64,000 nt of DNA, from positions 18,036,053 to 18,100,052 of the forward strand of contig OX344750.2 of NCBI GenBank assembly GCA_947034885.2, in the 5' to 3' direction. Positions 1-64,000 of the stretch are shown here, piece by piece. The notes beneath the pieces were generated by a model. The model searched no databases, had not been told where the DNA came from, and was given only the letters and a program-made list of their open reading frames with translations. Both the position numbers and the translations under genes were made by a program. Source of the stretch: Thuidium tamariscinum (Eukaryota; Streptophyta; Bryopsida; Hypnales; Thuidiaceae). Each line of letters begins with the position of its first letter. The first letter of the stretch is position 1.

Positions 1-107
1 TACAAATAGAAATACAACAGCACCAATGAAGGAGTAAGCTTTCTTGATATCTCAGCTTGTGCAATTCAGGTAGCCTTTGACCAGTGCAATTCTAATTAAT
101 AGATACT

Positions 108-580
108 ATGAGTCGGACTATCATAATTGTGGCAAAAGACACAGACCTTATTCAGGTCATTCAGAAACCAACCTGGAACAAAGACTCATCCCGTTGTGAT
201 GCATCCAGCAACGCGTCCAACACGCTCGCCGCCACCTACATCACAGCAACGCCGTACCACACTGGTGTCCTAAATCAATCCAGAAACTCAATGACAAACT
301 CAAAATGGAAACCAAGAACAAAAGCCCTAATTCAGAGACACAAACTCACATCAGGAGTACCGAGAAAGACGAGCTTCTGCTTGCCAAAGCTAGAACCCGA
401 ACTAGCGCTGCTACATTGCACGCCCAAGCGCCGCACCAAAACGGAACAACCGAGACGAGGGAGAAAGTGTTGCGACGAAGAGCAGAATTGGTGACGCAGG
501 AGAAGCGATTGCGGGAAACCCATCGCCATTGCGCGTAGACAATTGCAATTGGAAACTGAAAATCTGGACTGAAGTTCAGA
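108..580 (+). pseudogene. Degraded coiled-coil coding remnant (possibly gag-like)
   Basis: The stretch is less AT-rich than its surroundings. One frame, open from about 305 to 538, gives a charged Arg/Glu/Gln-rich segment containing RRRAELVTQEKRLRE, which reads as a coiled coil. A stop follows. A +1 shift at about 530 would continue the same heptad-like pattern (RRQLQLETENLD) before a new stop. A second overlapping frame (108-494) is also open but has no family signature. The charged coiled coil resembles parts of retrotransposon gag or filament-like proteins, but no diagnostic motif is visible. I infer a decayed coding fragment; function unknown. Confidence 0.25.
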
Positions 581-810
581 TTCTCATTGCGAGCTGCCTA
601 TACTCATTCCTCGGCCATCGCTAGAAAATTCGAGCCCACCGGTTGCGACCAAGCCATCAATTCAATGTCTTTCTCGACAAATGCAAAGATGGATTTGATC
701 AAGGCACTCCGTGTGCTAGAAAGAAAAATCTTCTTTCCGCCTTGCTACGGAATGATTCTTCAGTCGCGATTTCAAAAACGGAAGGTGGACGCACCCCAAA
801 ATGCCATTTT

Positions 811-818
811 CTTGCCTC
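811..818. repeat. Left target-site duplication of hAT element (CTTGCCTC)
   Basis: The 8-bp sequence CTTGCCTC directly precedes the element and is repeated exactly at 1673-1680 after its right end. An 8-bp duplication is the hallmark of hAT transposition. Confidence 0.9.
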
Positions 819-1047
819 CAGGGCATAAATTTGACACCCTAGCCAAATTTCTAGGGGACACCCTGGTCAAAATTTTGGGTGTCAAAAGGACACCCTTGTC
901 CAATTTTTGGGTGTCCCTAATTTTCCATACATTTTTTTTGGTTAGTTAGAATATTCTCAATTTTGAAAAATTTGTAATATCAATATAAATTTTTTGTTAC
1001 AAATGAAAAGAGTCACTATATACCATAGCGTACAAAAGAAAACAAAC

Positions 1048-1290
1048 CTACAAGCGGCGACCTTTCATGGCACACCATTTCACCCAAACTTGTTCAAAGT
1101 CAATGGCTTCTATAGGAATTTTTGCCATTGCAACTCTCATTTCTGCTTCCAAAGTCTCCAATACTAAACTAGAACGTAAATTAGACTTAATATGATTTTG
1201 AGTAGAAAATCCCCTCTCACAAGAAGCTGAGCTAGCAGGAATTACAAGAATACTTTGCCACAGCTTGGACATGTGAGGATATCTTCCAAT
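1048..1290 (-). pseudogene. hAT transposase C-terminal dimerisation domain (fragment)
   Basis: The minus-strand frame, open from 1365 down to the stop at 1048, contains SILVIPASSASCERGFSTQN followed by KSNLRSSL. This is the conserved hAT C-terminal dimerisation motif (small residues, then S-x-ER-x-FS, then N/K-x-R-x-x-L). The usual N-terminal BED zinc finger and the DDE catalytic residues are absent; upstream sequence (about 1330-1500) is unrelated and GC-rich. Only the final ~75 residues look family-derived, so this is a remnant that cannot encode an active transposase. It lies inside the terminal repeats of the surrounding hAT element, which confirms the origin. Confidence 0.8.
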
Positions 1291-1325
1291 ATAGTCCAAA
1301 TTGGAAGAGTACACCATCCAAGCTT

Positions 1326-1500
1326 GGTGCCTTAGGGCTGGCGGGAGCCCGGGAATGCCGGCCAAGCCCTTGGCGGGACCGAGGCGCCCAACCCAAGCCC
1401 CGCCCTAACCGCCCTCGCCCCCGCCCCCGCCTCTGTCCAGCCTACGGCTTAGAGTCCAGGGGCCAAGGCAGGGAGGTGGTTAGGTGGGGACTTGGGGTCT
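1326..1500. other. GC-rich, C/G-run-rich block inside the hAT element
   Basis: About 150 bp of CGCC/GCCC-rich sequence sits between the transposase fragment and the left-reading subterminal repeats. Its composition is unlike the AT-rich surroundings and unlike the rest of the element. It may be captured or slippage-generated sequence; no coding match was recognised. Confidence 0.5.
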
Positions 1501-1984
1501 TGGGAACTTGGGGTCATAGGGGTACGGGGGACACCCTACAAAATTTTGGGTGTCAAAGGATACCCTTGTGAAATTTTTGGGTGTCCTCGGGGACACCCTG
1601 TTTGAGATTTGGGTGTCTCGGGACACCTTTGGAGACAAAATACACCCCCCAAGGTGTCAAATTTATGCCCTACTTGCCTCTAAATTTCAAGGTGGTGGTC
1701 CGAATGATCATAACATTCAGTAGCCAGTGCTGGCTCTGCCTTCCCTTGTTCTGGAGTTTCATCGATGGAAATCATCCCTCTTTTGAATTCGGGTGTGTGA
1801 GAATGAAGGTGGAGGGCACTGACGAGGTGCCCGCCTGAAAAAACTGTGATCCGCCTGTCAAGAAGCCATGATGAGTGATAGGTTGGGTTTTTGATTTGTT
1901 TTTTTTGTTTTTTTGTTTTTTTTTGGCACACATGAAACTGGAATTTGGATTCGTGATGGTTTCCGAAAGTTATTGGCAGAGGGA

Positions 1985-2400
1985 TTTTAAGAAATGGAAA
2001 AATTGATTACGACGGTGGAATCACCCAAATAAGAAATTCAGCATAGTTGGAGGCAGCTTTTTCTAAAAATAATATTTTCCTAGTTTTAGCGAGCAAAAAT
2101 CGGGAATATTTTTTTTTTAAAGGATTTTTCAGATGTTGCATGTAATTTCTATGATTTTCCAAAGTATTGGCTTCCTAGACCACTGAAATTGTTCAATAGA
2201 TGCCCCCAAATCTGAACATAGCTAAAATCAGCGGTGAGTCAATCAGAGTTTGGTGAGTGTCCTTAATATGCATTAGCAAATTGAAGTCAAGCATTTGGCA
2301 AATACATTAACTGTAGTCTAGGGATGGTTTTGGATGACTCTAGGGTCTAATGCAAGGTACAAGTGTGGTATCAGGTGTTTTTCCCTTATGTATAATTATG
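1985..2400 (+). repeat. Dispersed repeat, copy 1 (second copy at 49425-50005)
   Basis: The segment is colinear with 49425-49536 plus 49812-50005, for example TCAAGCATTTGGCAAA and GGTTTTGGATGA in both. This copy lacks the mariner-like MITE found in the second copy. Where the second copy has the MITE, this one reads GTTCAATAGATGCCCCC, with a single TA. It therefore acts as the empty site for that insertion. Confidence 0.7.
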
Positions 2401-2734
2401 TTGAATTGCACCTCATTTTGGAGTCGATTGAATTGTCAAAATTTGTGGAAAAGAATAGTGCAAAGTAGGATGCAATTCCATTTTGTTTCATTTGTGTTAA
2501 AAAAAAAGGGGGGGGGGATTTCATAACTTTTGCATAAATAAACTCTTAATAGACCTACACTACTAGGTAATTTGCCATGTGTGGTCTTTGTGTGGATTAA
2601 GAACCTCAATTTTGTTCATTTTAGGACACTTGTTCTAGTCTTGTTGACCAAGACCCAACTTTTCAACATTGTGATTATATGTCATAATGTGAAAACAAAG
2701 TCTTGTCACTAAAAATAACATCCCTTATCATGAG

Positions 2735-2952
2735 GGTTGCTACTATGTGAGTCTAAGAGTGTGAACCTAGAAGACTATATAACTATGATATAGTAGAAAC
2801 TTTCTATAATTGTAGTGCAATTATGCTATAAATGTCTATATTATAGGTGTTTAAGTTATAATCACTTTCAATGGTTGCTGTATATCTATTTATATACATA
2901 CTTAAGGCTCCCATACTTGCATCTTCATGTTCACATTTTAGCATCGTTGCCC
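2735..2952. mobile_element. MITE of the GGTTGCTA(C/G)TATGTGA family, copy 1
   Basis: It starts GGTTGCTACTATGTGAG and ends with a degraded reverse complement. The interior is AT-rich with repeated CTATATTATAGGTGTTT-type palindromes. Related copies lie at 38649-38867 and 58425-58663. No clear target duplication is visible here, so this looks like an older copy. Confidence 0.6.
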
Positions 2953-3017
2953 ATATTACTTTAACGGCTCAATATGATTTTCTTATAAGATGAAGGCACC
3001 CGTAATTGATCATGTAA

Positions 3018-3928
3018 CCCTTGAAGGCCCAAGGCCATTTTCCTGTCAAAAACCACTTGAAATTGCCATTTTTGCCCCATTCATCCAAAAGAACAGAAAA
3101 AAGTGTTTTCCTAAAATCTAACCATAGAATCTTGTACTTTATTTCTTTGAGATCATGTGGTAAGAATTTCATGAAGTTTTACCATATAGATTAGAAGATA
3201 TGAGAATTCAAATTTGGAAAAAGAGTTTTTTTGAACACCATCCTACAATTTCATATGACTTTGATTGCCGTTTGTTTAAATTTTTTGCATTGTACACTTT
3301 GAATTTTAAGAAAATTGTGCTGAATATTTGAATTGAAAGTCTATGAATTTATTTATTTTTAAATGCTTCATTTTCATTCTTTAAGAAATTATTAAGTAGA
3401 AGTAGGTTTTAGACTGAAAGAAAAATTAAATCATTAATAGCTCTAAGATGGGATCAAAACACAGTGATCCCAACGGTGAGATTGTTCTAGCCAGAAAATT
3501 TAACCTTATCAACTCTAAAGCAATTTTTTTTAAATTGTGAAAATTGCATTCAGAAATGAATCCTACAAGTTATTTTTTCAAAAACAACCCAAAAATTAGA
3601 TTGTTCAGAATTTTCACATAACTAATCCACATAGAATGAATCAAATCTTCACATATACACAAAAATATAATATATAAGATTTAAATTTTTTAAATTTAAT
3701 TTCAAGTTTTTGTAGATTTATTTTTCTTCCTGCCAAGTTAAAATTCTAGCTTTCTATGGTATAACTTGTGCTCCTAGGCACCGATTGGAATAGAAATTAT
3801 ATTCCTACAAAGCTAATTAGTTTTCCTATCTTACGAGAAACTTTCAAAAAGATTCATGAAAAACTGAGGTCTATGGAACCTGCCTGAACTCCGAATTGTT
3901 CCCTAAGGGGACAATGGGCTCTTAGGGG
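3018..3928 (-). mobile_element. Degraded long TTAA-flanked element (about 911 bp)
   Basis: It is colinear, in inverse orientation, with the better-preserved element at 53081-54004. The left end here (CCCTTGAAGGCCCAAGGCCA) corresponds to that element's right end. The right end here (CTCTTAGGGG) corresponds to its start (CCCCTAAAGG). Flanks are GTAA and TTCA, i.e. mutated TTAA. Frames within it are not coding: they repeat in degraded form in other copies. Confidence 0.6.
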
Positions 3929-6430
3929 TTCATCTTTGATAGCATAGAGAAGTATAAGGAGAACAATCCCAAAATAGTCTCTTCTTGCCCACAAATTTCA
4001 TCTAATGTATATAATTATATAGAGTTATATCAACTCAAAACATTTGAACTACTCAATTCTACATAATAAGATGAAAGCTATGAAGAATTTTATTCTCTAG
4101 GCCCCCCCACATCAGAATTGTTTATTGAATTCAATTTTGAAATTTTGAAATAAAAGAATTTATGAAAATCTTCTAATCTCTTAGAACATTTTCACCACAA
4201 GAATTAATGATTTTCAATTTCTTGTCAAAAATATGACTGGTATCCATGTAGTTTTTACTAGTCATCACGTATCACCTTCCACTTCAAAATTTTTTTGAAG
4301 ATGAATATGAACATTTTTTGGGTTAAATTTTTTTCATCTATTATGAAGTGACTTTAAAACATATAAATTAAAATTGCACAAAGTGTGGATACAAATTTCT
4401 CTTGAAGTGTTCAAAGAAATGACAAATTTCTTACAAATGACTTTAAAAAAAAAATTGGGACTCATTGAACTCGCAACTAATGTAGTTTATAATTTGAAAA
4501 TGTAGAGGATATATATTTAAAGAAGTTTAACCAAGCATCTTGTAATGGAATTTGTAGAGAGTAAATGTAAATGAATATTTTAGCGTGACTATGTGTTTAT
4601 GTATTTTGAAGCAATTGTGAGCCTCAAAAAAATTTGAACTTAAAGAAACATAATTTAGTAAAATTACATAAATTCAACCTATAATGATGAACTGAAGAAA
4701 CAAAATTCAATTTTGGTATCAAATTTAATTGAAAAATAATGTTTTGTATAATAGTTGTTTAAATTGTTTGGATAAGATTTGTGGATCATATTTTACAAAT
4801 GTTCCTTGAAAATCATTATTATTCTTTATTGCATATTATAATACATCTCACAATGAAATCAAAACTATCTTTGGTCTTTGAAGAATTACATGTACTTTAA
4901 TAGTCATTTAAGATTTCAACTTCGGGGGAGAATGTGCATTTTGTTCTTGAGAAAGAACAACAATGACTATTTAGTTTGATGAATGTTTGTTATGTAGACT
5001 GTGGATGTATCTTTTCAAGAAATTTGATTCATATTCTACTTTGGGGAAAATCACAAAATGAGATTCTAGCCATATTGAATGCTAAATTAGGAAAAAAATC
5101 ACAATCCAATACACTTTGTGATATTGTTCATAATGGCAAAGGTGAAAATTTTAGGGTTGACAATTAAAATATGGCAATCACCATGATTTAATTACATTGA
5201 AAGATAGTGATGTATGTATAGTAAATTGGATGGAATATATGTATTAATGATGAATAGCAAGTGTGTCCATACTACCTATCAAGTCACAAATCAATGAGGT
5301 TCGTCATACAAAACAATTAGCATGTACCATCATTAGAAATTTTAGGATGTTGAACGATCAATTGTTACATGAAGTTATGACTTAAAACACTCCAAACAAA
5401 GCCTTCTATTGAATCATGGTTTTTTTTATTTTCAGTTTGTTTTTCATATTCTTTAGTATTACGAAAGTGTCATTTCAGCACGTGGAATTTTAATCATTGT
5501 AACTAATACATTGAAATCTTAAACATCAAAATAAGATTGAACGAAATGTGTGTCATTAAAACTTTAATGCGGCTCTAAATTTAATTTCCTATAACAAATA
5601 AGTAATTTTTACCAAGGTTTAAAACTCATGGTGCTTATTTTGTTTAAAATTAGTATGGTGGCATCAAAAGTGATATGAACTCTTATTTATTTTTGCCGAC
5701 TAAAAGACTTGTTATTGCTTCTAAGTTTACATAGTCAGTTGCTACAATGGGATAAACAAGTGACACAACAATTAAACAAGTGATGCACCTTCTAAAAAAT
5801 TGACTCCTATTTTGATGTAATGACACTAATGGAAACATAAGCCAAGTTGTCTACAAAAATGATTGTTAGAAGGCACACACTTGTAGGCAAACTCATCATG
5901 TAGGTCTCTATGTGCGTCCTTCCCTTCATGTAGGTGGCCCAAATTCGAACTAGTGGACATTGAGGATTTCATTTACAATTTCTTCAAGTAATCTAACTTG
6001 CAATCTCAATTGGGATGATATACTTAATTACATCCAAAAATATACACATAATGGATGCATCATTTACACGTCCAAATTTTTACACATTCATGCAAATGTA
6101 GTCATACCATTGAGCCAATACCATCTTCCTTTAATTCAAAATCATTTTACTTCAATTGTATGATTTCTGAAGGCATAACATAACCAATGTGGTCATGTGC
6201 CTTTTGTATTCTTCAAAGGTTCTCTATGCTGAAGAAAATTGTCTTTTTATACTCTTCAACCAATTACAATCCTTGAATGAACCCATAAATTTCCTTGACT
6301 ACGTTTTCATGAAGAAATACTCTGACATTGCCATTTCCAATACAAGTAACAAGTTCTAGAAAAAGAAACATCTAAGACACCTAAAATTACAGGGTCTTAT
6401 AGTATGCTCATTTGAAAAGATGTGAAAAGA
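3929..6430. other. AT-rich intergenic sequence, no gene seen
   Basis: Only short chance reading frames and A/T runs occur. No exon-like composition, recognisable element ends or RNA gene were found. Confidence 0.5.
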
Positions 6431-6434
6431 ATAT

Positions 6435-6890
6435 TCAAAATGCTAACTATGTGGATTGCAAGATATTAGTGTTTGAATTGATAGGGATCTTTGGGTTCTC
6501 GTGCAAAAATAAGGTAGCTACAATTCACAAGGTCACATTTTTATGAAAAAATTTGAATGTTTGTAGTACTTCTTTAGATTCATTCTATAGGACAAGTTGG
6601 CTACATGTTTATAAGAATTTCAAATCATTTGGAATCATAGAGCACATAGGAATAAAATATAGTAAGTAAAAAGAAGTACAGAATGATTCGAAATACTAAA
6701 TTGTTAAGAATTTAGTTATAGAATTTACAAGTGCCACTCTCCATCATTGTACTATTGTAATTAACAATGTTGTAATGTTGTCCACCTCCTATGATTTTAT
6801 ACTATTTTTAAAATGTTGAAAAATGAGTTCATTAAAGGACCTCAAAGTTTGTTTTAGAGTACAAAATCTATAACTTGAGTTTTAGTTTGC
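6435..6890 (-). repeat. Fragment of TTAA element, subfamily B
   Basis: Read on the minus strand, it matches the interior of the complete element at 40249-41054 (for example CACAAGGTCACATTT and the TAAAATAAACTTTGA-like stretch near TAGTTTGCGG). Neither terminus is preserved. Confidence 0.5.
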
Positions 6891-7690
6891 GGGCAGTTAT
6901 AGATCAGGGTTAATTGTAGGAGACACGATCAAATTTCTAACGGTTAGATATTCAATACCTAATCATGAATAGTACTTGTGGGTGGGGCTGTAGCAGTGAT
7001 TTTTTTTTCAATATAAGGAAATTTGGATTAGGGCTCCAGGTGAGTTGTAAGTGATTGAGGTTAGGCGCTCTAGAAAAAAAAATTGGTGCAAAATTTGGCT
7101 CCAAGTTAAGAATGAATGTGAGTAATATGGCACCAAAGCTAAACCTGAGGAAATATCTCTTGGCAATTTTGCAAAATAGGGTGACAAAGTTTGGAAGAGT
7201 GGTGCAAAATGAATTAGGAAGACTGCAACTTATAAGTAGAAAAATTCCATTTTTTGATTATATGGCAACATCAAAATGAAATTGCCACAACTCTAAAGTT
7301 TGAAATGATCTCTACAACAAAAATGCAACCTCAAATATTGCAATTGCTAGGAAAAGTCAAGCAAAATCCATTTCTAATTTCTTACCAATAGACAAAAAAA
7401 ACATGGTGATATGACACATGTGGCTACAATCTGTATTAATCTTACCAACATTGATGTAATTTAGGCTATGCCAAATGAAAAGTTGTTGAATCAACCACTC
7501 TACAGGTGGCAACAAGGTTGCATACTTTAAGAGTCATTATGGAGGGAGTGGCCTCAAGGGTGTGATCAAAAATCTGAATCTGGCTTTTTAAACTTTTTTA
7601 TCACCAAATTTTTCTAAAGGCTTGGTGCAAGAGATAAATTTTTGGTGCTTTTAGGCTGTTTATCGCCTAAAAAAACACCCTGGGCTGTAG
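6891..7690. other. Intergenic sequence, no gene seen
   Basis: A frame at 7055-7279 is open for 74 residues but shows no motif, and its composition matches the spacer. Nothing else is supported. Confidence 0.4.
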
Positions 7691-7739
7691 GTGGACCAAG
7701 ACAGGGAACGAGAGAAAGAGAAGGTGATTCGGATGAAGG

Positions 7740-8383
7740 ATGAGGAGCTGGGATCCGGATCCGGAGAGCGCCGACGAATCAAGCGAGGAAACGACCACTT
7801 GCCAAGAAACGATGGTCCGTTCAATTTTGGTCCTGCTGCTACTACTCTATTGCCCGGCCCTACACTTCCATACGAGGGCCGAGATCGGGAAAGGAAAAAT
7901 GGTCCCATCCAATGTTTTGCTCCATTTTGATATTTGCAAAGAAAAAGGGTGTATATAGGGATATTAGATTGGGGACTTTCTAGCCAAGTTGTAGAGAAGG
8001 AGCCATCAAGGTATGGCTTTCCTAGCATGGAGATCCTGGTGAAGGAGAAGAAAATGTGCAAGTTTGCAGCCCTTGAGTTGTTTTATGTATACGGAGAGCA
8101 GGGTTCAACAAATTCAATTGAGGCCATGCGGAAAACGCATTTGTACTCCATGGCTGCTGATGCATGTGCGGCGGGATGGATAGCTACACAAATTTGGAAA
8201 GAAGAGTGGGACCCCAAATACTTTACAATGAAGAATCCAGAGCAATATCAGAACATCAAGATCAAATTGGGAAGCCTCGTAAAAGAGGATGTGAGTGAAA
8301 GGGCATTAGTGCCAGATGTTCTAGACACATTGAAGAAGGCCCCCCATTGTTGGACTATGCCAAATTGTTGTTATCGTACATAG
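7740..8383 (+). pseudogene. Protein-kinase-like C-lobe fragment, frameshifted
   Basis: Two overlapping frames together read like the C-terminal half of a Ser/Thr protein kinase. The first (7740-7958) contains VPSNVLLHFD, resembling the catalytic loop KPSNVLLHFD, but the HRD triad is lost. The second (7934-8383) continues with GILDWGLS (a DWG form of the Mg-binding DFG motif). It then reads ALELFYVYGE, where APE would be expected, followed by YSMAADACAAGWIATQIWKEEW, the helix-F region. A frameshift at about 7945-7955 separates them and there is no N-lobe. Moderately GC-rich against an AT-rich background. I infer a decayed or transposon-captured kinase fragment; the exact family is not recognised. 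Confidence 0.45.
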
Positions 8384-8690
8384 TATTTAGTTTTTTGACT
8401 TTTTTTAGTTTAGCATATAGTTCAGGCATAGAAGGTAAATCATCTTCATAGAGGACCATGTGTACGTACTTGGCAATTGCCAAACACCTCAAATATATAT
8501 AAAATTGGATGTATTCTATACTCAAAATCTTGTAATATATGAATATGCCATGTCATTGTTCTTTCTCATTGCATTTTTATGAGTTCTATGAATTGATGAT
8601 AAAACTTCCATAAAAACAATGAATGCAATAGCTTGGTATAAAAATACATACACTTTATTTTTTCACTATGTCTATGTTTTAGAAGTTAAT
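8384..8690. other. AT-rich spacer, nothing recognised
   Basis: The segment lies between the kinase-like fragment and the tandem-repeat array. No gene or element ends were seen. Confidence 0.4.
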
Positions 8691-9570
8691 GAAGCCCTCC
8701 AAAAAAGAAAATAAATGATCCAACAAAAAAAAGAATGACATTGAAGTAAATTGGAATAATTTTAGTAATGAAAAAATAAATAAAAGTTTCAAAAAAAGAA
8801 AAAAAAAAAGGGAATGATGGAACAAGAAAATTAAAAAATAAGAATAATGGCTTTGAGTTGAGATGGAAGAACTTTAGTAAATTAGAAAAAATAAAATAGG
8901 GAAGGGAAAGATTGAACAAATAAAGCAAAACTATGAGTTCGAATAAAATAATGAACCAAAAAAAATAGAAAATGGAATGTTTGAACAGAAAAGAAAAGAA
9001 TAACTATGAGTTGGGATGGGAGAATTTTAGGAATGAAGCAAAAAAAAAAGAGAGAATGATCCAAACCAAAAAGAATGGCATAGAGTTGGGATGGGAAGAG
9101 CTTTGTTCATTAATGGAAAAAAATAGGAAAGGAAATGATAGAACAAATACAAAATGGCTTGGGGTTGGGATGGAACAATTTTGTGAGAGACATAAGCCCA
9201 CAAAAAATAGTGTGTCAAAGTGATTTCAACTAACACCCCCAAAAAATTACCATTCAGTTCAAATAGAATTGGAATACCACAAAAAATAAATGGAATTCAC
9301 TTGGGATGAAAGAGTTTCGCTAATGAAGCAAAAAATGAAATGAATGGGAATGATCAACGAAAAATAAATGGCCTCGGGTTGGGATGGAACAATTTTGCTA
9401 ATCACGGAAAATAAAATAGGAAAAAAAAGTCATTCCACCCTACACAAGTGGCACTGAATTCAAATAAAAGATTTTTGGTAATTATGCCAAAAAAATAGGA
9501 AAGAGAATGATTCTGCCAAAAAAATAATGGTAGTCACTTGGAATGGAAGTGTGCTTTAAAAATCAATGTC
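8690..9570. repeat. Degenerate tandem repeat array A (purine-rich, unit about 70-100 bp)
   Basis: A motif of the form GAATGATN(N)AACAA...GAGTTGGGATGGAA...TTTAGTAATGAAGC recurs; unit starts are near 8813, 8904, 8972, 9053 and 9130, with later ones more diverged. The strand is strongly A/G-biased, so several long frames are open on both strands; these are by-products of the repeat, not genes. Confidence 0.7.
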
Positions 9571-9658
9571 CAAAAGGGGAGATGGAGTGACCAAGGCTTT
9601 TGAAAAGCATACCAATTTATTTTAGGATGGCCAATTATTTTTAAGGAGTTATATAATC

Positions 9659-9955
9659 TAACATGAAAAGAAATATGAATGGTGGAGTGCTTTCGAATAT
9701 GGAAATGGTTTGGGTGTCAGTGTGATTTAATGTAACACCCAAAAAATTTATGGAATGGTTGAACTCGTGATTTGGACATGGAAGTGGTTTGGGTATTACA
9801 CTGATGTAATTTAACACCCCAGAAAAATATGGAATGGTGGATTGATATGGATATGGAAATTATCTGAGTGTTAGAGTGATATGATCTAACATTAAATAAA
9901 AATATGGAGTGTTGGAGTGACTTGGAATATGGAATATGGAATATGAAATGGAAAT
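9659..9955. repeat. Degenerate tandem repeat array B (four units of 74-79 bp)
   Basis: Units start with TAAC(A) at 9659, 9733, 9812 and 9887. Each contains AATGGTGGAGTG-like and GATATGGAAATGG-like segments, followed by GGTGT(T/C)AGTGTGAT. One junction of array A (about 9225) contains a similar TAACACCCCCAAAAAA string, so the two arrays may share an origin. Confidence 0.7.
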
Positions 9956-9984
9956 ATGTAAAAGCATATTAATTTAGTATATTT

Positions 9985-11990
9985 AAATCCCGTCCGCGCC
10001 CTGACGATCACGTCCACGCCCTAACCATGGCATCTACGCCTTGCATGTTCCAAAATCCACGTGGCATCCACGTGGCCTATTTTTCCGTTTTCATAAAGTC
10101 AACTTTGTGTTGACTGTATTGGACAGGCGAGACCTCTAACGGACGTGCAAACTGGACGTCCGTCCACTATAACAACCATGATAAAGAAGTTCAAGAACCC
10201 AAAAAAATAGACATCCAAAGAACCCTACATCTTGAAAAGCAGAAAACCTCTATTTTATTAAAAGAATGTAAGGAAAATGTAAAAAGAAAATAAGAAAAAA
10301 ATTCTACATGAAGATAGAAATCAACTAATTAACATTTTGATCTAACTAAACTCATTTCTTACAAAAATAATCCCTATCAACCAAATGTTTTTTTCCAAAA
10401 TCTTAATAATTCCAATTAATAGCACACTAAGAAAGAAGTGAAGGAACCGTCTTCCAACTCAAAAGGCCCTATGATGTTAGAAAGCAATGATCAACCAAAA
10501 GAAAATTTAGTTTGAGAAAGATCATTAGATTTAAAAATAATCTTTGTTAACAATTTTTGTTTTCTAAAATCTAAACAAGTCCAATAACAATACATCAAGA
10601 AAAAATTATTGGTACCTTTCCATTGGCCTTGAGAGGACCCATGTTGCTATAGGATTGTAATCAATCAATATTCTATACAAACTTATTTCCATCTCCATTC
10701 ATCTTTCTTATCAATGGACTTCTTTATTTTCATAATGTACACTTCTAACATTCTTGACAATATTAAAAGTTAAAATTTTCATCAAAATTCTACATAACCA
10801 CAATAGTAGGTCCAATGTAATAGGTCTATAATAATAGAAGTAAAATTATACTAAAGATTAAAAATTGATAAACTATTTGTACTTTCAATTGATCAACTTA
10901 TTCTACGATAGCTTTTTAGATAGTGATATAAATTTCAAAATAAGTATTAGCATCAATTTATCAAACCTTTAAATCAAAAATCCACGGTCGTGGGTCCCGT
11001 GGTAATAGGTCATATTTTTTCTAATATAATAAATTATGTTGAAAAATAATCAATCTTTTTATTATTTTAACCAAAAGAATTTTTAAAATTACATCATGTT
11101 TTAAAAATCTAGGCTTTAGGCTCACAAAATTCGTGCTCACTGCTTATAGGCTCGTGCTCGCACGCTCACAGTTTAGCACCGCTATTACATGTAGTAAGCT
11201 TTTTTATTTTGGTAGGGGTTTCAATGACCATGAATAATTAAATGATTCCTATTGTTAAATCTTTTATGGTATTTTATCCTCCCTTACAATTACTTCATAT
11301 TCTAAAGGTAGAATAGTTTTCAAGTCCTTAACTTTACTACAAAGATGAAAAGTAATGCAAAAAAAAGCCAAACCAAAAGATTAGAGATTAGACAAAAGCA
11401 CAAAATATACACTACAAACATAACATTAATTGAACCCCTAACTGCACAAAGAACTAAAATCTAGTGTTTACAAAACGTGGAAGTTGAATAAATTCTAACC
11501 AAGTTTGTCTAGGTAGCTGTTAAGCACAAGTAAAAGTATCATTTACCCTCAACCATACCACAATAAAGGCAAGACTGCTAGAGTTTTTAGACAACTTGCA
11601 AATGAATTTTGCAAAGCTTCTTGAAGATTCCAACCAAGGGGCACATGTAGAAAGAGCAACAAATCCATGAACATATAAGCTACTAACTAATGAGCACACA
11701 CAACTTACAACAAGACATGAACATTGTTGTGAGCCTACCAACCAAACAATTAACCCTTGCATCCACAATATGAACAAGTGACGACCACAACCTGGACACA
11801 AAAACACCTCACCAATTGCAACCCAATTCCCTTCACCTCCTTGATTACTCTACCTATCTGCACTTATCACAAAATTGGACTCTACACCTTAGTCCATTAC
11901 AAAACTGGTTTGCAACCCTAATTACAAAATTTGGTTACAAAATTGGTTTAAGGTCTCATGTCCACAGCACCTAGACAGAGTCCTGAAGCC
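9985..11990. other. Intergenic sequence with a small GC-richer patch
   Basis: A short C-rich patch (9988-10160) contains repeated (A/C)CGCCCT motifs (CCGCGCCCTGACGATCACG, CCACGCCCTAACC). The rest is AT-rich. The frame at 11520-11807 (minus) is open for 95 residues but has no recognisable motif. No gene is supported. Confidence 0.4.
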
Positions 11991-12019
11991 AATGGCAGAA
12001 ACAATGCAGTCATAGATTC

Positions 12020-12552
12020 CTAACTACCAGAGGTACTCTGTGGATAGGTGAGAACGCAGGTATGCTTCACAAAGTCGCATTTCGCCTTTATCATTGTACT
12101 TTCACCCAACGGCGCAGGTTCATTGCCAACATAGTAGAGCGGATCACTCCAAGCTTCTGCCAAGCTTGACAAATGCTCGGAATTCTTCGAATCCTCAGTA
12201 GCTCCATAGTCTCTGCTTACATCGTCACGAAGACAAGGATAAACTACAGGCTTGAGTGAGAAAAGGCCAATAATCATTTGAAAGGGGTCTTCATCGATTT
12301 GGAGAATTACCCACGAATGCAGTTGCAAGAATGCCAATTGACCAGAGCACCCGACTGACGGACGTGCTTCCAAACAATTTGAGATTGAAAAATTAATTGC
12401 ATGCGTTGATGGAGTAATATTACCAATGGAAGATGGCTTGCGTCTTCAGTGTTGACAAGACTAGGCAAATGGTGGAAGAATTCAAAAAAATTGACAACAA
12501 TTACGGCGGACACAATCAAGAGAGGGTTATAGGTCAGAAGAGAAATGGCCAA
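12020..12552 (-). other. Unrecognised GC-richer segment with overlapping minus-strand frames
   Basis: Minus-strand frames of 117 codons (12373 to 12020) and 81 codons (12552 to 12307) stand out by composition from the AT-rich flanks. The first contains EAWSDPLYYVGNEPAPLGES. The second is hydrophobic near its start (LLIVSAVIVVNFF). They overlap in different frames, which could mean a frameshifted coding relic or an unrecognised exon. No family is recognised and no splice pattern could be confirmed. Confidence 0.2.
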
Positions 12553-12559
12553 TGCTACA

Positions 12560-14140
12560 GTGGAGATTTTTTATCAGATTTTTTGCACTTAGTATGAATT
12601 AGAAATAATTTTCAAAAGAAAGAGGTCTATAGGTTGCTATATATGCTCATAGACTTGAGCAATAATGAATACCAACTGGTTTTGCAATAAAGCAATTGAG
12701 CGCATATAGCAACTAACATGAAGCTTGACAAAGTCATTGAAATTGTTAAACTACCCACATAAAGTTAGAAATGATGCCACATGCATTTTGAGCCTACTCA
12801 CTATAGTGCCCGACATGTGATAATTGCACATCGATTTAAATAGCAAGCATGATGTGGAGAAATCTATAGATTCAATGAAAATGAATCTTTCAATTTCATG
12901 GTCCTTCTAAAATCAACACAAAGCACATCTTTCAAAGTCATTGAATTTACTTTCTATTGTAAATATGAACTATTGTGCCCTCTATTGTTGCTATAGTCAA
13001 AATCAAAGTAAAAGTAATTTTTGAATTTTTGAATACATAAGAACTTAGAAATGCAATAACTTTCACACCCTAAGTCCAAAGGCTACAAAACCAAGCCTAT
13101 ACACCCCTCCTTGCCAAGGGCTTTATGACAGTACCAAGATTGCAAACCAAAACATAAGTAAAAGTAATTTTCTATTTTTTTTAAACCAAAAATAGCTCAA
13201 AAATCTATAACTTTTCCAATGTAGGTTAGAATGCCACAAAACAAAGCCCGTGCACCCCTCCTTGCCGAGAGCTTTCCGATGGTACCAAGAATGCGACTTA
13301 GAGATGCATGGTCTCAGAGATCACAACGTCATAATTCAAACAAAACAACCTGTCTTAAGGTATAGATTTACTACACTGTAGTAGCTGCATTTCAATTTCA
13401 CCTTCATGTCATTAAGAAGTCTTGTATAAGCAAAGATCACACATTCATGTTAGCCTTTTCAATTGCTTAGTATTGTGAAACTACACACTTATGACCATAA
13501 TTTATTAGCACATAGATTTTGTTTCATTTCCACAAGAGTCTAAATTATTTCAAGCTCTCCTATAGGGGCAATTCTTGATGCCTCAATGATTTTCAAGCCT
13601 CCTCCTATAATTAATTTGTTACTTTCAAGTGCAACATGTATCAATATTCAATTGTGATGTGGCTTTATAACCTTTATTTAAATGGAAAATGGGTTTTTCA
13701 ACAATCATGCAATTGTACTGAGGTGTGTTTTTAATATCATCCACAAATCTTCAAGTTGGGGAAGAGACCACTCAAAGTGACGGTGAAGCTAAGTTCCTTT
13801 TTACTTTCTGAAATGATCAAAAGTAGTAAATAAATAATTTTGAGAGAATATTTGGCAATATATTCTTTATTTCTTGATCTTATTGGATGAATAAGTGAGT
13901 TTTCAACTGTATTTTGTACTACATATGATTCATCTATGATCAAAGATGTTAGTGAAATTATTCCAAGACAATTAATTTCATGTTTGATGAATGGACATTT
14001 TCATAAGTGATAAGAATGGAAGTAGATACTTAGTAGAATTCTTTGTTCAAAACTACTTTTATAAATCATAATTTTATTTCATTTTTTTACACATGTATAT
14101 AATACACAATTAATAGATGGATAATAGTGAAGTAGTGGGG
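12560..14140. other. AT-rich intergenic sequence, no gene seen
   Basis: A short internal direct repeat (CACCCCTCCTTGCC at about 13104 and 13252, each followed by GGGCTTT/GAGCTTTC) suggests a local duplication. Nothing else is recognisable. Confidence 0.4.
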
Positions 14141-14146
14141 ACTTAT

Positions 14147-14855
14147 GGATAATTGTAAGAAACACTGGTCCTATTTTTTGTCCCCTTGGCCTTGGATAGG
14201 TGGTTTTTTACTAAATTTTTTGTGTCATTTTTCCATTTCATACAGAAATTGAAATGAAGTCAGATAAAATAGTTCTAAACATTATATAACTTTTTGAAAT
14301 TTTTTAAAATTATTTTCCTTTTTATTAACAACCCTCAATTGGATGTCTACCTTGGCCATTTAGGGAGGGTTTAGTTCTATTTTTTTTAATCCGAAATAAA
14401 AATTTTAAGCTCAAAATTGGCATGCAAGGACTTTTACTAAAGTTACACAAGTCTACAAAGAGATTTTCTAAAAATAGTAAACTATCCAACTTCTACATAT
14501 ACTGAAAGTGCACTAACTTTGCACAAGTGTAGAGAATACAATTTTTTTTCCCAAAGATGAAAATGGTTGAAAAAGGGCATCTTTAAATTAGAATTTTTTT
14601 TTAAATTTAAAAAAAAATTACTATTTAAAAAAACAAAACATCAAAGTGATATTTTCATTGTATTTTCTATTGTACTTTTTTTTGTGCATAACTTTTAGAG
14701 TTAAATTTTCTTAGGTCTGAGTTTTAAAAGACACAATATTCTCATTTTATTTTCAAATTATCCATATTTCATTTTGTTTGAAAAAATTTATTCCAAAAGT
14801 CATAGGACTCATTGAAATAAGCCAAAAACAATAAGTGTTTCTTGCAATGATCATC
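14147..14855. mobile_element. Degraded element of the ATTGCAAGAAACAC family
   Basis: The left end carries ATTGTAAGAAACACTGGTCC; the right end carries GTGTTTCTTGCAAT, its inverse. Interior segments (CAATTGGATGTC...CTTGGCC(A)TTTAGGG) match the intact copy at 62981-63702. Diverged copy; exact ends and target duplication are not clear. Confidence 0.6.
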
Positions 14856-15210
14856 ATGTGCAAGTAGGGTTTTCAACTATTTTCTCTAGTGGATAGAATT
14901 GGTAATTATTCATTCGTTTGTTTTAGAATTCTTACATAATTTTGTGCAATTTATAGGTGAGATTGTGTGCAATATGTATTGATATTATTTTTACGTAATG
15001 TATGTACATTATCCTATTTTTTTATCAAATGTAATAGTCCTTAAGAAGTTAAAGAGAGACATTTTTTTAATTTGCAATGTGTAGGGTATAAAAAAGTAAC
15101 TCAAATTGTGAGACAATTATAGAAATAATAAAGTTTGTTAAATGAATATAATATTTCAAAACATTTTTTCTTGAAGAAGTGCGTGCCCAAAAAATACACT
15201 CATTTTTTAA

Positions 15211-15977
15211 CCTATGTTTTAATCCTACCAAAATCAATGAAATTTGGTCAAATCAAAATTAGCCAAATAAACATCAAACTAAAAGAAATTTGCATTTTAC
15301 AAACTTTTTGAAAAATTGTGCTAAAAAACAAGCAACTGCACTTCAAATGGTCACATTTGTATGAAAAATGTTCAAAATGGTGACTATTCTTTGGATTCAT
15401 TCTTCAAAGTAAATTCGTTATATGCTTGAAATTTTTTAGATCATTTGGAATTGTATAACATATAAGAAAAAGATAGTAAGTAGAAAGAAGTAGAGAATGA
15501 TTCAAAATATTAAGCTATTATTAATTTATCTATGGAATTGAAAAATGCCAATCCTAATGGTTAAAGGACTATGAAGCTTATCTTGGAACAAAGACTCTAT
15601 AATTACCCTCAAACTATTGAAGATAAAAAAAACTCCTCAAAATTTTTATCTCATTAATCAAGATGGAATGATTTTATAATTTCTAGATATATATTAATCT
15701 AATAAATCAATTTCAAATTTTGATTTCTTAGAAAAATGATTTTCAAAGAAGTATTTTTAACTACTTGGGTTGCCTATTCAACAATCAAAATTACTTATCA
15801 TACAATAACTTTTTAAACATAAAGTCAAAAGTTAAGAAAATTTTTGGACCTTAAGGCTTCTCTTTAGGCACATGTCATGTCAAAATATCAAAAAAGTAAA
15901 AAAAATAAAAATTTCATTCATAGTGAGTTATCCAAGTTGCTATGTTGCCAAAAAAATGTAGTTTGGGACTTTAGACA
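15211..15977 (-). mobile_element. TTAA element, subfamily B, old inverted copy (about 767 bp)
   Basis: Read on the minus strand, it is colinear with 40249-41054. Its terminus at 15977 reads GTCTAAAGTCCC, against CCCCTAAAGCC in better copies. TTAA is retained on both sides (15207-15210 and 15978-15981). Heavily diverged. Confidence 0.6.
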
Positions 15978-15981
15978 TTAA

Positions 15982-17600
15982 TACTAATCCATTCTCAATC
16001 TACAAAGCACTTGCTTGATTTGAGGCACTTTTAGGTTCTTAAAAGTGGTCTATTGCCAAAACAATATTGTTGAATGTTGATAAGCATGCTTGAATCTTTG
16101 AAAATTATAAGTGCAAAATTAGGTTTGATAGGAGGTAAAAGGATGGTAGGAAAATTGTCTATATCCCTATTGTAATTTTAATGCATTTGTCTCCCTATTT
16201 TCAACCTTCAAAATATATACTTAGTTATAAATTGGTGGAAAATTGACTATATGGTACAAAGATCTAAGTGAAGAATAGACTCTTTTGTTGTCATCTTTCA
16301 TTTCATCAACTTCAAAACTTCAACTCTATAATCAATACATCTCTCAAATGTATGTTGAAATGGGGTGATTTTTCTTGAAGTATCTTTGTATAAGACTGAC
16401 ATCAATATAATTACTAAAATTTCATTAAAGGACAATCATTAATTAATACATTTCTTAAGTAGTGAAGTGAATTCAATATCAAATGGATGGTCTTAGATTG
16501 ATAATTTGACTACTCAAATAAATTGAATTCATACGAATTGTATTACTTATTTTATGCTACTACAAAATTTCAATTTTGAGAGTTTAAGCCTAGAAGAAGG
16601 TAGTTTCTTCCTCTCTCAATAGCTAGAAATCCATAAAAGATCAAAATAAAATGACTTATAATAAAAAAAACAAAATAATATCAACACAAAATTTTGTAGA
16701 AATTGGTACAATGCAAGATTATTTCAACATGTACTAATGTCAATTAGTGCAGCTTAAGTTTGTTATTTTAGTAGTGTCCCAAGACAAATTAGTATAATTC
16801 AAATCAATTTATTTTTCCATTTTTTACAAAGTGCCAAAGTGCCAATATAATATATTATAGTGGTGCCTTAAATTTCAACATTCCAATCCACACATTGGAT
16901 AGAAAATATCAGGTTAGTAAATGTCACATGTCCAAAATTCTATTTTCATCCACAATCTAGAAATTTCATCCAATTTTTTAAAAAAATTTGAGGTTTTTAA
17001 GCGAAACTCTTCAAGGTTTGTTGCCATTCTTTTGCCAAATTATTTTTTTAGTGCACTCTAACATAACATTCTATAGCAACATTACAGCTTGCCTTTGGTT
17101 TCATAAAATGATGTGAAATATTCCACATCATTTCATCCGTGGGATGAATTGGTGTAGAATATTCTACACCAGAATTGGTAACTATTGATATGTGTTACAC
17201 ATTTCAAAATTGTCAAATGGTGAAGTTTACTTAGTTAGCTAATGCCAGGGTCACAACATAAAACTACAATACAATTAATAGCGAAACAAATTGTCTTTAT
17301 TACACTTTAGTTCGCCATCTCGATGTTTTTGATGGATGAGGGCCTTTAGAGAGGGAAAGGTAGCTTCTTTGAGGGCTATTGAATGTTATGAATGCAAAAA
17401 AGAAAAACTTGTTGAAATTCCTAGGATATAGGAATTCCACACTAGGACACTCATGAATATCGTACATAAAAATTAGATTTAATGAAAACTATGTCATTTT
17501 TGTTAAAATCCGCCACAAGGCATCTAGTGATTGGTGCAAGTAGACGTGGATTTGTTGAAATCTGACGTGGAAATTCCACTTTTCCCCTCAATGCCGAATC
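15982..17600. other. AT-rich intergenic sequence, no gene seen
   Basis: Two short adjacent palindromes occur at about 17108-17175 (GTGAAATATTCCACATC and GGTGTAGAATATTCTACACC). No coding signal was found. Confidence 0.4.
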
Positions 17601-17606
17601 AGTCCT

Positions 17607-18496
17607 TCACGTACAATACAATAGCGGTAACCAGGGCGAGGTAATTCCACGTGTAACATTTTGATTGGTCCTAAGGAGGGCCGCTATTTCCCGTAATTGC
17701 AACCCTCCTTTTCTTCTCCCGACCCTCTTTTCGTGCCTGACAACGAGGATTGTATTATCGCCATAGCCTGCATTCTTAAAAATGGACATCAAAGCCTCAC
17801 CGAAAGTAGGAGTATGTCGGTTGTGCCTACTTGTGGCCCAGGTTTCTCTCCTCGGGTTGTAGTGTGCATTGTTCACCTTGAGATTCTGGTAGTTGAGCAA
17901 TGGTCTAACAATACTTTGAGGCTGAATTTCAAATCCCGGAGAACCAACGATAATTGTGCATAATGCGAAGAAACATAAGTTAGTAATTGCAGGAAAATGG
18001 AAGTACAGGGAGTGCACAATTCTAGAAATGCCATGCCAGAAGTCTGACCATAGCTAAGAACTACTCGCAATGTCAATGACGGTCCCGACTACATCTTCGA
18101 GATCGCATCTAAGTCTTTCGTGTGAATTTGTAGAGGGCTTGCGAATAAGTGCACAACTAAGTTAATTAATGTCATAAGTCCACATAGTTCCGGAGATGTC
18201 CAAGAGAAACGATTAATTACAACACTTGTCAAGTATCAGTCCTTCCTATCCTCATTGTCTTCACTGTCAGGCTCTTGAATTACCTTCAAAGTCAGTTTGA
18301 ATGCTAACCAGTAGACAATCGTGAAAAGGATCGTGTCTCTCCACTTATGACTAGAAAATTGAACGTCAAACTTGCACACAGAGGATGAAATGATCCAAAA
18401 AAAGATCACAATAGCAATTCCACAGCAGGTATGCATCTTGATATTCTGAAATTGATACAGTCTGTAGCTTTGCACATGCATTGGTTTCACTTCCAA
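17607..18496 (-). other. Unrecognised mixed-composition segment, possible relic of a minus-strand gene
   Basis: The composition is richer in GC than the flanks. Minus-strand frames at 18017-17607 (136 codons) and 18496-18236 (86 codons) are open. The latter has two hydrophobic stretches (CGIAIVIFFWIISSSVC and LFTIVYWLAFKL) and an acidic tail, so it could be a small two-pass membrane protein. No family is recognised and neither frame has supporting context. They lie just downstream, on the same strand, of the orphan SDR exon at 18655-18789. Confidence 0.2.
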
Positions 18497-18654
18497 TGTG
18501 AGAAGAAGCTACGACTTTTGCGGTGGAGAAGGAAAAGTTCTCGGCAAACAGAAAAGTGCGTCTAACAAGGGTTCGGTAATTGTAAAAATTGCAAGAAATC
18601 AAACATGTTCATCAGATTCTATTACTGTTCAACTTAAGTAATTGGCAGATTTAC

Positions 18655-18789
18655 CAACTGGTGGTGACTAAAGCATCAATTCCTTCAAACCCGACGCGTA
18701 AAGACTCGGCATCGTGACATCACCAACAAACACATAATTACCCCCAACGACCTTCGCCTTCACCTCCTCCGTCCGCACCAAGGCACGAA
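18655..18789 (-). pseudogene. Orphan exon of an atypical SDR / NAD(P)-binding Rossmann protein, frameshifted
   Basis: Reading the minus strand from a TTTTGCAG acceptor-like sequence gives VRALVRTEEVKAKVVGG, then VFVGDVTMPSLYASG. This matches the early Rossmann region of NmrA-like / atypical short-chain dehydrogenases (RALVR...GD(I/V)T). The strand then needs a one-base shift to read FEGIDALVTTS, the expected GIDALV(I/T) segment, before a GT donor at 18654-18653. As written the frame hits a stop. No upstream exon with the GxxGxxG dinucleotide motif and no downstream exon was found within about 1 kb. I infer a gene fragment. Confidence 0.5.
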
Positions 18790-19088
18790 CTGCAAAATGA
18801 AAATGTGAAGTAATAAGACTATAGCAACGTATCAAAAGGATTCACATTGATGTGCGGAAGCCCTAATTGACAATCTCATGTGAATTTCCAGATAGGTATC
18901 AAAAATTCAAGTCGATACAAAGAGTCTCCAATTGATAATCTGTAGTGAATTTTCGGGTAAGTATCCAACGAATTCGAATCAATGAGAGTTGGAGATAGCT
19001 GGCTAGAGGAAGTGGAGGCCTACTTCCTAAGTTTTCCTAAATAACTTTTAGTGGATGGCGATATTCATTCGTCCACTACCAGTCAAAA

Positions 19089-19298
19089 CACTAGAAGAAA
19101 ACCCTGTTTTTTCCAACAAAAAACATCACCAAGTTTGTGTTGGGACTGTGTTGTTGAAAACGCAAGAAAAACGCAGAAAAACACAAAAAAAACGCAAATT
19201 TTGTGTTTTTCAGCGTTTTTTCTGTGTTTTCAGCAATGCAATCCCAACACAAACGTGGTGATGTTTTTTGTTGGAATAAACAGGGTTTTCTTCTAGTG
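19089..19298. mobile_element. CACTA-type MITE, 210 bp, TSD AAA
   Basis: Terminal inverted repeats are CACTAGAAGAAAACCCTG and its complement. Three-base duplications AAA flank it (19086-19088, 19299-19301). The interior is largely self-complementary, with CAACACAAA/TTTGTGTTG and runs of AAAACGCA. CACTA ends plus a 3-bp duplication indicate the CACTA (CMC/EnSpm) superfamily; no transposase, so it is non-autonomous. Frames across it are artefacts of the palindrome. Confidence 0.85.
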
Positions 19299-19321
19299 AA
19301 ATAAGGTAAAAGAGAGCTTAA

Positions 19322-19678
19322 CCCTTAAACGCCAGTGGTGGAAAGAGAGATCTTCTACAATATTTTGACCTTGCAATGAATGCTTTAGGATTATTTTATA
19401 CCAAAGACTCATGGTCTTTGAATGGATGAATTCCAGAGTACCTTGCATCCATATACCTTAAAGGACAAACTAGTGACCATGGAAAATCATGCATTCTAAA
19501 ACCGTAGGGACCATTGGTATATTAAATTCCAAAATCACTCATTGCAAGTCAAAGCACTATAGAAGACTTTTTCTTTCCACCCCTAAAGTCGAGGATGAAT
19601 AGTTATATTTTTGTCATGTACATGAGATTCTCTTTTATCATCCATCAGACGTCAAATGTCCGTGTCGTCCTATAAGGG
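19322..19678. mobile_element. TTAA-flanked element, CCCTTAAACG subfamily, 357 bp
   Basis: It starts CCCTTAAACGCC after TTAA (19318-19321) and ends CCTATAAGGG before TTAT (19679-19682). Internal segments GGTGGAAA(G)...AGATCTTCTA and AAAGCACTATAGAAGA form an inverted pair and match the element at 52851-53071. The right flank has one mismatch from TTAA, so this copy is older. It lies 23 bp from the CACTA MITE. Confidence 0.65.
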
Positions 19679-19869
19679 TTATAATGTTAACCTATAAGCA
19701 CTCGAGAGGCAAGAATGTAGCTTCTTCAAATGAGGGTTTTGACCATTATAATGTCCTAATCAATGCTTGAAATGATCTTCAATGAATTTTTGAACCTATC
19801 AAACGATCTATTGTATGGGATACATTGTCTGAAGGAATAGGACATATTTTTAGCAAGATTTGCCAAAAA

Positions 19870-20246
19870 CATAAGAGGATTTCTGGCCCCCAAGAAGACT
19901 ATTTCAAGGGTGTTCCCAGAAACTATTCCCACTGCTGCGGACCAGCCCCCCGTTGGTCTGAGTTTTTGAATTTTGAAAAAAAACAATTAAGAAATTTTCT
20001 TTCCAAAAAATTTCAGATTTTTAAAAAAAGAAAGAAAATGATTTAAAAAAATATTTTTTTCAAGAATATTTTTTTAAAATATTAAATAATTAGTTAAAAT
20101 AAATAAATAAATAATTAATTAATTAATTAGTATTTTCTGACGTGTTAGTTGCTCGACCACATCAGCAATGCATTTCCAGAGTTCCCAATGCGTTCCCAAA
20201 GTTTGGGAACTGGCAGTCTTGTAAACCAGTTGAAAATCCTCTTATG
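19870..20246. mobile_element. MITE of the CATAAGAGGATTT family, copy 1 (377 bp)
   Basis: Inverted ends are CATAAGAGGATTT and AAAATCCTCTTATG. The interior is colinear with 25326-25664, including CCCACTGCTGC, GGTCTGA(G/A)TTTTTGAATTTTG and a TATTTTCTGACGT segment. Between the arms are T/A-rich runs. The superfamily is not clear because no unambiguous target duplication was seen. Confidence 0.7.
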
Positions 20247-22333
20247 CCACTTTATAGTGCTTTGAACAAATACAAAAATGAAAAAAATTGACATGACAAG
20301 AAAACAATTTCTTTTTCAATATAGATGTAGTAAATCAAAGTGATATCTAGAATCTCCGTATTAATTCAACAATTTTTTTAAGTAATAATCACTAACCCAA
20401 CTTGAATTCAAACTATGATTTCATGTGGTTTAGCTAAAATTAAATTTATTTTTTGCACCATAGTTTTGACTATTGTACCTTTTCTTTTGTCTTGTTTTCA
20501 CTCTTAAGGGTGAAGTTCTGTGAGAGCAAATGATTTTCATATAGAAGCAAACCATTAGGGGCAAATTAAAGGCTAGAGTAGGCAATGACTTTCATACTCA
20601 AGGAAATTGATTGGCCAAAGAAAATTCATGGATGCCCATAAATAAAAGAACATCCTACATAAACTAATCATTTGCCATGTGGACTTAACATTCATGTAGA
20701 CATCTTTACTTTACTGTGACTTCAAAGAATGGATGCCGTAATTTAAGTATTCACCCCAAGCTTAGAGTTGCTTCAATCATTCCATTTGACAAGCCTAAAC
20801 AATTGCTACAATTTGTAGGTTTGTTTGGAGAGCAATTTTGAGAGTTTTCCATAGCAGTTAGTATTTTTGTAGAGAGCAATTGGGAAAGCTTTTCATAGCA
20901 ATTAGAAAGTTAGAACTTCTGTAGAGAAGAATTGGTCGGAGAGCATTCCATGGCAATTAGTGCTTTTGTAGAGACTTTGTGATTTGTTGTGATGGAGTTA
21001 GCTAGTGACAATGAAATGAGAAATTAATATTGAGTCCTAGAGGGTGGTTCTTGAAATGAACTCAAATTTATATTTTAAGTAGAGTTGCTTAAAGTATTCT
21101 AAGAATTAATTGATCCCTAGGAAGACCTAAAAGGTGATGCTTAGAATTAAGTATGTATTGGATTTTTAGTAAAGCTCCTTGGAGTATTTTGAAAAATATT
21201 GAATCATAGTAAGACCAATCATAATGCTTGGAATTCATTTGCATGTGGATTTTGGGTGTTCATTGGAATGATTTGTGTTTTGGATTCTTTTGATATGTTT
21301 CTTGTTGTAAAAGATGAGCATAACAACAAAAAATTTAAGTCCTCAAAGCCTTGAATCATTGCAGCCTTTTGACATTATTATCAGGAGAATAATCAATTTT
21401 GATGAATATAGTGCAATTCCAATATAGAAAGGTGAAATGCATATGGCTAGAGTAGAATGCCAACTACATTGTATAATATTGTCATTGTAGCTTTGACTCT
21501 AAAATAGTCTAAAAAAAATCCCCTTCTATTATGTATTACATTCTAATTTTGTATGGAAGGCCCATTTACACTTCTATATTTTAAATGAGATTTTCATCAA
21601 AATTGTTACTTTAAAAAAAATTCCCATTGAATTAGGTTTAGGTCAGTCGATAGAAATGTAATTTAAGGTCAATTATTCAATTATTTGACATGAAAATTAT
21701 AGAAGGATCAAATTAACCTACTCTATGAAGGTAGTGCCAAATAGACTAAAATACTGTGCATGCACTATTACAACATAGGGTGTTTTAAATAATGTTTTCA
21801 ATTTAATTCTACTCCTAAAATTTTAAATAATGACCTCGTAGACAACTTTTAAGTAAAATTTTATTAGAAAAAATATATTTCAAGTAAATTTCTACTAAAT
21901 ATATCCTAGAAAATCATTGCCTAAAAATCTTATTACTAGGACTTTACAAAAAAACTTACTTAAGACATCCCATGCTATGGTAGTAGTACTACTACTAAAG
22001 AAGGTATGTGATTGCATTAAACATCTAATATATTCAATTTTAGGATTTTTCCAAGATTTCAAATTTGAGTAGAAATTGAATTTGATTTGCTATAATACAT
22101 TAGTTGGATTCAAATTTAATAAAAATCATTAGTTTTATTGAAAAAATTTAAATCAAGAGAAAAGAGCATAAGTTGTTAAAATACACTACATAAATAAGCC
22201 ATTTTTTGGTAGGAAAGTCTAAACCTAAGATATCTCTAATTAATTTAATTCATATTTATATATTTGATTAAATTTGATTCTAATAAAAAATAATAATATG
22301 GAATATTTGAACTTTGATCATTTACTAATAATA
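20247..22333. other. AT-rich intergenic sequence, no gene seen
   Basis: A local tandem duplication at about 20820-20980 repeats GTAGAGA(G)NAATT...GAGNNTTCCATAGCAATTAG roughly three times. No exon or element termini were recognised. Confidence 0.4.
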
Positions 22334-22337
22334 TTAA

Positions 22338-22870
22338 CCCCTAAAGGACCAACATGCCTTTTTTGGCAATATAGTGATTTTGGGTAGATACCTATGACTA
22401 GAGATTTTCATGTTTTGGAACCAAACTTTAATAGAAGGTGTAGAGAAGGAGTATCTTTAAAGCCCCCAAAATTTCGTGACTTTTGACTACATGGTTGAAA
22501 AGATACCGCATAATATGTTGTTGGTTTTTCAACTCGGGTAGTTCGGGCAAATCACAAAAAATCACTTTTTTTAGAAACCTAAATTTGAAATTGGTTTTTA
22601 TAGATTTATACATATGTGGAAAGCTTTGAATCATTCGATTTGGATTAATGAGTCAAAAGTTATGAAGAATTTTAGTTTGCGGCTAGTTATGAATTCTCTA
22701 CTCTAAAATAAACTTTGAAGTCCCTTATTTTACTCAATTTTCAATATTTTTGAAAAAAAATAAAAACATTCGGTGTAGATTGTTTATTACAACATTTGAA
22801 CCATTGGAATTGGTATTTAAGGTCATTCTATTTCAAACTTGTTTAAAATACTACAAATAATGGCATGTTT
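22338..22870 (+). mobile_element. TTAA element, subfamily B, 5' portion
   Basis: TTAA (22334-22337) is followed by CCCCTAAAGGACCAACATG. The following roughly 500 bp is colinear with 40249-41054 and 62689 onward (AGCTTTGAATCATTC, TAAAATAAACTTTGAAG, GGTGTAGATTGTTTATTACA). The right terminus was not found, so it is either truncated or too diverged to recognise. Confidence 0.6.
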
Positions 22871-23828
22871 TACAATAGATAGAAGGATAGGTATTGTCGC
22901 TACATTAGAGCTCTATATTTGTCCTTGATAAAATCTATAATCAATTTATAAACATGAAACTCTAAATTGTTGATAATTGCTGATAATTTTTAGTCTTCTA
23001 TTTTCAAAATTGAATCATTTATGAATCTACAATTTTTTTTTTTTTCATATATATATATATTTTTTCATTTATAAAATTATAATATATAAATTAATCTTTT
23101 AGGAATTGAAGGTTGTACATTTGAATTTTTCAATCTCTTAGTTTGAAATAGTTCTTTTTGAAAATTTGAAAATTCATTAATTAAAAAAAATTTTAAAATT
23201 AAATCTGAGTTTGTTATGTATTTAAATATTATTGAATTCTAATCTAGTGTAAATACAACAATCAAAAATTTGATAATTTTATTTCTTTACCAAATTGTTG
23301 GCAATACATCAATGTTTTAGAGAAATTGGTAGAGTCACCTTGATTTTTAGTATAAATCTTGTTTAGTTTTCTTAGATAAAAAAGAATATAGAGGATTTAT
23401 ATAGGTTACTATGCATCAAAACTTCACCTTTTATCTCACTTTTTCTATTAATGAATTATATGCTATCAAATATAACTAATTCAAATTTAATAAAAGAATC
23501 ATATAATGCACTTCAAAAATGTATAGATGGATATGTACATACAACAAATGAAAAGAATCACATAGATTTCTTACTCTAATTAGAAGGGGTAATCTTATTA
23601 AAGTATAAATTAATTGATGCTCCAAACCAAAATTCTTCCACTATTTTTTTCTTGGAGTGATTGTAAGAAACCATTATCTATATGATTTATATCACATGTT
23701 ACAAGTCAATTAGGTTTGTGATTCTTGAAGATCTAATTGGATGCTATGAATTTCTTGACCAAGTTTGTACGAGGAGAGAATAGTTTTACCATATTTTTTA
23801 AGTACACTTGATGACTAGAATAAGTAAG
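22871..23828. other. Very AT-rich spacer with a poly-T/(AT)n run
   Basis: A T-run followed by (AT)n lies at about 23030-23075. No gene was recognised. Confidence 0.4.
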
Positions 23829-23831
23829 GAA

Positions 23832-23963
23832 CACTAGTAGAAAATCTCCCTGGTTCTGTTGATTTGGTCGCGTTGATGATCAACAGATTTCTGTTAATCA
23901 ATATAAATCTGTTGATCATCAACGCGACCAAATCAACAGAACCAAGGAGATTTTCTACTAGTG
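23832..23963. mobile_element. CACTA-type MITE, 132 bp, TSD GAA
   Basis: It is an almost perfect palindrome. The left end CACTAGTAGAAAATCTCC and right end GGAGATTTTCTACTAGTG are exact inverses, and the arms extend nearly to the centre (loop near 23890-23905). The 3-bp duplication GAA lies at 23829-23831 and 23964-23966. The arms are near-identical, so the insertion is young. The transcript would fold into a long hairpin. Confidence 0.9.
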
Positions 23964-24350
23964 GAATAACACTCTTGACAATAGACAATTTTTGTAATTT
24001 TGTATCCTTTTTTTGTTTATTTACAATTTAAAAATTTTCGACTCAACAAAAAAATAGAGAAAACAAACATAGACATAGTATTGATAGTAGCAATTTTCAA
24101 AATTAGAAAACCCCATCAATGTCACTATTTTGTTAAAAGGCAATGGTCTCTATATTTTTTTTTTCACATATATATTAGGACCATCCTATCATTCATGAAA
24201 TCTCATTCTTAATTTGACTCTCTTTTAATTTCTTGTATTAGATTGCATTTAAATTTGATTTAACTTGTCAGTTTTTTGAAATGACTACAAGCTATTATTA
24301 TATGTACTTTATAAAGTTGAAGTATGAAATCATTACATGAAATCTCATTA

Positions 24351-24623
24351 AAGTAGGTACACCCAAAATGGCACTTGACCTTTAAGTGCCATCTACAATG
24401 TGCATACATTTCCAAAATCAATCATGTACTTAGATTGTAGATAGTGCTTTCAAAAACAGGCTTTGACTGTTAATAATTTTTGTATACGGTATCCAAATCC
24501 TCCATTCTTTGGTGCATTGGAATATCCTTTCACTTGCCAACCAGACTATATAAAAATTTGAACAACACAATAATAGTTACTAGGCACAGTATGAATAAGT
24601 GGCACTTTTGGATGTACCCACCT
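24351..24623 (-). mobile_element. Mariner/Stowaway-like MITE (AGGTGGGTACACC family), copy A
   Basis: It is flanked by TA (24349-24350 and 24624-24625). Ends are AAGTAGGTACACCC and GTACCCACCT. The interior is colinear with copies at 37848 (same orientation) and 42245, 49537 and 51560 (opposite orientation). Length 273 bp. Confidence 0.8.
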
Positions 24624-24625
24624 TA

Positions 24626-25325
24626 ATTGTAGTCTTCTATCTATATTGAGGTTTTGATCATCAACCTTGCAACCTTGGATACCATCATCACATGCAATTT
24701 GAGGTAGATCATCCATTCTTGACTAGTCTCCAATTCTTTTAAGTTCAACTACTATATTTTTGATTGTCATGATTTAGGTGACAACTTACGAAGAGTATGA
24801 CCTACAAGAGCAATAAAAATATCTAAGAGTACATTGAAAGTATAGAATGATCACAAAATATACATTGAAGGCCACAACTATTACTTTGATTTTGTAACTA
24901 GCCTACAATTGGAAATAGATATGCTTATATATTGAGAATTGGCCAAATACAATCTTCTTAAAAGAAATTCATAGTAATTTTGTTTTTGAAGGAAAATAAA
25001 TAAATAATGAAATCCTTTAGAAATCTATTTTTTTATATGGAGATTTTTCCCTCAATCTACTACATGCCATAGATAGGCTAAATTACTTAAATGATCAAAA
25101 ATGGATAATATACCTTAATCACATTGCATAGCTTCTCTCTATATTGAGGTTTTGATCCCACCTGAACAAATCCAAACAACAAAGAGGCATCAATTATTTT
25201 GACACAACATTCTTTACAATGCAATCCTTACTCTCCCAAACAAAGGTAAGATGTGTAACTTTTTCCTAAAGCCTTGATGGAAGACCTTTAGGGTATTAAA
25301 CTTGCTCAATATTCAAATTTTACAG
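24626..25325. other. AT-rich spacer, no gene seen
   Basis: It contains a repeated phrase ATATTGAGGTTTTGATC (about 24644 and 25142) but no recognised gene. Confidence 0.4.
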
Positions 25326-25664
25326 CATAAGAGGATTTCTGGGCTCTAAGAAGACTGTTTCAAGGTTGGTCCTAGAAACTGTTCCCACTGCTGCAGACTA
25401 GTCCCCTACTGGTCTGAATTTTTGAATTTTGAAAAAAATTAATTAATTAATTTTTTTCAAAAAACTTCAGAATGTTTAAAAAAGAAAGAAAATGATTTAA
25501 GAAGATATTTTTTTTCCAAAAGAATATTTTAAAAATATTAAATAATTAATTAATTAGTATTTTCTGACGTAGCAATCGCTTGACCACATTAGCACTGCGT
25601 TCCCAATGCATTCCTAGCGTTTGGGAACTCTTAGTCTTGTAAACCAACTGAAAATCCTCTTATG
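25326..25664. mobile_element. MITE of the CATAAGAGGATTT family, copy 2 (339 bp)
   Basis: Ends are CATAAGAGGATTTCTGG and AAAATCCTCTTATG. It is colinear with copy 1 at 19870-20246, in the same orientation, and shorter in the T/A-rich middle. Confidence 0.7.
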
Positions 25665-25879
25665 GTACAAAACTTCAAATGTAGTATATTTTCATCAATT
25701 TAATATTGGACATTCCATGTCTGAAAGGCAAAGGGACCCAACAAGGGTTAAGACTACATGTTGTAAAGTAGTCAACCTATTTCCAATCACTTAAGCAATT
25801 ACACATAATTAGAGTGCAATTTTTTTATTGCAAATTTTTTCCCATGTATAGAAATAGAGTTTGGAAGGATAAGATATTT

Positions 25880-26165
25880 TTCTACAATTTTATTACACAA
25901 AGTGTGATTATTATGAGTTTTTTAGTAGAAGATTCTTCTTGACCTATAATGGTAATATAGACCTTACTATTTCTGACCATAAGCTCATTGCAAAATCCAC
26001 CAAGGGCTGATTGCATTAATGAGAGCCTTACAACCAATCCTAATGTGCCACAATTGCTCCAGAAGCTACACCACAACTTCATGGAAAGGAAGCAGCCTAT
26101 AGATTGGAAATGGGTAGGTGATTGGAAATGGGTTGGCTACTTTACTCATTCCAATAACCCACATT
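25880..26165 (+). repeat. Dispersed repeat, inverted copy at about 50640-50950
   Basis: The segment shares blocks such as ATTGCATTAATGAGAGC and CAACCAATCCTAATGTGCC with the reverse complement of 50640-50950 (for example GCAATTGTGGCACATTAGGA). The frames here are not conserved between the copies, so this is repeat rather than gene. No termini were identified. Confidence 0.6.
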
Positions 26166-26429
26166 CAAGTTGGAGGTTGAATCTCCAAACTTGAGATACC
26201 AAAGGGTACTGAAGGCACTTCGGGGTTCACAAAGACTGAGAAGACACCTTGCACCATTGAGTCTTAGGCTCAATAAACAACTTCAATAGATTGGTTCAGC
26301 TGAAGGCTGTTCCGTGATTTAAAAATCATATGTAGAGGAAGGTTGGTGCAATCCTGCCCTTTTATCAACAACTAGAGACATTCTGATCACAATAATTTTC
26401 TGGACCTGAAATTTGGGTCGGTAGTAGCC

Positions 26430-26625
26430 ATGGTTGCTTCCAGTGGTCTAGGGAGCCAACTCTTTGAAAATTTGTAGAAATTACATACTGATTCCGAAAA
26501 ATTTAATTTAATTTTTGAATATTCATGATTTTCTCTCGCTAATATTAGAAAAATATCAGTTTTAGAAAAAGATGCCTGCAACCATGCTGAATTCCTTATT
26601 CGGACGGTTTTGGGTGTTTCCAATG
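26430..26625. repeat. Partial copy of the Harbinger-like element at 52070-52455
   Basis: It shares GGTCTAGGGAGCCAAC, TTTGAAAATTTGTAGAAATT and GGTTTTGGGTGTTTCCA with 52260-52455 in the same orientation. The left end found at 52070 is absent here. Confidence 0.65.
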
Positions 26626-26699
26626 TATGTTTCAAGGGCCTGGTGCAAAGTATGCAAATTGACAACAAACTGAAAAAAAACCCTCTGCCCCCAAGCACT

Positions 26700-27069
26700 C
26701 TCGGTTGGGAAGTTCGCTACTTAGTAACGGATCAACGATAATCATCCAAAACATTCATCACCCGATGCTGAAGTAGACTCGGTACAGTAGTCTTTGGCGG
26801 GGACGCATTTTGAAACCCTAATAACTAAACTTGCATAGACTTTCTAAGAGTTGGTTTGTGGAAGCGAACCTCCAAAGTTTTGTTCGTGGAGTGATCGCCA
26901 TGGTTATGATTCGATCACGGCGACGACTCAAAGTCATTGGCATGAGATAGTCAATCGGAACCGTATTGCATCTGCGGCGGTCTGTGCAGGTGGAGATTTT
27001 TCTTGGACCCCGTCTGCAAGAAAAAATTCGAGGTGGAAGACTGTTTTGTTGTTTTTGTAGAAGAGCATC
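26700..27069 (+). promoter_or_regulatory. Probable promoter and 5' UTR region of NUP160
   Basis: This is the GC-richer upstream flank of the NUP160 start codon at 27070. A transcription start cannot be placed. Short frames of both strands cross it without any conserved motif. No clear TATA box was seen. Confidence 0.35.
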
Positions 27070-30000
27070 ATGGAGGTGCCACTCCTCCACGACGATGCGG
27101 TGCACTGGAGCGTGGTGCGAGTGCCGGCCTTGGCGCCAGTTGCTGCGTCACCCCGCTGCTGCCCAGTCGCTGGCGATGTCGGGGGCGGAACTACTCCTCC
27201 TTCGTCCTCCTCGACTGCTCACGCCAGCACTATCATCTGGTGCGTTCGTTATTAGAACGCTGTCTTTGTAATTTAGGATTTTGGTCGCAATGCTGGGGTT
27301 GATGCTTGAACCTTGAATTTTGGAAGAGTGAGAGGTTTACGAATGGTTGCATGAGAGGTTCTTTTTCAGCTCGTGAGCTTGCATTGAGTAAATAATTGAA
27401 CTCATTTATTTTCGGAGGATGGATCGCTGTTGAGTTCGTTGTTGAATTCCGGAAGACGGAATAATTCAGTTTTTTGCGTCCCTCCAATTTCGTGTTCAGT
27501 AATAATTTGAACGTTTCTGAACGTTTTTCAACCTTTGTATGTGTAGTCATAGCTTGAGCATAGAGTCTGTAAATATAGAAGTAAACAGGACGCAGTTTAG
27601 GACTATGAATTATGCAATGAAATCAGGAGAATCCGGGTTTGGTAGCACTGCTTGGGAGGCTTTGAATGAGTGGGAAGAGTGCGTGTTTGTTCTTTAGGTT
27701 TTTATCGTTTGAACGAACTTGGAGATCGAATTTGTACTGATCATGGAATATGATAGAGGACATTATTTGCGTCACGTTTAGCATTTAATCAGTATGTAGG
27801 AGTGCGCTTTTATTGTGAGATGAGTAATAACCTGTGGAGAGATCTCTTTGAGTACAAGAGCCAAACTCTCTTCCTACGCTGTGAATTTCTTGTGTAATTT
27901 CAAAGTGAGAGTTTGTAGATCATTGTAACGAAGATATTGTGTCTAAACTTGAAAACGAGGTCAAGCGGAGCTGTGAGGGTCTTATTCGACCTTCTACATC
28001 GAGTGTGTGGGTGATGCCGTGAGACAATTAGAATTGTACTGAACTTGAGGAGAAATAGCGGTTTTTGATAAGTTCATGCTGAAATATGAACGTCCTCTTA
28101 TTCCTACCGCAGTATCCGTGGGATAGACGTTGAACAAAGCTGGAATGATACTCACGACGATGTTTCTGTTTTTTTTAACGGAAGGGATGAGTAAAGCCAG
28201 CAAGGCCACTTTCGAACCATCTGTTGCATTTCTATCCAAAATATTAAGTGAAGATAGAACTCTGCACGAACTCCATTTTGTTTGTGGCCTCAATGTTTTG
28301 TTTTGTTTTTAATTTTGCAGGCGTATTCATACAGAGTCCTCCAAAGTTTTGGAAATGGTAGAGATGTCAAGTGTCCAAGATTTACATAGAAGGGGGCTTC
28401 ACCTCGTGTTTGAAGATAACCTCTCCTCATGCGCCTGTGTTATTCCATCTCAGGTATACCTGTTTTGCCTTGACCTATTCATTGTTCAGATCCTGGCAGA
28501 GTTACTCGCTTCAGTTAATGGCTTTGTTAACCGTAATTTGGCAGCATTTTCTTGGTGCTCTTCCCACAATCAACTCTGACTGTTCTGGTTGTGCTGAAGT
28601 GCCCTTGGTATGGATTTGTTGAAGACGAACTATCCGATGGATGCTGGTAGTGGACTTGTCAGTTGATTGGGTCATGATTTTGCAGGATTCATATGCTGCT
28701 TATCAGGAATGAATTGCCGCCATGAAGACTAGATCGTCGCTTAGAGCTCTGATGCTATCCTGCGTGGGCTTGTCAATCTAGGGTTCTGAAATGTTTGGTC
28801 CTTTCCCATTTGAGCTTCTAATACTATATTTTTATCAATCGGAGAATCCAATTGCGTACGGTTGTAGTTTGAAAGTACAGAATTTATCTTTCTACTAGCA
28901 TTTGGAGCACCGCAGAAAATTTATGAGTGAAACCAGCTTGCATTGCCCGTTGTCACAGGTCACAGGGAAAACCCGATATATCGTATGGATTTTGACTGCG
29001 GGGGGCGTTGTGTATCGAGTACAAGTTTCTGGGGCATCAAGCGGTTGGATGTTGTGTGGTAATCAGCAGCATGATGTGTCCGCTGACGTACAGCGATTGC
29101 ATGAGATCACTGCTTTTGCCGCTACTCCTCAGGTCGCCTGTCTCGGTGGTCGAACTGGCTCCATTTCTGGCGTATCCTTTGGGGATGGTTCACTTTCATC
29201 CACTGAAACTGGTGCGTTGTAAGCGCATGAAGACGTCAGCGTTTCGGTTAACAAGATAGATGAAAAGGCCTTTGAGTGTTACTTTATAAAATTTAATATC
29301 TAGATCCAGAAGTTCATTCAATGATGTACTAATTCAGGTAGATTTACAAGGATATGAAATTGAATTACAAACTTGGCAGACACATGCGATTTTACCTCCG
29401 TGCAAGGAAAATTTATTTTTTATTCTGAGCTGGTTGGGTTGGGAGGGTTGTTTTTCTTGTTTGATCAGTTGCCTTCGTCTTCTACTGAGCTGGTCATTTT
29501 CTGTTTTGCAGAAGTTCCATTTGAATTGAGGGATGCTGATCCTGGAATAAGAGGATTGTGGGGATTTGTTTCCAGGTCAGATGTTCTTACCTACCTCACA
29601 TTCATATCTGCGTAGATTTTGCAATAGTTGATCACGTTCTTCTGGATCTCTTAGCAAAAGGTTGAATCTGATTGCAAGTATTTTGCGGTAGCAGGGGTAA
29701 AAGTGCAGGCCCCGTTAGGAGTTTGGTTACCCGGCAGATGAATGGTTCATTCGTGTTATTTGCTCTACATGAGGATGGGACATTGCGTGTTTGGGACCTG
29801 CTTCATCGCTATCGCGTGTTGAATCATTCACTTTCTACGGAACGGGAGCTTGAAGGCAGGTCCATCTCTTCATAACTTGTATCCTTACTTAAGCATCAGG
29901 GTTTGAAGTTCACCATTTTAAGCCTCCCTGTGGCATGTTTTGGACATGCGCCACCGTCTTCTTTAATATTAAACACAGAGCTGCTTGGCGAGGTGTTAAC

Positions 30001-33000
30001 TAGTCGGAAGTCAAACTTCACCTTAAATTTCACATATTTTCAAAGTTTGCTTCTCCATTTCTTGAAGTGGTGAATGATTTTCTGAGCAGGTTTTCAACCG
30101 AAGTTGATGTGGGCAGAGGAAGCGCCAACCGCACCATCCATTTTTCATATTGCGTTGCTGTGTAGTTCCTCAGTAAGTTAAAATATCAAGCAACCGTTGA
30201 TTAGTCATTACTTCGCAATTCTTGGCAATTTCAATAGTACCCATGAGGTTAAGAATGGGCGTATCTTTTTGCTGACCTATAATAATGTGTTGTCCATTTA
30301 GGATTCCAGCCGGGAAACTATTGTTGTTTGTTCAGTGACAGTTGGTCCTGGAGATGGAATGGTCCTGCGGCAAGGTTACATTGAAGTTCAGAATATGATC
30401 TCCCTTCCTGAGGTGAAATGCTTTAACACATATCATTTCTGTAACTACTGAGCTTATTGCTTATCATGCCAGTACTCTCTTAACTGACGGCTGTTGTATG
30501 AGATCTTAACTCTTGTCTACCGTCTAGCGAAGAGTGGAATTATGAAACTGAAGTTCAGGTTCTTGTGTTCAACTTGTGGTGCAGGGGAAAGTTATAGACC
30601 TTAAATTGCTAGAGACTGGTGTTTGGACTCTGCAGTCAACTACCAAGGGTCACGACCTACTCTTTGCGGATTTCAGCAAGTAGATATTCCATTCTTCAAC
30701 TAAAATTTCTTGTGATGAGATGGTTGAGTGTTGTGACATTCTACTAATAGAAGATGTTACATTTTAATGGTGTATTGGTATATTCCTCATTGCCTGCCTA
30801 ACTATTGCATATCTCGGCATATTGTCCTAGTTGCTGTGATTTTGACAACCCTGGTTTTTTCTTTGTTGTCAGGGAAGAGAGTTTGCAAGTTTGTCAAATG
30901 CAAGAGAAAGGCTTGGCAGAACAGTTGATGCAAGTACCTGGCGATGATTGGGGTGACCTTCTTTACATCATCCATCCAACAATTGGGGTTTCTGCGGTAA
31001 GTTCAAGTATTTGAACGGATTTTATAGAGATGATGAGTTTTTACATTGAAAGATCATTAATAAAGAGTTAGTCGAGTATGCTTTACAGTTCTGAAGAGTA
31101 CAACAATGCCTACGCTCCATCAATTGACGTAATGTGTTTTTGCAGAAGTTGACACTTTCAGATGTTTTTCTACGAAGGATTTTACAGCCAGGAGTACGAC
31201 AACAGAAGTCTCTTCAGGAAGCCTTGGAACAGCATGGTCGTCCAATTAGTGATTCTGACCTTGCGTCCGCTTCTCTGGATGCTTTGCGAAATTACATACT
31301 TTCGGCAGTTGAATCAGAGGTATGACGTACGTATAGTCATGACATATCATATCTCTTGAGCTAAGGCTACGGTATCTAATTATTATGTACCACAGAAAGG
31401 GGAGCACACTTTGTCTAACGTGGTACTACTTGCCTCAGAGTTGTGGTGACAGCCGTGCACATATTCTTCACGGATGGATGACCTTCAGTAATGAGTACCT
31501 GAAAGCATGGACACGAAATAGCAAGCCTTTTGCTTTTGTGGTGGATGATAATAACAACAGCATTGGATTGATACGGAGATCCTCAGTTGCAATCGTGAGA
31601 TCTCTGACTGATCTGGAAAAGTTCCCTCCAGGTTAGTGCTCTATTCATTGTGTTTTTAAATGTTTGGCTATGCAAGTTAATTCTCTAGTGGTGCTCCCCT
31701 GAGTTCCCCTCTAGATTCGAATCAGATCAATCTTTCTATTTTTCTTTACAACCAAATCAGCCAATTGTAAATTCTTTGGTCTTAATACTAATCCGATGGA
31801 AATTGCAGGCGAAGGGCATATCAGGAACCGAGCGACATTACCAGATGATTGGAAGAATCTGAACAGGAATGAGACGAATGTTTTAGTGGAGCTCATTAGC
31901 TGTGCTGAACTCGTGGCGGATCACTTGGGTCGAGTAGCGATGGGCGTACTTTATGAGTCTCTTCTGCGACCCATGGAGCACCCCATTCCTTCCCTTTTCG
32001 CATCTCTTGCTCGTATTTTGGATGTTGGTTTTAATTCTAGTCGTGTGGCTGAAGAAACTGGACACATGGGAGTGGATGATATCCGTACCAAAGAGCAAGA
32101 ACAACACCGGAGGCAACGGGCATTTTCATTGCATGTAGCTCTCGCTTTACAGGCTCTTCAGAGCAAGGCAGGTGGTTGGGGCAATGTTCTTCAAATCATG
32201 TCGAAGTATGCTGGCTTGCTTTTGCTGCAAGGAAAACCCGTGAGCTCTGCAACTGGCAGCACCAGAGGATTTCATTGTAGTCTACCTAAGAAGTTGCTAT
32301 CACAGTCAACTTCTCAAATTGCTTGGGCTCACTTCAAGTCTGCTCGCAATCTGTTACTGCTGCTGATCTTTTGTGCCAAAGTTGGCATTCAGGTCTGTTC
32401 GATCGCTCTACCGTCTCGTTTGTCAGATTATTAACTTCGAGAAAGCAGACAGGATTTGGGAATGAGCTGGTGGTGTTGAAGTGCAGCTTTGCTTTAGAAA
32501 AAAAGAAAGTACGATACTCCCGATGATTGTATTTTGCGTGTTTGATCCTTCCTCTTGAGAGTTTTGAATGTCAAGATAATTCTTTTTGCCCTACTTGTCA
32601 TTGTCAAATATTTACTAGATAAATTTTCTCATGTGTCTAGGTGGGACTTACTTCAAGTCAAATTTCCTCCTTGAAGTCACACCTGATACCGGAGATTCAG
32701 GAGGTAACGACTGCCAGTTTGCTAGTTCACTGGTTGACAGTCACATTTGCAGAAGTACCGCCGTCTGAAGATTTTAGCTCCCAGCTGTCTTCTTTACGAC
32801 TTGGTAAGTATTGTGTGATATCGACTCAGATTAGTTGAATATTTCTAAACAGAAGGATTCTTGTTAAAAGTTCTTTGATTTTCAATTCCTAACCTGGGTG
32901 GTCATCTCCTTGCTTGCGCTCAGATGGTACGAGTAGCAGGGTTGGAAGCGGCCGCATTGGCTCTGGTGACTTGACTTTAGGTGAACTGCTTGTATCTGCT

Positions 33001-36000
33001 TTTTTGGAGTCAAGTGCTGGGGGCCCAAGTCTGCCTGAGGGAGCTTTACCGAATCAGGATAAGCTTCTTGGACACTCTTGGAAATTTGTGAACTGGATTT
33101 TGTCGGGAGACAATGGGGACTCTTCGCAAGGCTTTTCTGCACGCGCCATATCACTTTCAAACATTCTATTGCAGCATGGCCAATACAGCAGCCTTGAGGT
33201 AACATCTATTGGAACGTTGTTTAAGTGTCATTCTATTTATGCAATACAACAATTAGATCCCAAAAGTGGCATTGTTGTGAAGCAGGGTGGTACAAGTGAT
33301 GACATAGCTGTGTGCGATTGTGTCTGGATGTTCAGAGGTTTTTGGAGACAGTAGAGCAGTTTTCTTCCCAGCAAAAGCTTGCAGAAGGTGTAAGAACAGC
33401 GGATGGGCTTTGGAGTGCACGCTTGCATCTGCTTGGGTTTTGCCTACTCGCACGAGCACGGACTGGACTGAAGAACACTGGGAAAGAAAGTCGCGTTGGG
33501 GAGGCTATTCGCTGTTTTTTCAGGTTGGAAGCACTTTTTCATCTGGAAGAGAAGTAGATTGTGTTTTATTTCCTTCAAGACCCTGCTCATTGTGGAATTT
33601 GAGTTGTTTCTTCTTGTAAGATTCATTATTCATGTTAAAGGTTTTGAGCTAGGCCTTTACCATAGTGTGTCTGTATGTCCAAGCAGAGCTGCATCAGGTT
33701 TGGGGGACGCAAGCAATGATCTGCAATCCCTTTTTGTGGGGACTGGCTATCAGGAGAACGTTCCAGGCATGGATCACCACCTCATGTTTTCTTCATTGCT
33801 TGCTCTGGCTAGCTAAGACTTTCTCAAGTCTAACTTGCTACTCTTGTTATGTCGCAGGAATCGGGGCAGCAGCTTCGTGGAGGCTGTACTATTATGAGTG
33901 GGTGATGCAAATATTTGAGCAGTATAATTTAAGCGAAGGTGCCTGCCAATTTGCACATGCAGCATTGGAACAGGTTGACGAGGCTGTGGGAAGTCAAGCA
34001 CTTGAAAGTGCTGAAAACCCTTCTTCAAGCACTTTAGTGGCGGCTATTAAGGGGCGTTTGTGGGCTAATGTTTTCAAATTCTCACTGGACTTGGATCTTT
34101 ATGGCGATGCCTACTGTGCTATCATTTCCAATCCTGACGAGGAGAGCAAGTTTATTTGCCTTCGAAGATTTATCTTTGTGTTATGTGAACGCAAAGTCAC
34201 TCAGGTACATCAATAATTCTCCCTTTATCGTGCTGCATGTGATAGAACTCCATGTGCTATGATTTCAGCTACACTATTCCTTACTACGAGCCTACCTTAC
34301 CAACAACTGGAGTTTCTTGTGGTACGTATTGCATTTTGACTATGTTATAAGTTGCAGGTTCTCTGCGGCCAGGAGTTGCCATATGCTGGACTTCTTGAAA
34401 AAGTTGATCAAGAGCTACTGTGGAAGGTTGTTCTTCAGTCTCTGCCTCCTTGCTTAATGTATTAATTGATTATACAAATCTTAGTAAGATGGCAATTCGG
34501 ATAGTCCATGGCATAGCGGTATGCAAATAAATAGATCGACATGAGCTGTTTCATATATGCTGCACATGAATAAGAATGTGTACTACGTTATTTTGTTGCA
34601 GGCTGAGAATTCAGATATTAGCGCGAAGCCAAGTCCATACAAGCTGTTATATGGTCTCCACATGCAACGGCACAACTGGCGCAGAGCAGCTGCTTGCATG
34701 TATCGGTACGCCGTGCGAGTCAGAGAGGAGTCACGCACACCCAACTTACAGGAAGAAATGCACGGTATTTTGGCAGCTATTAATGCATTGCAACTTGTGG
34801 ATCCCACAAATGCATGGTTTGACCTTCCATCTCGGACCGCTGAATTTCCAACACCTTCAAAGCGACAGCGTCTAACAGCTGCACAATCAGGTGAAGTTAT
34901 TTCTCTAGAAGAGTTAGACTATCGAGGTCTTTGAGAAACTAAATTTTATGTAGAGTTTGGATATTGCGAGTAATTTGGGCAGCTTTGGAATGAGGATATA
35001 GCTCTTAATCACAAGTTTTCAATCTGGTCATCAGGAATAATGACATGCCTTTGTGACTTCTTTTTTATCAGTTTCAAGTTTAACAGAGAAGAAACGTGAT
35101 AGAAAAGCATTCCGAGCTATTGACCTTGATGATCTTGAGAAGGACTACGCTCTCACAAAAGCCAGGATGCAGCTCTCTCATTCTGATGTGAAGCATTTGG
35201 TCGTTGGTGAGTACAAATCAAACGCATTTCTTTAGATCAATGAGAGAAAGATGTCATTTTAATCTGGATAGAACTACGGGGAATTCTCTGAAATTCTATC
35301 GGATGTTTCTCTTGTGTTCTTTCATGTGATACGTTTCTTGTTTTACAAAAAATATTCGATTGCATGAAGGAAAGGAATTTAAGATAAGTGTGGATTCCGT
35401 AAACTCTGTAAATTCTGAATAAGTACTAACCGTACAGCTGTAGCGTTTGTACTGTCTTAGACCTATGCAAGAGAGCATAGTTCATGTGAGAGTAGCCGAT
35501 GTGCTCTCCATTCATCTAATCATTATTTGTACAGGCGGCAGTGCTACACCGGAGGAGGTTGTGTGGTCACTTATTCAATGTCGGTTATATGAAACAGCTT
35601 TCTCGCTTCTCTTTCTGTTTTGGAACGATTCCATACTCAAAAGGTTTGTAACTTGTTTTTGCTTATCTGTCATTCTTCTATGTTTGGATATTTCCGCGTT
35701 AAACATTTGGAATCTTGCGAATGACACAATTTGAGCCTTTTGAGAATTTAACTGTGCAACACAGGGAGCTGGAGAAAATTATGGATGTCATGGCACGGAA
35801 TTGCTGTTTACTTCAAATTCAAGAAGCTACACCCAGTAATTTACTGTGAGTGAATGTGGACCTTGTCCTGGCAAATTTTGAATTGCTAATTGATTTGCAA
35901 CCGTCTTGACTCAGGCAATTGTGGAACAGCTTTTTGAGTTTCTGTTGGCAAATTGATCATTGTCGAGCTCTGTATGACGTTAGAGCTGAGGATGTTGACG

Positions 36001-37284
36001 AGACAACTTTTATAAACAATTATTATTCTGACATCGCCTACAGTTAGGCTAACGTAACCAGTCCATGACGCTTCGCGAAGACCTTCGACTTTACGCCTCG
36101 AGGATCTGTGCATACTCCCAAACTATACGTTCTATCTGCAAATTAACGATGCTGGCTTACGAATTTGCAGGACGAGAGGAGAGCCTGCTACCAGATTGCT
36201 ACTCACGTCCGGTTCACTTCTAGAGGATTCGGAGGAAACGAATGACAAAAACGGAGATGATGAAACTGGGCCAAAGCTGCCACCAGCTGGAACTGCTCGA
36301 ACTGCCTGGCAAGCTCTTCAGCAGTATTTGGTAGGTTCTGACCTTGTTTTATAAATCTTATGCAACGACATTCCAGTTTTTGCGTAGACTATCAACTGTT
36401 TATTTTCCTTCCTTGATTGTGTTGTGAAGTAAGGTTTTTAATTCTTATATGTTATTATAGGAAAAGTACCGAAGTTTGCATCCACGCCTACCAGTGATAG
36501 TCGCGGAATCGATTCTTAACGTGGATAGGCACATGGAACTTCCCCTCTGGCTTGTCAACATATTCAAGGCAAGTTACCATTCGTACATTCCCTTGCTATT
36601 GTGAGAATGCCCACGGCATAGATTGGTTTCTGATATTGATCGAATTTGCAGGGTGGAAAGGATGCGGGTGCTGCAGGCATGGCAGGTCTTGGTGCTGATC
36701 CTGCTGCGTTGTTGCGCATTTATTTAGACTTTGACCGCCTCGCTGAAGCGACTGCACTCGTCTTGGAGTATATTAGAGCATGGGGTAGTTTGGTAAGGGC
36801 CCAATCATCGACTTCCATATCGAATATTGTAGTTTGTATCTGATAGGTTGCAAAATGCAAGAGATTCCTGCTACATATGACACGGATTCGAGATTTTTCT
36901 AGAGGAGTACAGAACTGCTGCCTGTCGTCTGTAGTTGGTGAAGGGCAAGTGCGATGACGCATTACCTCTTTTCATGGTTGCAGAAGCCTGCAGACGTAAT
37001 AAAGCGGAAGCGCATGTGTGCGGTTTGGTTCCCTTATACGCTACTAGACAGATTGCAAAACTGTCTATCAAAGTCTTCCGACTTAGCAGTGCGTGATAAG
37101 CTCCAAGATTCCTTGAAGAGCGCCTTGCAGAATCATTTCAAGCAGGTAGAGCCCAAATGACTCCTATCGATGTTTGCAGATTTTATACCCTTAGGAATGG
37201 TTTTAACTGTCGCCTTATGAATTTAATGTGCTCTCTGCTGTGCAGGTCAAGGTGGATTCTGATGATGTGAAAGCTTCGATGTAA
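27070..37284 (+). CDS. NUP160: Nuclear pore complex protein NUP160 (27 exons, 1,508 aa)
   Basis: Scaffold nucleoporin of the NUP107-160 Y-complex at the nuclear pore, needed for mRNA export. Exons: 27070-27239, 28321-28453, 28959-29211, 29512-29575, 29695-29855, 30090-30172, 30302-30412, 30585-30679, 30873-30996, 31146-31319, 31439-31631, 31809-32392, 32641-32803, 32924-33198, 33336-33523, 33687-33766, 33858-34204, 34358-34426, 34602-34926, 35072-35206, 35535-35643, 35765-35845, 36171-36330, 36461-36568, 36652-36792, 36984-37145, 37246-37284. Phases agree throughout and the total (4,527 nt) matches the ~1,500 aa of plant NUP160. The start MEVPLLHDDAVHW resembles the plant N-terminus. An N-terminal beta-propeller region includes DGTLRVWDLL (about residue 235). 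The helical C-terminal half has NWRRAAACMYRYAVR, LPLWLVNIFK and final VDSDDVKASM. Family assignment is firm; single splice sites are hand-placed, three of them with GC donors. Confidence 0.93.
27240..28320 (+). other. Long first intron of NUP160 (1,081 bp)
   Basis: GT donor at 27240 and TTTTGCAG acceptor ending at 28320. It splits a Trp codon (TG|G), so the protein reads IIW-RIHTESSK, which fits plant NUP160. It is by far the longest intron of the gene; long first introns often carry enhancing elements, but none can be identified here. Confidence 0.8.
29856..30089 (+). other. GC-AG intron 5 of NUP160
   Basis: The exon ends GAAG and the intron starts GCAGG; the acceptor is GAGCAG. Splicing here reads ELEG-FQPKLMWAEE in phase. 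The nearby GT (29860) would force the next exon into a frame that hits a stop. Confidence 0.7.
33767..33857 (+). other. GC-AG intron 16 of NUP160
   Basis: The exon ends TTCCAG and the intron begins GCATGG; the acceptor is GTCGCAG. This joins ENVPG to IGAAASWRLYYYEW in phase 1, matching the family. No GT donor in the right phase exists before the in-frame stop at about 33814, apart from one that would cut the exon to 11 bp. Confidence 0.65.
36569..36651 (+). other. GC-AG intron 24 of NUP160
   Basis: The donor AAG|GCAAGT is the textbook GC-AG consensus; the acceptor is TTTGCAG. It joins LVNIFK to GGKDAGAAG in phase 0. Confidence 0.85.
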
Positions 37285-37845
37285 GTTCAAGGCCGACGGA
37301 ACCAATTGATAGAGGTATGGCAAACATGGTACCATGTGCACAGTGACTCTAGATATACTGTGCTTTGGAACTCCCAAACTCTCGTTCAAGAATCGTAGCA
37401 TCCCTCTGGAGATGCACGTTTTGTAGCATAGCAGATTAGGGATGATTTTGTAGTGTTTTCGATAGACTGGATGTGAAAGTCAACTTATTGAGCATGCCTT
37501 TCCATGCATCAGCTTCTCATATTGCAGATTTGCAAGAGAGAACCTAGGAATGCTTGGATTTCAGACACTACAAGGTGGCAAACACTAGTTTAGAGCATCT
37601 TGGTAAAATTACCGTGTTACCTTCCAAATTCCACTAGTGCTTGACACGAACAATTTTCGACAATTTGATCAGTCGACCCTGGACTCGACTGTTTTCAGTG
37701 TTTTATTTGTCTCAATACTTGTGGGCTTCAGTTTCATCAGTGGCATTCACTTTGGACATTTGTGAAAATTCACTTCATATTTCTATACGAGTATGAGGAG
37801 CATGAGACCTCAAAGACTTGGTCCTAATTATTGTTTAGTACCTTC
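37285..37845 (+). other. 3' flank of NUP160
   Basis: It contains the 3' UTR and spacer; no clear polyadenylation signal could be fixed. A possible extra terminal exon at 37538-37590 (after CATATTGCAG) would read in frame if the GTAAGT at 37281 were used as a donor; see findings. Confidence 0.4.
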
Positions 37846-37847
37846 TA

Positions 37848-38109
37848 AGGTGGGTACACTCAAAAGTGCAGGTGCCCTGAAAGTGCCATCTACAATCTGT
37901 GTACATTTCCAAAATCAGTTATGTACACTCATTGTAGATGGTGCTTTCACAAACAAACTTATAACTTTTGCATATTATATCTAAATGATGTGTTCTTTGG
38001 TGCATTGGAACATGTTTTCACTTGCCAACATGATCATATGAAAATCTAAACAGCCTAATAATAGTAACTAGGCGCAATACCAATTTGTCACGCTTTCAGG
38101 TACCCACCT
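37848..38109 (-). mobile_element. Mariner/Stowaway-like MITE, copy B
   Basis: TA at 37846-37847 and 38110-38111. Ends are AGGTGGGTACACTC and GGTACCCACCT. It is colinear with copy A. It lies about 560 bp downstream of the NUP160 stop. Confidence 0.8.
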
Positions 38110-38111
38110 TA

Positions 38112-38648
38112 AAAGGAATGAGATAGTCATGGTCGAAGAGCATTGTGGTACACCACAATGCCCTTTTTTCATAATCTTGGAGGAGATTGAAGGTTTCAGA
38201 GGGTCCAAAGTTCCCAATGAAATCAACAAACTTTGAGATTTATTGGGAGTAAAATTTGTACTCTATAGTGAATTGAGCCTTTACACAATCAAGTACTCCA
38301 TCTTGTTAGTTACACTCACAAAATTTCAAAAGCAATAAGGGTTTTACCTTATGCTAAATCACCTTGCAATGTGAGGTCAAACAAACTCACAATACAAATA
38401 GTCACTTTTTGGATGCAAAGAGAAAAAATTTGTTTGAAATTTAAATGAAATTTTTTGGATCATATCATTTCTAATTGAGGCATCTAATGGAATTTCTTTT
38501 ACATTTTTTCAAAGAAGGAGAATGTTTCTATATTGTGTCAAATTTTCAAAAATATACTATCATTTTTTACTTCATCATCACCAATCTAAATTGCAATTTT
38601 TTCTTAGAAAGGCATTTGGTTCTATAGGAATCAAAGGTCCATTTTGAA
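38112..38648. other. AT-rich spacer, no gene seen
   Basis: No coding signal or element ends were found. Confidence 0.4.
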
Positions 38649-38867
38649 GGTTGCTATTACGTGAGTTTATAAGTGTCAACTCATAAGCCTGAAAGACTAT
38701 ACACCTATGATATAAGTATATGTATTATAGTAATTTTCTATGATAATAGTATATATATATGCTATAAATACCTATATTATAGGTATTTATATTATGAACA
38801 CCTTCAATGGTTGTACACTATCTACTTATATTTATACTCAAGGTTCACATGCTCACATACTAGTACC
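38649..38867. mobile_element. MITE of the GGTTGCTA family, copy 2
   Basis: It starts GGTTGCTATTACGTGAG and ends GCTCACATACTAGTACC. The interior has repeated palindromic CTATATTATAGGTATTTAT motifs. It is colinear with 2735-2952. Candidate 9-bp flanks are too diverged to be certain. Confidence 0.65.
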
Positions 38868-40244
38868 ATTGATTCATGATGTAATGTCATTAGAGGTGTG
38901 ATTCAAACAGTGTCATTTGTTTCCCAAGGATACATTCATACAAAGAAGGCATGCATACCCTTTCAAAGGAATAAAGTAAATCCACTAAGATCATAAAAGC
39001 AAATAACACCATTACACCATCACATTCATCACCAATCTTAATCCTTCTAATCTTAATCCTCTAGGATTTTATACTTATATTAGAGATGATGTTTTAATGT
39101 GAATTAAGTTTAGAAGAATAGGTCTAAATTTGTTCATAAGATCCTCAGTATCAAACAATCTTTAATCCTAAAAGGAAATACACCTTTAGCCATTCAATTT
39201 TGAAATATAGCTTAAAACCATATAATGTATGCTTTGAATTGTACCATATATTTTTCGTGAAACAACGTGAAACAAATTCACCAATCAAATGCAATTCAAA
39301 TAGTTACTAGACCTTCATTATTAACTCTATAACCAAATTACACTAAAATATGTTAAACAATGATTTTTTCTACCAAGGCAAATGGAAACTACCCTTGCCC
39401 TCATCTTATTTTCATCCTAAGAAAAAGATGTCAAAATATATTATTTACCTCTAATGATAAATTTTGAATTTATATTTTAAGTCACACACACAAAATTAAT
39501 TATAAGAAGTCAAAAAGAATAAAGTAACCAATTTCAAATTAGGGAACAAGTTTTTACTTATTGATAGAAGAATTTTGCCTAAGCATTTAGGTTTCAATTT
39601 TTCATAGCTTTTCATAAGGGACCAACCTACCACTTTATTAACATCTAATTATACACCTCACTATATTCTACCACATTGATGTCTATATAATACTACTTAT
39701 ATATTTATGGTAACATAGCTAGTCATTTTTCTTACAACTCACACCTTTTAGTTCATGTGCAAATGAATTAACCACCCCAAATCATTTTTGGGGTAGTTCT
39801 CTAAATATTATTTAATACAATATATTCTCTATCAATATTAATTTCTACTAAAAGAAAGGAGGCCCTTGCAAATTAAGCTTTAATGTTAAGACATGGTTCC
39901 ATTGGCCTATATGGCACTAACTTGGTACTAAACTTGACCTTTGGAATTATGCCCTTGAGCAACTTCTTGTTTAATATGACTTCTTTTGTAGGTTTCTTTT
40001 TTTATAAAATAGTTATTTGCCAAGTCTTGTATAACTATAATTGAAATGTTACCATTATTAGCTCTAATATCAACAAGAAGATGCCCTAAAGCAAATTTTA
40101 CACCTCCAATATTTATACCTCCTACTCATTACGTTGAACTAATTTCTATAGCCTTGTTACAACATAATTAAAGGTATTCGTCTAGATATTGATTTAGAAA
40201 AGTTGTAGCTATAGGATATATTTATCAAAAAATGATTCTAAATA
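38868..40244. other. AT-rich intergenic sequence, no gene seen
   Basis: No exon-like stretch or recognisable element termini were found. Confidence 0.4.
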
Positions 40245-40248
40245 TTAA

Positions 40249-41054
40249 CCCCTATAGGACCAAGTTGCATTTTTTTGTGAACATAGCAGTTTTAAGTAGC
40301 TTACTACAAATAGAATTTTTATTTTTATTTTCTTGAAATTTTCTCACAACATGCATCCAAGGAGTAGTGTCAAGGTCCAACAATTTTTGTAACTTTGACT
40401 ATATAATTATAAAATTATTGCATAATATGTAATTTTCATTGATCTCTAGGGACAGATAGTTATAGAATCTCTATTCTAAAATAAACTCTAAAGTCTTTAT
40501 TTAATTTAATTTTTCAATATTTTGGAAAACAAATAAAAACACTAGGTGTAGATTGTTTATTACAACATTACAACCATATGGATTGTCATTATTTAATTCC
40601 ATAATTAAATCCTTAACAATTTATTAGTGATTTTTATCATTCCCTACTTTTAATTTACTATTTTTTCCTATATGTTGTACAATTCCAAATAATCTAAAAG
40701 TTTTTAGGGGTGTAGCGAATTTAGGCAATTACCTTGAACTTGGCCTTGAAGAATGGATCAAAGAGTGTCCACCAATTTGAACATCTTTCCACCCAAATGT
40801 GACCTTGTGAAGTGTAATTGCCCTATTTTTTGCAAAGCCAAAAAAAATAATGTCAATTCAAACATTAATATTTTACAATCTATGCAATGAAAATATTCAA
40901 ATTTTTTCAACATCTTTTCAAGTTAACTTACTACAAGAGCCTACAATTATATGTATCCAAAAATCTTTTTATTTTCTAAAATTTGGTAATTGTATTAAAA
41001 ATGGTAGTTTTGGAGTGATTTTGATCAAATAACGTAGTCAAAAATCTATAGGGG
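40249..41054 (+). mobile_element. Complete TTAA element, subfamily B (806 bp)
   Basis: TTAA at 40245-40248 and 41055-41058 bound CCCCTATAGGACC...CTATAGGGG; the first 9 bp are an exact inverse of the last 9. This is the copy of subfamily B with both ends present and no nested insertion, so it serves as the reference for fragments at 6435, 15211, 22338, 59357 and 62689. No transposase is encoded; the only frames (up to 60 codons) lack motifs. Confidence 0.75.
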
Positions 41055-41058
41055 TTAA

Positions 41059-42242
41059 TGCCATATTTAAGAATGTAACTTTTATTTTAATCTTTTTCAT
41101 TGAAAGAAGACAAATCTTAGCTACAAAGCTTTTTTCTAATTTGAACCTTTGTCCAAATTTTCTTTTAATAAAAATAAATATTTAACAAAAATGTAATGGC
41201 TCTCCCTTTGATGTAAATTTTTTTTTTCTTCAAACGGAAGTTAAGTTTCCTAAGATCCACTTCAAGATCATTTATCCCAAATATTATATATAAAGTTCAA
41301 ATTCATTGCTTGGAGATTGAATTGTAGAAGTTGATCATAGCATCTAACTCATGAAGTTACTCAATTTGGACTATATGTCCACTAGAAGAAAAATTGAACC
41401 TGTGGAGGTTATGAGTTTGAAAGTGAATTAAGCATATCAATTCTAGAGAGTCAATGAATAAATACCATATGCAAGGGTAATTTTCTAGTACAAACTTTCA
41501 ATGATGAATGTATTCAGTTTAGATGTCTTCTTAGAGAAAAATTTGTCATCATCTCTACATGTGTCAAATGGGTTGTACAGAATAAAGACTATATGGCATG
41601 TACAAATCTCTATATTTTCTACAACAAATTTGGAACTACACTAAGGTAGTGTGATCTCTAAAAGTGTCTAACATGCTCTAAAAGTGATCACAACATTTTG
41701 ATTTCATCGATGTACCAATGATGTATTGTATGTGAAGGTCAAATTTGGCATAAAGTAAGTCATTTTTGAAAAAAAAGTAACATGTGCCATCTTGTGATTG
41801 TCTCATTGGTCTAAAGTGACGTGGAGCATTCATAATCTGTGATGGAAATTCAAGTTTAGAACTTAGCTATTCAATCAAACCTTCATGTATGGTACACTTT
41901 CAAGATGTGGTTGCTTTTAGTGACCATTGTATTTCAACTTCAAAAGTTTGTAACTAACTCCACAAGATCCAAAAAATATAAAACAAATTAAGTTAGATGC
42001 TAATTCCATTTTTCTTCCTTCTTAGAGTTACTGAAATTGGTTTCAAGGAATTGAGCTCCCTATAAATGCACTTTAATTCTAAAATGGTCGTTGTAAGAGT
42101 AGATTGTCAACCTTAGTCCATTCAAGTCTTTGGTTTTGCATGTGAATGCCTTGAAGCACATAGCTTTTAAAATAGAAGAGGCTCTCGCTGCTTTTTCTAA
42201 GTCCATAGCCCATTGTATAGGAGATTGTTGAAAAAATATGGT
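41059..42242. other. AT-rich intergenic sequence, no gene seen
   Basis: A minus-strand frame at 42060-42269 runs into the adjacent MITE and is not conserved. No gene is supported. Confidence 0.4.
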
Positions 42243-42244
42243 TA

Positions 42245-43257
42245 AGGTGGGTATACCCCAAAAAGACACTTATTGATATAGTGCCTAGTTACTATTATTA
42301 GGTTGTTCAGATACTCATATAGTCTCGTTGGCAAGCAAAAGCACGTTCCAATGCACCAAGAATGCAACATTTGGATACAATATACAAAAGTTATTGAGGG
42401 TCAAAGTCTATTTTTGAAAATGTCATCTATAATATATGTACATGACTAATTTTGGAAATGTACACACATTGTAAATGGTGATTTAACCCCTAAAGCCGTG
42501 AGTTGCGTTTTTTGGCAGCATAAGTTTTTTGGGCAGCTTACTATGAGTGGGGTTTTTATTTTTTTTCTTTGAAATTTTTTCACAAGATGTGCCCAAGGAG
42601 TAGCTTTAAGGCCCAATAATTTTCATAACTTTTGAATTTGTGGTTAAAAAGTTATAGCATGATATGTTGTTTTCTTTACTTAGAGGGCAGAATGAGTAGC
42701 TGAAATTACTTCTTTAAGAATTTTTTTTTCAAAAGTGAAATTTCAAATTGATTCTTTAGGTTTTTGCAGACATGGGAAGCTTTGTTTCATTCTATTTGGA
42801 TTAAGGAGTCAAAGTTATGAGGAATTTTTGTTTGTGGGTGGTATAGAGTCTTTCAAAACCATACCTACCCATAAACTAAAATTCCTCATAACTTTTGACT
42901 CCTTATTCCAAATGGAATGAAACAAAGCTTCCCATGTCTGCAAAAACCTAAAGAATCAATTTGAAATTTCACTTTTGAAAAAAAAGTTTTCTTAGAGAAG
43001 TTTTTTCAGCTGCCCATGTTGCCTTCTGAGTAAAGAAAACAACATATCATGCCATAACTTTTTAACCACAAAGTCAAAAGTTACAAAGATTGTTGGGCCT
43101 TAAAGCTACCCATTGGATACATCTTGTGTAAAAATTTCAAATAAAATAAAATAAAAACTCTACTCGTAGTGAGTTGCCGCAAAAACTTATGTTGCCAAAA
43201 AACGCAGCTTAGGGCTTGAGGGGTTAAGGGCACCTAGACTTTTGGATATACCTACCT
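42245..43257 (+). mobile_element. Mariner/Stowaway-like MITE, copy C, split by a nested element
   Basis: TA at 42243-42244 and 43258-43259. The left part (42245-42486) and right part (43228-43257) together equal a normal ~273-bp copy. Ends are AGGTGGGTATACCCC and GGATATACCTACCT. The split is caused by the foldback element at 42487-43223 plus its duplicated TTAA. Confidence 0.8.
42487..43223. mobile_element. TTAA foldback element, 737 bp, near-perfect palindrome
   Basis: TTAA flanks it (42483-42486 and 43224-43227). The sister MITE at 49537 reads CGCTTTAAGG at the same place, i.e. one TTAA, so the target duplication is directly seen. The two arms, each about 360 bp, are inverse copies meeting near 42850. 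Examples are TGCGTTTTTTGGCA/TGCCAAAAAACGCA and CTTCCCATGTCTGCAAAAAC with its complement. Each arm matches the first part of TTAA subfamily B. A transcript would form a very long hairpin. Confidence 0.85.
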
Positions 43258-43325
43258 TAGAAACTTTGTAGTTTGAAAAGAACAAAAACTAGTGCATTGG
43301 GTTGAAGTAATCTCACCTCCCCTGA

Positions 43326-43716
43326 GGTAGAAGGCTCTTAATGGAGTAGGTTCTAAAATGGTGCCCTATCTTAAATGTATAGTACTTGTACATGTTTCTT
43401 TTTTATAGCTTTCAGCAGTGTACTGACAGTTTACATTTTAGCTAGGGCACCATTTTAGAACCCTATACCCTTTCAACTTCAAAATTTGATAACTAACTCA
43501 AAAATTAGCTAGGGCACCATTTTAAAACCTTATGCCCTTTCAACTTCAAAATTTGATAACTAATTCAAAAAAACTCAGAAAAATATGAAACGACTTGGGT
43601 TAGATGTCAATTCTACTTGTTTTTCAAGAAAAAATTACTGAAAAATATTTCTAGAAGTTTTACCTCCCTGAAATTCTGTTTCAGCCCTTAGATGGTCCAT
43701 TATAGGACCTCTTACC
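43326..43716. mobile_element. Repeat family R, copy 1 (391 bp)
   Basis: It starts GGTAGAAGGCTCTTAATGG and ends CCATTATAGGACCTCTTACC, a partial inverted repeat. It is colinear with 51898-52611. It contains a tandem duplication of about 68 bp (43440-43567) starting AGCTAGGGCACCATTTTA, which copy 2 lacks. Superfamily unknown. Confidence 0.65.
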
Positions 43717-44277
43717 TTAGTTGTATTTTCCAAGGAGTCTCCCTTGCAATCGATATGGGTGGGGGGAGTTTTCTACGCAGCGGCAGAGGTGCTGCCTTTT
43801 TTCACTGCTCATTCAGCTCATTGTCACTGTGTCATTGTCATTGTAAAACACACCGAATGAAACTCTCCCCCCACCCAACCCCATCCCATTTTGATGACAA
43901 GGGCTTTTTCCTGAACCTGAGTGAGTCAATAATTTCACCCAAAACCGACCGGCTGACAACCCAAGAGCACCCAACCACTCCACCGGCAAACTAAAATTCT
44001 CCACTTTGCCCATTTATTACTCCGTATAGGATCCAGCACTTCCCAACTCACCCATGAATGACACGTCACCCGGGATCGACCTACCTACAAGCTGAGTTGG
44101 CAGATCCAGGCCTAGCCTACCACGCCAGGCCTCACCATGCAATTGATTTCTCCTCACTTATCACGGAGTGTTATGAGGGAGAGCGCAATCCTATTTTATT
44201 ATTCAGCACTAGATGGAAAGAACTGCTAAACAGTAGTAACACTAATATTGAAATATACTAAAAGGACTAATGCATGC
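43717..44277. other. Mixed-composition spacer
   Basis: The segment is GC-richer than the AT-rich spacer. Opposing frames at 43692-43994 (+) and 43813-44013 (-) overlap and show no motif. No gene is supported. Confidence 0.3.
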
Positions 44278-44536
44278 AGGACGTTAAATCCTACCATCGA
44301 AGGTGGGGCCCAGCAGGTGGATTTACCCCTTGGGGAAAATGCAGGAATTTTTTAATTTTTGCAAATTCTGAATTCATAGTTGCAATCAGAGACCCCCAAA
44401 TAACTAAGAGAAGCCTAGAACATGTACCTTAAAGATGGCCCAAAGTAGGGTGGTTTTTTTTTTTCACTTTTACCTGGAGAACCTCAAATTTACCCTATTG
44501 GGTCCACTTCCGTCGTTGGTAGGATTTAATGTCTTG
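44278..44536. mobile_element. Inverted-repeat element, ends ACGTTAAATCCTACCA
   Basis: The left end ACGTTAAATCCTACCATCGA and right end TCGTTGGTAGGATTTAATGT form an imperfect inverted repeat about 250 bp apart. No transposase, and the duplication is unclear. Confidence 0.55.
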
Positions 44537-44539
44537 GTA

Positions 44540-44782
44540 CTAGATGATCGGGGTGAACTGCCCCCCTTGCTCAGCCACTCCAAGTAATTTCAGGGGTGGA
44601 AGTAAAATAAAAAAAGCCCCCTATTTTGTGCTTAACTAATTTACCTTGTCCACTCCTCCTCGCTGATTCGGGACCTCCGATTGCAAACATGAAATCAGAA
44701 TTTTCAAAAAAAATTGTTATCAAAAAATAAAAAAATTCCAGCGTTTTCCCAAGTGGCCGGTCAGTTCACCCCGGCCTACTAG
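44540..44782. mobile_element. Inverted-repeat element, ends CGGGGTGAACTG
   Basis: It is bounded by CTAGATGATCGGGGTGAACTG-like and CAGTTCACCCCGGCCTACTAG-like inverted ends, directly abutting the previous element. About 243 bp, no coding content. Confidence 0.5.
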
Positions 44783-44785
44783 ACT

Positions 44786-45737
44786 ACGTCCAAGTTACGT
44801 CCTCTGGTGAGACCCTGTTCTCTTATGAATGAACCCTGGCAGCCCCTGCCACCGGTAGTGTCCTCAGTGGAGACCATATTAATGAGCCCAGCTGCTCGCA
44901 GATCGACACAGTCCCTCCCTCGGCAGCAGCCATTTGAATGCTCCGCCTCATCGCAGCTGAGGTGGTAAGGAAACCATGGATCGGACCAGCCTTTTTACCG
45001 ATTCCGCGAGCTCTCCAGTTCCAGCTGATCAGAGCTTGTGACGAGCCCCGTCATTCCAGTCAGTCTCGCCCCGGCCCGAAGTTTGGAACTGACTGCAGCT
45101 TGTGCTACTGATCACTCACGTATGATACTCTCGCAGTTGAGAGCGAGGTCGGAAAAGAAAGGAGCCTTCGGCTCTGTAGTGTTCGAGGGTTTAGGTCGAT
45201 CTCGAGCTCTTGGTTCCGTGTGGAGGAGTAGGAGGATAGATCTGAGTTCGTGCATGTGTTTGTGGACTAGCGGAGCTGAGGACATGACAGTTGCTACTTG
45301 GGAGCCCGTAGCAACATGACACGGATCAGAGGCACTTGAGCGAGCCAGCGAGCGAGTGAGTGAGTGGGGGACACTCAGCTCGCGAGCTGCCCAGCTTAGT
45401 TTGTATTCGTCAGTAGCAGAATGGTTGGAGGGATAGGTGCAAGCGGAGGTGAGGGCGTGTGAGTTCCTCAGCTAAGGTGGGCCGGAGCTGGCTGGCTAAG
45501 GCGTCGTCTTTGAGGCGTTTTGTGGAGCTAGCATTTGGGGTTTAGGTGAACTTGGTCGGAAGACTGGCGAGTTTCGCACATGTATGGGCACGCGCATTGG
45601 CGCTGCGAGTACGTGGAGTGGACGGCTTGGACTGATGAGGATATGCGTGCACTGATCTCCCGACTCTAGCTAGCTAAGCGAGCTTTTAGTGTCAGCTGGG
45701 TCGTTGGTTTAATCTCCTTGGCAGCGACGAGGCGACC
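44786..45737 (+). promoter_or_regulatory. GC-rich promoter / 5' UTR region of the P450 gene
   Basis: The GC-rich stretch immediately precedes the P450 start at 45738. It includes a short GAGC/GAGT microsatellite (about 45339-45365) and repeated GCTCGCGAGC-like motifs. A 93-codon frame (45038-45319) ends before the gene and has no recognised motif; if transcribed it would be an upstream ORF. The transcription start is not determinable. Confidence 0.4.
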
Positions 45738-48531
45738 ATGGCGGAATGCAGCGCGGAGAATTTCACGCAGGCGGCGTTCCATGGGCAGTCGCGAGGAGCC
45801 GCGACGCTGGACGTGCTGCCTTGGGATTCTTCCCTGACGGCGCAAGTGTTGGTGGCGCTGGTGGTTTCTTTCCTGGCGTGGCATGTGCTGAAGTATGGCC
45901 GCGTGAAGGGCCCCATCGTTTGGCCCATCTTCGGGACCATGCCTCAGTTTCTGTGGAACCTTCCGCGCATGCACGACTGGACGACGGACATGCTGGTGAA
46001 GCACAACGGCACTTACACTTCCATTGCGCCCAAGTGCACCTGCTTGACGGCCGTGGCCACCTGCAGGTCAGTATGAGTGGACGCTGGGCAGCTGTACTGC
46101 TGCAATTCAATTCTAGAATTTGGTTTGCTGTCTGGACAGGGAATGTAATTAAATCTGGTTTGAATTTTCGATCTTTTTGTGACTGATTTTCAGACTTCTC
46201 AATCCCCATCTATTCCCACCTCCTTTTCCTCGAGAATTTCAGCCCCTCGTGTAGTTAGGAGCATTTGACCATTTTGGCATGGCGCGTTTTACACTAGATC
46301 AGTGATTGCGCGCCTACCGAGGTCTCTGAACAGGATATTTTAGTCAATTTCTGGTGCAATAGGCAGTTGATCGTTTTCAGTTCAGTCTCGTTCAGGTCAT
46401 TATTGAGTAGTTATGACTCCTGGGACGATTTATAGTGCGAATTAATTGTGGACGTGGATAAGTACGCTTCATTTGATTGCCGCTTTTGGGTTCAATTTGT
46501 GACCAGAGGGATATTAATTAAATGCGGTGGAACAGGACAATCGCGGTTGACTATCTAAGAACCTGCAGCCGCCGGAGTTGGATTTTTTCGTTAACAGTCA
46601 AAATCAGGGCACTCTTAAGTTTCAAATTAGGTTTCCGAATGAGAGGAGCCGTGAGGTATTTGCATGTATCTTGAATCGTGACTATTATCTGGAGTTAAAA
46701 TTTAGTTGTCAAGTCCTCACACAGCAATGTTGGTGATTCAGGGACACTGCATGTTGTTTCATGAAGCAGAGCTACTGAACAACGCTTGAGATAATGAAAC
46801 AAAATTAGTAGATAGTTTTAGAAGCTGAATGTCTAAACTGCAATTCAGCAGCCTCGCAGTTGAAATTGGCAGGAGCTAGTGACTCCTGTTGTTATCCCAA
46901 TACCTAGGACTCGCGCACCGCTAATCTCATTGAATTAGGGATTCAAAAGCGTCCAAGGGAGTCGCCGAAGTCCTTATGCATGTTTGGGGATTAATTGGAA
47001 TCGACGTGCAGGCCAGAGAACTTGGAGTATGTCTTGAAGACGAATTTCGTGAACTATCCGAAGGGGAGGCACTTCACGTACCCGTCGCATGACCTGCTGG
47101 GCCAAGGGATTTTCAACACGGATCACGACTTATGGAGGATGCAGCGCAAAACGGCAAGCCTGGAATTCAGCACTCGCACGCTGCGGGATCTCATGGTGAG
47201 GTCCAACAGGAACTCGGTGCAGGAGCGGCTTTTGCCAGTCCTTCATGAATTCGCCAAATCCAGGTAGATCATGAAAATCCATTACCTTCCTTCAACGAAT
47301 CAATTTGGGGTTTCACTCTCTCTGACGAAATTTGCTTATCATGCAGTCGTACCTGATGACTCGCTACATGCATTGATATCTTACTAGCAATGTGGTTGGT
47401 CCATGCCTGCAAATCTCGAGTAGAGCTCCGATCGACTTCCAAGATCTGTTTTTGCGCTACACGTTCGACAACATTTGCATGATCGGCTTCAGCGTGGACC
47501 CGGGATGCCTGGCGCCGGGACTGCCCGCCGTGCCGTTCGCGCAGGCCTTCGACCTGGCCACGGAGGGCACGCTCACGCGCATGGTGGTGCCCGAGATCTT
47601 CTGGCGCGCGCAGCGGGCCATGGGCTGGGGCATGGAAGGCCGCCTGGCGCAGGCCATCGGCGTCATCGACCGCTTCGCCGCGAACGTCATCACGGAGCGT
47701 CGCAAGGAGCTCGCGCAGCTGAAGATTCAGCACGCCAAGGCCACCGACTTCCCGGGCGACCTGCTGTCGCGCTTCATGCAGGGCGCGGATCACACGGGCC
47801 AGCCGTACACGGACAAGTTTCTGCGCGACGTGACCACCAACTTCATCCTGGCGGGACGCGACACCACGGCCATCGCGCTGTCGTGGTTCTTCTTCCTGAT
47901 CACGCAGCACCCCGCCGTGGAGGCGCGCATCCTGCGCGAGATCGAGGCCACTTTGTCGCTGCGCGAGGTCGCTGGTGGCGTCGGGCAGGAGCAGCCGTCT
48001 GCGTCGTCGCTGAGCTTCGAGGAGCTGAAGCAGCTGGACTACCTGCACGCGGCGCTGTCGGAGTCGATGCGTCTGTACCCATCGGTGCCCATCGACAACA
48101 AGGACGTGACGGCGGACGACGTGCTTCCCGACGGCACAGTGGTGCGCAAGGGCGCGCGGCTCATGTATTCCATCTACTCGATGGGCCGCATGGAGAGCAT
48201 CTGGGGCAAGGACTGCCTGCAGTACCGTCCCGAGCGCTGGCTGCGCAACGGCGTCTTCACCCCCGAGTCCCCGTTCAAGTACGCGGTGTTCAACGCCGGT
48301 CCGCGCTTGTGCCTGGGCAAGGAGCTGGCGTATCTGCAGATGAAGTCCGTCGCCAGCGCCGTGCTGCGGCACTTCCACGTGAAGCTTGTTCCCGGCCACC
48401 CGGTCGAATACAAGCTGTCGCTCACTCTGTTCATGAAGCACGGGCTGCGAGTCACCCTGCACCCGCGACACGCACAAACGCAGCAAACCTTGACGCAAAC
48501 GCAACAACCCCCGCAGGTGGCCGAATCCTAA
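45738..48531 (+). CDS. Cytochrome P450, CYP86-type (fatty-acid hydroxylase-like), 3 exons, 574 aa
   Basis: Haem-thiolate monooxygenase anchored in the ER; CYP86 relatives omega-hydroxylate fatty acids for cutin, suberin and spore-wall polymers. Exons: 45738-46066, 47012-47263, 47388-48531, in phase. Seen in the protein: N-terminal membrane anchor (about residues 33-52, LTAQVLVALVVSFLAW), then GPIVWPIFGTMP. NLEYVLKTNFVNYPKG and DLLGQGIFN are typical of CYP86. The oxygen-binding I-helix is AGRDTT (349-354), the K-helix ESMR (419-422), and YRPERW lies at 473-478. The haem loop is FNAGPRLCLG (495-504) with Cys502. Flowering-plant CYP86A genes usually have few or no introns; here two interrupt the first third. 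Exon 3 is strikingly GC-rich. The third-exon acceptor could instead lie at 47427 (in phase, 13 residues shorter). Subfamily uncertain. Confidence 0.92.
46067..47011 (+). other. First intron of the P450 gene (945 bp)
   Basis: GT donor after ACCTGCAG and acceptor ACGTGCAG. It interrupts the codon between TC and PENLEY, just before the conserved NLE-xx-LKT segment. No element insertion was recognised within it. Confidence 0.75.
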
Positions 48532-49424
48532 TTGCAGCTGAAAAAGCCTCAATTCCCTCAGTCGAAGGCAACCCTGATCGTGCGTTAATATTCAATTATT
48601 TCGTTTGGAGAATGCGTACTTGAATTGGTTTGGTACGTTACCAAATATATATATGGCAGAAGATGAGTCGATTAGATCGAAACCAAGTGTGAATTCACGA
48701 ACTACTGAAGTGCAGCCAATTCAAGCAGGCTGCAGGGTGGATCAGTTCCGAGCTAGTGCTTCAATTCTTACACAATAACTCACGAAGGCTTCAAGTGTAA
48801 TTTTAAGGACACCTTAGTCACGTACTTTCCGAAGGAAGCAGTGGTAAAGTCCGGTCGGGAGAGCTAGTAGTGTACGAAATCAATTCAGTTCAGCTAGTAT
48901 GTGAGTGTATTTCCATTACCTAGATCGAGATTACTTCATTAATTTTTACAGGGAGGAGCGTAACTGTTCGTGGGAGCAGGTACGTACGATCGAGTCGAGG
49001 CAGTGATCGAGCGAGCCATGCAAGTAAGCCCGCCAATGCATGCAAGCAAGCAAGCAATTAAGCCAGCCTGAAATGGGCCGGAATAACAAGGCGCGTGGCC
49101 TCTTTAATAATGAGGGCTTCGCTGCCTGCCTGTCTGCCCATTTAAACAGACGTGGGCTGGACAGTAGCGCAGTAGCAGCAGCTAGCAGCTAGCAATCAGT
49201 GCTTGCATGCCATTAACTCCTTCGTCCTTGACTTGGGGGCACACCTCATGATATTGATTAGAGAATTTATTCTTCCACGCTGATATAATAAACACGTCTG
49301 TCTGGCTGTAGAGTACTTGGGATTGCTACCAGTTACGTTGCGGATTTGAATCGATTAACTTAGTACGTTAGATCAAGAGGGCGTCCAACTTGTGAGGGAC
49401 TGAATTCAGGGTATGATGGACTGG
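48532..49424. other. 3' flank of the P450 gene
   Basis: The segment contains the 3' UTR and a spacer of intermediate GC content. Simple-sequence patches include GCAAGCAAGCAAGCAA (about 49042) and CAGCAGCTAGCAGCTAGCA (about 49175). No further gene was recognised. Confidence 0.4.
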
Positions 49425-50005
49425 GACCAACGGTGGAAACACCCAAAACCTTTAAAAAAGAAAAAAAAGAAAAAAGAAGATTTTTTGGATGTCATATGTA
49501 ATTTCTACAATTTTTCAAAGCCTTAGATGTTCAATAAGGTAGGTACACCCAAAAGTGCCAGTTTTTCATACTGTGCCTAGTTCTTGTTATTATGTTGTTC
49601 AGATTCTTTTACAGTCTTGTTGGTGAGTGAAAGCATGTTCCAATGCACCAAAGAATAGTGGATTTGGATACCGTATGCAAAAGTTATTAACAATCAAAGT
49701 GTGTTTTTGAAAGTGCCATCTACAGTCTGGGTACATGACTGATTTTGAAAATGTATGCACGTCGTACAAGGCGCTTTAAGGTCAGGTGCCATTTTGGGTG
49801 TACCTACCTTAGGTGCCCCAAAATCTAAACCCCGCCTAAACCAGCGGTGAGCCAATCAGATTTTGGTATGTATCCTTAGTATGTGTCAATAAATTAGAGT
49901 CAAGCATTTGGCAAACACATTAATTGTAATCTAGGTATGGTTTTGGATGAGTGTAGGGTACACTGTAAGGGGCAAGTATATTGGGTGTTTTTCCTTTAAA
50001 CATGG
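49425..50005 (+). repeat. Dispersed repeat, copy 2, interrupted by MITE D
   Basis: 49425-49536 and 49812-50005 together are colinear with 1985-2400. The MITE at 49537-49809 sits at the TA that is present once in copy 1. Confidence 0.7.
49537..49809 (+). mobile_element. Mariner/Stowaway-like MITE, copy D, with readable empty site
   Basis: TA at 49535-49536 and 49810-49811. Ends are AGGTAGGTACACCCAAAAG and the inverse GGGTGTACCTACCT. Copy 1 of the host repeat (near 2200) has a single TA here, proving a TA target duplication and hence a Tc1/mariner-type mechanism. Length 273 bp. Confidence 0.88.
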
Positions 50006-50374
50006 ATCTAATTGAGGGTACTTGCATTGTGATCAATGCGAGCTCAGGGTTTGATCCACTTAATCATAGGGTTGAGCAAAGGAGAAGATTGATGCTTTAT
50101 ATGAATGTAATAAAATGAGCTAGTTGAGTGTGTCTCCATCTTTTGATAACATATATAAGGTGGAAGTACCTATTTTGAAGAACCCCCCTTTAAAGTCTTC
50201 ATACGTTGACTTATTGTAGACAACACTTGAATGTGTTGTTTATTGAAAAAGATTCTTTGTTTGTATCTTCTCACCCAATCATCTCTTCCTATACTATTTA
50301 GGGAGTAGTGTAAAAGCTAACCAAAATAGGTGAATCTATAAAATTGGAATGGGTCACAATGAAAAATTTACACA
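50006..50374. other. AT-rich spacer, no gene seen
   Basis: No coding or element signal was found. Confidence 0.4.
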
Positions 50375-50584
50375 TATATGGTCAATTTCGTTAAAATGGA
50401 AATATTCCAATAAAATGGCATGACATTCCATTAAAATGGCACATTTTCTTCCTCTACCTTTAGGCCTCTATCAAAATGGTACACGGAATATGATAAAATG
50501 GCACTTGAAATTTGTCAAAGTGGCACATGAAATATGTCAAAATGACACTCGGAATACCACCATTTTAACAAAATCGACCATATA
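50375..50584. mobile_element. MITE with internal AAAATGGCAC tandem motif (about 210 bp)
   Basis: The ends ATGGTCAATTTCGTTAAAATGG-like and CCATTTTAACAAAATCGACCAT-like are inverted, within a TATA context. Inside, AAAATGGCAC / AAAGTGGCACATG(G)AAT units of about 20-25 bp recur roughly seven times in one orientation. Confidence 0.55.
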
Positions 50585-50639
50585 TATATAAAATAAAACA
50601 TTCATTTTTTTGAGGAATATTTTTTTGACATTGTTATTC

Positions 50640-50950
50640 ATCCTTATGTTTGCACACACTAAGCTAAATTTTCACAATGAATTTTCCACATCTACTATAG
50701 TAAACAATGTATGAGGTGCATTCTTTATATGTATCAGTGTACGATTGTGCATAGTTATAGCTTGATAAGGTAGCCAACCCATTCCTGATCAACTCCCCTC
50801 CTTTCCATTTCCTATCTATAGGCCACTTCCTTTCCGTAAAGTTGTTGTACATCTCCCAGAGCAATTGTGGCACATTAGGATTGGTTGTAACGCTCTCATA
50901 AATGCAATCAGCCTATGGTGAGAAATAGTAAGGTCCATATTAACTATGTG
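50640..50950 (-). repeat. Dispersed repeat, inverted copy of 25880-26165
   Basis: The reverse complement shares long blocks with 25880-26165. The frame 50873-50664 (minus) partly mirrors a frame in the other copy but is not preserved, so it is not treated as a gene. Confidence 0.6.
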
Positions 50951-51559
50951 TAATTACTTAAGTGATTAGAAATAGGTCGGCTATCTTAGATGAACTCAAT
51001 CAATTAATTAATGGCAAGTGACAAAATTGGAAATTTTCTTAAATCTAGATTTTTTGGAGTATGGATGACCATTATTGGATGGAAGCCTAGAAAGTAATAT
51101 TCCCCATTTGTCCCACTAAATGCTTCCCAAATTCTTCCTGCAACGACTGTAAATCAGTCTAATTACAAAGCTTTTAATGGGACAAAGAGTATATGTCTAG
51201 GGCAATCAATTAACTGTATGATGGAAGTGATCCATTTGGATTGGAAGTCAATCCAAGATGACCCTAAAAAACCAAATGAAGGCGGAAAGGTACCCAAACT
51301 GAATGGAGAGGTTGCTGATTTGATACTTGGCTGTAATAGGTGGTTTACTTGACGTGAAAGCAGCCTTTCTTCCTGATGAAAACCCTTCTAATGTGTTCTT
51401 CGACACACTTGTGTCAAAAAACATTTGGACTGAAAGTTTTTGGAGAGACCTAGAAGTAGACTTCTTGTATTGTATTGTATTGTATGTGTGCCCTTTAATA
51501 ATGAATTTTCCAGTTTTTTCCTAATTTGTTGGGATTTTTTTTTAAATTTTAAGAAAAAA
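50951..51559. other. Spacer, no gene seen
   Basis: A 65-codon frame at 51327-51524 contains GGLLDVKAAFL but no recognisable family; it may be chance or a short relic. Confidence 0.3.
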
Positions 51560-51832
51560 AGGTGGGTACACCTAAAAGCACCACTTATTCTTATTGTGCC
51601 TAGTTCATGTTATCATGATGTTCAAATTTTTAAATAGTCTTGTTGGCAAGTAAAAGCTTGTTCCAACGCACTAAAGAACGCAGGATTTGGATACCGTATG
51701 CAAAATTTATTAACAGTCAAAGTCTGTTTTTGAAAGTGCTATCTATAGTCTGGGTACATGCCTGATTTTGGAAATGTATGCACATTGGAGATGGTGCTTT
51801 TAGGTCAAGTGCCATTTGAGGTGTACCTACCT
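51560..51832 (+). mobile_element. Mariner/Stowaway-like MITE, copy E
   Basis: Ends are AGGTGGGTACACC and GGTGTACCTACCT. TA is intact on the right (51833-51834); the left flank is an A-run. It is colinear with copies C and D. It lies 65 bp before repeat R copy 2. Confidence 0.75.
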
Positions 51833-51897
51833 TAAATGAAACCCCCATTTGTTGGTTGAATTTGTTGCCAAGGGGTGAGTGGATACATGTACTGTAA

Positions 51898-52611
51898 GGT
51901 AGAAGACTCTTAAATGGAGTGGGTTCTAAAATGATGCCCTATCTTAAATGTATAGTACTTGTACATGTTGCTTTTTCATAGCCTTCAGCAGTGTACTCAT
52001 AGTGTACATTTTAGCTAGGGCACCATTCTAGAGCCCTATGCCCTTTCAACTTCAAAATTCGATAACTAAGGGAGAAACACCCGTTTCCATCCCTATACCT
52101 ATTCTTGGACCTTAGAGTACCACTAAATTTGTCCATAAGCATTCATTAAAGCGTCCGACAAATGTTTAATTCTAATTTGCTGACGTAGTTGTAAGACACA
52201 TGTATAGTTTTCATTCACTGACAACTGATTTCAGTAGGTGTTTAGTTAAAGGTACACCTATAGGACAGTTCCAATGGTCTAGGGAGCCAACACTTTGAAA
52301 ATTTGTAGAAATTACACACTAATTCCAAAAAATTTGATTTTTTTTTTAATATTCATGATTTTCACTTGCTAATACTAGAAAAATATCAGTTTTAGAAAAC
52401 GCTGCCTCCAACTATGCTGAATTCCTTATTTGGACAGTTTTGGGTGTTTCCACTGTAATTCAAATAAGCTCAGAAAAATATGAAACAACTTGGGTTAGAT
52501 GTCAATTCTACTTGTCTGCCAAGGAAAATTTGCTGAAAAATATTTCTAGAGGTTTTACCTCCCTGAAATTCTGTTTCGGCCCTTAGCTGGTCCATTATAG
52601 GACCTCTTACC
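51898..52611. mobile_element. Repeat family R, copy 2, carrying a nested Harbinger-like element
   Basis: Starts GGTAGAAGACTCTTAAATGG and ends CCATTATAGGACCTCTTACC. Without the 52070-52455 insertion and its TAA duplication it is about 325 bp, equal to copy 1 minus its internal duplication. Confidence 0.65.
52070..52455. mobile_element. PIF/Harbinger-like MITE, 386 bp, TSD TAA
   Basis: TAA at 52067-52069 and 52456-52458. Copy 1 of the host repeat (about 43550) reads GATAACTAATTCAAAA with one TAA, so the 3-bp duplication is directly seen. Ends are GGGAGAAACACCC and GGGTGTTTCCACTG, a short imperfect inverted repeat. A TAA/TTA target fits PIF/Harbinger; no transposase is present. A second, partial copy lies at 26430-26625. 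Confidence 0.7.
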
Positions 52612-52850
52612 TTCCTGAAGAAATATTGTGGTTTTCGATGCAGGAGTGAAATTAATCAAAGGATTTGGGGAGTTAGTGCTGACAGAAGTCATATGCATGC
52701 AGACACGTTGTCAACTTGTCATACAGAGTTTGGCTGTGATTGGTACTGAAACCAAGAAGGATTGAATTCTCTGAGTGGGGAGAACGAGTGATATTGGTGG
52801 CTTTTAATAGTTTTGTCTAGTTCTGGAGGGCTTTCTATTTTTATTATTAA

Positions 52851-53071
52851 CCCTTAAACGACGCCCAAGCCATTTTTTGGTCAATGAACTTCAGGGAATC
52901 TTTTTATGTAGGACAGAATTGCAATCATTCATCCTCGGAATTAGGGGTGGAAAAGGAAGATCTTCTATTGTGCTTTGACTTCCAACGTGTGTTTTTAGAT
53001 TTTTTGGAACCAATGATTCCCAGGGTATCAAAATTCCTCAATTCCATGGCCACCGGCTCGTCGTTTAGGGG
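52851..53071. mobile_element. TTAA-flanked element, CCCTTAAACGACG subfamily, 221 bp
   Basis: TTAA at 52847-52850 and 53072-53075. Ends are CCCTTAAACGACG and CGTCGTTTAGGGG. Its interior is related to 19322-19678. It is followed after one base by the TTAA of the next element. Confidence 0.8.
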
Positions 53072-53080
53072 TTAAGTTAA

Positions 53081-54004
53081 CCCCTAAAGGACCAAGAGTC
53101 CCCTTGGGGGACTTTAAGAATTCGGGTAGGTACTTGTGACTTCAATTTTTAATGAATTTTCTTGAAATTTACACATAATATAGAAAAACTGATTAGCTCT
53201 GTGGGAATATTATTTTTTTTCAATTGGTGACCGGGAGCAAAAGTTATGCCATCTTGAACATAATTTTCATGTCGCCGGGTAGAAAAAAAAATCTACAAAA
53301 ACTTCAGAATTAAAAAATTAATTTTTTTTCCTTATAGATTTTATTTTTGTCTACAAGTGAAGCTTTGATTCATTCCATTTGGATTACTAATGTGAAAGTT
53401 ATGAACAATCTTGTTTTTCGGGCAATCTAAGCATCTTCTTGAAAAAATAACTTATAGGATTCATTTGTGAATGCAATTTTCACAATTTTTCAAAAAAAAT
53501 TGTTGGGAAAGGTTGATTTTGTTTGCTAGAACAATCTCACCATTGGGATTATTGTGTTTCAATTCCATCTATGAGATATTTGCAATTTAGTTTTTCTTTC
53601 AATCTTGGACCTACATCTACTTGACAATTTTTTAAAGAATGAAAAAAAAGTCTTTATTTTGTGAATTTTTTTTCCTAAGCTCTTAGCTCAAATACTCAAT
53701 AGAAAAAAAAATTTAATTCAAGTTCTGTAGTACAAAGAAATTACATAAATGGAGGACAAAGTCATTTAAAGTTGCAAACTAGAGTTTAAGAAAACTTTGT
53801 TTTCCAACTTTGAATGCTCATATCTTCCTATCTATACGGTCAAACTTCATGAAATTTTCACCACATGATCTTAGTTAAGTAAAGTACAAGATCCTATGGT
53901 TAGATTCTAAAAATTTAGTTTTTTTTGTTTTTCATGGATGAATGGAGCAGAAATGGCAGTTTTGAGTGGTTTTGGGTTGAAAAATGGCCGTGGTCCTTTA
54001 GGGG
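53081..54004 (+). mobile_element. TTAA-flanked element, long subfamily, 924 bp
   Basis: TTAA at 53077-53080 and 54005-54008. Ends are CCCCTAAAGGACCAAG and GTGGTCCTTTAGGGG, inverted over at least 12 bp. It is the best-preserved copy of a family with degraded members at 3018-3928, about 57930-58721 and 62043-62640. No transposase frame is present, so it is non-autonomous. Confidence 0.8.
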
Positions 54005-54008
54005 TTAA

Positions 54009-54633
54009 GGCTTGGAATGTGTTTTGGGTTTTTTTCAAAGTTGGAACTAAGGTAGAACCACCTATAACCAATCGGCCCCCCATAGCTAGCCTAATGATGG
54101 ACGTATTTCCAACCATGGCTAGAATGAGGGTTTTTTTTCTCATTTTAAAAGTTGGGACTAAAAGTTCATGGCACATGTTCCAAAGTAGTGTGCAAAAAAG
54201 TAGAAAAGAGTGAGTAAAAATGTAGTTTTTTGGATGATCAAAATTAGAAGACTCCATAGATTGGCATTTGGTCAAGCACACTTTATGCCTTCCAAAATTC
54301 ATAGTAATTATCAAATGAACTAATTCAAATCTTTCTACATTATGTAATTGAAGAAAACCAACTATACAAAGTGTGTTTTGTTAACTCTACTTTAAGATTC
54401 TAAGAAATACAACAAAGTCACCTTCTCCTCCCTTCCACATTCATCCTTCATACATTTCAATTCATGTGATAAAATTACCAAAGTTTTTGCAATCCCCATC
54501 ATTTTTATCTTTACACCTTTGAAAATATTTGTTTCACTTTGCACTACACTAGATCATGCCTAAAATACCTTAAATGATCGGTTATGGGTGGTTCTACCGT
54601 AATAAGGTTATGACAAATGTCCCAAATTAGTGA
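54009..54633. other. Spacer, no gene seen
   Basis: Opposing frames (53938-54213 + and 53907-54314 -) overlap the TTAA element end and have no motif. Confidence 0.35.
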
Positions 54634-54641
54634 GTGAGAAA

Positions 54642-55223
54642 CACAGGGAGGACACTCCCCGTGTTTGGGGAACCCACGTGCGGCGAAAAAAGTAATACAA
54701 GTAATACACTTTAAAATTTAATTTTTTTTTCCAAAAAAAAAAATGAATAGATTGTGCTACTTTAAAAGTTTATATTTTGAATTATTGATATTTTTTATGA
54801 TAATAGTAATTAGTTGTAAATTTTTAAAGAAAAAAGATACATTGTAAAGCTGAAAATAACTTTCACACCCCTATATTACCTAAGAAAAAAAATTTGAAAA
54901 ATGAAAAAAAAAATTCTATAGAATAGCTTTCTATTGAAAGTTTATTTTGAATTGAATATTGATGCAATAGTCATCATCATGTGATCTCTATAAATATTTT
55001 AGTTGAAAAACATGTCATTTTAGTTCATTTTTCAACCCTTTCTAGACAACACATCTTATGTTATTTGGAATTGAATTTTTTGGCAATATAATCCTTTAGT
55101 CATTGTCAAACAAAGTTCAAAATTGTAGGATGAAATTATAGTTCATTCCAAAGTATTACCTAGTCAAAGTTTTCTTCTGCCACACGTGGGTTCCCCAAAC
55201 ATACAAGGAGGGTCCTCCCCGTG
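54642..55223. mobile_element. hAT-type non-autonomous element, 582 bp, TSD GTGAGAAA
   Basis: Exact 8-bp duplications GTGAGAAA lie at 54634-54641 and 55224-55231. The ends CACAGGGAGGAC and GTCCTCCCCGTG are inverted, and a second inner inverted block TTTGGGGAACCCACGTG lies near both ends. The interior is AT-rich and non-coding. The 8-bp duplication indicates hAT, though the outer two bases CA are shared with other families. Confidence 0.8.
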
Positions 55224-55231
55224 GTGAGAAA

Positions 55232-57929
55232 GTAGGAAGTAGTGAGTGGGACAATATTTCTTGAATGATTGGAACTTGAAGACTTTAGACACTTGCTATT
55301 GGTCAAGAGTATTTCAATTTGGGCTCCCAAAATTTAGAGTAATTTCAATTGGGGGAATTAATTCTAAAAATTTTAGAATCTCCATATTTCCTATCTTTCA
55401 ACATAGGAAAAAATTCCTCCACCTCATATTGCATACAATCTGCTCCCAAATTGCTTAAATGATTGGTTATTGGTCACGTTATTGGTGCTTCAATATATCT
55501 TAGTATTGCTCTAAATTTCAACATTCATCTAGACACATGTTGGATAGAAAACATCACATTACCACATACCATATATATCTATAATTTTGTTTTCATCTAC
55601 AATGTGGAAATTTTATCAAAGATTTTTTTTAATTAATAGTTTTCTAGGAAAATTTCATGGTTTTTTACCATTTTTTTAGTCAAATTATTTTTTTGTTGGA
55701 CTCTGGCACTAAAAAGCCCTAGTCATTAGAAGATTTTTGAACCCTCGAAGAAGCCCTTAGGAATTGACATGCAAAGCTATTTATTCAAGGTTAGAAGATT
55801 AATATAGAAAAAGATATTTGAAATCTCTCAACATGTGTAGTTTTGAGAAAATTTTCCCAATTGGTTTTTTACCATGAATTATTTTTTGGGGAAGTTATCT
55901 CTATGTATATAACATGTGTTCCAAATTTCAAATTCAAATGAATTACCAAAGAAAAGATATCCAAAATATCTCCAACATGTGTAGTTATGTAAATGAGTTT
56001 TTGAGCCCTTAGTATGTGTCATTTTGTGGGTCAAAGTTTGATACGGATGTAAGAATTTATCCTCACAATTACACATGATTGTTGGGAGATTTGGAATAAC
56101 TTTTTGGGTAAGTCTTTTGAACTTGAAATTTGGAACATACATTATCAACATAGAGATTATTTCATACAAAACATTTCATGGTAAAAATTTCAGCCCTTGG
56201 GAAGGTGTCAAAGTTGACAATAGTGAAAATTTCTTTAGAGCTATACATGTTGGGAGATTTTGGATATATTTTTTTTGATAATTCATTTAAACTTAAAATT
56301 TAGAACACATGTTATCAACATAGAGATGATTTCATTAAAAAAATTCATGGTAAGAAACCAATTTTTTAGCCCTTGGCAAGGTGTCAAAGTTGGCAATTGT
56401 AAAAGTTTTCTCAAAATTACCCATGTTGAGAGATTTTGAATATCTTTTTTTAAATTAATCTTATGACCTTAAAATTTTTCATGCATATTAAAAACATAGA
56501 TTTTATTTCATTCCAAAAATTTCATGGCAAACAAAAAAATTCAATCCTTGGGAGGGTGTCAAAGTTGAAAGTAGTGAAATTTTTTTCATTGCTACACATG
56601 TTGGTAGATTTTGAATATCTTTTTTTTGTAAATCTTTTGGCCTTGAAATTTAGTGTGCATGTTATTAACTTATAGGTGATGTTTCTAAAAGGAAATTCAT
56701 CGTAAAATATCAATTTTTGAACTCTCAGGAGGTTGTCAAAGTTGTCAAAGTTGAAATTGTTTTCATTGCAAATCCCAAAACGCCATTTTGATTGGGACCC
56801 CAATGTACATAATATATGTCGCTATCTTGTGTGAATTTCATCAAGTAACTATGAATTTGTCAAAATAAAGAATTCACTTACAATACCAAGGACTTGAATA
56901 ACAAAAAGTACCTAATGTCTTATTGTCCAATAAGATGCATTTCATTGTACAAACATCATGAGCATGAGGTACCCATGATCTTTTAAAAATAAAATAGTTC
57001 ATTCATAGTACTAAAGACTCAAGAGCCATTAGTACTTAGTTGCACTAAATTTGTCCTTTTCCATATAAAATAATCATTCAATGTACTTAAGATTTAAATT
57101 ACAAGAAGTATCTAATGTCCCATTGTCCAATAAAAGGCATGTACTTTTGTAAACATCATGATGTCAAAAATGGGTGAAAATAGGGGAAAAACATTGTACC
57201 TTCTTTAACAAGTACACATTTAAATCCAATTAAGGTTCTCAATTGAGACCATTCTAGAGGTCTCTTTAAGGATTCAAAAAATCTTCTAGTGTGTAGTCTT
57301 GAATTTTACCTTTTAGTGTAAGTGAAGACTCTCTTATATAACCAATTAAATAAGCAATTCAAGACATGATTTGAAGTAGTGCAAGGCAAAACAAATATTT
57401 TTGGAAGTGCAATGATAGAAATGATGGGGATTGCAAAAAACTTGGGTAAATTTATCGCTTGAATTAAATTGCTATGAATTTTGAGAAATTGAAGTTGATC
57501 TAGGCCCATGTTCAATGTCTAGATTCTTCCAATTCTAATCATTTAAAAACTACTTTTCCACTCATTACTTCCTATTTTTTTTGTCAATTACTACTTTTAG
57601 ACACAAGTCATGAACTTATTAGTCCTAACCTTGAAAAGGAGAAAAAAACACAATCCAAGATTCAATAGAAAATCTATTCTAATTTTGAAAATAAGTGTGC
57701 ACTACAACCTAGATATGCGAGTATAGGGCCTTAGTTAGGATTAGATGCCTTCACCTCAGTAGTAATTGAAATAAGATAGATCAAGGTATTATGACCTTGA
57801 TTTGCAATCTAAATATCTTTACACCAACTATAAGAAGGGCATGTGTTTTTTAGATGTGTGCATGCGCTTATTTTATAAATTAAACCCCAAGTGGAATTAT
57901 AATTTTCCAATTAATTTCTCAATGATTGA
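55232..57929. other. AT-rich region with local tandem-like repeats, no gene seen
   Basis: Between about 55780 and 56780 a unit of roughly 170-200 bp recurs about five times in diverged form. Shared phrases are CCTT(G)GGNAGGTGTCAAAGTTG, ACATGTTG(G)GAGATTTTG and GAACATGTTATCAACATAGA. Frames here are by-products. The rest is featureless. Confidence 0.5.
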
Positions 57930-58721
57930 AGCCATTTTTTTGTCAAAACCACTTAAAACTACCAATTCTGTTGTGTTCATCTATCAAGCCAAAAATAAAC
58001 TTTTTTTAAAGTCTAACCATAGAATCTTGTACTTAACTTCTTTAAGGTCATGTGATAAAGATTTCATGAAATTTGACTTTATAGATTGGTAGATATAAGC
58101 AATCAAAGTTATTTTTTCAAGATGTTAAATTGCTCAAAAAATTATATTGTCTCTAACTTTCACATAACTAGTCCAACTAGAATGAATCAAACCCTCTTAT
58201 ATAGACAAAAATATTTTAATTTAGGAAAAAAAATAATAGTAATTTTGTCTTTTTGCGAAAAAAGATTGTTGCTTGCCAAGTTTGATTTTAGGCTTTTTGT
58301 GGTATAACTTTTGCTCCTAAGCACCAATTGAAATAAAAGTTATATTCCCACAAAGCCTATCATTTTTTTCTATCCTATGAGAAAGTTAAAAAAATTTTAA
58401 CCAAAAATTTGAGGTTATAGGAACCCAACGACACTAGTATGTGAGCATAGAAGTGTGAGCCTATGAGCTGTGAGCCTAAGTATAAGTAAGCATCCTACAC
58501 TCATTGAAGGTGTTTAGAACATAAACACTTATAATATAGGTGTTTAGAACATAAATACACTATAACCATTGAGGTGTCTATGATATAGACACCTATACGA
58601 TAGGTGTACAGAGTTCTAGGCTCATAGGCTCAAACTTTCTATGATCACATACTAGCAACCGTGTATAGGAACTTGCTCGAAATCCATTTTGTTCCCTCAG
58701 GGAACTTTAATTCTTTAGGAA
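57930..58721 (-). mobile_element. Degraded long TTAA element, carrying a nested MITE
   Basis: It is colinear with 3018-3928 and, inverted, with 53081-54004 (ACCATAGAATCTTGTACTT, GGTCATGTGATAAAG, TTTTGTTCCCTCAGGGAAC). The right end CTTTAGGAATTAA corresponds to CTTTAGGGGTTAA, with TTAA at 58722-58725. It is split by the element at 58425-58663. Confidence 0.55.
58425..58663. mobile_element. Mutator-like MITE (GGTTGCTAGTATGTGA family), copy 3, 9-bp TSD
   Basis: The 9-bp sequence TATAGGAAC flanks it exactly (58416-58424 and 58664-58672). Subterminal inverted repeats are CTAGTATGTGA(G/T)C. The sister host copy at about 3868 has TCTATGGAACC uninterrupted, consistent with an insertion here. The 9-bp duplication suggests Mutator-like transposition. 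Related to 2735-2952 and 38649-38867. Confidence 0.75.
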
Positions 58722-58725
58722 TTAA

Positions 58726-59352
58726 CATTGTAATTTCTATAAATTTCTGAAGTGGTTTGTTGTAAAATAACAAAACCACCCATAGAGTGGAGTCATTATT
58801 GTCTTGTAAACAATCCACAACTACCTTTCTATGTATCTATTGGCATTTAAGTATTCACCAATAAAGGATTGACACACTACCCCTTGTTGGCATTAATGCA
58901 TTGATTTTGTTATAAAATGAATGGATTTGAATGAGTTTTGAAGTGAAATTGCTTGGGACTAAAAGTAGGATGATAAAAATATGTGATAGGCAAAAATTGG
59001 TTGGTCTACTTTAGTTATTATGGAATGTTAATATAGTGCATCCACAAAGTCTAGCCAAAATGAATTATATATTTATGGGCACTTTGCACTATTATGGCCA
59101 AAGGGTAAGAGGTTGATTTCTACCAATCAAAGTACAAGAAACCAAATCCTTGATTTTTTTAATTTGATTGGTGGAAATTGATGGTTTCTCAATCTTTAGC
59201 TATACAAGTAATGTAAAGTGTGCCTAAGGTCAATTAGCCTATTACCATCTAGATTTTAAATCAAAGAATCTTGTGCAATATGTTTATTGCTACATGTATT
59301 CTTAGAAGAAGAAATAATTAAGTGAACTCAAATACAAATAGAACTCATTATA
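58726..59352. other. AT-rich spacer, no gene seen
   Basis: Only short chance frames occur. Confidence 0.4.
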
Positions 59353-59356
59353 TTAA

Positions 59357-59830
59357 CCCCTAAAGCACTAAACAACATTTTAGGCAAGAGAAAAAATTTG
59401 GGCAACTCAATGAGAACAAAATTTTCATTATTTTTCTTTGAAATTTTCAAACATGTGGTTAGGAGTAGCTGCAATCCTCATAATTTTTAAATTCATGGTA
59501 AAAAAAATTAGTACATGATTTGTAATTTCTTTTGGAGCCTAAGGAGATCACAAACAATTATTTTTCTAAGAAATAAAAATTTGAAATTAGTTATTAAGAT
59601 TTATATATAGATGAAAAGCTTTGAATCATTCTATTTTGGTTAATAAAATGAAAGTTATGTGGAATTTTAGTATGCATGCAGTCACAAAATCTCTACCCTA
59701 AAATAAATTTTGAAGCCCTCTATTCAATTCAATTTTCAATATTATTGGGAAAAAAAAAGTTAGAGGATGTAGATTATTTATTACAACATCATAGCCATTG
59801 AAATTGGCATTTTAAGAAACTCCATACCTA
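59357..59830 (+). mobile_element. TTAA element, subfamily B, 5' portion
   Basis: TTAA (59353-59356) then CCCCTAAAGCACTAAAC. It is colinear with 22338 and 62689 for about 470 bp (GAAAAGCTTTGAATCATTCT, CCCTAAAATAAATTTTGAAG). The right end was not recognised. Confidence 0.6.
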
Positions 59831-62042
59831 AATTCTTTACAATTGAGTGTCTTTAATTATTCTCTAATCTCTTCTTCCACAATAAAAAAAATCCATATTG
59901 TAGGTGAAAAGCCCTAATTCTTTAAAATGAATTTTAGGTGACATCTAGTGCAACAATTTCATGTTTTTAAGTTAAGAAAAACATCTAGTGTAACATCAAT
60001 TTTGACATAAAAACATAGGATTGTTGCATTGGATGTCTCATAAAATCTATTTACAAAAATTGGGGCTCATCACCTAAAACATAGATTTCTTGTTCTTTCC
60101 AAATATTTACTATTTTTTTAAAGTATGAATATGAAATTTTTTATTGAAATTTTTTAATATGCATTCTTAAATTATCTTTAACTAAGAATTGACTCAAATT
60201 CTAGGTTTAAAGTGGCCCTAAGTGCCATCATAACTTTTAAATCTTTGAGAGGAATTGATTTGACTATGGCCAAATCATGCACCAAGATAGCACCAATGTT
60301 AGTGTAGAGATATAGAAACAAAATGAGTCTCATTTTAGAAAAAGATAATAGTGAATAAAACCTAGACTAACTATGTAGACCTAGCAATGTAGCTTAGGCA
60401 TAGTATAATTGCAAGATACCTAGGAGTGCTTTACATCTATACGCTAAGCCAATTCCTCTTGAGGTGGATTATACAAACTTTCAACCCATTTTAGATTGAA
60501 TGTGGCATGGAATGGCACTATATGGCATTTACTACCACTTTTTAATACATTTTCATCCTCAATTACTCATTTGAATAAGATTATAACAATGGATAATTCT
60601 CTTATATTTAAAGACCTTTAGGACAAGAAATTGGGACAACTCGATAAAACTAGCACTAAGACTTTTATCTAATTTCAAGGCCACTTTACACTTAGACACT
60701 AAGCCAATTTTCCTTAAGGTTGATTGTACAAAATCAAGTAGATTTGGTTTCAATTGTTGAAAAAGTAATATTTCATTAAAAAAAGTTTAATTGAATTTTT
60801 ACATTGGTTCCAAACCAAGAATTAATCTTCCATTTTTAGTGCACCAAATTTTTCGAGCTTAGGCCATGTCATATTATGTCTAATTTGAATTCAAAAATTC
60901 ATTATATCAAATTGTCTTGTCTTCTAGTTAGTAGGGGTCAAGGGGTCAAGAGTGATATCAACCTTTTGTCTAATCACAAGTCATGATTTTGGGTTTGTGA
61001 TACAATAAATTGACTTAGTCTCTAGATGAAAAGTGGTCCTACTTTGTATTATCTTAAATTGTTTTGTCCAAATTTTGGAAGGATCCTTGTTTTTGAATCT
61101 AATATTAACAAACTACAAAAAATATTATGTTTCTCATGGAAGAGTGTGTTGTCGTTGTTGTAATGCTTTAGAGGTTTAATTTTTGGATTGCAACATAGGA
61201 ATATTTCAAAGAAACTTCCAAGAAATTGGTATTTGAATAGTATATGCAAGTTTTAAGAGCTCCAAGTTCAATTGCAAGAATCTCAAATCAATACCCTCAC
61301 TTCAATGTCCTAGTGTTGAAAATTGTACAACAAATAATTATATATTCTTTATGTTCATGGAGAGACAAATAGATTTATCTATCTTTGTTGTGCAAAACAA
61401 AGTAGACAAAAACAAATCTACGGAACAATAAATTAGTAGCATCAAAAAAATTTGAACTATTTTTAGAATTAATTTAAAAATTCTATTTGTTTCAATTAAG
61501 TCATTTCTTCTAAAGAGTTGTTCCCACTTTGCTATAGCTAGAAAGGCCAAATTCACTTTAAAAATGCCCCAAAATTTGCATGAACTTCATTTCACACTAA
61601 GCCAAGCTATAACATTCATGTACATATTAGGAGGTAGTTTTTCCAAGAAAGGTTTTTTTCGCTGAGGGTTAAGTAATTACAAGTTAAGGAAACCCCAACT
61701 TAGATTGCAAGTAACTATTAAGAATTCAAGTGTTCTAACAATCCTCAACATGTTAACATCCACTTGAATAAGGGTCCTTTCCTCATAGAAAGAGTCAAAA
61801 TGCATATGAAGGTCTTAATTACTCATGCAACACTCTTTTCAGAGACATACCACATAGGTTTAGTACTTGCCAACTTACACAAGTAGGAATGCATTTTTTC
61901 TTACTACTCCTTTGCAACTCTACCCCCAAATGAGAATACTCTTTAAGGTGCATTTTAAAATATAATATAATTATAGTATTTTTTTTTTCAAACTAAGAAT
62001 TCAATTTAAAATTTAACTTAATTTTTTTTAATTTGTCACTTC
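59831..62042. other. AT-rich intergenic sequence, no gene seen
   Basis: A pair of short repeats CATCTAGTG(C/T)AACA lies at about 59943 and 59981. No exon or element ends were recognised. Confidence 0.4.
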
Positions 62043-62640
62043 TTAGAGTCCCATTGTTCCCTTGGAGGACAAATGAAAGTTCAAATATGCTCCCATGATC
62101 TCATCTTTGGTGAAACTTTATGAATTTTTTTGTTGTAATAATATATTGGAGGAATGTATTTTTTAGTCGAATTGGTGATTTAAAGTCATGCCATCCCAAG
62201 GACAAATTTCAACTTGTTGGGCAAGAAAAAGAATTCACAAAAGTTTCAGATAAAACACTTATTTTTTTTTCATTGACTATTTTATTTTTGTTTTTGTATG
62301 GAATTCTTTGGTTTATTCTATTTGAACAAGTAATGAGAAAGTTATAGAGAATCTTGTTTTACAGGCAATCAAAGCATTTTCTTGAAAAATTAACATAATG
62401 AAATTGTTTTTGAATTCAATTTTTACATTTTTTCCCAATTTTTTTTCTAGAAGGTTCACTTTGATTGTTAGAACAATTTCACCATTATATTATTATATTT
62501 TATTTCCATCTTATAGCCGTGAATGATTAAATTTCTTCCTGTATCTCTTATCAAATTCTACTTAATAATCTTTTATATAATAAAAATCAAATGATCCTAG
62601 TTGGATATTTTCTTCTTAGAGTCTCTTCTCAATTCTTCAT
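62043..62640 (+). repeat. Fragment of the long TTAA element
   Basis: It is colinear with 53085-53650 (TTAGAGTCCCATTGTTCCCTTGG, AAAGTTATAGAGAATCTTGTTTT, AGAACAATTTCACCATT in shorter blocks). The terminal CCCCTAAAG is lost. Confidence 0.5.
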
Positions 62641-62688
62641 GATAAAAAAAATTAATTCTTGAGATGAAATGCAAAAAACTTGAGTTAA

Positions 62689-64000
62689 CCCCTAAAGCCT
62701 TGAATTGTGTTTTTTGGCAACATAGCAATTTCAAGCAACTCACTACAAATAAAGTTTGTTTTTGTTTTTCTTTAAAATTTTCACACAAATTTTTTCCAAA
62801 CATAAGCTTCAAGGTCTAATAATTTTCATAACATTTGACTCATGGTTCAAAATTTATTGCATGATATGTCATTTTCAATGCTTGGCAGGTAGCTTGAGCA
62901 ACAAAAAAAAAATTCTTTAAAAATTACTTTTAAGAAAATAAAAAATTTGAAATTGGTTCTTGAGATTCATATCTATATGGGGGTGATTGCAAGAAACACT
63001 TGTCCTATTTTGTGTCACACTACGTGTGCTGATCTGTTTTTTGGCCATAACTTTTTTGTTTTGGCTCCGATTGACTCAAGATTTTTAAGGAAGGTACTCA
63101 TAACTATCATAAGCCTTCCCTAATTTTTTTCATAATTTTCAAAAATAATTTACTATCCAAAAATAGACCCCAATTGGATGTCACACTTGGCAGTTTAGGG
63201 ATTTTTAGTACTATGGAGTACCTTTTTTTAATGATTTCAAGATGAAATTTGGATGAGATGGTCTTCTAATAGACTTCTAGCTTTCTAGGGAAGGATTTTA
63301 AAAAAAAGTTAATTTTGTGAGGTGTGCAGGTCTACAAAGTGAGCTCCCTTCTGCTTGTATTTTGAAACATATAAAATATTATTTTGGTGGTTTTTTTGTG
63401 AATGACCATCTACATAAAGTTGTTGCAAATGGCCACTTTTTATTTTTTATATATATATATTTTTACTATTTTTACCTAATTAAAACATAAAGGTATGTAT
63501 TTTTTGGAGGTTTGGCACTTTTCAAGTTCTCCTACTTAGAGAATTTTCCTATCCATTTCCTTCGTTGAAAACCTTCATCTTTTAGGTATATACACTATTC
63601 ATATTTTTCAAATTTTTTAAAAATTAATTTTCTAATTTTAAAGTACTCCTGAAAAAATCAGCCAAATGCAACAAAATCGGCAGGTGTTTCTTGCAATCAC
63701 CCATGGAAAGCTTTGAATCTTTCCATTTCAATTAATGAGATGAAAGTTATGGGAGTTTTAGTTTGTGGTAGTTTGTGGATAGTTATAAGATCTCTACTTT
63801 GCAAAAAAAACTTTGAAATTTTTTTTAATTCAATTTTTAATATTTTTAAAATAAATAAATAAAAAGGTGTAGATTATTTATTACAACATTCCAACGGCTA
63901 GGATTGGCATTTTTCAATTCCATGAATAAATTGAAAGGGATTTAGTATTTTTGATCATTTTCTACTTCATCTAACTTACCAATTTTTTCTATATATTGTA
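62689..64000 (+). mobile_element. TTAA element, subfamily B, interrupted by a nested element and cut by the window end
   Basis: TTAA (62685-62688) then CCCCTAAAGCCTTGAATTG. 62689-62980 and 63707-64000 together are colinear with 40249 onward. The host resumes at AAAGCTTTGAATC after the insertion, exactly where the other copies continue. Confidence 0.7.
62981..63702. mobile_element. Nested element with GGGTGATTGCAAGAAACAC ends, 722 bp
   Basis: The left end GGGTGATTGCAAGAAACAC and right end GTGTTTCTTGCAATCACCC are exact inverses over 19 bp. ATGG is found on both sides (62977-62980 and 63703-63706), and other copies of the host element have a single such site, so this is a 4-bp or overlapping shorter duplication. 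The interior is non-coding and related to the degraded copy at 14147-14855. The superfamily is unassigned. Confidence 0.75.

Follow-up and report, generated by a model that had tools for sequence, protein, structure and literature searches.

The window (the whole stretch of 64,000 nucleotides that was analysed) contains four complete elements bounded by TTAA and several single ends (Table 1). These ends read TTAA followed by CCCCTAAAG, CCCCTATAG, CCCCTCAAG, CCCCTAAAC or CCCTTAAAC, or the reverse; those that the first-pass annotation had reported as TTAA-CCC(C)TAAA were all present, and one more occurs at 19318. Families A and B end in CCCCTAAAGG, and both are old, since the full-length copies that were read are about 70-80% identical. 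The size classes proposed earlier for the sub-families were right: among the first 100 listed TTAACCCCTAAAGGACCA ends, 15 pairs of plus/minus neighbours enclose 915-934 bp and a further pair 1,171 bp; on contig C1, two plus/minus family-A end pairs lie 6,856 and 7,227 bp apart. As for the copy at which TTAA had been described as retained (15211/15977), the tetramer is indeed found on both sides, but the CCC ends are degraded. The 745-nt element forms an almost complete hairpin and sits in a dispersed repeat, related copies of which are empty. An Rfam scan of the window returned nothing at gathering score.

Table 1. Elements, fragments and related sites in the window; strand is given for single-ended copies.
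Positions	Strand	Feature	Ends and remarks
3015-3930		family-A copy, decayed	GTAA and TGAA where TTAA is expected
6280-6875	-	family-B fragment, single end	flank TGAA
15207-15981		family-B copy, decayed	TTAA at 15207-15210 and 15978-15981
19318-19700	+	TTAA end	CCCTTAAACGCC; near a stretch (19456-19600) related to the 229-bp element; end coordinate arbitrary
22334-22812	+	family-B copy	TTAA-CCC-type left end intact; right end not found
40245-41058		complete non-autonomous family-B element, 814 bp including both TTAA	TTAA-CCC-type ends at both limits
42483-43227		complete family-B fold-back element, 745 bp	TTAA-CCC-type ends at both limits; a single family-B end present twice, in inverted orientation
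49776-49779		empty related site for the 42483-43227 insertion	TTAA
52847-53075		complete TTAA element, 229 bp	TTAA-CCC-type ends at both limits; CCCTTAAACGAC / CCCCTAAACGAC
53077-54008		complete family-A element, 932 bp	TTAA-CCC-type ends at both limits; CCCCTAAAGGACCA at both
57931-58409		family-A internal pieces	without ends
59353-59866	+	family-B copy, truncated	TTAA-CCC-type left end intact
62182-62637		family-A internal piece	
62685-64000	+	family-B copy	TTAA-CCC-type left end intact (62685-62967); second piece (63702-64000) reaches the window edge

Regarding the target, the genome-wide tabulation of flanking tetramers that had been proposed gave TTAA directly before 4,488 of the 5,028 exact CCCCTAAAGGACCA ends (89%). 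In 264 kb of contiguous sequence, TTAA occupies 0.8% of positions and precedes CCCCTAAAG in 14 of 18 cases, which is not attributable to chance; the remaining four cases read TTGC, TCCA, TTCA and TCAA, so that T stands at position -4 in 18/18. The earlier argument that the conserved outer T and A speak against a plain TA target is thus borne out by both counts, with the qualification that TTAA is a palindrome, from which a 4-bp and a 2-bp duplication are not separable. Inverted-repeat pairs that start with CYY were bounded by TTAA in eight cases and by each of 13 other tetramers in 0-2; pairs of any start had no special excess of TTAA (31, with AATT at 49). The elements of the window combine the TTAA target with inverted ends that start with CCC.

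Empty sites, which had been suggested as a check, were sought for 16 insertions and are clear for one only, that at 42483-43227, with 12 rows of which 4/12 read TTAA; the remaining 15 of the 16 gave no clear ones. Among these, an 846 bp insertion had one weak row that reads TTGG, the matches for 53077-54008 were confined to its own neighbourhood, and 13 insertions had no row past the filter.

The genome also encodes candidate sources of the activity. A profile search for DDE_Tnp_1_7 (PF13843), run with 14 control genomes that possibly make a weak control, gave 116 scored matches out of 658 candidates, with a best E-value of 5.7e-80. Wide flanks were read at 5 of the 116 loci, and four of the five are elements of 5.1-5.6 kb with TTAA-CCC ends around an intact transposase of 808-1180 aa; at these four, the TTAA-CCC repeats are the best inverted 16-mers even when TTAA is not required. 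The fifth locus, L038, was dropped as a complete element: its left end is unconvincing (9/15 matches) and is outscored by other inverted repeats, and its reading frame opens upstream of it. The Pfam domain is present in all five ORFs (E-values from 7.6e-76 to 1.1e-80), and residues D662, D767 and D883 of protein P0001, which we take to be the catalytic aspartates, are invariant in 5/5 proteins, the other four being 28-44% identical to P0001. Protein P0002 matched the solved relatives piggyBat (6.2e-33) and Trichoplusia ni piggyBac (3.2e-24), and both alignments run through all three aspartates. The C-terminus is Cys-rich, as expected of the zinc-binding domain of piggyBac transposases, with C980, C983, C991, C994, C999, C1003 and H1008 of P0001 invariant in 5/5; its alignment to the solved piggyBac tails was not significant. 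A conserved ORF or exon lies upstream of the transposase, and its domain matches no known Pfam family. Another TTAA pair, 5,368 bp long and located upstream (C2:17845841-17851208), resembled an autonomous element but was rejected, its right part being a family-A copy and a search within the pair having turned up no similarity to a transposase. The transposase alignment was also run against IMG/VR in search of viral carriers; it gave 40 pattern-matched stretches, none of them confirmed.

One of these elements, of the L037 type, has 11 listed copies with about 100% identity across 1,500 bp. All 11 are bounded by TTAA on either side, their flanks are unrelated, with 11 distinct ones per side, and they are spread over five large contigs (24.9-54.2 Mb). 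Below these copies, identity drops to 71% in the nearest relatives, without intermediates, and we infer that at least one piggyBac lineage moved very recently. The gap between 100% and 71% makes a horizontal arrival conceivable, and the youngest lineage may have been acquired by such a transfer. A 1,327-bp non-autonomous element outside the window has ends of the L037 type (20/20 outermost bases match on one side, and 45 bases on the opposite side are 84% identical). What families A and B and the 229-bp element have in common with the autonomous elements is the general end motif alone.

Taken together, these data give a probability of about 0.93 that the window elements are non-autonomous piggyBac families (MITEs), moved in trans by the transposases of autonomous elements of about 5.1-5.6 kb. 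The earlier piggyBac reading is supported by the TTAA flanks, by TTAA-CCC-ended elements that encode a DDE_Tnp_1_7 transposase and by the empty sites related to one insertion; as for the longer partner with the same ends that it called for, longer elements with TTAA-CCC ends exist, but no individual one could be paired with family A or B. Neither a genome-wide shift to flanks other than TTAA nor a partner with a different transposase emerged from searches that covered, for the transposase, DDE_Tnp_1_7. By analogy with the established biochemistry of piggyBac, the transposases encoded elsewhere in the same genome would act in trans: they would bind the CCC-starting ends, cut through hairpin intermediates, insert at TTAA and excise without a footprint, and short sequences with suitable ends would be mobilised as well.

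Other readings account for part of these observations. Stowaway-like Tc1/mariner MITEs, which are common in plants, would have a TA target with a fixed A or T beside it; a TA-only target is rejected on the flank counts given above, and the transposase found inside the elements is that of piggyBac, so this origin has hardly any probability left. The identical copies could instead be contamination or an assembly artefact and not native insertions, as might be suspected from 11 copies listed at 100% with nothing intermediate down to 71%; this is very improbable, given eleven different flanks per side on five large contigs that carry diverged and decayed relatives throughout, and given that one identical copy occupies the TTAA belonging to a local MITE end. 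It is somewhat less improbable, though still unlikely, that another TTAA-targeting transposase, Kolobok- or Sola3-like, moved families A and B, and that the piggyBac elements are neighbours with no relation to them. Sola3 has a TTAA target, and no autonomous copy with CCCCTAAAGGACC ends was seen at the five transposase loci, out of 116, whose wide flanks were read. Kolobok too makes TTAA duplications, but its ends start with RR (PMC9587614), whereas those studied here start with CCC, as do the genome's own piggyBac elements and the motifs CCCTT, CCCTC and CCCAT given in a study that mined genomes for piggyBac (PMC10813416). Kolobok itself is rejected on this end sequence (5'-CCC, not 5'-RR) and on the transposase found.

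In conclusion, the TTAA-CCC elements that carry a transposase are genuine piggyBac in an unexpected lineage, the superfamily itself being known, chiefly from animals. A MIR160 and a P450 indicate a land-plant host; a search for the DELLA domain as a further plant marker was uninformative, with no match here and none in the control genomes. The wider proposal, that of a still-mobile native land-plant piggyBac with diverged lineages, a recent spread to at least 11 sites, an upstream domain and thousands of dependent MITEs, stands at roughly even odds. In the open literature, with incomplete coverage, no account of intact land-plant piggyBac copies was found: a 2022 review of land-plant transposons counts six superfamilies of TIR elements without using the word piggyBac in its text (PMC9033089), and the word is likewise absent from PMC7466625. 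However, the novelty is less than full, since a table for a fern genome lists 1,230 PiggyBac-labelled pieces (122,417 bases; PMC6890710), a review citing a general classification names PiggyBac among plant superfamilies (PMC10794571), and the summary of an animal-genome paper reports isolation of piggyBac from plants as well as from insects and fungi (PMC10813416). If true, an intact and recently multiplied plant piggyBac would lengthen the list of land-plant TIR superfamilies, would give a plant-adapted relative of an enzyme that serves as a tool for gene transfer without a footprint, and would justify asking whether plant piggyBac was inherited from algae or gained horizontally. The large load of TTAA MITEs, including the 745-nt hairpin element, is also a likely source of small RNAs.

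As for known systems, the Stowaway and Tc1/mariner MITEs of plants are small, AT-rich, high-copy elements with inverted repeats that target TA; the window elements are alike in their small size, AT-rich inverted repeats and high copy number, and differ in their TTAA target. With Kolobok they share the TTAA duplication; they differ in their CCC ends, and the transposases of the genome described here are of piggyBac type. The piggyBac-type MITEs of animals, as described for coral (PMC2872659), are likewise short and non-autonomous and are discussed with piggyBac and TTAA; here, instead, there are thousands of ends, a plant genome and one copy that is an almost complete 745-nt hairpin. The closest likeness is to the piggyBac superfamily, represented by T. 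ni piggyBac (PDB 6x67/6x68) and piggyBat (PDB 9c0f), in the common DDE_Tnp_1_7 domain, the three aspartates in matching places, the Cys-rich C-terminus, TTAA on both sides and CCC-starting ends; the proteins described here are longer, with ORFs of 808-1180 aa against chains of 594 and 578, and they are encoded in 5.1-5.6 kb elements with a conserved upstream ORF or exon, in a plant host.

TTAA-flanked ends exceed the chance expectation in this genome. In the 264 kb of contiguous sequence that includes the window, TTAA, with a background of 0.8% of positions, precedes 14 of 18 occurrences of CCCCTAAAG; the other four flanks are TTGC, TCCA, TTCA and TCAA, and each of them keeps the outer T. When the same tetramer was required to bound both sides, with at least 12 of 14 inner bases matching and a start in CYY, TTAA gave 8 pairs and 13 other tetramers 0-2 apiece; with any start accepted, TTAA was not special (31 pairs, against 49 for AATT). 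Over 363 Mb in 19 contigs, CCCCTAAAGGACCA occurs 5,028 times and its reversed control once, and TTAACCCCTAAAGGACCA 4,488 times with none for the reversed control; therefore, 89% of the 5,028 ends have exact TTAA, in line with the flanking tetramers predicted by the first-pass annotation. The shorter variant TTAACCCTAAAG had 547 occurrences, against 140 for its reversed control. That the target is TTAA is shown by its fixed outer bases; the palindrome fits a 4-bp or a 2-bp duplication equally.

As for the longer, coding partner that the annotation had proposed to look for, four elements with TTAA-CCC ends enclose a piggyBac transposase. The domain of this enzyme, PF13843 (DDE_Tnp_1_7), had 116 scored matches of 658 candidates in the genome (best E 5.7e-80) and none in 14 control genomes, whose identity is unspecified. 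Wide flanks were examined at five of these loci (L037-L041), and inverted TTAA-CCC ends surround the gene in L037, L039, L040 and L041; with the TTAA requirement dropped, the same repeats were still the best inverted 16-mers around it in all four, in a scan that omits left 16-mers with fewer than four kinds of base. In L038, other inverted 16-mers score above the candidate TTAA-CCC pair, and the left end is doubtful, the ORF start lying upstream of it. All five transposase ORFs are uninterrupted (808-1180 aa; PF13843 E 7.6e-76 to 1.1e-80), and they share three aspartates, in the contexts (V/C)DE, D(N/R)FF and GVD, together with six cysteines and one histidine grouped at the C-terminal end. Elsewhere, piggyBac genes with equal or near-equal scores occur as opposite-orientation pairs 7-15 kb apart (C8:23933884-23942167, C8:19067897-19081635 and C9:19502615-19519018), possibly inverted duplications.

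The four complete elements all carry, on the same strand as the transposase, a further ORF of 170-273 aa. In L037, L040 and L041 it overlaps the beginning of the transposase ORF; in L039 it is ~350 bp upstream. The encoded proteins (P0006-P0009) have a common region around an (I/A)LGW motif; in single-comparison E-values for four of the six protein pairs, P0007 and P0009 were 45% identical (4e-48), P0007/P0008 and P0006/P0007 both gave 6e-7, and P0006/P0008 gave 9e-6 over 32 residues. Pfam returned no match for them at E up to 1. This ORF may encode a second protein or be an N-terminal exon.

Regarding spread, a genome search with 1,500 bp from the transposase gene of L037 (40 matches scored of 88 candidates) listed 11 copies at 100% over the query, ten at 2706 bits and one at 2701; the other 29 scored matches were 67-71% identical, with nothing between. 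Of 13 occurrences of the L037 right end, TTAACCCCTAAACGCCGGCAGCGCC, 11 are, by subtraction, at a distance of exactly 2,612 bp from the domain matches in the 11 copies. For the other ten, 110 bp were read at either end and compared with L037. All 11 copies have TTAA next to both ends and agree in the inner 50 bases at each, and no two share a flank on either side; they are spread over C1 (2), C2 (4), C5 (2), C8 (1) and C9 (2). The simplest reading of these sequences is that a recent burst of cut-and-paste insertion would have produced them. The TTAA of a family-B MITE copy of ~930 bp (L037:1220-2149) directly adjoins the L037 element, which places one of the 11 young copies at the end of a MITE.

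Within the window, the annotated ends, CCC(C)TAAAG or CCCTTAAACG next to TTAA, are present at complete elements and at single ends; for the claimed pair 15211/15977, TTAA stands on both sides, and the CCC ends are degraded.

Coordinates of TTAA elements, upstream ORFs and dispersed repeat copies
Feature	Location	Strand	Remarks
Autonomous element	L037:2146-7241		5,096 bp
Autonomous element	L039:1817-7432		5,616 bp
Autonomous element	L040:721-6115		5,395 bp
Autonomous element	L041:2073-7166		5,094 bp
Upstream ORF	L037:5750-6568	-	
Upstream ORF	L039:5916-6713	-	
Upstream ORF	L040:1447-2094	+	
Upstream ORF	L041:6237-6746	-	
Complete TTAA element	window 40245-41058		both TTAA included
Complete TTAA element	window 42483-43227		both TTAA included
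Complete TTAA element	window 52847-53075		both TTAA included
Complete TTAA element	window 53077-54008		both TTAA included
Single TTAA ends	window 19318, 22334, 59353, 62685		
Dispersed repeat	window 24349-24623		copies of the repeat ~70-85% alike
Dispersed repeat	window 37846-38109		
Dispersed repeat	window 42243-42484		fold-back landing site
Dispersed repeat	window 49533-49811		
Dispersed repeat	window 51556-51834		

Stretches matching TTAA elements collected from the 264 kb make up 7,588 bases (12%) of the window. What its non-autonomous families, A (914-932 bp) and B (745-955 bp), have in common with the autonomous elements examined is limited to the general end motif and the target. The MITEs of family A are numerous and uniform in length: among the first 100 TTAACCCCTAAAGGACCA ends listed, which all come from C1, the span between plus/minus neighbours is 915-934 bp in 15 cases and 1,171 bp in one. 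The 745-bp family-B member is a nearly complete hairpin, made of one family-B end in two inverted copies (-511 kcal/mol, where 20 shuffles average -163), and is a likely source of small RNA. It lies in a dispersed repeat, and its joined flanks match 12 uninterrupted related copies, with TTAA in 4, TTTA in 5, TTCA and TAAA in 1 each, and a gap in 1, consistent with the element having entered a TTAA-like site and duplicated it. Testing 15 more insertions for empty sites brought no usable one.

A closer link between small and large elements is found upstream of the window, where a non-autonomous element of 1,327 bp has the outermost 20 bases of L037 at one end and is 84% identical to it over 45 bases at the opposite end. 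Searched by tblastn with the five transposases, the 264 kb gave one match, upstream of the window, and none in it. An apparently frameshifted piggyBac-like gene stretch (C2:17995684-17997061), ~40 kb upstream, lies inside a 6.3-kb TTAA pair with ends matching at 10 of 12 bases.

The window also contains NUP160 and P450 stretches (the latter matching plant LUTEIN DEFICIENT 5 best in the PDB, narrowly ahead of animal and bacterial P450s), the remains of a dimerisation domain from a hAT transposase (1048-1404; PF05699, E 1.1e-9), and a 67-bp unit repeated head-to-tail at 43438-43571 (94% identical), with one more at 52011-52077. Elsewhere, a ~2.2 kb cluster of MIR160 (RF00247)-like hairpins occurs at C2:41669235-41671463, three above the Rfam gathering score. 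MIR160 and the P450 suggest a land-plant host, conceivably a bryophyte; a search for the DELLA domain had no match, in this genome or in the controls.

The piggyBac mechanism and superfamily are already known. Searches of an open library turned up no account of intact piggyBac elements from a land plant; most subscription papers and the repeat databases were outside this scope, and a prior record may exist. A 2022 review of plant elements lacks the superfamily (PMC9033089), a fern table holds PiggyBac-labelled fragments (PMC6890710), one review names PiggyBac among plant superfamilies (PMC10794571), and the summary of an animal paper mentions plants for piggyBac (PMC10813416). Against the PDB, the transposase P0002 matches two sequences, piggyBat (6.2e-33) and the piggyBac of T. 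ni (3.2e-24).
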